Positions 1 through 41,919 of a stretch of DNA of 41,919 nt are shown here, in pieces. The stretch comes from Cyclobacterium xiamenense (GTDB lineage Bacteria; Bacteroidota; Bacteroidia; Cytophagales; Cyclobacteriaceae), in contig NZ_WIOK01000040.1 in assembly GCF_009467825.1 (NCBI RefSeq), forward strand, positions 1 to 41,919, given 5' to 3'. The notes under the pieces were generated by a model. It saw only the letters and a list, made by a program, of their open reading frames with translations. It searched no databases and was not told the DNA's origin. Position 1 is the stretch's first letter, and every line of letters starts with the position of its first letter. Position numbers and translations under genes: made by a program.

Positions 1-51
1 CATGAGTTCATCAACCTCATCTTTCAATAATTTAATAGTGTACCTCTTCAT
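1..51 (-). CDS. Partial gene, possible IS630-type transposase N-terminus
   Basis: An ATG on the minus strand at 49-51 opens a frame of 17 codons that runs off the left edge of the window (MKRYTIKLLKDEVDELM). The charged, short N-terminus resembles the start of the helix-turn-helix domain of IS630-family transposases, which often begin with a similar Lys-Arg-Tyr strand followed by an acidic helix. Only 17 residues are visible, so the family call is a guess. The AT-rich stretch 52-108 between it and the cysteine desulfurase gene would hold its promoter or inverted repeat, but no repeat can be confirmed without the other end. Confidence 0.35.
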   Translation of the reverse strand, partial: MKRYTIKLLKDEVDELM

Positions 52-108
52 AGTTTCTTTTAAAGGTACAAAATTAATACGTCATATCATAATTAACTTA
101 ACACTAAT

Positions 109-1275
109 TCAGTGTTCGGCTGGGGATCGTTCGTTTAGCTGGTTATGGGCTTCGCGAATGTAACAAATCGCTTGCTTGACATCGGTCAAGGTACTGCCCC
201 TACCCAGTGAAAGCCGTAAGGTAGCAATAGCGGTCTGGGAATCCAAACCCATGGCTAGCAGTACATGGGACGGCTTGTCGGAAATACTGCTGCAAGCGGA
301 ACCGGAACTCACCGCCAGTTTTTTGTTGATTCGAAGCAGGAATTGCTTACCCGGAATTCCGCGAAAAGAAATGTTGCTGACATGGGGCAACCTGGAATCG
401 ACGGATCCGTTACGTTGGGCGCCGTCGATTTTCAGCAACGCGTGTTCCAGGGAATCCCGAAGTTGCATTAACCGCATCGACTCTGCATCCATTCCTTGCT
501 GCGCTATTTCGGAAGCCTTGCCAAGGCCCACGATGCCGGGCACGTTTAGCGTACCACTTCGCCGACCAATTTCCTGCCCTCCTCCGGTAATCTGAGGTTC
601 CAGACCGACACCTCCCTTGTTTTTTCGCAAGTACAATGCCCCTACCCCTTTGGGTCCGTACATTTTGTGGGAAGAAAGTGCCAGCATGTCTACGCCCAAA
701 TCACGCACATCAACCGGCACCTTGCCCACTGCCTGCACCGCATCTGTGAAGAATACGATCCCCCGTTCGCGGGCGACTGTGGCCATTTTGCGGATGGGAT
801 GCAGGTAGCCCGTCTCGTTATTGGCCAGCATGCCCGCGATCAAAACGGTATCTGAGGTGATGCTTCTTTCCAGCAAATCCAACGATACCGAACCATCCGG
901 TTGGCTGGGAAGAATCGTTAGTGAACAACCCTGACTTTCCAGAGTTTTTAGGGTGTCCAATACCGCCTTGTGTTCCGTCGCAAAGGTAATCAGGTGATTT
1001 CCCTTGGACCTCAACCGGGCCACTGCTCCCCTCAAGGCCAGATTAATGGCTTCTGTGGCGCCACTGGTAAAAACGATTTCCCCGGCAGAAGCTCCGATCA
1101 ATGAAGCTACTTGTTCCCGCGCATTTTCCACAGCCTCCTCCGCTACCCATCCGTAGGGATGTTGGCCGCTGGAGGGATTACCAAAATGTTCGGTAAAATA
1201 GGGCACCATTTCCTCCAGTACTGCGGGATGGCAGGGCGTGGTTGCATTGTAGTCCATGTAAATGGGGTAGTTCAT
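109..1275 (-). CDS. Cysteine desulfurase (NifS/IscS family)
   Basis: A PLP-dependent class V aminotransferase-fold enzyme of 388 residues that would take sulfur from L-cysteine for Fe-S cluster or thio-cofactor assembly in the cytoplasm. Visible landmarks are the N-terminal MDYNATTP strand, His102 in TEHKAV stacking on PLP, Asp178 in FTDAVQAVGK, the PLP lysine Lys204 in SSHKMYGPKG, and the persulfide cysteine Cys328 in SSGSACSS. The length fits the family. The short active-site loop with SGSACSS resembles NifS/IscS rather than SufS. It lies 33 bases downstream of the protease gene on the same strand and may be co-transcribed with it. No iscU or sufE is nearby, so which assembly system it serves cannot be read from context. 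Confidence 0.93.
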   Translation of the reverse strand: MNYPIYMDYNATTPCHPAVLEEMVPYFTEHFGNPSSGQHPYGWVAEEAVENAREQVASLIGASAGEIVFTSGATEAINLALRGAVARLRSKGNHLITFATEHKAVLDTLKTLESQGCSLTILPSQPDGSVSLDLLERSITSDTVLIAGMLANNETGYLHPIRKMATVARERGIVFFTDAVQAVGKVPVDVRDLGVDMLALSSHKMYGPKGVGALYLRKNKGGVGLEPQITGGGQEIGRRSGTLNVPGIVGLGKASEIAQQGMDAESMRLMQLRDSLEHALLKIDGAQRNGSVDSRLPHVSNISFRGIPGKQFLLRINKKLAVSSGSACSSISDKPSHVLLAMGLDSQTAIATLRLSLGRGSTLTDVKQAICYIREAHNQLNERSPAEH

Positions 1276-1308
1276 ACCATGTGCAGTTTTCCGGGTAATG
1301 CGGTACTT

Positions 1309-2967
1309 CTAGTCGTATTTGCTTCGCTGTGCCGCCAGTTGCAGGGCCTGGTAAGCGTTTACTACGCCTCCAGTAGCACTAAGCGTGTCAAATCCAATCA
1401 GCTCCTCTTGTCCCGGGAGCTGCACCTGCTCCGTTGTTGGCTTGTAGACGGATTGGATCAGGATTTCCCGAAGATCTTTGGGTTTCAAGTCCGGGTAGTA
1501 CGCCCAAACCATGGCAGCAACACCGGCAACCGTCGGCGCCGCCATACTGGTACCGCTGTTGGTTTCGTATTCCGAGCCGGGAACAGTAGAGTAAATATCC
1601 ACTCCCGGGGCAAATAGATCCACTCCCTCGTTACTAAAATTAGAGAAATCGGCGGCCAAATTATCCGAATCAATCGCAGCGGACGCACCTACTTCCAGCC
1701 AGGCATCAGAGGAACCCCTTCGTCCATACCAACGGTTGGGGAAGTTGTTGTCCGGATTGATTTCTTTGGAACTATTCCCGGCCGCATGGATCAGGAGAAC
1801 GCCCTTTCTTCGGGCGTATTTTACGGCCTTGTCCACGTATTTTTTTCCCGGGGAATAGGATTTTCCAAAACTCATATTGATAATATGAGCGCCGTTGTCC
1901 ACGGCATACCGAATGGCGTTTGCAATGTCTTTATCCCGTTCGTCACCATTGGGAACTGCACGGACCGGCATGATCAGCACGTGCTCTGCAATGCCGTCTA
2001 TACCCAAATCGTTGCCACGTTTGGCCGCTATAATTCCGGCTACATGGGTGCCATGCGTAGCATCCGGACCGGTAGGGTCGTTGTTGCCGTAATATTTCTC
2101 TTTGTAATCCTCCGGGTCGTCTCCAACAATATCGCGGGGATCAAAATCGGTATTGTAGGCATAATTGGCCTGCACTTCAAAATGCTCTACGGCTCCATCC
2201 AGTACTTCCAAAATCTCATTGACACTAGGATCCGGCATATTAATCATCGAAAATAACTGCGAAAGCATTTCCAAGGCATTGCTGATTTCCTCCTTTTCGG
2301 ACTCCATTTCGCTTAGATCTTTGAGCGTGAAGTCATCCAACCCGAATTCCTCCTTCACCAGCCTCGCCATGTTTGTGAAGCCATTTAGCATATTGCCGTA
2401 CATGTTATAATTCATCTCGGCTTCTTTTTTGCTTTCTTCAAAATTTTCGTTGACCCGCTGCCAGTAGGCATATTCCTCGCGGTCTCTTTTTTTCACATCC
2501 TCCGCTGCCATCTCGCCGAATTTGGCTTTCAGTCGGTTGTATTCCCTGGTCAACTCGTGTGAATCTTCTTCCACATGGCTGCCATCGGCACCCCCAATAA
2601 AATTCCATCCATGGACATCATCGATGTATCCGTTTCCATCGTCATCAATGCCATTTCCCGGAATTTCCCCAGGATTTTCCCAAATCTTATCCTTCAGATC
2701 CTCGTGTACAATATCCACTCCCGAATCGATAACCGCCACTACCACGGTACGTTTTGCACGCTTTCCGGCTAAAAACTTTTCGTGGGCTTTTTCAGCTCCC
2801 GTCCCTAGATACCCGTCCTCGATCGGATCCAATAAAAACCAATTTGTCGGCGCCTCAAGGCTATCCTTTTCGCTAGGAAAAGTCGTTTCACCGAAGCTAA
2901 TAAGCGGGAAGCCAAGACAGATTCCTGTCAGTAGTATCCAAAAAGAAATCATCGAATGTATTTTCAT
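1309..2967 (-). CDS. Secreted subtilisin-like serine protease (S8)
   Basis: A 552-residue exported S8 peptidase. Residues 1-26 form a signal peptide (basic start, hydrophobic core, cleavage near FGE). The catalytic triad is visible as Asp81 in VIDSGVD, His305 in ATHGTHVAG and Ser474 in SGTSMAAPTVAG; the oxyanion Asn lies in HAAGNSS near residue 398. Asp and His are 224 residues apart, against about 30-60 in ordinary subtilisins. The extra segment holds a calcium-loop-like stretch (GIDDDGNGYIDD) followed by a long, charged, probably helical region (about 140-260). No C-terminal sorting domain is seen; the protein ends soon after the S8 fold. It probably degrades or processes proteins in the periplasm or outside the cell. 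Confidence 0.93.
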   Translation of the reverse strand: MKIHSMISFWILLTGICLGFPLISFGETTFPSEKDSLEAPTNWFLLDPIEDGYLGTGAEKAHEKFLAGKRAKRTVVVAVIDSGVDIVHEDLKDKIWENPGEIPGNGIDDDGNGYIDDVHGWNFIGGADGSHVEEDSHELTREYNRLKAKFGEMAAEDVKKRDREEYAYWQRVNENFEESKKEAEMNYNMYGNMLNGFTNMARLVKEEFGLDDFTLKDLSEMESEKEEISNALEMLSQLFSMINMPDPSVNEILEVLDGAVEHFEVQANYAYNTDFDPRDIVGDDPEDYKEKYYGNNDPTGPDATHGTHVAGIIAAKRGNDLGIDGIAEHVLIMPVRAVPNGDERDKDIANAIRYAVDNGAHIINMSFGKSYSPGKKYVDKAVKYARRKGVLLIHAAGNSSKEINPDNNFPNRWYGRRGSSDAWLEVGASAAIDSDNLAADFSNFSNEGVDLFAPGVDIYSTVPGSEYETNSGTSMAAPTVAGVAAMVWAYYPDLKPKDLREILIQSVYKPTTEQVQLPGQEELIGFDTLSATGGVVNAYQALQLAAQRSKYD

Positions 2968-3122
2968 GAAAGTAACCGTGTATTAAAACGAATAAATAAA
3001 ATTAATGGGATTTTTTATCAAATCCCTTACACCTAACGAAGGAAAGGTAGTAAAGATCCAATTTGCATCAAATTTCAAAAACGTTTACGGCAAGAATACC
3101 TTTTGTTTGGTAGCTTTTGTAG

Positions 3123-4181
3123 CTAAAACAGCCAACCCAAACGCAAGCCGATGTTTTCCGCCACATGGCCGTGGGCCTTCAGATCTACCCCCAAAACAAA
3201 TCCCGTTGGAAACCAGTAGCTCAATGCATAACGTTGAAAGAAGCGGTGATTTTGGCCGATGAGCGCTGGGTCGGTCAAGTACAGGCCCATCCGCTGGCTG
3301 AAATCTACCCGTCCGAAAACCAAATGGTGCGAAAGAAAGGCAGCCGGAACAAAACCCTGGGTTTCTGCACGGGAAGAAAGCGACTGATCCCAGGAAAGTT
3401 CGGTCCCCAGCCCCAGCTGATTGATACGCGTCAGGGTATGGATTAGATCCATTGAAATTCCGAGTGCGGGTACCCTACCAGTGTCGGCGGGATTGTCCCT
3501 AAAGGTGCCAAAGCTTTCCAAAAGAAAAGAAAGGCGGTGTCTTAGCACGGGTTTTTTATGCGCAGGGAAGACAGGTTGTTCTAACCAATACCCGACCCCT
3601 AAACCAAAGCCCGGAAAATTCATGCCTCGATTGGGCTGTCTTTGCCCTCCATTGGAAATATGGTTGTAGTATCCGGATAGGAAAACCTCCCAGTTTTCGG
3701 ACACCTGATAGGATACTTTCGGAGCCACTGCAAGCAAAAAGCTAAGCGGACTACTAAAAAAGGTGTTTTTCGGATTGCTATTTACATCGTAAACCTTCGT
3801 CAGGTAGGTCATGCCCAGGGTAGCTTTTAGGCGTAACTGCCAGTCGGCACGGCGCCAGAGTACCGGTTCAAAAAAACCAGAAAAGAAAAACGCATCTCCC
3901 AATACGGTCGGATTATTGAAATTTGTATAGCCCAACTCCCCTCCCCAGAGGTAAAAACAATTGCAATTCTCCCAGGTGGATTTCTCCAGGGATAGTTTTT
4001 CGTAGGACAAGCGGATTCCCTGCGGATGGCTTTGGGATATAGGAACCAACTCTTCCGAGTGCGGGAGAATCCAACTTGTTTGTCCTTCCATGGCGAATCT
4101 CGTGAGCCTTTGCCCCCGGGCGTCCGGAAAAACAACGAATCCGACCAGTAGAAATAGACCGATTGCTCGTGTGTGCCTCAT
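3123..4181 (-). CDS. PagL-like lipid A deacylase (acyloxyacyl hydrolase family)
   Basis: A 352-residue protein with an N-terminal signal peptide (about residues 1-23) and alternating hydrophobic beta strands ending in aromatic residues, as expected for an outer-membrane barrel. The motif HISNGG at 174-179 matches the His-x-Ser-Asn active-site signature of PagL-type lipid A 3-O-deacylases. It is much longer than Pseudomonas PagL, as Bacteroidota members usually are. The third catalytic residue of PagL (a Glu about 14 residues after the His) is not obvious; Asn188 lies there in RGMNFPG. Substrate could therefore be lipid A or another outer-membrane lipid. It has its own leader region (2968-3122 separates it from the protease), and is divergent from the metYX unit. 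Confidence 0.75.
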   Translation of the reverse strand: MRHTRAIGLFLLVGFVVFPDARGQRLTRFAMEGQTSWILPHSEELVPISQSHPQGIRLSYEKLSLEKSTWENCNCFYLWGGELGYTNFNNPTVLGDAFFFSGFFEPVLWRRADWQLRLKATLGMTYLTKVYDVNSNPKNTFFSSPLSFLLAVAPKVSYQVSENWEVFLSGYYNHISNGGQRQPNRGMNFPGFGLGVGYWLEQPVFPAHKKPVLRHRLSFLLESFGTFRDNPADTGRVPALGISMDLIHTLTRINQLGLGTELSWDQSLSSRAETQGFVPAAFLSHHLVFGRVDFSQRMGLYLTDPALIGQNHRFFQRYALSYWFPTGFVLGVDLKAHGHVAENIGLRLGWLF

Positions 4182-4317
4182 CCGATTATCTCACTGATTT
4201 TCTGCGATATTGTTTCAAAAAAAGAAAAAAATTCACCAAATAAATTGGAAAATACTCCTTTCTGGGCTTATTTTGCTCCATCCTTTAACTTTTTAAAAGT
4301 GAAAAGGATTTATAAAG

Positions 4318-4412
4318 AAGAGGTAAGAGACAGGCTCGTAGACCCTCTGGCAACCTGGAAAATCCAAGGTGCCAATTCCTGCCAGGTGTGAATGGTTCCA
4401 TCTGGGAATATA
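4318..4412 (+). promoter_or_regulatory. SAM riboswitch (SAM-I clan) ahead of metY
   Basis: The leader carries the two conserved cores of SAM-I-type riboswitches: GGCAACC (within 4350-4356) and AAGGTGCCAATTCCTGCC (about 4365-4382), the S-adenosylmethionine-binding junction. The short CAGGCTCGTAGACCCTCTGG segment before GGCAACC fits the compact P2 of the Bacteroidota form. It precedes metY by about 185 bases, the expected place for control of methionine synthesis by SAM. The exact boundaries and the subclass (SAM-I or a SAM-I/IV variant) cannot be set by eye. An expression platform may include the hairpin at 4483-4511. Confidence 0.85.
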
Positions 4413-4482
4413 AATTCTACAAAATGAGGCCATTTCCGGTAAACCTAAAGGATAAAATTTCCACCAAACGTATCAAAAAATG

Positions 4483-4517
4483 GCTCCACGCGTGCTATCA
4501 GGGCACGGAGCGGTTTT
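4483..4517 (+). terminator. Possible riboswitch expression platform hairpin
   Basis: GCTCC (4483-4487) can pair with GGAGC (4507-4511), and GTGC (4492-4495) with GCAC (4503-4506), giving an interrupted stem followed by GGTTTT. It lies between the SAM riboswitch and the metY start, where a regulated terminator would be expected. The T-run is only four bases, so it is a weak terminator candidate and the mechanism could instead be something else. Confidence 0.35.
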
Positions 4518-4583
4518 GCATGCGTTTCTAAGCGCCAATTCATGCGTATTCATCCCATCATTTTCATAAAAACATAGACCTAA

Positions 4584-5900
<1,317 letters not shown>

Positions 5901-5909
5901 TTTCATCAA

Positions 5910-6965
5910 ATGAACCTTCAATCGCCGCATTTGACCATTGAAATGACCCGAGATATTTTTTATTGCAAGGAAGCACTCCCCTTGGAGTCTGGAGAAATAT
6001 TGCCTGAGTTTCAATTGAGTTATACCACACAGGGACAGCTCAATGTCGAAAAAGACAACGTGATCTGGATCATGCATGCATTGACCGGAGACGCCAACCC
6101 ACAGGAATGGTGGTCGGGCCTGGTAGGAGAAGACAAGTTTTACGACCCTGCCAATTATTTCATCATTTGCGCAAACTATCTCGGATCTTGTTATGGATCC
6201 ACGCAGCCATTGAGTAGCCGTCCGGATACCGGAAAGCCGTATTATTACGATTTCCCAAACCTGACCACCCGAGACATTGCTGCGTCCCTGGACCGGCTGC
6301 GGCTGCATCTCGGCCTGGAAAAAATAAATACGGTGATTGGAGGTTCTTTGGGTGGTCAAGTGGCTTTGGAATGGGCCTATTCCCTGCAAAATCGCTTACA
6401 AAATGCCATTATCATCGCGTCCAATGCGAAAGCATCTCCCTGGATTATCGGTTTTAATGAGACGCAACGTATGGCCATCGAATCCGATGAAACCTGGGGA
6501 AAAGAACATCCAGACGCTGGAAAAAAGGGCCTGGAAACAGCTCGGGCGATTGGCATGCTCAGTTACCGGCACCCGCAAACCTTTGTCCAAAGCCAAAGTG
6601 AGACGGAAGAAAAAACAGACAACTTTAAAATAAGTAGTTACCTGCGTTACCAGGGGCAAAAGCTTGCCAATCGCTTCAATGCGCTGTCTTACTGGATTCT
6701 TTCCAAGGCCATGGATAGTCACGATTTGGGAAGAGGCAGGGGCGGTACCCCCAATGCCCTCGCCCGTATCCACTGCCGGGTACTTTCAATCGGTGTCGAT
6801 ACCGACGTCTTGTTTACCTGCGACGAATCCCGGTATATCGCCCGCTACGTAGCCAAGGGTACCTATCGGGAAATCAAATCCGCCTACGGACACGATGCCT
6901 TTCTGATTGAATACGAGCAATTACATTACATCCTGCAGTCCTTTTACCTGGAAAATAATCAATAA
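5910..6965 (+). CDS. metX: Homoserine O-acetyltransferase
   Basis: An alpha/beta-hydrolase-fold acyltransferase of 351 residues that activates L-homoserine with acetyl-CoA. Visible landmarks are MHALTGDAN (about 55-63), the nucleophile Ser146 in GGSLGGQ, the Asp in the SIGVDTDVLF strand and the His in AYGHDAFL near the C-terminus. It follows metY by 9 bases and shares its riboswitch leader. Homoserine acetyl- and succinyltransferases of the MetX fold cannot be told apart with certainty by eye, but pairing with a MetY enzyme favours acetyl transfer. Confidence 0.93.
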   Translation: MNLQSPHLTIEMTRDIFYCKEALPLESGEILPEFQLSYTTQGQLNVEKDNVIWIMHALTGDANPQEWWSGLVGEDKFYDPANYFIICANYLGSCYGSTQPLSSRPDTGKPYYYDFPNLTTRDIAASLDRLRLHLGLEKINTVIGGSLGGQVALEWAYSLQNRLQNAIIIASNAKASPWIIGFNETQRMAIESDETWGKEHPDAGKKGLETARAIGMLSYRHPQTFVQSQSETEEKTDNFKISSYLRYQGQKLANRFNALSYWILSKAMDSHDLGRGRGGTPNALARIHCRVLSIGVDTDVLFTCDESRYIARYVAKGTYREIKSAYGHDAFLIEYEQLHYILQSFYLENNQ

Positions 6966-6982
6966 TTGCCAAACAACCCCTC

Positions 6983-7375
6983 ATGATTCCGTACAACCGT
7001 ATCAAAGAAACCTGCCTTTACATCCCTAATCTGGATAAAGCGGTGGCGTTCTACAACGGCTTATTGGAAATGCCCCTCATTTCGAAGGTTGAAGGAAGGC
7101 ATGTTTTTTTTAGATGCGGGGATTCGGTTTTGCTGTGCTTTTTGCCGGAAGTAACCGGAAAGGAGAGCAGCCTCCCTCCGCATTATGCCCATGGGAAGCA
7201 ACACATTGCCTTCGAAGTACCGGAAGCCGATTACCTGGCTACCCGGGCGCTTCTTCGTGAAAAGGGCATCGAAATCACCCACGAACAAGACTGGGGCCGC
7301 GATCGAAATAGTTTTTATTTTGAGGACCCCTTCGGACACGTACTCGAAATCGTTCCCACTGGCATCTGGGAGTAG
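6983..7375 (+). CDS. VOC (glyoxalase/bleomycin-resistance fold) protein
   Basis: A 130-residue single vicinal-oxygen-chelate domain made of two beta-alpha-beta-beta-beta modules: the first with the NLDKAVAFYNGLL helix, the second ending in FEDPFGHVLEIVP. Possible metal ligands are Glu8 in KETCLY, the His in KQHIAFEV and the Glu in HVLEIV. The family includes glyoxalase I, dioxygenases and drug-binding proteins, and nothing here fixes the substrate. It starts 17 bases after metX and is probably read through from the methionine unit, but a role in that pathway is not shown. Confidence 0.8.
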   Translation: MIPYNRIKETCLYIPNLDKAVAFYNGLLEMPLISKVEGRHVFFRCGDSVLLCFLPEVTGKESSLPPHYAHGKQHIAFEVPEADYLATRALLREKGIEITHEQDWGRDRNSFYFEDPFGHVLEIVPTGIWE

Positions 7376-7511
7376 TCCTGGTCTCCTTTTCCATCCCATC
7401 GTTTTCCGGAAACCTTCTGCTCATCATTTGGTAACCGTTTATTTATCCCCAAGTATTGGTGATTCCCATTTCTTTTCGAATATTGCGTAAAAAACCAGCA
7501 ACGTTATACCC

Positions 7512-8291
7512 ATGGTACACCGCATTCTTCTTACCTTTCTGCTACTAGGAACCGTGTTTTTGCAGACTAATGCCCAACAAATGAACTTCCACCGCAATAA
7601 AGTAATCGCTCACCGGGGAGCCTGGAAAGCCGCTCCGCATCCTCAAAATTCGCTGGCCTCCCTGCAACAGGCAGTAGACATGGGCTGCGAAGGATCGGAA
7701 TTTGATGTATGGATGACTGCCGACGGAGTGCTGGTAGCCAATCACGATGCGGATCACGAAGGAATGGTTATTGAAGAGGTAACCTATGCCGAGCTGCTAA
7801 GAAAACCATTGCCCAACGGAGAAAAAGTCCCTACTGCCGAAGAATACATTCGGCAAGGAATGACCCAGCAGGGAACCAAACTGATCTTTGAGATCAAACC
7901 ATCCCGGATATCCAAGGAAAGAGGGCAGGAATTGGCGACAAAATCGGTGGAACTGGTGAAAAGATTAAATGCCGAAGAATGGATCGACTACATCACCTTC
8001 GATTATGACATCGGATTGCGCGTATTGGCGTTGGATCCCAATGCCAACGTGGCCTATCTAATGGGAGATAAAACACCGAAACAACTAAAAGATCATGGTT
8101 TTTTCGGTTTTGATTACAACATAAAAACCGTGAAGGAAAACCCACAATGGATCGACGAAGCACACGAATTGGGCTTGACAGTCAATGTGTGGACCGTCAA
8201 TAAGGAAGAAGACATGCAATGGCTGCTGGAAAAAAACGTGGATTTCATCACAACAGATGAGCCGGAAAAACTATTCTCCCTGATCCATTGA
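7512..8291 (+). CDS. Secreted glycerophosphodiester phosphodiesterase
   Basis: A 259-residue protein with a signal peptide (residues 1-21, cleavage after TNAQ) followed by one GDPD TIM-barrel domain. The active-site features are IAHRGAW near residue 34, NSLASL, the Glu/Asp pair in CEGSEFDVWMT, VANHD, the Glu in IFEIKPS and the C-terminal VNVWTVN strand. It would hydrolyse deacylated phospholipids such as glycerophosphocholine to glycerol 3-phosphate and an alcohol in the periplasm. The next gene, another phosphodiesterase, starts 7 bases after its stop, so the two probably act together on phosphodiesters. Confidence 0.9.
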   Translation: MVHRILLTFLLLGTVFLQTNAQQMNFHRNKVIAHRGAWKAAPHPQNSLASLQQAVDMGCEGSEFDVWMTADGVLVANHDADHEGMVIEEVTYAELLRKPLPNGEKVPTAEEYIRQGMTQQGTKLIFEIKPSRISKERGQELATKSVELVKRLNAEEWIDYITFDYDIGLRVLALDPNANVAYLMGDKTPKQLKDHGFFGFDYNIKTVKENPQWIDEAHELGLTVNVWTVNKEEDMQWLLEKNVDFITTDEPEKLFSLIH

Positions 8292-8298
8292 GCCCATC

Positions 8299-9903
8299 AT
8301 GAAACCCAATACTCCCGTATACCTGCACCTGCTACTGGGAAACCTACTGTTTCTCGCCTGCTGCATCGGGTGCCAGCCAAAGGTCCCCGAACGAAAAGTA
8401 ACCCACGCCATTCTCATCGGTCTCGACGCCTTTGGGTCCCGGGGTTTCCAAAAGGCCGAGACGCCCTATATGAATCAACTGGTTGCAGAAGGCGCCATCG
8501 CCCCCTTTGCCCGGGCCGTATTGCCGACCAACTCCTCCCCCAACTGGACCTCCATGCTCACTGGTGCCGATCCGTTGCAACACGGGGTCTATGACAATGC
8601 CTGGGAATTAGACAAGCAGCGGTGGCCGCCCGTGCTGACAACCGACAGTGGTCGGTACCCCAGTTTGTTTAACTGGATGCACGAGCAACTACCAGATGCC
8701 AACATGCAGCTGTTTTACGAATGGGGAGGACTTGCCCGTCTCTACGATTTGGACGCCGCAAAGCGGGTATACAAAGGAAGCAGTGGAGACGATGTTTTTT
8801 CGAAAGCCGTACAGGCATTTTTCGAAGAAAAACCAGATTTTTTATTCATTGATATCGACGAAATCGATCATTTCGGCCATCAGGACGGGCACGACTCCCG
8901 GGCCTATTTTAACTCCATCTCGCATTACGATAGCCTAATTGGTGACTTTGTGCAAAAATTGGAAGACGCGGGTATCATGGACGAAACATTGATTCTGATT
9001 ACCGGAGATCATGGTGGTATTGGCAAAGGGCATGGGGGAACCAGTCTGGACGAATTGGAAATCCCCATTATCCTATACGGAAAAGGAATCCAGCCCGGCC
9101 GAGTAATTGACAAGCCTTGCTATCAGTACGACGTGGCTCCTACCCTGGCATACGCCCTGGGGATAACCCCACCCAAAGCTGGCGTGGGAAGGCCGATTGT
9201 CGAAGCGTTTGATCCCTCGGTTCCTGCCGATTCATTCGCTCCCATGCCGCTGATTTTTCCTACCGGAGGATTTTTCAAACAGGACACGCTTCTGTTGGAA
9301 GTAAAATCGGATGCACCCCATGCAGAAATACGCTATACCCTGGATGGCACGGTTCCTACGGCTACCACTGGCACCGTCTATCAGGAACCCATCCACTTAA
9401 AGCGGAGCGAATTGGTTACGGCAATTTCGGTGGTCAATGGAGAGGAAAGCCGGCCTGAAATCCAACAATACCGCCTGACCACGAAGCCGGGCCGGGTCAA
9501 TTGGGAATACCTGGAAGGTACGTTTTCCCGGGTCCCTGACTTCCAGGGCCTTGTCATACAAGCCAGTGGAAAAAGCTCGGAGATCAGCCTCGAAGAAATC
9601 CCACACCGGGAAGACCACTTCGCTGTACGCTATACCGCCACACTTGTGGTCCCGACCGAAGGTCAGTATACCTTTTACCTACAATCCGACGATGGAAGCC
9701 TTTTGTACGTGAATGGGGAACTGCTCATTGATAACGACGGCTCTCATTCTGCAGCGGAAAAAAGTAACACCCTTGAACTGGTTGCCGGCAAACAAGAACT
9801 GGAAGTTCGTTATTTCGAGGACATCGCAGGAGAAACACTCCAGTTGTTTATTTCCGGCCCCGGTATTCCCCGACAGCTGGTATCTGCAGACTTTTTTGAG
9901 TAA
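8299..9903 (+). CDS. Lipoprotein phosphodiesterase of the alkaline phosphatase fold with PA14 domain
   Basis: A 534-residue protein. The N-terminus has a hydrophobic stretch ending in LACCIGCQ, a lipobox-like site, so it is probably membrane-anchored. Residues about 35-300 are a type I phosphodiesterase/nucleotide pyrophosphatase domain: LIGLDAFG (metal Asp), a probable nucleophile Ser79 in PTNSSPNWTSMLTG, DIDEIDHFGHQDG and TGDHGGIGKGHGG (metal His/Asp). About 310-395 resembles the small beta-sandwich found at the C-terminus of chitobiase-type enzymes (EIRYTLDGTVPT), and about 400-534 is a PA14-like domain (YTFYLQSDDGSLLYVNG), a carbohydrate-binding module. The order suggests an enzyme acting on phosphodiester substituents of a glycan or surface polymer. 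It ends 34 bases from the convergent racemase gene. Confidence 0.85.
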   Translation: MKPNTPVYLHLLLGNLLFLACCIGCQPKVPERKVTHAILIGLDAFGSRGFQKAETPYMNQLVAEGAIAPFARAVLPTNSSPNWTSMLTGADPLQHGVYDNAWELDKQRWPPVLTTDSGRYPSLFNWMHEQLPDANMQLFYEWGGLARLYDLDAAKRVYKGSSGDDVFSKAVQAFFEEKPDFLFIDIDEIDHFGHQDGHDSRAYFNSISHYDSLIGDFVQKLEDAGIMDETLILITGDHGGIGKGHGGTSLDELEIPIILYGKGIQPGRVIDKPCYQYDVAPTLAYALGITPPKAGVGRPIVEAFDPSVPADSFAPMPLIFPTGGFFKQDTLLLEVKSDAPHAEIRYTLDGTVPTATTGTVYQEPIHLKRSELVTAISVVNGEESRPEIQQYRLTTKPGRVNWEYLEGTFSRVPDFQGLVIQASGKSSEISLEEIPHREDHFAVRYTATLVVPTEGQYTFYLQSDDGSLLYVNGELLIDNDGSHSAAEKSNTLELVAGKQELEVRYFEDIAGETLQLFISGPGIPRQLVSADFFE

Positions 9904-9937
9904 GTCCCGATAGTGAAATTGATCGGTGCGGTGCTCG

Positions 9938-11095
9938 TCAGCGAACCACCGTACGTGGAATGGCTGCAGGGAGGCGACTAAGCATCTCGTTGTTTAGCAA
10001 TTGCGTGACATTGGTAAAGCTGGAAACGTTGATCACGTTATTGTTTTGCCGCCCGATCAATACCACTTCTTCGCCTACATTCACTCCTGTGATGTGGCTA
10101 ATATCAACCATAAACAAGTTCATGTTAATCAAACCCACGATGGGTGCTTTCTTTCCACGGATGAGCACCTGCCCACGGTTGGATAAGGCCCTGGGGTAGC
10201 CATTGGAATATCCCAGCGGAAGCACCGCAATCGTCATTTTTTGTGTGGCCTGAAATGCGGTACCGTAGCCAATAAATTCCCCTTCATTCACTTCCCGAAT
10301 ATCCATCACATCTGTCTTCCAGCTGAAAATCCGTTTCAAAGAAGTATCGGCTTTTTTGTTGGTCTCGTGCAAATGGGAAAAATAGATATCCGGACTGGGC
10401 CAGAATCCATACTGGGCCACACCTATCCGAACCAGGTCGTAGACGGTATCTTTCATCGCCAATGCAGCCGCCGAACAGGCAATGTGCCGCAACTGAGGCA
10501 AGAATTTTTTTTCTTTGCACTGCCGGAGAAATTCCTTGTAGCGTTTGTGCTGCCGATCGATTTTAAATTGATTGCTTGCACTTTCCGCTCCACCAAAATG
10601 GGTACACAAGCCTTCAAAAATGAGCCAGTCGGTATTTTTTTTGAGGTAGGCAAGCGCTTTGGGAAACTCCTTGGTGTGCATTCCGGTTCGATTGGCGCCC
10701 GTTTCTACCTCCAGGTGTATTTTTGCTTTTTTCCCAACCCGCTTTGCGGCTTCCAATGCCTTCGGCAAGCGGTCAAAGTAATAGACAAAAAAAGCTATTT
10801 CATGAGATATTGCCCACTCCAGATCCTCTTCGTAGATGATACCCATGATCAGAATCTCACTTTCCAGCTTGCAAACCTGCAATACCTGTTCTGCCTCAAA
10901 CGAGGAAGCCACGCAAAAATGATTGATTCCACAGCGTTCGGCCATAGGTACGAAGGACTCAATCCCGTGGCCATAGGCATTTGCCTTGACCACAGAAGAG
11001 AGTATGGGTTTCTCACCTATTTTTTTACGGATAAAGTTAACATTGCTCTTATAGGCACTTTGTTTTAATTCAATTCTTGACGAATGTTTTACCAT
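9938..11095 (-). CDS. alr: Alanine racemase-like PLP enzyme, last gene of the ATP-grasp operon
   Basis: A 385-residue fold-type III PLP racemase. Lys37 in SVVKANAYGHG is the PLP lysine, Tyr277 in EFIGYGTAF the opposite acid-base residue, and Arg223 in RIGVAQYG the residue that contacts the pyridine nitrogen. The usual GR(I/V)xMD segment is changed to VGLINMNLFMVDIS, and GYxDGYPR to GYSNGYPR. Its start overlaps the stop of the 665-residue gene by 7 bases, so it is almost certainly translated from the same transcript. In Bacteroidota the cell-wall alanine racemase is usually fused to MurF, so this stand-alone copy may be a specialised amino-acid racemase. Substrate is not shown by the sequence. 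Confidence 0.85.
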   Translation of the reverse strand: MVKHSSRIELKQSAYKSNVNFIRKKIGEKPILSSVVKANAYGHGIESFVPMAERCGINHFCVASSFEAEQVLQVCKLESEILIMGIIYEEDLEWAISHEIAFFVYYFDRLPKALEAAKRVGKKAKIHLEVETGANRTGMHTKEFPKALAYLKKNTDWLIFEGLCTHFGGAESASNQFKIDRQHKRYKEFLRQCKEKKFLPQLRHIACSAAALAMKDTVYDLVRIGVAQYGFWPSPDIYFSHLHETNKKADTSLKRIFSWKTDVMDIREVNEGEFIGYGTAFQATQKMTIAVLPLGYSNGYPRALSNRGQVLIRGKKAPIVGLINMNLFMVDISHITGVNVGEEVVLIGRQNNNVINVSSFTNVTQLLNNEMLSRLPAAIPRTVVR

Positions 11096-13086
11096 TGTTT
11101 TTTAATTTCCAACCATGTATAAGATTTCCCCCAGCTATCTTTGGCCAACTTTCTGACTTTGTCCACTTCCTTCTGAGGAATTGTTTCCATTTTGGAAGCA
11201 GCTTCCAGGTTATTGTAATGAAAGGCATACACCCTGGCGGCAAACTGATAAATAGGCAGGGACGATTCTCCGTGAATTTCTCCCTTTCCGTACACTGAGG
11301 GCTTGATCTCCTGTCCCCAATCCTGTCGGCCTTCGTTGTTGGGGTTTAGGAAATAGGCGCGAACAACGCCGGAAGGATCCTCGTCCACCCGAAGAAGCGA
11401 GACGGCGTGGAAGCCCAGCATTTCGCCTTTGGCCGAGGTGATAAAAATCCCGACGGGATTGGGATATACCAGGCGGTGGCCACCGTTGAAACGTGGATGG
11501 CACATCGTGTAAAACACACGCACAAATCCATCAAAATCGACAATGGCATTTGAAAGGTAGTCGTAAGCGGAGGCAAATCCGATTTGGATCCATTGTCCGT
11601 ACAATCCTGGATTTACCCATTTATGTGGATCCTCTCCCCGCCCGGACGCCCTTCGCATCATCTCGTTATACACCCTGTCAAGCATGGGCACCAGTGTTAC
11701 GGATACCGCATCCAGGTGGTGATCCAGGTTTTGAACCAATCCGGCAGGCGTGGTGGAATAGCTGATTTCCTGACCCTCAAAACGGAAACTGAGATTATCG
11801 TATACCGCTGCCGTTTGTACCATATGAATCAACTTTGCCGGGGCATGCTGGCTCCACATGCTTATGCCCCGCGCACTCTGACATGTGGGGTTATTTCCCT
11901 GTCCTACCCCGAGCGGCTGTCCCAGAATGCGAAAAAGGGCTCCAATCAAGTACTGTTTGGGCGTTACTTTTTCGTGGGGTGTTCGGGTGGATTTCAGGAT
12001 GCGACGGGCGACTTCGGGATGAACGGTGATCTTGGTCAAGTTGAAAAGACCGGAGCGAACCGCTTCCCGCGAAATAATACCATTCTCGAGCATTTTCGCC
12101 AGACCAAAAATACATTGGGCGTTGAAGGGATGAATTACCTGTAAAATCAAGAAACAGACAAAATCCTTGAACTCATTAAACCGCGCAAGACCGGTTGGAT
12201 TCAGGCCCAAACAAACCGGTATCAATTCCTGGTAATCCTTTTTCACCAGGTGCACCAATAACACCGCCTGGTAGGTACTGACTAATCCGAACTGCAACAT
12301 ACTGTTTCCCAACGCACTGGCCTCTTCCTCGAGTGTTTCAATTTTCATTCGGTTAAGCGCTTTTCCATAAGCCAGGTGATCCTTTCCCGCTACTCCCGGG
12401 GAGGGTTTGTAAATCACTCGCTGGAAAGCCAATAGTTCCATATCGGCCGGATCATCCGGATTCAGCTCAATTTTCTCCTTCACCAACGCAATGATTCGAC
12501 GCTGTTTTTCTGTAACTACCGGGCGCTGTTCACAAATAAGGGTTAACTCTTCTACCAACTTGGACTTTACTTTTGAAAGCTCAATTTTTTCCAAAATAAA
12601 CTGGAAAAGTGCATGAACCTTGGTGAGTTCATGCGCACTCATGGCGAGGCGGGTCTCCTCTTGGGGTTCGTTGAAGACAAACTCCAAGTTGTGCACCAGT
12701 ACTTCCTGGAGGTAGCTGTCCGCTTCCTCCTGCTGTTCCTCACTGCCTGCGATCTCTCCTTCCAGCAATGCAAGCATACGCAGCTCGCTCAGGAGTTCGA
12801 TGGTAGAATTGGGGTGACCACTTTTGTAGGTGCCATTGACCAATTGGGGCACCAGCTTATCCGGGTGTTCCCAGGGACCGCCTTTGAAAATTCCTGCTTC
12901 GGTTAGGTCAGGAATGCGTTGGTAAACCTCACGGATTCCCTGTAGTGTCCCACACCAGGTATCCAATTGCCCCATAATTTTCTGGGCTTTCTCCCCTCTC
13001 GTCAGCGATGTAGCCGACTTATAATTCTCAAACAACTCGTCAAAAGACGCGAGATTGCTTTCTGAGATCACTCCTTCTTCTTGCAT
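11089..13086 (-). CDS. Unrecognised 665-residue protein with a predicted papain-like C-terminal half
   Basis: I do not recognise this family by name. No signal peptide or membrane segment is seen. Residues 1-380 look mostly helical and charged. The C-terminal half has the order expected for a papain-fold cysteine enzyme: Gln396 six residues before Cys402 in QGNNPTCQSARG (the same spacing as papain Gln19 and Cys25), then His560 in GFHAVSLLRVDED at the start of a hydrophobic strand, then Asn581/583/584 before a Trp-Gly in NPNNEGRQDWG. This would be a Cys-His-Asn triad, either a protease, an amidase or an acyl/peptidyl transferase. It is the middle gene of an operon: 25 bases after the ATP-grasp gene and overlapping the racemase by 7. 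The papain assignment is my inference from motifs. Confidence 0.8.
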   Translation of the reverse strand: MQEEGVISESNLASFDELFENYKSATSLTRGEKAQKIMGQLDTWCGTLQGIREVYQRIPDLTEAGIFKGGPWEHPDKLVPQLVNGTYKSGHPNSTIELLSELRMLALLEGEIAGSEEQQEEADSYLQEVLVHNLEFVFNEPQEETRLAMSAHELTKVHALFQFILEKIELSKVKSKLVEELTLICEQRPVVTEKQRRIIALVKEKIELNPDDPADMELLAFQRVIYKPSPGVAGKDHLAYGKALNRMKIETLEEEASALGNSMLQFGLVSTYQAVLLVHLVKKDYQELIPVCLGLNPTGLARFNEFKDFVCFLILQVIHPFNAQCIFGLAKMLENGIISREAVRSGLFNLTKITVHPEVARRILKSTRTPHEKVTPKQYLIGALFRILGQPLGVGQGNNPTCQSARGISMWSQHAPAKLIHMVQTAAVYDNLSFRFEGQEISYSTTPAGLVQNLDHHLDAVSVTLVPMLDRVYNEMMRRASGRGEDPHKWVNPGLYGQWIQIGFASAYDYLSNAIVDFDGFVRVFYTMCHPRFNGGHRLVYPNPVGIFITSAKGEMLGFHAVSLLRVDEDPSGVVRAYFLNPNNEGRQDWGQEIKPSVYGKGEIHGESSLPIYQFAARVYAFHYNNLEAASKMETIPQKEVDKVRKLAKDSWGKSYTWLEIKKQW

Positions 13087-13111
13087 AAAATTGGTTTACT
13101 TAAACTCGATT

Positions 13112-14332
13112 CTAGTGATAAAAATCCACATTTTCGTAATGCAGCAATAATTCTGTCATCCGATCGGGATCCTCTCCCTTAAAATTGACTGTTCCAAAAT
13201 GGTTGCCAAAGCCTTCCCGATCGCTAATTTTCTGGCTGCTTAATGGCGGTACCAGGTTGTGATCCAGAAAATAGGACTCTTCCTTCAATTCTTCTGGAAT
13301 CACCAATTTGGAAATCTGATTTTTATGTGGGTAAATCATCACATTTCCATAGAACGTTTCGGGCCGCGCATCCAACGGAGGCAATAGTTGTTGCAATTCC
13401 TCTTCGGTAAGCTCGGGATCGTGGCACATAACGAACGCAGCCAGTGCATCAAAGCCATAGGCCTGACCGCAAAGTTCAAGAATGTGCCCGCCGGGAATCC
13501 GGCATGCCACCTCTCCAAAGCTCAATTCATCGTTTTCTGTCAAAAACCATTCGGGATGGATCATGCCGTATTGAATACCAAATAAATCAACCAGCTTTTG
13601 CATTTCTTTCAATATCTTCTCCCTTTTGGTATGTAGGTAATTTCCCTCGGGGATAAAGTTGGAGTACCCAAGCTTTACGTATTCGGTGATATTCATAAAC
13701 CGGATTTTCCCACCGTGGATAAATGCCTCACAGCTGAATTCTCGTCCGGGCAAATGGCTTTCCGCCAGACAGGGGAATTCATCGTCCTGGCATTTGGTAT
13801 CGATATCGGATTGTGAGCGCAGCAACCGGTGTCCGACCGTTCCCGCCGAAGCAAATGGCTTGATGTGAACCCAACTGTCCTCTTCTCCGTCAATTTGCAG
13901 GTTGGCCTGGTTGAGCCTATTCATGAAGTTTTTAACACCCTCTTTGTTGTATACCTCTTCAAAAAGTCCTACCCGCAATCCGCCGATCAACGCTTTTCTT
14001 TTCATCATCGCTTTGTTTCGAAAAAGGAAAGCCCGATTCAACACCCGGGGATCATCCCGGTACAGGGAATTCAGTGCCCCAGCCCATTCCACCGTTTCTT
14101 CAAAGAGAGGAACCGCCACGTCTGCACCGAAGGCATCCAATTTTACCTTTAAATCCAGCGAATTCGACGAATCGCTCCATTCATTAAACGCGTAAGAAAC
14201 AAACGGAATGCTGTGCTCCTTCGCATATTCCTCAAAATCCGGGTAAGAAACTACCACATACGGTTTGTTGAGCTTTTGCATACTTTCTATGACGGGCAAA
14301 CTCCAGCCCATTAATGCAAAACATTTTGCCAT
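13112..14332 (-). CDS. ATP-grasp family carboxylate-amine ligase
   Basis: A 406-residue ATP-grasp protein. Residues 1-95 form a Rossmann-like preATP-grasp domain (AKCFALMGWSLPVIESM, with VAVPLFEET). About 105-300 is the ATP-grasp core: Lys107 in FRNKAMMKRKA, Lys158 in WVHIKPFASAGT, acidic residue Glu261 in IHPEWFL, and Glu274 with Arg278 in GEVACRIPGGH, the metal and phosphate-binding pattern typical of the carbamoyl-phosphate-synthetase-like and amino-acid-ligase branch. The family activates a carboxylate as acyl phosphate and joins it to an amine. It is the first gene of the operon with the papain-like protein and the racemase, which points to a peptide or amino-acid conjugate. No substrate can be assigned. 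Confidence 0.85.
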   Translation of the reverse strand: MAKCFALMGWSLPVIESMQKLNKPYVVVSYPDFEEYAKEHSIPFVSYAFNEWSDSSNSLDLKVKLDAFGADVAVPLFEETVEWAGALNSLYRDDPRVLNRAFLFRNKAMMKRKALIGGLRVGLFEEVYNKEGVKNFMNRLNQANLQIDGEEDSWVHIKPFASAGTVGHRLLRSQSDIDTKCQDDEFPCLAESHLPGREFSCEAFIHGGKIRFMNITEYVKLGYSNFIPEGNYLHTKREKILKEMQKLVDLFGIQYGMIHPEWFLTENDELSFGEVACRIPGGHILELCGQAYGFDALAAFVMCHDPELTEEELQQLLPPLDARPETFYGNVMIYPHKNQISKLVIPEELKEESYFLDHNLVPPLSSQKISDREGFGNHFGTVNFKGEDPDRMTELLLHYENVDFYH

Positions 14333-14576
14333 TTCGTTTTATCTGTTTGGTTCAACTAGTCCATGCAACAAAAAACAGGCTAAAGTCAATTTATAGAAAA
14401 ATTTAAAAAAAACTTCCTAATAAAATGAATAAATGTCTTTAAATAATTAAAAATATAACCATTAATTTAAATTTATACCTTTAATTAATCCTGAGAAATT
14501 CAAGAAGCAAAACGACTGGCATTGCATAGAACAAGACCGCTGCATGGCCGACTGCAATATCTGGGTCCAAAATTTG

Positions 14577-14584
14577 TATATTTG
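14577..14584 (+). promoter_or_regulatory. Candidate -7 promoter element (TATATTTG)
   Basis: TATATTTG matches the Bacteroidota -7 consensus TAnnTTTG exactly and faces the arginine cluster. No convincing -33 TTG is seen about 19 bases upstream, so the promoter call is tentative. It is overlapped by the palindrome at 14579-14592. Confidence 0.35.
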
Positions 14585-14592
14585 ATCAAATA
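14579..14592. promoter_or_regulatory. Candidate operator, 14-base perfect palindrome
   Basis: TATTTGATCAAATA is a perfect inverted repeat that shares six bases with the candidate -7 element. A dimeric repressor bound here would block that promoter. It could serve the arginine genes on the right or the ATP-grasp operon on the left. It does not match the classical ARG box closely, so the regulator is unknown. In AT-rich DNA a palindrome of this length can also arise by chance. Confidence 0.35.
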
Positions 14593-14615
14593 AATAAATA
14601 TTTGTATGGTTTAAA

Positions 14616-14726
14616 ATGAAAAAAGAAACGCACATAGCATCCAACCCCTACCTGGCCCATACGAATCTTTTTGGGTATCCGGTTCTGTTTCCTTTAAAGA
14701 CCTTTCGGACTGTTTTCAGGGCATAG
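14616..14726 (+). CDS. Small 36-codon ORF, possible leader peptide
   Basis: An ATG 32 bases after the candidate -7 element opens a 36-residue frame (starts MKKETHIASNPYL, ends TFRTVFRA) that stops at TAG 14724-14726. The last seven codons contain two arginines, and the stop codon lies inside two mutually exclusive short stems followed by a T-rich run, which recalls a transcription attenuator. The number of arginine codons is low and the stems are short, so this may be chance. No homolog is known to me. Confidence 0.25.
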   Translation: MKKETHIASNPYLAHTNLFGYPVLFPLKTFRTVFRA

Positions 14727-14743
14727 TCCCTGTCTTATTTTTA
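14717..14743 (+). terminator. Weak attenuator-like hairpin
   Basis: CAGGG (14717-14721) pairs with CCCTG (14728-14732) and is followed by TCTTATTTTTA. An alternative stem GGACT (14707-14711) with AGTCC (14725-14729) would exclude it. The arrangement is that of a terminator/antiterminator pair at the end of the small ORF, but both stems are only five pairs. Confidence 0.25.
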
Positions 14744-14869
14744 TGTATCCTACGTGGATGCATCCATTTCGAAAGCACGTATACACTCATTTCAACCAAA
14801 CCTTCTTCGGGCTGTTCGCCGGAAAGCACTTCAAAATTGAAATGCGAATAAGCCCCAATCCATGTTGCC

Positions 14870-15571
14870 ATGTCGAACCAGAAATTTACAATAAAACCCG
14901 CATCGGGAGAGCACGGTCATTACGCTGAGATCATTACTCAGGAAATGGAACGTTCGGCACAAGCCCGGGGTACAGGAATCGCCAAAAGGTCTCCCGAATA
15001 CATTCGGACAAAAATGAATGAAGGAAAAGCAGTAATCGCACTTACCAAATCGGGAGAATGGGCGGGGTTTTGCTACATCGAAGCCTGGGGACACGGAAAG
15101 TTCGTGGCCAATTCGGGGCTGATTGTTGCGCCGGAATTCAGAAAGCACGGATTGGCCAGAGAAATAAAACGAGAAGTCTTTAAGCTTAGCCGAAAAAAAT
15201 ACCCCGATGCCAAGATCTTCGGGCTCACAACCGGGGCAGCCGTTATGAAGATCAACTCCGAATTGGGCTACTATCCGGTAAGTTATTCGGACCTTACCAC
15301 CGATGACGATTTTTGGAAAGGATGCCAAAGCTGCGTGAATTATCCCATTCTCATGAGCAAAAACCGATCAAACTGCTTGTGTACGGCCATGCTCTACGAA
15401 CCTAAAAGCGTAAAAAAGGCGGAGCAAAAGAAGCTTTCCTCGGAATTTAAAAAGAATCTCAGCCTTTTTGAACGATTGATTAAAATCAAACGGGCCATGT
15501 TTCTTAATATTGCCAAAGGAAAGCGAAATGCACTGGCGAAGGTCAAAGGAAAAGTAAATCAATCATCCTAA
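14870..15571 (+). CDS. GNAT-family N-acyltransferase, candidate first enzyme of arginine synthesis
   Basis: A 233-residue GNAT protein. The acyl-CoA-binding motif is visible in VAPEFRKHGLAREI (about 84-97), followed by the typical FGLTTGAAVMKINSELGY segment. The C-terminal 60 residues are basic and outside the core. It is the first gene of the arginine cluster, 45 bases before argG. Bacteroidota lack the classical argA and argJ in this cluster, and the GNAT at this place is the usual candidate for N-acylation of glutamate (acetyl or succinyl). That role is inferred from position; the acyl donor is not shown by the sequence. Confidence 0.8.
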   Translation: MSNQKFTIKPASGEHGHYAEIITQEMERSAQARGTGIAKRSPEYIRTKMNEGKAVIALTKSGEWAGFCYIEAWGHGKFVANSGLIVAPEFRKHGLAREIKREVFKLSRKKYPDAKIFGLTTGAAVMKINSELGYYPVSYSDLTTDDDFWKGCQSCVNYPILMSKNRSNCLCTAMLYEPKSVKKAEQKKLSSEFKKNLSLFERLIKIKRAMFLNIAKGKRNALAKVKGKVNQSS

Positions 15572-15616
15572 GTCAAAAGTTGCTCGCGGCGACGTTTGCA
15601 AACAGTAAGATACATT

Positions 15617-16813
15617 ATGAAAAAAGTAGTTTTAGCATACAGCGGTGGATTGGATACCACATTTTGTGCCATTTATTTGAGTCAGGAAAAAGGCTACGAG
15701 GTACATGCGGTACTAGTCAATACCGGTGGTTTTGCGCAAGAGGAATTGGAACGTATTGAAGAGCGGGCCAAAAAATTAGGCGTAGCTTCGTTTAAAGTAT
15801 TGGATGTAACCCAAACCTACTACCAGGAGGTACTCAAGTACCTGATTTTCGGCAACGTACTGAAAAACCAAACCTATCCGCTATCGGTCAGTGCCGAACG
15901 GATCCTACAGGCCAAAGCACTGGCAGAATACGCCAAAAGCATCGGAGCAACCGCTGTGGCTCACGGAAGTACCGGGGCGGGTAATGATCAGGTTCGGTTT
16001 GATATGATCTTTCAAACCATCCTTCCCGAGGCGGAAATCATAACGCCCATCCGGGACCTCAAATTGAGCCGGGAAGAGGAGATCAGCTACCTCAAGGAGC
16101 ATCAGGTGCACATGAATTTTGAAAAAGCGGCCTATTCCATCAACAAAGGGATTTGGGGCACGTCTGTGGGGGGTAAGGAGACACTTACCTCGGATCAGGC
16201 CCTGCCGGAAGAAGCCTACCCTACCCAGGTGAGCAAAACCGATCCCGAAATTCTTCGCATTGGTTTTGAAAAAGGTGAGATCAACCGGGTGAATGGAGCG
16301 TTTTTCGCAGATCCGGTAGCCGCGATAATAAAAATACAGGAAATTGCCGGTCCTTTCGGTATCGGGCGAGACATTCACGTAGGCGATACGATCATCGGCA
16401 TCAAGGGCCGTGTGGGTTTCGAAGCAGCTGCTCCACTTGTCATTATTAAAGCACACCAGCTGCTGGAAAAACACACCCTGACCAAATGGCAGTCCTTTTG
16501 GAAAAACCAGCTGTCGGAATTTTACGGAAACCACCTGCACGAAGGCCATTACCTTGATCCGGTGATGCGAAATCTGGAAGCATTTATGGCAGCGACCCAA
16601 ACCTATGTAACCGGGGAAGTGAACGTTCAATTGATGCCCTACCGCTTTAGCATGATCGGTATTCATTCGGACCACGATCTCATGTCGGCAAAGTTTGGCA
16701 GCTATGGAGAGATGAATAAAGGCTATACAGCGGAGGACGTGAAAGGATTTACCCGAATTCTTGGCAATCAAACCGCTATTTTTCACAGCGTAAACCAGGA
16801 AAAGGATGATTAA
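15617..16813 (+). CDS. argG: Argininosuccinate synthase
   Basis: A 398-residue ATP-dependent ligase that joins citrulline and aspartate. The PP-loop SGGLDTTF lies at residues 9-16 and the family-typical segments STGAGNDQVRF and GIWGTSVGG follow. I chose the ATG at 15617 because the protein then begins MKKVVLAYSGGLD, as in the family; a frame open from TTG at 15596 would add seven residues with no family match. Its last 8 bases overlap the start of argC, which implies translational coupling. Confidence 0.96.
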   Translation: MKKVVLAYSGGLDTTFCAIYLSQEKGYEVHAVLVNTGGFAQEELERIEERAKKLGVASFKVLDVTQTYYQEVLKYLIFGNVLKNQTYPLSVSAERILQAKALAEYAKSIGATAVAHGSTGAGNDQVRFDMIFQTILPEAEIITPIRDLKLSREEEISYLKEHQVHMNFEKAAYSINKGIWGTSVGGKETLTSDQALPEEAYPTQVSKTDPEILRIGFEKGEINRVNGAFFADPVAAIIKIQEIAGPFGIGRDIHVGDTIIGIKGRVGFEAAAPLVIIKAHQLLEKHTLTKWQSFWKNQLSEFYGNHLHEGHYLDPVMRNLEAFMAATQTYVTGEVNVQLMPYRFSMIGIHSDHDLMSAKFGSYGEMNKGYTAEDVKGFTRILGNQTAIFHSVNQEKDD

Positions 16814-17768
16814 AACCGGAATCGTTGGAGCCGCTGGCTATACCGGAGGTGAACTCATTCGCCTGCTCGTTCACCATCCCCAGGTGTCGTTGGAATGGAT
16901 CCATAGCAATAGTCAGCAGGGCAAACCGGTGGTGGCCGTACATCCGGATTTAATTGGCGATTCGGAATTGGTTTTCACAAATCAGATTGATACCAAAGGT
17001 CTGGATCTGGTTTTTCTCTGCTTGCCCCATGGTGAAGCCCGGCCTTTTCTGGAGCAGCATACCTTTGGGCAAGAAACAGTCATCATCGATCTAAGTACCG
17101 ATTTTAGGGACGAGTCGCAGGGCTTTGTCTATGGATTGCCCGAGGTGAATGCCTCCCGTATCAAACAGGCGAAGCGAATTGCAAACCCAGGTTGTTTTGC
17201 CACGGGTATTCAGCTGGCTCTGGCACCAGCAGTGAAGGAAGGTTGGTGCGCGGGCCCCTTACACGTCACCGGCATCACGGGAAGTACCGGCGCCGGCAAG
17301 AAACTTAGCCCCACTACCCATTTTAGCGAGCGGACCCAAAACGTATCGGTATACAAACTGTTTACCCACCAGCACCTGAAGGAAATCAACCAAACCTTTG
17401 GCCAGTTGGACTCCGATTTCCATGGACAGGTGTTCTTCGTTCCGTACCGGGGAAATTTTGCCCGGGGCATTTGGGTGACGGCGTATTTTCCTTACAGCGG
17501 CACAGAAGAAGCAGCCCTAGAAGCTTATGCCCATTTCTATAGTCAAGCTGCCTTTACCCATGTGACCCAGCAGGACCTGGACCTCAAGCAAGTAGTCAAC
17601 ACCAACAAATGCCTCGTCCACCTCAAAAAGGAAGCGGGACAGTTGGTGATTTACTCGACCATTGATAACTTGTTGAAAGGAGCCTCCGGGCAGGCGGTCC
17701 AAAACATGAACCTGGCCTTTGGGTTGGACGAGAAACTGGGATTGCAATTGAAAAGTGTGGCGTTTTGA
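16806..17768 (+). CDS. argC: N-acyl-gamma-glutamyl-phosphate reductase
   Basis: A 320-residue NADPH-dependent reductase that converts N-acyl-glutamyl phosphate to the semialdehyde. The Rossmann motif GAAGYTGGELIRL begins the protein, and the active-site Cys130 lies in ANPGCFATG. Length and motifs fit the single-domain ArgC of the non-fused type. It is followed by argD after 41 bases. Confidence 0.96.
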   Translation: MIKTGIVGAAGYTGGELIRLLVHHPQVSLEWIHSNSQQGKPVVAVHPDLIGDSELVFTNQIDTKGLDLVFLCLPHGEARPFLEQHTFGQETVIIDLSTDFRDESQGFVYGLPEVNASRIKQAKRIANPGCFATGIQLALAPAVKEGWCAGPLHVTGITGSTGAGKKLSPTTHFSERTQNVSVYKLFTHQHLKEINQTFGQLDSDFHGQVFFVPYRGNFARGIWVTAYFPYSGTEEAALEAYAHFYSQAAFTHVTQQDLDLKQVVNTNKCLVHLKKEAGQLVIYSTIDNLLKGASGQAVQNMNLAFGLDEKLGLQLKSVAF

Positions 17769-17809
17769 AAAACGACGTCAGTACCAAATAAAAACTTAAC
17801 CTTCGACCA

Positions 17810-18967
17810 ATGAAGCCATTTGATGTATATCCATTGATGCAGGTAACGCCTGTAAGAGCGGAGGGCGTGTACCTTTGGGATGAGGACGGAAACCGGTACC
17901 TGGATTTGTACGGCGGACATGCTGTCATTTCTGTAGGGCACAGCCATCCTCACTTTGTGGCAAGTCTGCGCAATCAGCTGGAAAAAATTGCCTTTTACTC
18001 CAATTCGGTACGCATTCCCCTACAAACCGAATTTGCCACCAAACTGGGGCAGCTATCCGGATACGAGTCCTACGATCTTTTCTTATGTAATTCCGGGGCT
18101 GAAGCCAATGAAAATGCGCTCAAACTTGCCTCGTTTCGAACAGGAAAAGCAGGCGTCATTGCCTTTAAAGGAGCCTTCCACGGAAGAACGTCCGGAGCAG
18201 TGGCGGTCACCGATAACCCAAAAATTGTTGCCCCCTTTAACGCCGGACATCGGGTGTTTTTTGAAGAAATGGATGATCTCGAGGCGGTCGAACATCGCCT
18301 GAAAACCGAAGAGATCGCTGCCATTCTTATCGAAAGCATACAGGGCGTGAACGGCATTCACGTTGCTCCCCCTGACTTCTTGCAGGGGCTTTCCGCATTG
18401 GCCAAAAAATACGACGCCTGCTTTATTGTAGACGAAGTGCAGGCGGGTTATGGAAGAACCGGTAAGTTTTTTGCCCACCAATGGACAGCTGGACTGGAGC
18501 CGGACTTAATTCCGATCGCAAAAGGGATGGGAAACGGATTTCCCATTGGAGGGGTTTTGATCCATCCCGATTTTCAGGCCCGCCACGGGTTGCTGGGGAC
18601 TACTTTTGGTGGAAACCACCTGGCCTGCGCGGCAGGGCTGGCGGTATTGGAAATCATCGAACAGGAAGATTTAATGGAGAACGCAATACAGCAGGGGGAT
18701 TTCCTGACGGAAGCCCTGTCCACGGAGTTTCCTGCTATTTCTTCGGTGCGCGGCAAAGGCCTGATGATCGGGTTTGATCTCCGGGAAGAAGCCGCACCCT
18801 TCCGCTCCAAACTGGTCAAAAATCACCGCATCTTTACCGGCAGTGCCGCCAGCAAAGAAACCATTCGTCTCTTGCCTCCTTTGGGCATTCAACGGTCGGA
18901 TTTACAGGAATTCCTCAGCAGTCTTAAACAAGTAACCGAACAAAAAGCCGACCCGATAAAACCATGA
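17810..18967 (+). CDS. argD: N-acylornithine aminotransferase
   Basis: A 385-residue class III aminotransferase (PLP) that makes N-acylornithine from the semialdehyde with glutamate as donor. Landmarks are the phosphate loop CNSGAEANE (93-101), FHGRTSGA, Asp208 in FIVDEVQAGYGRTG, and the PLP lysine Lys238 in PIAKGMGNGFPIGG. The stop overlaps the argF' start by 4 bases (ATGA). The same enzyme may use acetyl- or succinyl-ornithine, since family members are often promiscuous. Confidence 0.95.
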   Translation: MKPFDVYPLMQVTPVRAEGVYLWDEDGNRYLDLYGGHAVISVGHSHPHFVASLRNQLEKIAFYSNSVRIPLQTEFATKLGQLSGYESYDLFLCNSGAEANENALKLASFRTGKAGVIAFKGAFHGRTSGAVAVTDNPKIVAPFNAGHRVFFEEMDDLEAVEHRLKTEEIAAILIESIQGVNGIHVAPPDFLQGLSALAKKYDACFIVDEVQAGYGRTGKFFAHQWTAGLEPDLIPIAKGMGNGFPIGGVLIHPDFQARHGLLGTTFGGNHLACAAGLAVLEIIEQEDLMENAIQQGDFLTEALSTEFPAISSVRGKGLMIGFDLREEAAPFRSKLVKNHRIFTGSAASKETIRLLPPLGIQRSDLQEFLSSLKQVTEQKADPIKP

Positions 18968-19905
18968 AGAACTTTACACAATTTGATACACGTACCCTCG
19001 CCGACTCCCTGATCGATAAAGCCCTGGCATGTAAAGCATCTCCCCTGGAACATCAGGAAAAGGGGAAAGGGAAGCGTCTGGGATTGATTTTCTTAAACCC
19101 CAGCCTACGGACCAGGGTGAGTACGCAACTTGCCGCTTCCAATCTGGGGGTGGAGAGTTTTGTACTAAACATGGACAAAGAAACCTGGGCTCTGGAGATG
19201 CAGGATGGGGTATTGATGAATAAAAACAAGGTGGAACATATCAAAGACGCGGCGGCTGTGTTGGGCGGCTATTTTGATTTTCTGGCCATTCGTGCATTTC
19301 CCTCCCTGACGAATAAAGAAGAAGATACCGAGGACTTTATCATCAATCAATTTATCCGCTACTCCGGCATCCCGGTGATCAGTTTGGAAAGCGCCATCCG
19401 ACACCCCTTGCAAAGCCTGGCGGACATGGTCACGATTCGGGAGAATTTTCAGGAAAAAAGAAAGCCAAAGGTGGTACTCACCTGGGCTCCACATATCAAA
19501 TCCATCCCACATGCCGTCGCTAATTCCTTTTCCGAATGGGCGCTGGGCTGCGGCCATGACCTGACCATCACGCACCCGGTGGGCTACGAGTTGGACGAGC
19601 AATTTACCCAGGGGGCGACCATTGAATACGACCAAAACAAAGCCCTGGAAGACGCCGATTTCGTCTATGTGAAAAACTGGAGCGCGTTCAATCCTTATGG
19701 GAAAATTCTGAAAGTAGACGAAAACTGGCTACTCAAAGAAAGTAAGTTCAAAAAAAATTCCAAGGCCAGGGTCATGCATTGCTTACCCGTGCGCAGGAAC
19801 CTGGAACTCAGCGACGAAATACTGGATGGTAGCCGAAGCCTGGTACAGAATCAAGCCAAAAACAGAATATTCGCCGCACAGGCGGTAATCGATTCGCTGC
19901 TATAA
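18964..19905 (+). CDS. argF': N-acylornithine carbamoyltransferase, probably N-succinylornithine-specific
   Basis: A 313-residue transcarbamylase of the AOTCase/SOTCase branch that carbamoylates N-acylated ornithine. The carbamoyl-phosphate loop reads NPSLRTRVS (45-53), and HPLQSLADM and MHCLPVRRNLELSD complete the active site. The position that sets acyl specificity (Glu92 in Xanthomonas acetyl enzyme, Pro90 in Bacteroides succinyl enzyme) appears to be Val90 in NKNKVEH. Published swaps of that Glu to Pro, Ser, Ala or Val gave succinylornithine activity, so this protein is predicted to prefer the succinyl substrate. The alignment is by eye. It is 11 bases from argB. Confidence 0.93.
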   Translation: MKNFTQFDTRTLADSLIDKALACKASPLEHQEKGKGKRLGLIFLNPSLRTRVSTQLAASNLGVESFVLNMDKETWALEMQDGVLMNKNKVEHIKDAAAVLGGYFDFLAIRAFPSLTNKEEDTEDFIINQFIRYSGIPVISLESAIRHPLQSLADMVTIRENFQEKRKPKVVLTWAPHIKSIPHAVANSFSEWALGCGHDLTITHPVGYELDEQFTQGATIEYDQNKALEDADFVYVKNWSAFNPYGKILKVDENWLLKESKFKKNSKARVMHCLPVRRNLELSDEILDGSRSLVQNQAKNRIFAAQAVIDSLL

Positions 19906-19916
19906 ATCCCCATACC

Positions 19917-20717
19917 ATGGAAATCAGTGTTATCAAAATTGGGGGAAACGTCATCGACCATCCGGAAAACGCCAGCCGTTTCCTCCAGCTTTTTGCAAAA
20001 TTTCCGGGAAAAAAAATCCTGGTTCATGGAGGAGGGGTGCTGGCCAGCCGGATCGGAAAGGCTATGGGTATCGAACCTCAAATGTACCGGGGACGACGCA
20101 TTACCGACAGGGAAACACTGGACCTGGTCACCATGGTATATGCCGGACTAATCAACAAAAACCTGATTGCCGAATTGCATACGTACGGCCAGCAAGCCAT
20201 CGGACTTACCGGAGCAGACGGCAATGCCATACAGTCGGTCAAAAGACCGGTAACGGACGTGGATTATGGCTATGTGGGGGACGTGGTGCAGGTAAACACG
20301 CAGCTATTGGAGTCTCTTTTGCAACCATCCATTGCACCGGTGTTTTCTGCGATAACGCACGACGGCAAGGGGCAGTTGCTCAACACAAACGCCGATACAA
20401 TTGCCTCCGAGATCGCAACCGCTTTGGCCCGAAAACACAAAGTAAACCTCTACTACTGTTTTGATAAAACCGGCGTACTCATGGATGCCAACAACGATGC
20501 TTCACTGATTCCCCTTATCAACGAGGACATATACAAAGAATTACTGCGGGATCAGATCATTCATTCCGGCATGATACCCAAACTGGAAAACGCATTTAAT
20601 GCACTGGCCAAAGGGGTTGTCCACGTATGGCTGGGCTTGCCGGAAAACCTGCTGCTGGCATCCAAAGGTAAAAATGCCGGCACCATCATTGAGTCCCAAA
20701 AGTACGGGCTATACTGA
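19917..20717 (+). CDS. argB: N-acylglutamate kinase
   Basis: A 266-residue amino-acid kinase that phosphorylates the gamma-carboxylate of N-acylglutamate. Visible are the ATP-site KIGGNVID at the start, the glycine-rich loop LVHGGGVLASRIGKAMGI, GRRITDRETLD, GLTGADGNAI, and the C-terminal SGMIPKLENAF. There is no N-terminal helix of the arginine-inhibited hexameric type, so feedback inhibition may act elsewhere. It lies 25 bases before argE in the same operon. Confidence 0.94.
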   Translation: MEISVIKIGGNVIDHPENASRFLQLFAKFPGKKILVHGGGVLASRIGKAMGIEPQMYRGRRITDRETLDLVTMVYAGLINKNLIAELHTYGQQAIGLTGADGNAIQSVKRPVTDVDYGYVGDVVQVNTQLLESLLQPSIAPVFSAITHDGKGQLLNTNADTIASEIATALARKHKVNLYYCFDKTGVLMDANNDASLIPLINEDIYKELLRDQIIHSGMIPKLENAFNALAKGVVHVWLGLPENLLLASKGKNAGTIIESQKYGLY

Positions 20718-20742
20718 GCCCGCCACCTAAACAACTGCCTCA

Positions 20743-21828
20743 TTGGAATCCATCGAACAACTGTATACCGAAGCCATTCACTTACTCAAAGACCTGATCC
20801 GCACCCCGTCGCTGAGCCGGGAAGAAGACGGAACGGCGGCGATTATCCGATCCTATCTTGAAAAAAAGGGAATTAACTGCCACCAAAAAGGGAACAATAT
20901 ATGGTGCTATGCGACGAAATACAACCCAAGTCTACCGACGGTCCTCCTGAATTCCCACCACGATACGGTCAAACCCAATCAGAGCTATAGCCTGGATCCA
21001 TACGAGCCCCTGGAAAAAGAAGGGAAACTATTTGGCCTGGGATCAAACGATGCAGGAGGCCCCTTGGTCGCACTTATTGCTACATTTATATACTTTCACG
21101 AACAGCAACTGCCGGTAAACCTCCTGCTGATTGCGTCGGCCGAAGAAGAAATCAGCGGAAAAGGCGGAATCGAATCCCTGATCCCGGAATTGCCGGAAAT
21201 GAGCCTGGCCATCGTAGGCGAACCTACACTACTAAAACTGGCGGTGGCAGAAAAAGGGCTGATGGTCATTGATGCCCGGGTAAAAGGCCGTCCCGGCCAT
21301 GCGGCCAGAGAAGAAGGACTGAATGCCATTTACGAAGCCCTGGACGATTTACTGGCCATACGGGACTTTCGCTTTCGCAAGGTTTCTCCATACCTGGGAC
21401 CCAGCAAGGTCTCGGCCACCATCCTACAAGCGGGCTCCCAACACAACGTGGTCCCCGACGTATGCACCTATACCCTGGATGTGCGGGTGACCGATGCCTA
21501 CACGCTGGAAGAAGCACTGGAGGAAATCAGGCAAGTGGTAAAGGCCGACCTTCACCCCCGCTCCATGCGCTTGCGCCCGTCCCGAATCAGCCAGACACAC
21601 CCCTTGCTGCTGGTGGCCAGGTCCATGGGATTGGAGACCTATGGCAGCCCTACCCTGTCAGACCAGGCCTTAATTCCCTACCCATCTGTGAAAATAGGGC
21701 CGGGAGATTCCGCGAGATCCCATACCGCCGACGAATACATCCATACCGACGAAATCAAGGAGGGTATTTCCCTGTACATTTCACTATTGGAAAATTATTT
21801 TTCCCACCTAATCCAGACAAACGCATGA
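20743..21828 (+). CDS. argE: N-acylornithine/N-acylcitrulline deacylase (M20 family)
   Basis: A 361-residue M20 metallohydrolase. Metal ligands lie in LNSHHDTVKP (His), GSNDAGGPL (Asp), EEEISGKGG (Glu pair) and VGEPT, with a dimerisation lid domain in the middle. In a pathway with argF' the substrate should be N-acylcitrulline, which is deacylated to citrulline for argG. The start is a TTG at 20743; no ATG lies nearby in frame and the first residues MESIEQLYTEAIHLLKDL fit the family. Its last bases overlap argH by 4. Confidence 0.92.
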   Translation: MESIEQLYTEAIHLLKDLIRTPSLSREEDGTAAIIRSYLEKKGINCHQKGNNIWCYATKYNPSLPTVLLNSHHDTVKPNQSYSLDPYEPLEKEGKLFGLGSNDAGGPLVALIATFIYFHEQQLPVNLLLIASAEEEISGKGGIESLIPELPEMSLAIVGEPTLLKLAVAEKGLMVIDARVKGRPGHAAREEGLNAIYEALDDLLAIRDFRFRKVSPYLGPSKVSATILQAGSQHNVVPDVCTYTLDVRVTDAYTLEEALEEIRQVVKADLHPRSMRLRPSRISQTHPLLLVARSMGLETYGSPTLSDQALIPYPSVKIGPGDSARSHTADEYIHTDEIKEGISLYISLLENYFSHLIQTNA

Positions 21829-23153
21829 AGCTTTGGCAAAAAGACAAAACGAGCAAAAAAGAAGTTGAAACGTTCACCATCGGACGTGACCCGGAGTTTG
21901 ATTTGATCCTGGCTCCTTTCGACGTCACAGGCTCCATGGCACACGCCATCATGCTCGCTTCCATCGATCTATTGACTGCCGAGGAATTGGAAGTGCTAAA
22001 AAAAGGTCTCAAAGAGATTCGGCAGGAGATCGCAGAAGGAAGGTTTTCCATAGCACCGGGGGTTGAGGACGTACACAGTCAGGTAGAGTTTCTGCTTACC
22101 GAACGCTACGGAGACGTGGGCAAAAAGCTACATAGCGGACGATCAAGAAACGATCAGGTACTCGTAGATCTCAAATTGTACTACCGGCAGGCCATCCGCC
22201 AAACCATGGAGGAGGTTGAAAAGCTATTTGCGCTATTGTTGCGATTGGCGGAAAAGCATAAAGGAGACCTCATGCCAGGCTACACCCATACGCAGTTGGC
22301 CATGCCTTCCTCCTTCGGCCTATGGTTTGGATCAATGGCGGAGGGTTTGGCCGAAGACATGTACCTTTGGCAGGCAGCCTACGCATTGGTGAACCGCAAC
22401 CCACTTGGGTCTGCAGCGGGCTATGGCTCTTCCTTTCCCCTGAACCGCACCCTGACGACCGAATTGCTTGGCTTTGCGGACATGCATTACAACGTACTGA
22501 ACGCACAGAATAGCCGGGGAAAAACCGAAAAATCCCTTTCCTTTGCGATGGCCGCTACGGCAGGAACGCTAAACCGTCTCGCTACGGATGCGATCCTTTT
22601 TATGAACCAACATTTCGGGTTTATTCGGTTCCCCGACGAACTCACTACGGGCTCGAGCATCATGCCACATAAGAAAAACCCGGACGTGTTTGAATTGGTA
22701 CGTGCCAAAACCAACCAGATCCAGAGCTATCCCCAAACCATCACCCTGCTATTGACCAACCTGAGTACCGGTTACCACCGGGACTTGCAATTGTTGAAAG
22801 AAACCATTTTTCCCGCGTTTGAGCAGCTACGGGATTGCTTATCCATCACCCAACTCATGTTGGAAAACATTTCCGTGCAGAAAGATTTGCTCGAAGATGA
22901 AAAGTATGCCTATCTCTTTAGTGTGGAAGAAGTCAACCGACTGGTACTCGAGGGAATGCCCTTCCGAGATGCCTATAAAAAAGTAGGACTGGATATTGAA
23001 AACCGGCAGTTTTCTCCCGGAAAAAGAGTCCACCATACCCACGAAGGCAGTATCGGAAACCTTTGTCTCAACGAAATCCAACAAAAAATGGAAGGTCTTA
23101 CAATCGACTTCAAACCCGTACTGGATGCGGAAGAGCGTCTCTGGAAAGACTAA
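21825..23153 (+). CDS. argH: Argininosuccinate lyase
   Basis: A 442-residue fumarase/aspartase-superfamily lyase that releases arginine and fumarate. The signature GSSIMPHKKNPD is present, with HSGRSRNDQ and YTHTQLAMPSSFG before it. The ATG at 21825 overlaps the argE stop (ATGA) and gives MKLWQKDKTSKKEVE, the usual N-terminus; the frame stays open further upstream, but that part is the shadow of argE. It is the last gene of the arginine cluster and ends 1 base from a convergent gene. Confidence 0.95.
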   Translation: MKLWQKDKTSKKEVETFTIGRDPEFDLILAPFDVTGSMAHAIMLASIDLLTAEELEVLKKGLKEIRQEIAEGRFSIAPGVEDVHSQVEFLLTERYGDVGKKLHSGRSRNDQVLVDLKLYYRQAIRQTMEEVEKLFALLLRLAEKHKGDLMPGYTHTQLAMPSSFGLWFGSMAEGLAEDMYLWQAAYALVNRNPLGSAAGYGSSFPLNRTLTTELLGFADMHYNVLNAQNSRGKTEKSLSFAMAATAGTLNRLATDAILFMNQHFGFIRFPDELTTGSSIMPHKKNPDVFELVRAKTNQIQSYPQTITLLLTNLSTGYHRDLQLLKETIFPAFEQLRDCLSITQLMLENISVQKDLLEDEKYAYLFSVEEVNRLVLEGMPFRDAYKKVGLDIENRQFSPGKRVHHTHEGSIGNLCLNEIQQKMEGLTIDFKPVLDAEERLWKD

Positions 23154-23154
23154 A

Positions 23155-23376
23155 TCAGATAGAATCCCGGATCAGGTAAACCATGACGGAGGCCAACAAG
23201 TAGCCCCCCAAAAAGGATAAAAAATACGGCCAGGTCAAATCGTACTGGCGGTAGAGGGCTTTCTTCGCAGAATGGGTGATTTCGTTAAATTTTTTGAACC
23301 TTTTTACAGGGAACATGGACAAGAACAACAGTCCATAGCAAAGGGTAAATAACAGAAGCGCCACGAATGTTTGCAT
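23155..23376 (-). CDS. Small membrane protein, two helices
   Basis: A 73-residue protein with two hydrophobic segments (about residues 2-22 and 50-69) separated by a basic loop (KRFKKFNE, KKALYRQYD). The ATG at 23376 puts the first helix at the N-terminus; a TTG at 23397 would add seven residues. I do not recognise the family. It is convergent with argH, with one base between stops. It could be a small inner-membrane protein of unknown role; coding is supported by composition only. Confidence 0.55.
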   Translation of the reverse strand: MQTFVALLLFTLCYGLLFLSMFPVKRFKKFNEITHSAKKALYRQYDLTWPYFLSFLGGYLLASVMVYLIRDSI

Positions 23377-23496
23377 AATTTTCAATCGTTGAAACAAAGG
23401 TACGTGCTGTGCTAAAAAGGTCCAACACCTACCCTTGAAAAGGCCTGTTTTTTTTTAATTATCTGCTGAAGTCGATTCAAACCAATGTGTTAGTAA

Positions 23497-24777
23497 TCAA
23501 TGCTTTAAATTAAAGATGTTGAAAAAATCAAACCGGCGATGCCTACGCTTGAATTTGTATTTCATTTTAGCATAGGTATAATTCGGAACGATTCGAAATG
23601 AGAGCAAAATGATGACTAATAGAAGCACGATCGATCCGATAAACAGCGCATCGAAGCTGTAGCCAGCATCCACCACCAGCCCGTAGATAGCAGGACCTAT
23701 CGCCGAACTAAGTACCATCACCGAGGCAAAGATGCTCCGTACCTTTCCAATAAAGCCCGCGCCAAACAATTCCACCTGAAGCGCCGAAATAATCGCATTT
23801 CCAAAACCCGCGGAAGCGCCCATAAGGATCATGTACGGAAAGATGACCAGGGAATCGTTTACCAACCAAATAAAGACGATGGCGATTAGAAAAGGAATCA
23901 GGTAAAATGGAAAAAATTTTCTCGCCGTATACTTATCAATCAGCGGACCAGCAAACAGAATGGCCAGGGAACCGGCGAGGGCATAAAAGGTAAGCCCAAC
24001 GGCCATCCACTCCAGCGTCCATCCTTTAAATTCAGCAATGGCAAACTGGTAAAAAAACAAACCGGTTACGGTGAACGAAAGCACAAAGAGATTTGGTGCC
24101 AGCAACCAGAACTTGCCGGATTTCAAAATCTCCCATTGAGAAACTTCTTTGGTCAAAGAGACCGCTCCTGCGCTGCCGCCCTCTTCGTGAACGACCAATT
24201 TTTTTTCGTCGATAAATAGCTTTAGGTATACCGGAACCACGATCAGGACGATCAATGCATTCACCAACAGCGATTGCCTCCACCCAAACAAGTTGATCAG
24301 GCCTACCACCATGATGGGTAGCGCCGCCTGTCCTACCGGATGCCCCAGCGAAGCCAGGCTGATGGCCTTTCCCCTTCCTTTTAAAAAATACTTTGACATG
24401 CTGGTGATGGCAATGTGGCTGAACAATCCCTGTCCAGCGATGCGAAGTCCAAAAAACGCCAGCGGTAACAAGTACCAATGTTGGTTAAAACTCATCAAGA
24501 CCATGGATAAAATGAAGATGACCGTGGCCATAAGCGTGTATTTCACCAGGCTTGTCTTATCGATGTATTTGCCCAACTGAGGCAATAGCAAGGCACTAGC
24601 GATGGTAGCGATCATGTAGTAACCACTAATCTGCGCGTTTTGTAACGAAAACTCCTCGATTAGATACGGCACATACAGGGCCAGCAGATACGTTTGTCCG
24701 TAGCCGGAAAGACTGGTCATCAGTAACCCAAAAGTCAGCAGTTTTTTGTTCTCCAATACAAAGTTCAAATAATTCAT
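23497..24777 (-). CDS. Major facilitator superfamily transporter
   Basis: A 426-residue protein with about twelve hydrophobic segments in two halves and a central charged loop (about 195-225), the layout of MFS carriers. The first half starts with a Gly/Ser-rich TM1 (LLTFGLLMTSLSGYGQTYLL) and carries LGKYIDKTSLVKYT between TM2 and TM3, a weak form of the MFS loop 2-3 signature. The C-terminus is short and basic (KMKYKFKRRHRR). Neighbours do not suggest a substrate. It is transcribed away from the cytochrome-b-like gene, with 297 bases between them. Confidence 0.87.
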   Translation of the reverse strand: MNYLNFVLENKKLLTFGLLMTSLSGYGQTYLLALYVPYLIEEFSLQNAQISGYYMIATIASALLLPQLGKYIDKTSLVKYTLMATVIFILSMVLMSFNQHWYLLPLAFFGLRIAGQGLFSHIAITSMSKYFLKGRGKAISLASLGHPVGQAALPIMVVGLINLFGWRQSLLVNALIVLIVVPVYLKLFIDEKKLVVHEEGGSAGAVSLTKEVSQWEILKSGKFWLLAPNLFVLSFTVTGLFFYQFAIAEFKGWTLEWMAVGLTFYALAGSLAILFAGPLIDKYTARKFFPFYLIPFLIAIVFIWLVNDSLVIFPYMILMGASAGFGNAIISALQVELFGAGFIGKVRSIFASVMVLSSAIGPAIYGLVVDAGYSFDALFIGSIVLLLVIILLSFRIVPNYTYAKMKYKFKRRHRRFDFFNIFNLKH

Positions 24778-24883
24778 GAAGTGAGAAAATTTTGCTGGTG
24801 TGTAAAAAAAACAAGCATCCGAATGGCAAAGATAATTTGTAAAATCAGGGATTGCTAATTTTCACCCGAGGCAAGCTCCGTTC

Positions 24884-24904
24884 AGGGGAAAGATAATTTC
24901 CCCT
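24884..24904. repeat. Perfect 8-base inverted repeat in a divergent intergenic region
   Basis: AGGGGAAA and TTTCCCCT are separated by five bases (GATAA). The repeat lies between two divergent genes (the MFS start at 24777 and the membrane protein start at 25075), so a terminator is unlikely and an operator or RNA hairpin in a leader is possible. No T-run follows. The rest of 24778-25074 shows nothing I can name. Confidence 0.35.
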
Positions 24905-25074
24905 CCCGTTCGTTTGCAGCGCATTTCCGACCCATTCTACTGCGGATATTCTCGGGAGGGCAGCTATCTAGAGCAACAAAAACGTAGCTTTCCCTCACAA
25001 AGACCATTTGATTGGCAGAATAGTCGCATTTTTTTCTTTATTTAGCCTTTTGAAAAATTGAAAATAAACAAACC

Positions 25075-25506
25075 ATGACCACCGGATTTCAGCACCTTCA
25101 TTCGTTTCTTGCCTACCTTGTTCTGGCGGGCTTGTTGTTTAGTATTTTCGCCGCCCTTTTTGGGGCTTTGGGCAACAAGGCCTTTAGTGAGAAAGACCGA
25201 AAATTCGGTTTGATTGGAATGATCCTCGCGCACGTACAGTTACTCATTGGCATTGTGTTGTACTTCCTCAGTCCGCTTGGTTTTTCCAACCTTAGCGGAG
25301 AAGCCATGGGGGACTCGATGAGTCGACTCTACGCCCTGGAGCACCCGCTGATCAATATTCTTGCCGTCGCATTGATTACCGTTGGATACAGCCGCGCCAA
25401 AAAACTAACGGAAAGCAAAAGCAAGTTTCGAAGCATCTACCTCTTCTATGGTATTGGATTCATCCTCATTCTCAGCCGTATTCCCTGGGATTCCTGGTTA
25501 AACTAA
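25075..25506 (+). CDS. Four-helix membrane protein, cytochrome-b-like
   Basis: A 143-residue protein with four hydrophobic helices (about 10-32, 45-66, 88-105, 119-136). Histidines sit at helix starts in HLHSFLAYL (7-15), in AHVQLLIGIVLYF and in LEHPLINILAV, where they could ligate heme between helices. Similar small proteins in Bacteroidota are often called cytochrome B, without experiments known to me. The DUF3820 gene follows after 12 bases. Function and heme binding are inferred from the histidine placing only. Confidence 0.75.
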   Translation: MTTGFQHLHSFLAYLVLAGLLFSIFAALFGALGNKAFSEKDRKFGLIGMILAHVQLLIGIVLYFLSPLGFSNLSGEAMGDSMSRLYALEHPLINILAVALITVGYSRAKKLTESKSKFRSIYLFYGIGFILILSRIPWDSWLN

Positions 25507-25518
25507 TCGTTTAAACCA

Positions 25519-25734
25519 ATGGATTCGAGCATTTTACTTGATCTGGTGTCCAAAAAAATGCCCTTTGGAAAATACAAAGACCGCCTGATCTGTGATATTC
25601 CGGAACATTACCTGATTTGGTTCAAGCGCCAGGGTTTTCCCGAGGGAAAGTTAGGCGTTTGGTTGGAAACCATGTATGAAATTCGGCTTAACGGATTGGA
25701 ACACTTGCTGGACCGGATAAAACCCAAGCGCTAG
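25519..25734 (+). CDS. DUF3820 family small protein
   Basis: A 71-residue soluble protein that matches the DUF3820 pattern: MPFGKYKDRLICDIPEHYL (14-32) followed by the WFKRQGFPEGKLG helix. The family is widespread in bacteria and has been linked by name to quorum-regulated virulence factors, but its biochemical role is not settled. It lies 12 bases after the membrane protein and probably shares its transcript. Confidence 0.85.
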   Translation: MDSSILLDLVSKKMPFGKYKDRLICDIPEHYLIWFKRQGFPEGKLGVWLETMYEIRLNGLEHLLDRIKPKR

Positions 25735-25756
25735 TGTTTCCCAATTTCTGCCATAC

Positions 25757-25789
25757 TGTTGCAATGATGGATTAATACTGGTATCTTCG
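25757..25789 (+). promoter_or_regulatory. Candidate promoter with overlapping operator for the TonB receptor
   Basis: TTG at 25759-25761 is 20 bases before TATCTTCG (25782-25789), close to the Bacteroidota -33/-7 pattern with one mismatch. The TTG lies inside TGTTGCAAT (25757-25765), whose complement ATTGCAACA recurs at 28251-28259 ahead of the lipoprotein gene. A shared regulator such as a metal sensor could bind both, but this is inference. Confidence 0.35.
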
Positions 25790-25828
25790 TATCCTGTATT
25801 TCACTCGTATCATCCAATTCCACCATTC

Positions 25829-28204
25829 GTGCGGACACTCCTACTCTCAGGCTATTTATTCTTTTTCGTAACCCTTTATTCTTTGGCACAGGAAAAACGT
25901 TCCCTGTCCATAACGGGAACGGTTCGGAGCGAGCAGGGCGATGGTCTACCGGCCTTGATCGTTGTGCACGAGTTGGGCAAGGGAACGGCTGCTGATTTGG
26001 ATGGTCGTTTTCGCTTGGAAGGCCTGAATCCCGGCAACTACCACTTGCACGTGACACACCTGGGATATAAGGCGCTGACTCGCACCATTACCCTGACCAC
26101 GAATGACCTGGAACTTGACCTGCGGCTTTCCGAATCCGCCATTACCTTGCAATCCCTCACCATCGAAGCCAACCCCTTCAAAAATGGCCCGGTGGAACAA
26201 TCCCAAACCATCGAGGTGGTGGATAGGGAATTTTTGGAAAAAAATAACGCCGGAACGTTTGCCAATGCCCTGGAAAAGTTGCCCGGCATCAGTACCATCA
26301 ATACCGGGGTAGGCATCAGCAAACCGGTGATCCGGGGAATGAGCTTTAACCGCATCATGGTCAACGACCGGGGAATCAAGCAAGAAGGCCAACAGTGGGG
26401 CGCAGACCACGGGCTGGAGATTGACCCCTTTGATGTGGACCGGGTAGAAGTAGTCAAAGGACCCGCTTCCCTTATCTACGGTTCGGATGGGATGTCGGGG
26501 GTTATCAATATCTCTCCTGCCCCGCTGCCTCGGGAAGGGACCATTCAGGGCCATTTGATCAATAGTTACCGAACCAACAATGCCATGCGCAGCCATTCGG
26601 CGATGGTGGAAGGCAACGAAAAGGATTTTGTATTTAAAGGTAGGGTCACGCTGCAAGATTACCAGGATTACCGGGTACCTGCAGATCGATTCGTTTACGC
26701 TGGATTTGAATTACCCGTATTCGATTCCCGATTGAAAAATACGGCCGGAAAAGAAAGGCATTTCTCGTTCATGACGGGGTTGCGGAAAAATTGGGGAAAA
26801 ACGACCGTTACGGTTAGCCGGTTTCACCAGAAAGCGGGGATTTTTACGGGAGCCGTGGGTATTCCTAACAGCTACAACCTCCGCCACAACGGCGAGTACG
26901 GCAATATCGAATTTCCAAGGCAAAACAATACACACCTCAAGGTGATTTCAAATACCACGGTGCAACTGAAAAAAAACTGGTTGGAAATTGATCTGGGGTA
27001 CCAACGCAACCAACGAAGGGAGGAATCACTGCCACATATCCACGGTGTTGGTCCTACGCCGGAAGGCAATCTGGCACTCTACCTGGACCTTGACACCTAC
27101 ACTGCAAATGCCCGATTTAACCATTACATAAACGCCGACCACCAATCCATCATTGGTATTCAAGCCTCCTTTATGGACAATCGGTTTGGTGGCTTTGAAT
27201 TTTTATTGCCCATGTTTCAGTCCTGGAACGCCGGCATGTTTTACTTTCACGAATACCGATGGAAGGAAAACGTCATCCTAAATGCAGGGATCCGACTCGA
27301 TGGTGCCCGTCATCAGATACAGGCGCACGAACAACCCGTTTACGATGCCTCCCTCAACCCAACCGGGGAAACGGTGCAGCGAAACCCGGACATCGACCGG
27401 GACTTTGCCAACCTAAGCGGATCTGCCGGCATGTCCTGGATTTTCAATGAACACACGAATTTCAAAGCGAATCTGGGTAGCAGCTACCGCATTCCTACGC
27501 CCATCGAACTGTCCACCAACGGCATCCATCACGGCAATTTCCGGCATGAAATAGGAGATGCCAATCTCACAAGCGAGCGAAGCTACCAGGCAGACCTAAA
27601 CTTTACCCATTCCCTGGAGAAGCTACTGGTTGGGTTCAGCCCCTTTTTCGCCTATTACCAGGATTATATTTACCTGGCACCTACCGGAAGATTCTCTACC
27701 CTTCCCGGGGCCAGTACCCTCTGGGAATACCGCCAAAACAATGCGGTGTTTGCCGGAGCCGAATTGAAGTTTCAATGGGCACCGATCCCAGGTGTGCAAG
27801 CCTCGCTGGCCGGAGAATACGTATACAACCAAAACCTGGATACCCGCTTGCCCTTGCCCTTAACCCCGCCGGCCAGTCTGCTAGGCAGCATCGAATTGTC
27901 CCTTCCTCAAACTACCCGGATCCTGGAAAATGGCTACCTATATTTGGAATACCGGCAAGTGGCCAGCCAAAACCGAGTGGACCGAAACGAACGCGTCACC
28001 GGTGGCTATGGCCTACTGCATGCGGGATTGGGATGGGAGTTACTGGTAGCAAAAAGCCCCTGGAAATTCCAGTTGAGTGGGCAAAACCTGCTGAATACGT
28101 ATTATTTCAACCACCTTAGCCGCTACCGGCTGCTAAACCTACCCGAACAAGGGCGAAATATCAACCTCCACCTCAAAATCCCCATCACCCTAAAAAGTAA
28201 TTGA
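25829..28204 (+). CDS. TonB-dependent outer-membrane receptor
   Basis: A 791-residue receptor read from a GTG start. Residues 1-21 are a signal peptide ending at SLAQ. About 25-110 is a carboxypeptidase-regulatory-like domain (ITGTVRSEQGDGLPALIV, then LNPGNYHLHVTHLGYKAL), about 115-235 the plug (FANALEKLPGISTI, VIRGMSFNRIMVNDRG, VEVVKGPASLIYGSDGMSGV), and the rest a 22-strand barrel ending in a hydrophobic strand (INLHLKIPITL). It is too short for a SusC protein and has no SusD neighbour, so it is more like a metal or siderophore importer. The next gene is a His-rich DUF4625 lipoprotein, which favours a metal ion such as zinc or copper. Confidence 0.92.
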   Translation: MRTLLLSGYLFFFVTLYSLAQEKRSLSITGTVRSEQGDGLPALIVVHELGKGTAADLDGRFRLEGLNPGNYHLHVTHLGYKALTRTITLTTNDLELDLRLSESAITLQSLTIEANPFKNGPVEQSQTIEVVDREFLEKNNAGTFANALEKLPGISTINTGVGISKPVIRGMSFNRIMVNDRGIKQEGQQWGADHGLEIDPFDVDRVEVVKGPASLIYGSDGMSGVINISPAPLPREGTIQGHLINSYRTNNAMRSHSAMVEGNEKDFVFKGRVTLQDYQDYRVPADRFVYAGFELPVFDSRLKNTAGKERHFSFMTGLRKNWGKTTVTVSRFHQKAGIFTGAVGIPNSYNLRHNGEYGNIEFPRQNNTHLKVISNTTVQLKKNWLEIDLGYQRNQRREESLPHIHGVGPTPEGNLALYLDLDTYTANARFNHYINADHQSIIGIQASFMDNRFGGFEFLLPMFQSWNAGMFYFHEYRWKENVILNAGIRLDGARHQIQAHEQPVYDASLNPTGETVQRNPDIDRDFANLSGSAGMSWIFNEHTNFKANLGSSYRIPTPIELSTNGIHHGNFRHEIGDANLTSERSYQADLNFTHSLEKLLVGFSPFFAYYQDYIYLAPTGRFSTLPGASTLWEYRQNNAVFAGAELKFQWAPIPGVQASLAGEYVYNQNLDTRLPLPLTPPASLLGSIELSLPQTTRILENGYLYLEYRQVASQNRVDRNERVTGGYGLLHAGLGWELLVAKSPWKFQLSGQNLLNTYYFNHLSRYRLLNLPEQGRNINLHLKIPITLKSN

Positions 28205-28248
28205 GATTTTCTTCGCCAACTTTTAGGAACTGTTCTACGTTTCTTTTA

Positions 28249-28277
28249 TTATTGCAACAACAATGCATCTGCAATAA
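28249..28277. promoter_or_regulatory. Inverted repeat, candidate operator ahead of the DUF4625 gene
   Basis: TTATTGCA (28249-28256) and TGCAATAA (28270-28277) form a perfect 8-base inverted repeat with 13 bases between. It overlaps ATTGCAACA, which also occurs (in complement) at the candidate promoter of the TonB receptor. It sits 41 bases before the lipoprotein start. A Fur/Zur-type dimer is a plausible binder given the metal-related genes, but no consensus was checked. Confidence 0.4.
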
Positions 28278-28317
28278 AATTGAATTAGGTACTACCACTG
28301 TAATTGCTACTAGATTT

Positions 28318-29274
28318 ATGAAAAAGAACGGAATACTGCTCTTCGCCTTTGCCTCTACCTTTTTTCTTGCCTGTGGAACCGGAGATGAGCCCCCTCAAGA
28401 TTTGGAGGCCCCGGTCATCGACCATGCGGATGGGCACGACTACATCGAACCCGAAAATGGCGAAATTTTCAGTGAAACAGCTGATCACACCCATATACGG
28501 TTTTCGGTAGAAGACGCATCCGGTATTGGGCAGGTACGGGTCAATATCCATGCTAATTTTGACGGCCACAGCCATGCCCGAATGAAAAACGACTTTGTTC
28601 GTTTGGACGTAAATGACATTTACAGCCCCGAAGCGTCGAACCCGGATTTTCGCTTTCCGGAGGGAAGCACACGTATCAATATTGACGGAACGGGTACGGA
28701 CATTTATTGGACCGGGGCTAACTCCCGCCTCTCTGACCCGGTGATTGCCGGATCGTATGATTTTTCGATTGAAGCGACCGATGTGCATGGCAACCAAACC
28801 GGATTTGCCGATGGTAGTAGTTACCTGGCAACCATACAGATCCGCACGCCTTACGCGCCTGCTATCGACGTCACCAACCTCCACGATGATGAGTTAGAAG
28901 GAGCAGCCGGTTCGCCACTCGATGTACAGGGTACCGTCAGCAAAACCGATCATACACTAAGTGCGCCGATCGCGTTTCTATGGGTTCGTTTGATGGAGGA
29001 ACACGAAGACCATGGAGGCGGAGACGATGGACACAACCATCGAATCGCCGATGAAGAGTATTTTTACGAAAAAATGTGGGGAACTTCTGCCTGGTTGGAA
29101 GAAGGAAGCGGACCCGATTTACCCCATAACGAAATGATCGACCTGTCCAAGGTCCTGACTGGAGACGATGCCATTATGGTGCCTTCCGGAGAAGACCACC
29201 TGGACTTGGTTATTTTGGCCGAAGATACCAATGGAAATACCACTGAAATGAAATTTACCGTTCACATTGAGTAG
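28318..29274 (+). CDS. His-rich DUF4625 lipoprotein
   Basis: A 318-residue lipoprotein. Starting at ATG 28318 the protein begins MKKNGILLFAFAS and reaches the lipobox FFLACG, a clear lipoprotein signal; the frame is open upstream from 28201 but without signal-peptide logic. The mature part has two Ig-like DUF4625 repeats (APVIDHADGHDY and APAIDVTNLHDD starts). Histidines are frequent, with the cluster EEHEDHGGGDDGHNH in the second half, a probable metal-binding loop. It follows the TonB receptor by 113 bases and probably serves it as a surface partner for metal capture. Family name is from memory. Confidence 0.85.
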   Translation: MKKNGILLFAFASTFFLACGTGDEPPQDLEAPVIDHADGHDYIEPENGEIFSETADHTHIRFSVEDASGIGQVRVNIHANFDGHSHARMKNDFVRLDVNDIYSPEASNPDFRFPEGSTRINIDGTGTDIYWTGANSRLSDPVIAGSYDFSIEATDVHGNQTGFADGSSYLATIQIRTPYAPAIDVTNLHDDELEGAAGSPLDVQGTVSKTDHTLSAPIAFLWVRLMEEHEDHGGGDDGHNHRIADEEYFYEKMWGTSAWLEEGSGPDLPHNEMIDLSKVLTGDDAIMVPSGEDHLDLVILAEDTNGNTTEMKFTVHIE

Positions 29275-29350
29275 GATAGAATCGATAAAATGTGAGAGAA
29301 AGTAGCCTATTGATGAGGAGAATAAGCGGCAATCATTTACTTCATCTTTT

Positions 29351-29386
29351 ACCAAAGCCACCGGAAAGTTGCCGGTGGCTTTTGGT
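29351..29386 (+). terminator. Intrinsic terminator after the DUF4625 gene
   Basis: ACCAAAGCCACCGG (29351-29364) pairs with CCGGTGGCTTTTGGT (29372-29386) with one bulged T and a seven-base loop. The long GC-rich stem, lying 77 bases after the lipoprotein stop, should end the TonB receptor/lipoprotein transcript. The T-run is part of the stem (CTTTTGG). Confidence 0.75.
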
Positions 29387-29531
29387 TCCTGAATCGTACT
29401 ATACCTGCCCGTGGGACAAAGAGACCGACACCTATCCGAATGGAGAACGCACCTCGCAACACGTGCGTTACAGATAACGGCGCTTTATAGTTTTAATCAC
29501 CTGTAGGTAACTGGCGCCTTGTTCTACAATT

Positions 29532-29568
29532 AAAAAAAAAACGCCTTCAGTTGGAGGCGATTTTTTTT
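29532..29568. terminator. Bidirectional intrinsic terminator
   Basis: A run of A (29532-29541), a seven-pair stem CGCCTTC/GGAGGCG with an AGTT loop (29542-29559) and a run of eight T (29561-29568). It can terminate transcription on both strands, and lies 54 bases beyond the stop of the minus-strand small exported protein. Apart from it and the terminator at 29351-29386 I see nothing in 29275-29621. Confidence 0.8.
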
Positions 29569-29621
29569 GTTAGATAACGTTGGTTTAGCTTTGGTATGTA
29601 TTGTAGTCTGTAGGTATTAAA

Positions 29622-29831
29622 TCAATTATCAAAAATTTGCGTATGTGGCAGGTCCATTGCGTGTTTGGATACGTCCTGTGCAAATCCAGCGAACAATTCC
29701 TGAAAGAATGCCACCATTTGTGCCGTTCTGAAACCAACAGCCCCATCCACCTCTACGGACACCGATGCGCCTTGATGACTTAAAACAAGAAATGCGAAAA
29801 TTATAAGTAGGTATTTGGCTGATAACTTCAT
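29622..29831 (-). CDS. Small exported protein
   Basis: A 69-residue ORF that begins MKLSAKYLLIIFAFLVLSHQG, a good signal peptide, then a short mature part (about 45 residues) rich in Phe, Ala and Val. The ATG at 29831 is preferred to the upstream in-frame ATG at 29864 because it starts the signal peptide directly. A terminator lies 54 bases downstream on the same strand. I do not recognise the mature sequence. It could be a secreted peptide or small lipopeptide-like factor, or not a gene. Confidence 0.45.
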   Translation of the reverse strand: MKLSAKYLLIIFAFLVLSHQGASVSVEVDGAVGFRTAQMVAFFQELFAGFAQDVSKHAMDLPHTQIFDN

Positions 29832-29950
29832 AACAATTTCGTTTAATAATATACAAACACACATTAAACAAAAATGTTTTTCAGTAGCTAAATTATTTGC
29901 GGCATTACCTAAAAACCGGTGTCGATTAACCAGCCAAATTTACCAATAAT

Positions 29951-30015
29951 CAGCTAAATAAACCCAATTTAAGGGAAAACCGGACGTTTTTGACCGGTTT
30001 TCACAGCTAAATAAA
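29951..30015. repeat. Short direct repeats (CAGCTAAATAAA)
   Basis: The 12-base word CAGCTAAATAAA occurs at 29951-29962 and 30004-30015, on either side of the hairpin at 29975-30002. A shorter related word (TAGCTAAATT) lies near 29886. The region is AT-rich, so the meaning is uncertain. Confidence 0.4.
29975..30002 (-). terminator. Hairpin after the minus-strand lipoprotein gene
   Basis: GAAAACCGG (29975-29983) pairs perfectly with CCGGTTTTC (29994-30002). It lies 18 bases after the stop of the lipoprotein gene at 30021 on the minus strand, a natural place for its terminator, though the T-run is inside the stem. Confidence 0.5.
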
Positions 30016-30020
30016 TTTGA

Positions 30021-30539
30021 TTAATAATTAGGGTAGGAAGGTGAACAAAGCGCTAATTTATTGGAATTGAAATTCTCGAGTGAGGTATCGTTGCTGCCAA
30101 TATTGCCACTTACCAGGATGATGTCGTAATCCGGCCCCTGATCGGCCAGGTGGATCTTGATGTGCCCGTCAAAATTTTTAAGGGACTCAAAGTCGATCGC
30201 TTTACCGTCAGTGAGTTTGCCAAGTTGAGTCCGGCTTTCTAAGGTGCGGCTGTCAATCGGGCTCAGTACTTGCGCAATGGACGCGTCTGCTTCGTCAAAA
30301 CTCCCAAAGTGTAGGTGTGCAGTGTAGAAATAGGGATCCATGGATCGTACCCCATCCAGCTGAATTAGCAATTCAACGTTGGCATCTTCTTTCAATTCAA
30401 AAGTAGCTGTACCTTCGAACGCATAATCCGCACTTTGATAAAGCGGATAGGTAACAGCCGCTATTTCCGGTAGTTTTTCTTCCTGCTGACATCCGGCAAA
30501 TGCCAGCAACAGACTTACGATAAACGGGATTTTTTTCAT
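30021..30539 (-). CDS. Lipoprotein of unknown function, CHRD-like
   Basis: A 172-residue protein that begins MKKIPFIVSLLLAFAGCQQE, a clear lipoprotein signal with lipobox cysteine at 17. The mature part is predicted beta-rich, with FYTAHLHFGSFDEADA (about 71-86) recalling the His-x-His-x-Gly strand of CHRD or Cu/Zn-superoxide-dismutase-like sandwiches. The match is too weak to name an activity. It is divergent from the DNA ligase gene (104 bases apart) and stands alone. Confidence 0.7.
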   Translation of the reverse strand: MKKIPFIVSLLLAFAGCQQEEKLPEIAAVTYPLYQSADYAFEGTATFELKEDANVELLIQLDGVRSMDPYFYTAHLHFGSFDEADASIAQVLSPIDSRTLESRTQLGKLTDGKAIDFESLKNFDGHIKIHLADQGPDYDIILVSGNIGSNDTSLENFNSNKLALCSPSYPNY

Positions 30540-30643
30540 TTGTTAGTAGTTTACTTACTCATTTTCTAAACGAACAAATAAAAATATTGGTTTATGAAAC
30601 ACCTGAATTTGTGAAAATAAGTGAGGAAAATCATAAAAACCAC

Positions 30644-32236
30644 ATGAAGCGCTTTTCGAACCTGATCGCTCAACTCGATCAAACCAATAAAACAGGGGAT
30701 AAACTGGGGCTTTTGCAGGCCTATTTTGCCGAGGCGCCGGATCAGGACCGCTTGTGGACGCTGGCACTTTTTACGCACAAACGACCCAAAAGAACGGTGA
30801 CAACGCGGCAACTCCGGGACTGGTGCTGCGATAGGGCAGGTATCCCGGATTGGCTATTTGAAGAATCCTACCAAACCGTAGGCGATCTGGCCGAAACCAT
30901 TGCCTTGGTTTTGCCAGATAATACCGAGCGTTCCGAGCGGTCCTTGCACGAGTGGATTCAATTTCTGGAAAAGCTCAAGAGCCAGGACGAGGATTCCAAA
31001 AAACGTGAAATAGCAAGCGCATGGAATAAACTAAACCGCGAAGAACGGCTGGTTTTTAATAAACTCATTACCGGGGGATTTCGGATCGGTGTGAGTCAGC
31101 AGCTGATTACCCGGGCATTGGCAAGTACCTTTGATATGGAAAAATCCGCCTTGGCCCACCGCATCATGGGGAATTGGAGCCCCTTGGAAACCACATTCAC
31201 CGATTTATTGTTTGAAGCGGACCTATCTTCGGATCGCTCCCGCCCCTACCCCTTTTACCTGGCTCATCCACTGGAAGGAACGGAAGCCTTACCAGGCAGC
31301 CGCTCGGATTGGCTGGCCGAATGGAAGTGGGACGGTATCCGCGGGCAACTGATCCAGCGAAAGGGAGAGGTTTTTATCTGGTCCAGAGGGGAAGAATTGA
31401 TAACGGATAAATTCCCGGAGTTGGAGCAGATGGGGAAGAATCTGCCGGAGGGAACGGTACTGGATGGAGAGATCATGCCCTTTGAAAATGGGAACCCGCT
31501 TCCTTTCGGATTGCTTCAGACACGTTTGGGTAGAAAAAACGTAAGTGCGCGGCTGCTTCGAGAGGCTCCGGTGTCCTTTATGGCGTACGACCTGCTCGAA
31601 TGGAAGGGACAGGATGTGCGTCACTGGGAATTGTGGAAACGACGAGAGACGTTAGCGGCATTGATCCATTCCATGCCCAAGGAAAACCTGGAGCTCTCCC
31701 AGGTGCTCACCGACTCAAACTGGGCGGAATTGGCAGCACTGAGGGAACAATCGCGGTCGGTAAAAGCAGAGGGGTTGATGTTGAAAAGAAAAGACGGCAG
31801 CTACCAAACCGGAAGAAAACGGGGCGGTTGGTGGAAATGGAAAATTGATCCCCTGACCGTCGATGGAGTGATGATTTACGCACAGAAAGGCCATGGACGC
31901 CGGGCCAACCTGTATTCCGACTACACCTTTGGGGTTTGGAACGGAGACACACTGGTTCCGTTTGCTAAAGCCTATTCCGGGCTGACAGATCAGGAGATGA
32001 AAGCCGTGGATGTCTATGTAAAGAAAAATACCCGGGAACGGTTTGGCCCGGTTCGAACCGTGACACCAGGTCTGGTCTTTGAGATTGCCTTTGAGGGTAT
32101 CCAGGAAAGCCCCAGGCACAAGTCAGGTATCGCGTTGCGGTTTCCCCGAATTCACCGCTGGCGACGGGACAAATCCATTGAAAGTGCCAACACCCTGGAG
32201 GATTTACAGCTTTTATTGGAAAAATATGGAAAGTAA
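30644..32236 (+). CDS. ATP-dependent DNA ligase of the ligase-helicase repair pair
   Basis: A 530-residue ATP-dependent DNA ligase. The adenylated lysine is Lys228 in EWKWDGIRGQ. An N-terminal DNA-binding domain (about 1-200), the nucleotidyltransferase domain with LDGEIMPF and EGLMLKRKDG, and a C-terminal OB-fold domain are in order. I chose ATG 30644 (MKRFSNLIAQLDQ), as in the family; the frame is open from TTG 30587. Its stop overlaps the helicase gene by 11 bases. Ligases of this type are normally found with an Lhr-type helicase, an exonuclease and a phosphoesterase nuclease in a DNA repair operon; the last two are absent here. Confidence 0.92.
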   Translation: MKRFSNLIAQLDQTNKTGDKLGLLQAYFAEAPDQDRLWTLALFTHKRPKRTVTTRQLRDWCCDRAGIPDWLFEESYQTVGDLAETIALVLPDNTERSERSLHEWIQFLEKLKSQDEDSKKREIASAWNKLNREERLVFNKLITGGFRIGVSQQLITRALASTFDMEKSALAHRIMGNWSPLETTFTDLLFEADLSSDRSRPYPFYLAHPLEGTEALPGSRSDWLAEWKWDGIRGQLIQRKGEVFIWSRGEELITDKFPELEQMGKNLPEGTVLDGEIMPFENGNPLPFGLLQTRLGRKNVSARLLREAPVSFMAYDLLEWKGQDVRHWELWKRRETLAALIHSMPKENLELSQVLTDSNWAELAALREQSRSVKAEGLMLKRKDGSYQTGRKRGGWWKWKIDPLTVDGVMIYAQKGHGRRANLYSDYTFGVWNGDTLVPFAKAYSGLTDQEMKAVDVYVKKNTRERFGPVRTVTPGLVFEIAFEGIQESPRHKSGIALRFPRIHRWRRDKSIESANTLEDLQLLLEKYGK

Positions 32237-34670
32237 CTGGGCAGAAAAGTGGTTCGAATCGAAGGGATGGACCCCGTTTGATTTTCAGCACGCCTGTTGG
32301 AAGCACTATTTACAAGGACAGAGTGGCCTGCTCAATGCCCCAACCGGATCCGGCAAAACCCTGGCCCTATTCATGCCGGTACTGATGGAATACCTGCGTG
32401 ACCATCCCACTACCTGGCAAAAACCGCAGAAAAACGGCTTGCAAGTCATCTGGATCTCTCCGCTACGGGCGTTGGCCCAGGACATTCAACAAGCGATGAC
32501 ACGGGTCTGCGAAGAAATTGGCCTGCCCTGGCGTATTGGCGTAAGGAACGGAGATACAGGAACGGCAGAGCGGCAAAAGCAAAAAAAATCCATGCCCGAA
32601 TGTCTGATTACCACGCCCGAAAGCCTGCACTTGCTACTCACCCAAAAGGGCCATCCGGAACTCTTTAAAAACCTGAAAGCCATCGTTGTGGACGAATGGC
32701 ACGAACTGTTGGCCAACAAGCGAGGGGTCCAAGTACAACTTGCGCTCAGCCATATCCGTACGCTAACCCCCAAACCGCTCAAGGTTTGGGGTATTTCGGC
32801 GACCATTGGCAACCTTTCCCAAGCCCACCGGGTGCTGTTGGGCGAGCAGCAAGCCGAGCTCATTGTGCGCTCGAAAATCAAAAAAGAAATTCATGTCGTA
32901 TCCGTCTTGCCAGATGAAGTGGAGCGCTATCCCTGGGCGGGGCATCTCGGCAATAAACTGATCCCGAAAATCCTTCCGGTGATCGAAGAAAGCCAAAGCG
33001 TGTTGTTGTTTACGAATACCCGCTCCCAAACCGAAATCTGGTACCAAAAAATTCTGGAGGCGAAACCAGAATGGGCAGGCATCATGGCCATGCACCACGG
33101 TTCCCTGGATCCATCCGTGCGGGCTTGGGTAGAGCAAGCACTGCATGAAAAGAAACTCAAATTGGTCGTGTGCACCAGTAGCCTGGACCTGGGTGTGGAT
33201 TTCCGGCCGGTGGATACCGTCATTCAGGTGGGCGGCCCCAAGGGCATAACCCGCTTTGTGCAGCGCGCTGGCCGGGCCGGGCATCAGCCAGGAGCCACCA
33301 GCCATATCTATTTCGTCCCTACCCATTCCCTGGAACTTATCGAGGCGAGCGCATTAAGACAGGCCATACAGCAAGACCATTACGAAGAGCAAGTCCCGTT
33401 GGAAAACTGCTACGATGTGCTCATCCAATTTTTGGTAAGCCTCGCACTGGGTGAAGGTTTTTTTCCGGAACAAGTATTTCCGGTCATCCGAAATGCCTAC
33501 GCTTTTCGCAATTTAAGCAAGGAATCCTTCGAGTGGATGTTGGAATTTATCACGGTAGGGGGCCGGGCCTTGGGTAGCTACGAGGAATTTTCAAAAGTGG
33601 AGATCCTGCCCGAAGGCCTGTACCGGGTAACGAGCCGAAAAATAGCCATGCGGCACCGACTATCCATGGGTACGATCGTCAGCGATCCCATGATTCAGGT
33701 AAAATTCCTGCGCGGGGGATACATAGGCTCGGTCGAAGAAAGCTTTATTTCCAAACTAAAACCGGGGAACGTTTTTTGGTTTGCCGGCCGAAGCCTGGAG
33801 TTCGTGCAAATCAAAGAGATGAAAGCGCTGGTACGCCGATCCACGAAAAAAACCGGTACCATTCCCCGCTGGATGGGAGGGCGCATGCCCCTTTCTTCCC
33901 GACTGGCAGAATTGATTCGGATCGAATTGCACAAAGCCGCCGATCACCGGGAAGATTCCATTGAGCTACGCACCATCGAACCCATCCTGGCGCTACAACA
34001 ATCCTTGTCCAGAATTCCCGATCGGCAGTCCCTTTTGATCGAAACCTGCAAAAGCAGGGAGGGCTACCATGTGTTTTTCTTTCCCTTTGAAGGCCGGTTT
34101 GTGCACGAAGTATTGGCAGCCCTACTGGCCTACCGTATTAGCGTCAGCAATCCGATAAGCCTGAGTATTGCCATGAATGACTATGGCTTTGAACTGCTGT
34201 CTGAAAGCCCCATCCCGATAGCGGAAGCGCTGGAAGAAGATTTATTTTCTTCCGATCAGCTAATGGACGACATTTTCGCAGGAATCAACGAAAGCGAAAT
34301 GGCCCGGAGGCGTTTTCGGGAAATCGCGGCAATCGCCGGACTGGTGTTTCAGGGATACCCTGGCAAAGGCATACAAACCCGGCATTTGCAGGCAAGCTCG
34401 GGGATTCTTTATGGCGTGTTTGAAACCTATGACCCGGAAAACCTGCTGCTCAAGCAGGCAAAAAACGAAGTGCTGCACGTGCAGATGGAAAAAAGCCGGC
34501 TGGAAAAGGTCATCGAACGCATCAACTCGCAAAAGATTCACCTCGTTACCACCCCGAGAATCAGCCCGTTTGCCTTTCCCATTATGGTTGACCGCCTTAG
34601 CCGAAATAGCCTCAGTTCGGAGAGTATCGAAGACCGGGTACTGCGTTTGCAGGCCGAACTACTGGCTTAA
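32226..34670 (+). CDS. Ligase-associated Lhr-type DEXH helicase
   Basis: An 814-residue superfamily 2 helicase of the Lhr-core type. Motif I is APTGSGKT with Lys44, motif II VVDEWHEL (DEWH box), motif III ISATIGN, motif VI VQRAGRAGHQ, followed by the winged-helix and beta-barrel-like domains of Lhr-core. The ATG at 32226 gives MESNWAEKWFESKGW, the family start, and overlaps the ligase gene by 11 bases. It should unwind 3'-tailed DNA or RNA:DNA duplexes with the ligase in DNA repair. A partner phosphoesterase gene usually follows, but the next gene, after 70 bases, is a sugar dehydrogenase. Confidence 0.94.
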   Translation: MESNWAEKWFESKGWTPFDFQHACWKHYLQGQSGLLNAPTGSGKTLALFMPVLMEYLRDHPTTWQKPQKNGLQVIWISPLRALAQDIQQAMTRVCEEIGLPWRIGVRNGDTGTAERQKQKKSMPECLITTPESLHLLLTQKGHPELFKNLKAIVVDEWHELLANKRGVQVQLALSHIRTLTPKPLKVWGISATIGNLSQAHRVLLGEQQAELIVRSKIKKEIHVVSVLPDEVERYPWAGHLGNKLIPKILPVIEESQSVLLFTNTRSQTEIWYQKILEAKPEWAGIMAMHHGSLDPSVRAWVEQALHEKKLKLVVCTSSLDLGVDFRPVDTVIQVGGPKGITRFVQRAGRAGHQPGATSHIYFVPTHSLELIEASALRQAIQQDHYEEQVPLENCYDVLIQFLVSLALGEGFFPEQVFPVIRNAYAFRNLSKESFEWMLEFITVGGRALGSYEEFSKVEILPEGLYRVTSRKIAMRHRLSMGTIVSDPMIQVKFLRGGYIGSVEESFISKLKPGNVFWFAGRSLEFVQIKEMKALVRRSTKKTGTIPRWMGGRMPLSSRLAELIRIELHKAADHREDSIELRTIEPILALQQSLSRIPDRQSLLIETCKSREGYHVFFFPFEGRFVHEVLAALLAYRISVSNPISLSIAMNDYGFELLSESPIPIAEALEEDLFSSDQLMDDIFAGINESEMARRRFREIAAIAGLVFQGYPGKGIQTRHLQASSGILYGVFETYDPENLLLKQAKNEVLHVQMEKSRLEKVIERINSQKIHLVTTPRISPFAFPIMVDRLSRNSLSSESIEDRVLRLQAELLA

Positions 34671-34740
34671 CATTTGTTTAGAAGCTATTTTCCGGTTAAA
34701 TTGGACTTTTATTTAGCTATAAAATTCAAATCTATCCTTT

Positions 34741-35868
34741 ATGAAATCACTATTCCTTTCCGTATTGATGGTCAGTCTGTACGTGGCCTGTATGGGCCAA
34801 ACCCCTCCCAATGGTCCTGAAGTAACTGATCCTCAATGGGACAACTATACCGTCGAACCGGTAGTAGAAGGACTAAAATTACCCTGGGGAATGGCTTTTT
34901 TACCGGACGGCGGCCTGCTGATTACTGAAAGGTCCGGAGAATTGATTCATTTTAAGAATGGAACGAAAACCGAAATCAGCGGCGTGCCGGAGGTATGGGC
35001 CAAAGGGCAGGGCGGATTGCTCGATATCGCGCTCCATCCGGAGTATGCCAGCAATGGTTGGCTATACCTCTCCTACTCTTCTGACGAAGGACCAGGAAGT
35101 GGCGCACATACCGCCATCAGCCGGGCACAGCTGGACGGAACGCGACTAACCAATCTGGAAGTACTGTACAAGGCCACGCCGAATACCGAAAAGGGGCAGC
35201 ATTACGGATCCCGGATCGTTTTTGACAGAGACGGCTACTTATTTTTTACCATTGGTGAGCGGGGTGCCCGGGATGAAAACCCTCAAGACATCACCCGGGA
35301 TGGTGGGAAAGTGTACCGATTGCACGACGATGGAAAAGTACCCGACGACAACCCATTTGTCAACACAGCGAATGCCAAAAAAGCAATTTATTCGTATGGA
35401 CACCGAAACCCTCAGGGAATGATTGTACACCCCGAAACGGGTGAAATCTGGGTGCACGAGCACGGTCCCAGGGGAGGTGACGAGATCAATGTTGTAAAAA
35501 AAGCGGCTAATTACGGGTGGCCCGTAATATCCTACGGTATCAATTACAACGGTACCGTATTCACCGAAGAGACATCCAAACCCGGCATGGAGCAACCCCT
35601 GTACTACTGGGTACCGTCCATTGCGCCAAGTGGGTTTGCCGTGGTCACCAGTGACCGATACCCTTCCTGGAAGGGGGATTTATTGGTCGGTTCGTTGAGT
35701 TTTGCCTACCTGGAAAAACTAACGCTGGAAGGCACTACCGTCACCAAGCGAGAAAAGGTGATCGACGGTATGGGTAGGGTGCGAAACGTCGTAATGGGCC
35801 CCGACGGCTATATCTACGCCGGCATCGAAGGGAAAGGAATCGTTCGGGTAATGCCATCGGGTAACTGA
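34741..35868 (+). CDS. Exported PQQ-dependent sugar dehydrogenase-type protein
   Basis: A 375-residue beta-propeller of the soluble aldose/glucose dehydrogenase (YliI/GDH-B) family. The N-terminus has a signal peptide with LYVACMGQ, either a lipobox or signal peptidase I site. Typical segments are LPWGMAFLPDGGLLITER, LDIALHPEY (catalytic His region), TIGERGARDENPQD, SYGHRNPQGM and WVHEHGPRGGDEIN. It would oxidise the anomeric carbon of a sugar in the periplasm with PQQ and pass electrons to the respiratory chain. No PQQ synthesis genes are in the window, so cofactor supply is unknown. Confidence 0.9.
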   Translation: MKSLFLSVLMVSLYVACMGQTPPNGPEVTDPQWDNYTVEPVVEGLKLPWGMAFLPDGGLLITERSGELIHFKNGTKTEISGVPEVWAKGQGGLLDIALHPEYASNGWLYLSYSSDEGPGSGAHTAISRAQLDGTRLTNLEVLYKATPNTEKGQHYGSRIVFDRDGYLFFTIGERGARDENPQDITRDGGKVYRLHDDGKVPDDNPFVNTANAKKAIYSYGHRNPQGMIVHPETGEIWVHEHGPRGGDEINVVKKAANYGWPVISYGINYNGTVFTEETSKPGMEQPLYYWVPSIAPSGFAVVTSDRYPSWKGDLLVGSLSFAYLEKLTLEGTTVTKREKVIDGMGRVRNVVMGPDGYIYAGIEGKGIVRVMPSGN

Positions 35869-35927
35869 TCGCAAACAAGCCAGTCCGGCAAATTCCCGAC
35901 ACCCGACACCTGGGAATAAAAATCGAT

Positions 35928-37616
35928 TTGTACAAAAAACTAGTAAGGTTGAATAACACGTATGATTTTATCATTATTGGAGGTGGCTCTGCCGGAAGCG
36001 TACTGGCCAATAGACTAAGCAACGAACCCGAAAACAACGTACTCGTCATTGAAGCAGGGAGAATGGACCATGCCTGGGATTTTCGCATCCACATGCCGGC
36101 AGCCCTCACCTACCCGCTCTCCAATAATTTCTACAATTGGGGCTACGAATCCGACCCGGAACCCTACATGCACAACCGTAGGATTTACCAGCCCCGGGGC
36201 AAGGTACTGGGAGGCTCCAGCTGCATCAACGGCATGATTTACATTCGCGGAAACGCACTCGACTACGAAAAATGGGGCGCGATGGACGGATTGGAAAATT
36301 GGAGCTATGCGCATTGTCTTCCGTATTTCAAGCGGATGGAAAACCGGCTCATCGGCGGGGATACGTATCGGGGCGTGGGCGGACCGCTGCATCTCACCAC
36401 GCCTAAATGCGACAACCCTTTGTTTGATGCCTTTTTTGAATCCGTCCAACAAGCGGGCTACCCGCTGACCGATGATGTCAACGGGTACCAACAGGAGGGT
36501 TTCGGAAAATTTGACGCAACCATCTATAAAGGGAAGCGCTGGAACGCCGCAAGGGCCTACATTCACCCGGTAAAAAACCGAAAAAACCTCACCATTTCCC
36601 TCAAATCTACCGTTTCTCGCATCTTGTTTGAAGGAAATCGGGCCATCGGGGTAGAATTTGTGAAAGGAAAAGAAAAGCAGGTAGTTTATGGAAATAAAAT
36701 CATTTGCAGCGGAGGAGCCATCAACTCGCCTCAGGTCCTTCAGCTCTCTGGTGTAGGCAACGGCGATGAACTCAAGAAACTGGGAATTCCCGTAGTAGCA
36801 GACCTGAAGGGGGTGGGAGAAAACCTCCAGGACCACCTGGAAGTCTACGTGCAATGGGCTGCCAAAAAGCCGGTTAGCCTCTACCCTTCCCTTAAATTTT
36901 ACAACCAGCCCAAAATCGGGCTGGAATGGCTCTTCAACAAAACAGGAATTGGTGCCAGCAATCATTTCGAAGCCGGCGGTTTTATCCGTGGAAACGCGGA
37001 GGTGGCCTACCCCAATCTGCAGTACCATTTCCTCCCCATCGCGATACGTTATGATGGCTCCGCTCCCAACGAAGGACATGGATTTCAGCTCCACGTGGGC
37101 CCAATGAATACCGATGTACGGGGACATGTGAAAATCAAGTCGGCCGATCCCAGTGAATACCCCAGTATCTTGTTCAATTACCTGTCTACCCGGCAAGAAA
37201 GAAAAGAATGGATCGAAGCCATCCACTGTACCCGAAACCTGATCAACCAAGCCGCTTTCGACGAGCTGCGCGGCAATGAATTGTCGCCCGGGCCCTCGGT
37301 TGAAACGGATGAAGAGATTCTGGACTTTGTGGCGCGGGAGGGAGAAAGCGCCTACCACCCCAGTTGCACCTGTAAAATGGGCTACGATGAGCTATCGGTG
37401 GTGGATGCCGATCTTAACGTACACGGGCTCGAAAACCTACGTGTGGTGGACGCCTCTGTCATGCCGACCATTACCAACGGGAATATCTATGCCCCGGTAA
37501 TCATGATCGCCGAAAAAGCAGCCGATAGTTTACTGGGAAACAGTCCCGAGCCAGCTCAGGAAGTTCCCTATTATACGCATTCTCCGGAAGTAGAAAAAAA
37601 TCACCTTTCGCATTAA
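35928..37616 (+). CDS. betA: GMC oxidoreductase, choline dehydrogenase-like
   Basis: A 562-residue FAD enzyme of the glucose-methanol-choline family. The dinucleotide motif is IIIGGGSAGSVLANRL, the second GMC signature GKVLGGSSCINGMIYIRG, and the catalytic His lies in AYHPSCTCKMG near the C-terminus. The reaction would be oxidation of choline (or another alcohol) to the aldehyde. There is no ATG start: TTG at 35928 is the first candidate, and TTG at 35949 (giving MNNTYDFIIIGGG) looks more like the family. The stop overlaps the ATG of the aldehyde dehydrogenase gene by one base, and a symporter follows, so a choline-to-betaine unit is likely but the alcohol is not proved. Confidence 0.9.
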   Translation: MYKKLVRLNNTYDFIIIGGGSAGSVLANRLSNEPENNVLVIEAGRMDHAWDFRIHMPAALTYPLSNNFYNWGYESDPEPYMHNRRIYQPRGKVLGGSSCINGMIYIRGNALDYEKWGAMDGLENWSYAHCLPYFKRMENRLIGGDTYRGVGGPLHLTTPKCDNPLFDAFFESVQQAGYPLTDDVNGYQQEGFGKFDATIYKGKRWNAARAYIHPVKNRKNLTISLKSTVSRILFEGNRAIGVEFVKGKEKQVVYGNKIICSGGAINSPQVLQLSGVGNGDELKKLGIPVVADLKGVGENLQDHLEVYVQWAAKKPVSLYPSLKFYNQPKIGLEWLFNKTGIGASNHFEAGGFIRGNAEVAYPNLQYHFLPIAIRYDGSAPNEGHGFQLHVGPMNTDVRGHVKIKSADPSEYPSILFNYLSTRQERKEWIEAIHCTRNLINQAAFDELRGNELSPGPSVETDEEILDFVAREGESAYHPSCTCKMGYDELSVVDADLNVHGLENLRVVDASVMPTITNGNIYAPVIMIAEKAADSLLGNSPEPAQEVPYYTHSPEVEKNHLSH

Positions 37617-39094
37617 TGGCAGTTCAACCTTTTTTCATCAATGGCTCCTGGGTAACCGGACAAGCCGGGCTGGAGCGCGTAATCATCAACCCTTTTGACC
37701 AACAAGCCATTGCCACGGTGGCCGAAGGTGACCGGACCGATGCCCGGGCAGCGATCCGGAGCGCCCGCAAAGCGTTTCAGGGAGCCGACTGGGAGCAGCT
37801 ATCTCCCACGGAGCGAGGGCGATTGCTCTATCAACTGGGAGAGCGCATTGCTGCCGAAAAAGAAAACCTGGCGCGTCTGGAAACGCTCAATACCGGCAAG
37901 ACCTATACCGAAAGCCTGTGGGACATGGACGATATCGCCGGTATCTTTCGCTACTATGGAGGTTTGGCGGACAAGCACGCAGGGGAAATCATCGCCAGTC
38001 CAAATCCTCACAGCCACAGCCGGCTGGAAAAAGAACCGGTTGGCGTGGTAGGCATGATTTGTCCCTGGAATTACCCCTTGCTGCAAGCAGCCTGGAAAAT
38101 TGCCCCGGCCCTCGCTGCCGGCTGTACCCTGGTGATCAAGCCCAGTGAACTCACACCCTTGAGTACCCTGGAATGGACCCGCCTGGCCGAAGAAGTGGGC
38201 TTTCCAAAAGGAGTCATCAATACGGTGACCGGCCCCGGTTCCACGGTTGGCGCCGAGTTGGCCGAAAGCCTGGAAGTGGACATGATTTCCTTTACCGGAG
38301 GTGTGGTTACGGGTAAAAATATCATGCAGGCGGCCGCTGGAAACGTGAAGAAGGTAGCCCTGGAATTGGGAGGGAAAAATCCCCACATCCTGTTTGAAGA
38401 CGGGGATTGGGAAACAGCCATCGATTTTATTTTGAACGGGGTCTTTTTCCACGCCGGGCAAATTTGTTCGGCAGGAACCCGGGTGCTGGTACACGCCTCC
38501 CTACACGATCGGGTAGTTGCCCATTTGGAAAGCAGAATCCGGAATATCCGTTTGGGCGACGGGATGGAAGAAAGCACCCAGATGGGGCCACTTATTTCCG
38601 CCGATCAGCGTCAAAAAGTAGCCCATCACGTACAAAGAGCCATCCAAGAAGGGGCGGTGTTGGTTTGTGGCGGACAACAGCCGGACAACGATCCCAAATT
38701 GGAAAAGGGCTTCTTTTATTTACCGACCCTGCTTATCGGATGCAGGCCGGATATGCCTATTGTACAGGAAGAAATCTTCGGTCCCGTGGTCCATGTGGAA
38801 AAATTTGAGACGGAAGCGGAAGCGGTAGCTCGGGCCAACGACACCATTTATGGCTTGTCGGGAGGCTTTTGGTCGCGCGACCCGGATCGAATTTCCCGGG
38901 TTTCGAAAGCACTTCGGTTTGGTACCGTATGGGTCAATGACTTCAACGTTTATTTCACCCAGGCTCCCTGGGGAGGCTACAAACAATCGGGGCTGGGAAG
39001 GGAACTAGGTACCACCGGCATGGAGGAATTTCAGGAAATCAAGCACATCTATCAAAACTTCAACCCCCAACCCCTCAACTGGTTCGGGAAATAA
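37616..39094 (+). CDS. betB: Aldehyde dehydrogenase, betaine-aldehyde type
   Basis: A 492-residue NAD(P)-dependent aldehyde dehydrogenase. The cofactor strand (CPWNYPLLQ), FTGGVVTGK, the catalytic Glu in ALELGGKNP and the nucleophile Cys in HAGQICSAGTR are all present, and the C-terminus NPQPLNWFGK is typical of betaine-aldehyde members. It starts within the last base of the GMC gene (TAATG). The product should be a carboxylate, glycine betaine if the substrate is choline. Its stop is in the same frame as the following symporter. Confidence 0.93.
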   Translation: MAVQPFFINGSWVTGQAGLERVIINPFDQQAIATVAEGDRTDARAAIRSARKAFQGADWEQLSPTERGRLLYQLGERIAAEKENLARLETLNTGKTYTESLWDMDDIAGIFRYYGGLADKHAGEIIASPNPHSHSRLEKEPVGVVGMICPWNYPLLQAAWKIAPALAAGCTLVIKPSELTPLSTLEWTRLAEEVGFPKGVINTVTGPGSTVGAELAESLEVDMISFTGGVVTGKNIMQAAAGNVKKVALELGGKNPHILFEDGDWETAIDFILNGVFFHAGQICSAGTRVLVHASLHDRVVAHLESRIRNIRLGDGMEESTQMGPLISADQRQKVAHHVQRAIQEGAVLVCGGQQPDNDPKLEKGFFYLPTLLIGCRPDMPIVQEEIFGPVVHVEKFETEAEAVARANDTIYGLSGGFWSRDPDRISRVSKALRFGTVWVNDFNVYFTQAPWGGYKQSGLGRELGTTGMEEFQEIKHIYQNFNPQPLNWFGK

Positions 39095-39106
39095 ACCTCC
39101 AAAACT

Positions 39107-40633
39107 ATCGATACCACAAGTCTCGGCATATTCGTCACCGTTTTCTTTTACCTGATCATTTTACTGACCGGCTATTACGCCAGTAGAAAAGAATCCGGAG
39201 ACAGCAGTTCCGAAGGCATGCTCCTGGCAGGACGAAAAATGCCGGCCTGGATCGGTATCTTTACAATGACGGCTACCTGGGTGGGAGGCGGCTACATTAT
39301 CGGAACCAGCGAAGCGGTATTTGACAGTGCCCGCGGATTGGTTTGGGCGCAGGCTCCCTGGGGTTATGCGCTTAGCCTGATTCTGGGTGGCTTGTTCTTT
39401 GCCCGCAAAATCCGCAGTTTTGGATTCACCACCTTCATCGACGTATTCGAACGGAAATACGGAAAACAAACCGCCGCTATCCTGTTTATTCCTGCCTTGA
39501 TTGGGGAGATTTTCTGGAGTGCAGCCATCTTGGCGGCTTTGGGGATTACCTTTGCAACCATCTTCGGGCTGGACCTGGAAACCTCCATTCTGGTTTCCGC
39601 CGCCATCGCCGTTGGCTACACCATGCTGGGCGGGCTTTGGTCAGTAGCCTATACGGACGTCGTACAATTGGTGTTTATCCTCCTTGGATTGGGGATCAGC
39701 ATTCCCTTTGCTTTGGATACAGTCGGTGGATTAGACCAGGCACTGGCACAATACGATCAGGCCATTCGTCATGGGTTTCGGCTTTTTCCTTCGCTGAATG
39801 CATTTACGGGGAACGATCCCAGCTGGGGTAATGAAATCTGGGTATGGTTGGATTTTGCCCTGTTGCTCGTGATGGGGGGCATCCCCTGGCAAGTTTATTT
39901 CCAACGGGTTTTATCTGCCAGCTCCGACCGATCCGCCATTCGCCTTTCCATCTATGGGGGAGTTTGCTGTGCCCTGATGGCCATTCCGGCAGTGCTAATC
40001 GGGCTCGCCGGAGTAGGGTTTGATTGGAGCAGTTCGGCCTTGGGTGAGGCACCGGAAGCAACCATGGTACTGCCCTATGTACTGCTGGAAATGACGCCGC
40101 CTCTGATCGCCGCGTTGGGTTTGGGTGCCGTAGCAGCTGCCGTTATGTCCTCGGTAGATTCTTCGGTGCTTTCTGCCGCTTCCCTATTTACCTGGAACCT
40201 GTACCGGCCCCTGCTGCGTCCCGGCTGCAGCGATAAGCAAATCAAGGCTACCATCCGATGGGCCATCCTTGGAATCGGAGCACTTGCCACCTGGCTGGCC
40301 CTGACCCTTCAAAGTGTGTACGACCTTTGGTACCTCTGTGCTGACCTGGTGTATGTCATTCTGTTTCCGCAACTCCTGCTGGCCTTGTACGATAAAAGAA
40401 GCAACCGAAAGGGAGCCTTGACCGGTATCGTTGTCGGCTTAGTGCTGCGGTTTGGCGGCGGTGAACCCATTTTCGGAATCCCTCCCTTTTTACCCTATCC
40501 CATGGAAGATCCCGTAGCGGGTATTCAGTTCCCATTTCGTACCTTTGCCATGGTGAGCAGTCTGCTTTGCATCCTGCTCGTTTCCCGTCTTTTTCCGGAA
40601 ACCCAACAATCCCATGAAATCGCTAAAAACTAA
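39107..40633 (+). CDS. Sodium/solute symporter (SSS family)
   Basis: A 508-residue carrier with about 13-14 helices. The frame shows a clear N-terminal helix (SLGIFVTVFFYLIILLTGYY) upstream of the first ATG (39218). That helix begins soon after betB and has no ATG, GTG or TTG start; the best position by family is the ATC at 39107 (MDTTSLGIFVTVF). I annotate from there, with the caution that translation might start at 39218 without the first helix. Core features are LAGRKMPAWIGIFTMTATWVGGG, the sodium-site region SSVDSSVLSAASLFTW and GGLWSVAYTDVVQ. It is in the same frame as betB after one TAA and probably takes up choline or a related substrate for the two oxidising enzymes. Confidence 0.85.
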   Translation: MDTTSLGIFVTVFFYLIILLTGYYASRKESGDSSSEGMLLAGRKMPAWIGIFTMTATWVGGGYIIGTSEAVFDSARGLVWAQAPWGYALSLILGGLFFARKIRSFGFTTFIDVFERKYGKQTAAILFIPALIGEIFWSAAILAALGITFATIFGLDLETSILVSAAIAVGYTMLGGLWSVAYTDVVQLVFILLGLGISIPFALDTVGGLDQALAQYDQAIRHGFRLFPSLNAFTGNDPSWGNEIWVWLDFALLLVMGGIPWQVYFQRVLSASSDRSAIRLSIYGGVCCALMAIPAVLIGLAGVGFDWSSSALGEAPEATMVLPYVLLEMTPPLIAALGLGAVAAAVMSSVDSSVLSAASLFTWNLYRPLLRPGCSDKQIKATIRWAILGIGALATWLALTLQSVYDLWYLCADLVYVILFPQLLLALYDKRSNRKGALTGIVVGLVLRFGGGEPIFGIPPFLPYPMEDPVAGIQFPFRTFAMVSSLLCILLVSRLFPETQQSHEIAKN

Positions 40634-41579
40634 CCTGCTTGTTCTGACTTTGTTGCTTTCCCTGGCCTTTCTGCCCGCCTGGGGGCAAATAAATGTCATT
40701 TTGGATACCGATCTGGATTCGGATGTAGACGATGTGGGCGCCCTGGCCATGCTGCATACGCTGGAAGTAAACCATCGTATAAAGATTCTGGGGATTATTG
40801 TCACCAGCGACGATACCCATGCCGCTGCCTGCGCCGCTGCGATCAATACCTTTTACGAACGGCCGGAAATTCCGGTAGGCGTGGAAAAAGGAATCCCCCT
40901 CCGGAGTTTCTCCCGCTATACCAAAGCGCTGGCCAGCGAATTTCCAACCGGCGACAAGCAACCGTTGGATGCCACCGTTTTGTACCGGCAGCTATTGGCA
41001 GCAGCCGCAGATCAAAGCGTGGTGTTGGTCAGCATTGGACACCTGACCAATATCCGGAACCTGCTCGAATCGCCCCCGGACAGCATCAGCCCCCTGACTG
41101 GCAACGCGTTGGTTCGCCAAAAGGTACGACTCTGGTCCTGCATGGGTGGGCAGTTTCCAGAAGGAAAAGAAGCCAATTTCTACCGGCCTGACCCCGAATC
41201 CACCCGTATTGCTGTGGCCAATTGGCCGGGAGACGTGGTGTTTGCCGGTTGGGAAATTGGCAATACCATCATCACGGGTAGTGATTTTCTAGAGCACAGC
41301 CTGCCCGATTCGCATCCGGTACACCGGGCCTACGCCTTGTACAACTCGTTTTTTGGTCGGCAAAGCTGGGACCAGGCGGCCTTGCTGTACGCACTTTCGG
41401 ATAAACCCTTTTGGGAACTGAGCGAACGGGGAAAGGTAGTGGTCTACGAAGACGGCTCCAATGCCTGGGAGGCAGACCCCGCTGGCAACCACCGGTACCT
41501 AAAAGAAAAAACAGCTCCTCAGGAAATCGCAAAAATTCTGGACGCACTGATGGTGGGCATGTACCGACCGGGATATTAG
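40614..41579 (+). CDS. Exported nucleoside hydrolase-family protein
   Basis: A 321-residue protein with a signal peptide (1-25, cleavage near AWGQ) and the calcium-binding motif ILDTDLDSDVDDVGAL that marks inosine-uridine-preferring nucleoside hydrolases. The fold would cut the N-glycosidic bond of nucleosides or related ribosides, here in the periplasm. The ATG at 40614 overlaps the symporter gene by 20 bases, so the two are probably translated together. Its job next to choline-type enzymes is unclear; the substrate might be a different riboside. Confidence 0.88.
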   Translation: MKSLKTNLLVLTLLLSLAFLPAWGQINVILDTDLDSDVDDVGALAMLHTLEVNHRIKILGIIVTSDDTHAAACAAAINTFYERPEIPVGVEKGIPLRSFSRYTKALASEFPTGDKQPLDATVLYRQLLAAAADQSVVLVSIGHLTNIRNLLESPPDSISPLTGNALVRQKVRLWSCMGGQFPEGKEANFYRPDPESTRIAVANWPGDVVFAGWEIGNTIITGSDFLEHSLPDSHPVHRAYALYNSFFGRQSWDQAALLYALSDKPFWELSERGKVVVYEDGSNAWEADPAGNHRYLKEKTAPQEIAKILDALMVGMYRPGY

Positions 41580-41592
41580 CAAGTACCTAATA

Positions 41593-41622
41593 GCCTCCGC
41601 CAATCTAGCGGGGAGGATTTTT
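41593..41622 (+). terminator. Intrinsic terminator after the nucleoside hydrolase gene
   Basis: CCTCCGC (41594-41600) pairs with GCG and GGAGG (41608-41616) with two bulged G, followed by ATTTTT. It is 14 bases after the stop and should end the operon that starts with the sugar dehydrogenase or GMC gene. Beyond it, 41623-41919 holds no gene or repeat that I can support. Confidence 0.65.
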
Positions 41623-41919
41623 CAGTGATTTTAAATGGATTCGTTTGATTTCCTGAACGCTAGGTTAGTATTCGGCAACTGGCCTGTAAAAAGTTTAATT
41701 CCTCAGACCCCTCCCTCCCAACGCTGGTCGGAATCGCCAGGTTACTACCTTATTCTCTTGGAAATTTGTCTAAAATGGATTCCATTTGGCGATTGCAAAG
41801 AAGACTCGGCATGGCCTAACTCATATTCCTCAAAACAGCAATGTAGTTGCTATGAATCGGGCTTTATTGGACTTTGAACGGGCAACCCTTTTTATATTTT
41901 TCATCTCACTTTAAATAAA

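Follow-up and report, generated by a model that had tools for sequence, protein, structure and literature searches.

A conserved three-gene module in relatives of Cyclobacterium, plausibly an ornithine-dependent conjugate pathway

Introduction

What would a cell make, or take apart, with three adjacent genes for an ATP-grasp ligase, a large protein with a papain-like domain and an Alr-family racemase? The question is raised by a stretch of 41,919 nucleotides from Cyclobacterium xiamenense (the window, contig C41 of the source genome, labelled G000), for which an earlier note, made from the letters alone, suggested that such a trio could make, tailor or recycle a peptide with a D-residue. We give roughly even odds, a probability of about 0.5, to the reading that the trio is a cytoplasmic pathway that builds, and perhaps recycles, an ornithine-containing dipeptide or conjugate and in doing so consumes free ornithine.

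Results

Layout and conservation of the trio

The open reading frames reproduce the layout that had been described: all three genes lie on the minus strand, with a gap of 25 bases between the ligase gene and the gene of the middle protein, MID (13087-13111), and an overlap of 7 bases between the MID and racemase genes (11089-11095). In this genome, the trio is divergent from an ordinary arginine cluster (Table 1).

Table 1. Features of the window and of related loci
Feature	Location	Strand	Length	Basis
ATP-grasp ligase, predicted L-amino-acid-ligase branch	13112..14332	-	406 aa	
MID: all-helical N-terminal ~390 aa and predicted C-terminal papain-like domain	11089..13086	-	665 aa	
Alr-family fold-type III PLP racemase, predicted specialised paralogue	9938..11095	-	385 aa	
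Q396...C402 codons: candidate oxyanion Gln and nucleophile Cys	11881..11901	-		MID alignment
H560 codon: candidate catalytic His	11407..11409	-		MID alignment
N581 codon: candidate catalytic Asn	11344..11346	-		MID alignment
Divergent intergenic region between trio and arginine cluster; presumed promoter region	14333..14869	.		ORF positions
Ordinary arginine cluster (GNAT, argG, argC, argD, acetylornithine-type carbamoyltransferase, argB, ArgE-like M20)	14870..21828	+		context, outside trio
Nine-gene ornithine-related stretch, symporter run and argBDCJ	L090 (G682) 92-9821			
Fourth gene	L043 11140-11982; L046 11143-11961; L051 11101-11901; L085 12181-12948			
Conserved 36-base block	before ligase: L046 6513, L089 12002, L096 7773, L066 7238; before argB: L092 13413, L099 4849			

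The earlier note had named scattered homologues in other genomes as what would speak against a joint pathway. Instead, ligase, MID and racemase genes follow one another in this order on one strand at 50 of the 56 loci fetched (48 distinct MID proteins), a count that includes some genomes fetched twice and leaves out the short loci L001-L020, so the proposal was not refuted on this point. Across L001-L055, where L001-L020 partly duplicate the genomes of L021-L054, all three genes are present at 50 of 55 loci, always in the same order; the MID-racemase overlap measures 7 bases at 49 of these 50 complete loci and 4 bases at L018, and the gap between ligase and MID genes ranges from 7 to 234 bases. 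L061, L062 and L063, which are more distant, keep the order but have short gaps between all three genes. The arrangement is more than chance.

Among the 56 loci there are six exceptions to the full trio. Three are contig ends, namely L067 and L068, which are one gene split over two contigs, and L040; two, L053 and the Halomonas locus L055, have ligase and MID genes with no racemase gene beside them; the sixth is L087. At L087 (genome G510) the MID frame is open at 5871-7853, with neither ligase nor racemase adjoining. The L055 protein (Halomonas PA16-9, 7947-10031) is a MID relative of 35% identity whose C-terminal end diverges after about query residue 612, possibly through a frame change in the record.

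Searches with MID gave matches in 19 of 59 relatives, at 34 named genome loci and in one plasmid record; by this protein, Cyclobacterium is the closest named relative of G000. In the order sample 14 of 341 genomes carry MID, and in the phylum sample 5 of 395, one of these five matches being a fragment of 22 bits whose genome is absent from the ArgJ list. Many Cyclobacterium relatives have the trio, a module that is conserved but patchy in its distribution. Spread by plasmids was considered and set aside, the only plasmid record being that of Halomonas PA16-9, as were a defence system, for which PADLOC gave no match, and a phage origin, for which there were just two PHROGs matches, both with E >0.09, and no viral-contig relatives. 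Among the matches listed in the full-text literature that was searched, a scope that takes in few subscription papers, no description of the trio was found.

In the Marinoscillum loci L043 and L046 and in L051 (Ekhidna), a fourth gene follows the racemase gene with an overlap of one to four bases; L085 and L086, two loci that group with those of Marivirga, have one that looks similar by eye within 20 bases 3' of the racemase gene. The encoded protein has 255-280 residues and, by eye, one apparent membrane segment; the two that were tested had no family match over cut-off.

The ligase and the racemase

The Pfam model ATP-grasp_4 matches the ligase below its cut-off, and its closest solved structure by sequence is RizA. 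The nearest folds to its structure model (pLDDT 78.5) are 3vot (presumably the B. licheniformis ligase BL00235), RizA and BacD/YwfE, with the purine enzyme 4dim ranking third; the ligase is nearer to L-amino-acid ligases than to PurK, PurT or biotin carboxylase. The acidic residues of its HPEWF and GEVACRIPGG motifs, which we take to serve the metal and ATP sites, align with those of HLEIY and GEIAMRIGGG in RizA, and E261 and E274 are invariant in alignment A5. The loss of a metal-binding Asn, considered as a peculiarity of the ligase, was dropped, as RizA shares the GE-x-A-x-R pattern. Sequence and model thus point to the L-amino-acid-ligase branch of the ATP-grasp enzymes as the closest. RizA itself forms dipeptides with N-terminal arginine (PMC9321006).

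The trio racemase scores 285.7 bits against TIGR00492 (cut-off 168), and both catalytic residues, Lys37 and Tyr277, are present in 43 of 43 aligned trio proteins, which were taken from 52 by leaving out duplicates and those shorter than 370 residues. Three positions of Geobacillus Alr that we assume to lie at the substrate site are changed: N203 is Cys in 42 and Ser in one of the 43, and C311 and D313 are each Asn in all 43, as they are in 10 of 11 and 11 of 11 Alr2 proteins, respectively. G000 carries three Alr-type genes over the cut-off, a MurF-Alr fusion (C37), the trio gene and Alr2 (C40, beside an M20 amidohydrolase gene). When 43 trio and 11 Alr2 sequences are placed in a tree with one MurF-Alr, the trio and Alr2 enzymes form two clades with support of 0.965 and 0.926; as there is a single outgroup sequence, the tree speaks to their separation and not to placement among all Alr. 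These features suggest that the trio racemase is a specialised Alr paralogue, its substrate-site residues differing from those of canonical Alr.

Because G000 carries the separate MurF-Alr fusion, a housekeeping role for the trio racemase, which the earlier note had listed as a finding that would count against it, is unlikely. The fusion also bears on a role in the cell wall, in which the trio would provide a D-residue or bridge peptide for peptidoglycan and the ArgJ operon would feed ornithine lipids or peptidoglycan. An amide ligase and a racemase for D-amino acids do share one operon, and mur genes could lie near the trio, since identities were assigned to only a minority of the clustered neighbours, but housekeeping D-Ala can be provided by the fusion, and we regard this role as highly improbable.

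The middle protein

MID exceeds no family cut-off in Pfam, NCBIfam, PADLOC or PHROGs. Curated peptidase families gave no assignment either, the only Pfam match being DNA_pol_A at 11.1 bits, below cut-off, and NCBIfam giving none; by sequence, no convincing solved relative was found. Across 56 aligned rows, Q396 is present in 55, C402 in 54, H560 in 55 and N581 in 55, the remainder being gaps, so that all rows with letters are invariant and show the Gln-Cys-His-Asn order of clan CA. The spacing of six between Q396 and C402 is that of Q19 and C25 in papain. In the structure model (pLDDT 81.8) the N-terminal part is helical, and the best meaningful matches of the C-terminal part are calpain protease cores. 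Fold-match scores are modest, with no Foldseek match at E 0.001 and an unrelated helical repeat in the top VIA row, and for this reason the papain assignment rests on the invariant residues. Together with the weak calpain match, they predict a papain-like C-terminal domain. The three enzyme classes named from the letters therefore hold up: an ATP-grasp enzyme, here of the L-amino-acid-ligase branch, an Alr enzyme over the TIGR00492 cut-off and a papain-like protein.

The nearest solved structures to MID by fold include, beside the calpain cores, a bacterial dipeptidyl aminopeptidase. This would suit a cell in which MID plays the leading part: as a cytoplasmic peptidase or amidase it would scavenge peptides containing D-residues or basic ones, and the ligase would serve salvage. 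However, the ligase is more conserved than MID (mean column identity of 81% in alignment A2 versus 59% in A1) and the co-occurring ornithine operon is anabolic, which makes scavenging a quite unlikely main function.

Association with ArgJ and the arginine route

ArgJ, identified by TIGR00120 over its cut-off and by the Pfam ArgJ model, tends to occur where MID occurs. Among the 59 relatives, MID and ArgJ are each present in 19 and together in 18 (overlap by eye). The order sample has MID in 14, ArgJ in 17 and both in 12 of 341 genomes (one-sided Fisher 1.3e-16); by genus, MID occurs in 11 and ArgJ in 10 of 121, and every ArgJ genus also has MID (8.7e-14). These Fisher values ignore common descent, and the relatives and order samples overlap. 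MID stands without ArgJ in G721, G733 and G024, and ArgJ without MID in 5 of 17 genomes of the order sample and in G029. In the phylum sample ArgJ is over cut-off in 152 of 395 genomes, nearly all of them without MID; of the four genomes there with a clear MID, three pass the ArgJ cut-off, and the match in the fourth, G161, is truncated by a contig end.

Of 47 MID loci, 6 have argJ within the flank that was fetched; these six fall into three genus-level groups: L043, L046 and L047 (Marinoscillum) with L045; L066 of G045; and L062 of G282, which has the opposite order. L045 comes from a MAG filed as Rickettsiales and clusters with the Marinoscillum loci. All of argB, argD, argC and argJ are clustered in five of the six; argB is missing in the L045 cluster. 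In the four loci whose arrangement was inspected (L043, L046, L062 and L066), argB-argD-argC-argJ follows after one extra gene past the trio in L043 and L046, lies about 54 bases 3' of the racemase gene in L066 and lies 5' of the ligase gene in L062. In G000, the ArgJ operon (L076) is on another contig than the trio. The pathway proposed in the earlier note is thus supported in its enzyme classes and in the co-conservation of its genes, and the link to ornithine lies outside the operon, where it could not be seen from the window.

Arginine synthesis through acetylornithine carbamoyltransferase bypasses free ornithine. The carbamoyltransferase of the window (18964-19905) scores 279.5 bits against the N-acetylornithine carbamoyltransferase model NF003384, just below its cut-off of 288, and 127.3 bits against the ornithine carbamoyltransferase model TIGR00658 (cut-off 280.85), so that by sequence it resembles the acetylornithine rather than the ornithine type. 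N-acetyl- and N-succinylornithine carbamoyltransferases are both named in PMC6022934. The ArgE-like M20 enzyme of the ordinary arginine cluster may release some ornithine. Ornithine carbamoyltransferase is over its cut-off in 2 of 13 genomes, both trio-bearing (G161 and G266); it is absent at that threshold from 9 of 11 trio genomes and present in 13 of 14 control genomes. In G045, a closed genome with a single 3.3 Mb contig (C1) in which trio and argBDCJ are contiguous, the carbamoyltransferase match is weak and split (94 and 34 bits) and is probably PyrB; this organism is a possible arginine auxotroph.

The Orr-like locus

An Orr-like gene is present in 62 of the 341 order genomes (in G670 at just 198 bits), including all 14 with MID and all 17 with ArgJ; 48 have no MID. 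It was found in 21 of 21 MID genomes versus 4 of 9 chosen MID-less genomes, three of these four being ArgJ genomes. Within the 62 Orr-positive genomes the association of MID and ArgJ persists (12 shared, p 2e-7). Four Orr-like proteins score 323, 301, 339 and 317 bits against NF040742 (Orr), whose cut-off is 480. Around 15 fetched Orr-like genes we counted a symporter gene 14 times, GNAT 13 times, M20 10 times and Alr2 9 times, with families checked on examples. A symporter-GNAT-M20-Alr-Orr-like run stands immediately 5' of argBDCJ in G682, and in G282 an ornithine aminotransferase gene (667 bits) shares its stretch with the Orr-like gene.

The Orr locus is wider than trio and ArgJ, which would suit a compound made by some species and usable by more. 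A compatible-solute version of the ornithine pathway builds on this: its product would be an osmolyte, and the symporter-GNAT-M20-Alr2-Orr locus would import and degrade it. In keeping with such a role, many hosts belong to taxa that, to judge by their names, are marine, saline or alkaline, a Na+/solute symporter and an M20 amidohydrolase gene adjoin the Orr-like gene, and the M20 protein resembles DoeB2. This likeness, at 164-191 bits, falls far under the cut-off of 550, however, and among the matches listed in the literature searched we found no paper on such a solute; we consider an osmolyte unlikely.

The same distributions can be turned against ornithine altogether, if the trio makes a dipeptide or conjugate unrelated to it and the ArgJ operon and Orr-like locus are accessory genes co-inherited in the same lineages. 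The width of ArgJ in the phylum, the greater frequency of Orr-like genes than of the trio, the Halomonas ligase and MID without Alr, and the 41 of 47 trio loci with no argJ in the fetched flank (some flanks being short) all agree with this. Co-inheritance fits less well with argJ adjacency in three genus-level groups and two orders, with the genus-level overlap, in which the 10 ArgJ genera all recur among the 11 MID genera, and with the scarcity of ornithine carbamoyltransferase in trio genomes, so that we find an ornithine-free product conceivable but doubtful.

Upstream elements

At the gathering threshold, Rfam has no match near the trio in the eight loci tested or in the window, the divergent intergenic region included. 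A regulatory RNA before the trio was accordingly set aside; matches elsewhere were limited to tRNAs (five), one DUF805b RNA and a SAM riboswitch. The riboswitch (RF00162, 78.3 bits) lies at 4307-4416 of the window on the plus strand, 5' of genes that by eye resemble those of an O-acetylhomoserine-type sulfhydrylase and a homoserine acetyltransferase.

By eye, a 36-base block, TTATTCTAAG-N16-CTAANGGATT, recurs 5' of the ligase gene in Marinoscillum, G045, G682 and G662 and 5' of argB in L092 and L099, about 181-196 bases before the ligase start and about 195 bases before argB. A first scan gave 15 matches versus a shuffle mean of 7.0 at the same threshold, with a consensus biased by its inclusion of the argB sites. 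With a matrix from ligase sites only, scanned over 1290 upstream regions, argB of L092 comes first after the ligase regions, at 15.9 bits against 13.9 for the highest among 2614 shuffles; argB of L099 is third at 10.2 bits, under the four best shuffles. The trio of the window is outside the 30 best matches. For this reason, and because the L092 and L099 genomes share a genus, we treat the block as a lead only.

Discussion

The trio is real, conserved and without a family name, and it is plausibly an ornithine-dependent conjugate pathway. In the ornithine reading, the ligase would turn the carboxylate of one amino acid into an acyl phosphate, the way RizA does with arginine, and join a second amino acid to it; among possible substrates, ornithine is the likeliest. 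A D-residue would come from the Alr paralogue, acting by itself or together with an Orr-like enzyme encoded elsewhere, and the papain-like MID would mature or recycle the conjugate by hydrolysing or transferring the amide. No signal peptide is seen by eye in the trio proteins, which is where our placement of the pathway in the cytoplasm comes from, and we infer rather than observe the D-configuration that the earlier note had proposed for the peptide. The ligase, racemase and MID steps could each be wrong independently. Against the ornithine reading stand the commonness of ArgJ without the trio, the sub-cut-off scores of the Orr-like proteins, the ornithine carbamoyltransferases of G161 and G266, the racemase-free L053 and L055, and the solitary MID of G510.

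Taken further, and tentatively, this would be a Bacteroidota pathway, with mostly marine or saline names among its hosts and a two-gene form in Halomonas, whose product, either a dipeptide or a cyclised conjugate containing D-ornithine, would probably serve as a compatible solute. Here a dedicated argBDCJ operon would supply the ornithine, the new papain-like family would carry out the last step or recycling, and the symporter-GNAT-M20-Alr2-Orr locus would import and degrade the product; as a whole, this fuller scheme is more doubtful than probable.

If the ornithine pathway is correct, it would explain why genomes that route arginine via N-acylated ornithine keep a second operon for free ornithine, would give a function to a large protein family nameless in Pfam and NCBIfam, and would extend the small group of dipeptide pathways built on ATP-grasp enzymes by an ornithine branch. 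It lends itself to direct testing: the three proteins appear to be soluble, and there are two candidate substrates.

Each component has a known counterpart from which it departs. The window ligase shares 14-19% identity with the L-amino-acid ligases RizA (rhizocticin), 3vot and BacD/YwfE (bacilysin) and scores 9.8 bits against the BacD model NF053745 (cut-off 850); we know of no papain-like partner or racemase beside the genes of these ligases. The trio racemase keeps both domains of Alr (TIGR00492), its two catalytic bases (Lys and Tyr) and all further PLP-site residues that were checked, but differs near the substrate site by D313 to N, C311 to N, N203 to C and R309 to L, the MurF-Alr of the same genome also being without R309; the two enzymes are about 27% identical. 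The Orr-like protein of the associated locus matches Orr (NF040742) over nearly its full length, but below the curated cut-off, and its gene sits with those of the symporter, GNAT, M20 and Alr2. With calpain and papain-like cysteine proteases of clan CA, MID has in common the Q-x5-C, H and N set and a weak fold match. Glutathionylspermidine synthetase/amidase (GspSA) unites, in one fused protein acting on one amide, an ATP-grasp ligase of a different family from that of the trio and a papain-fold CHAP cysteine amidase. In the trio the genes are separate, Pfam gives no GSP synthase or CHAP match, and a racemase is added; like GspSA, however, it pairs an ATP-grasp ligase with a papain-like protein.
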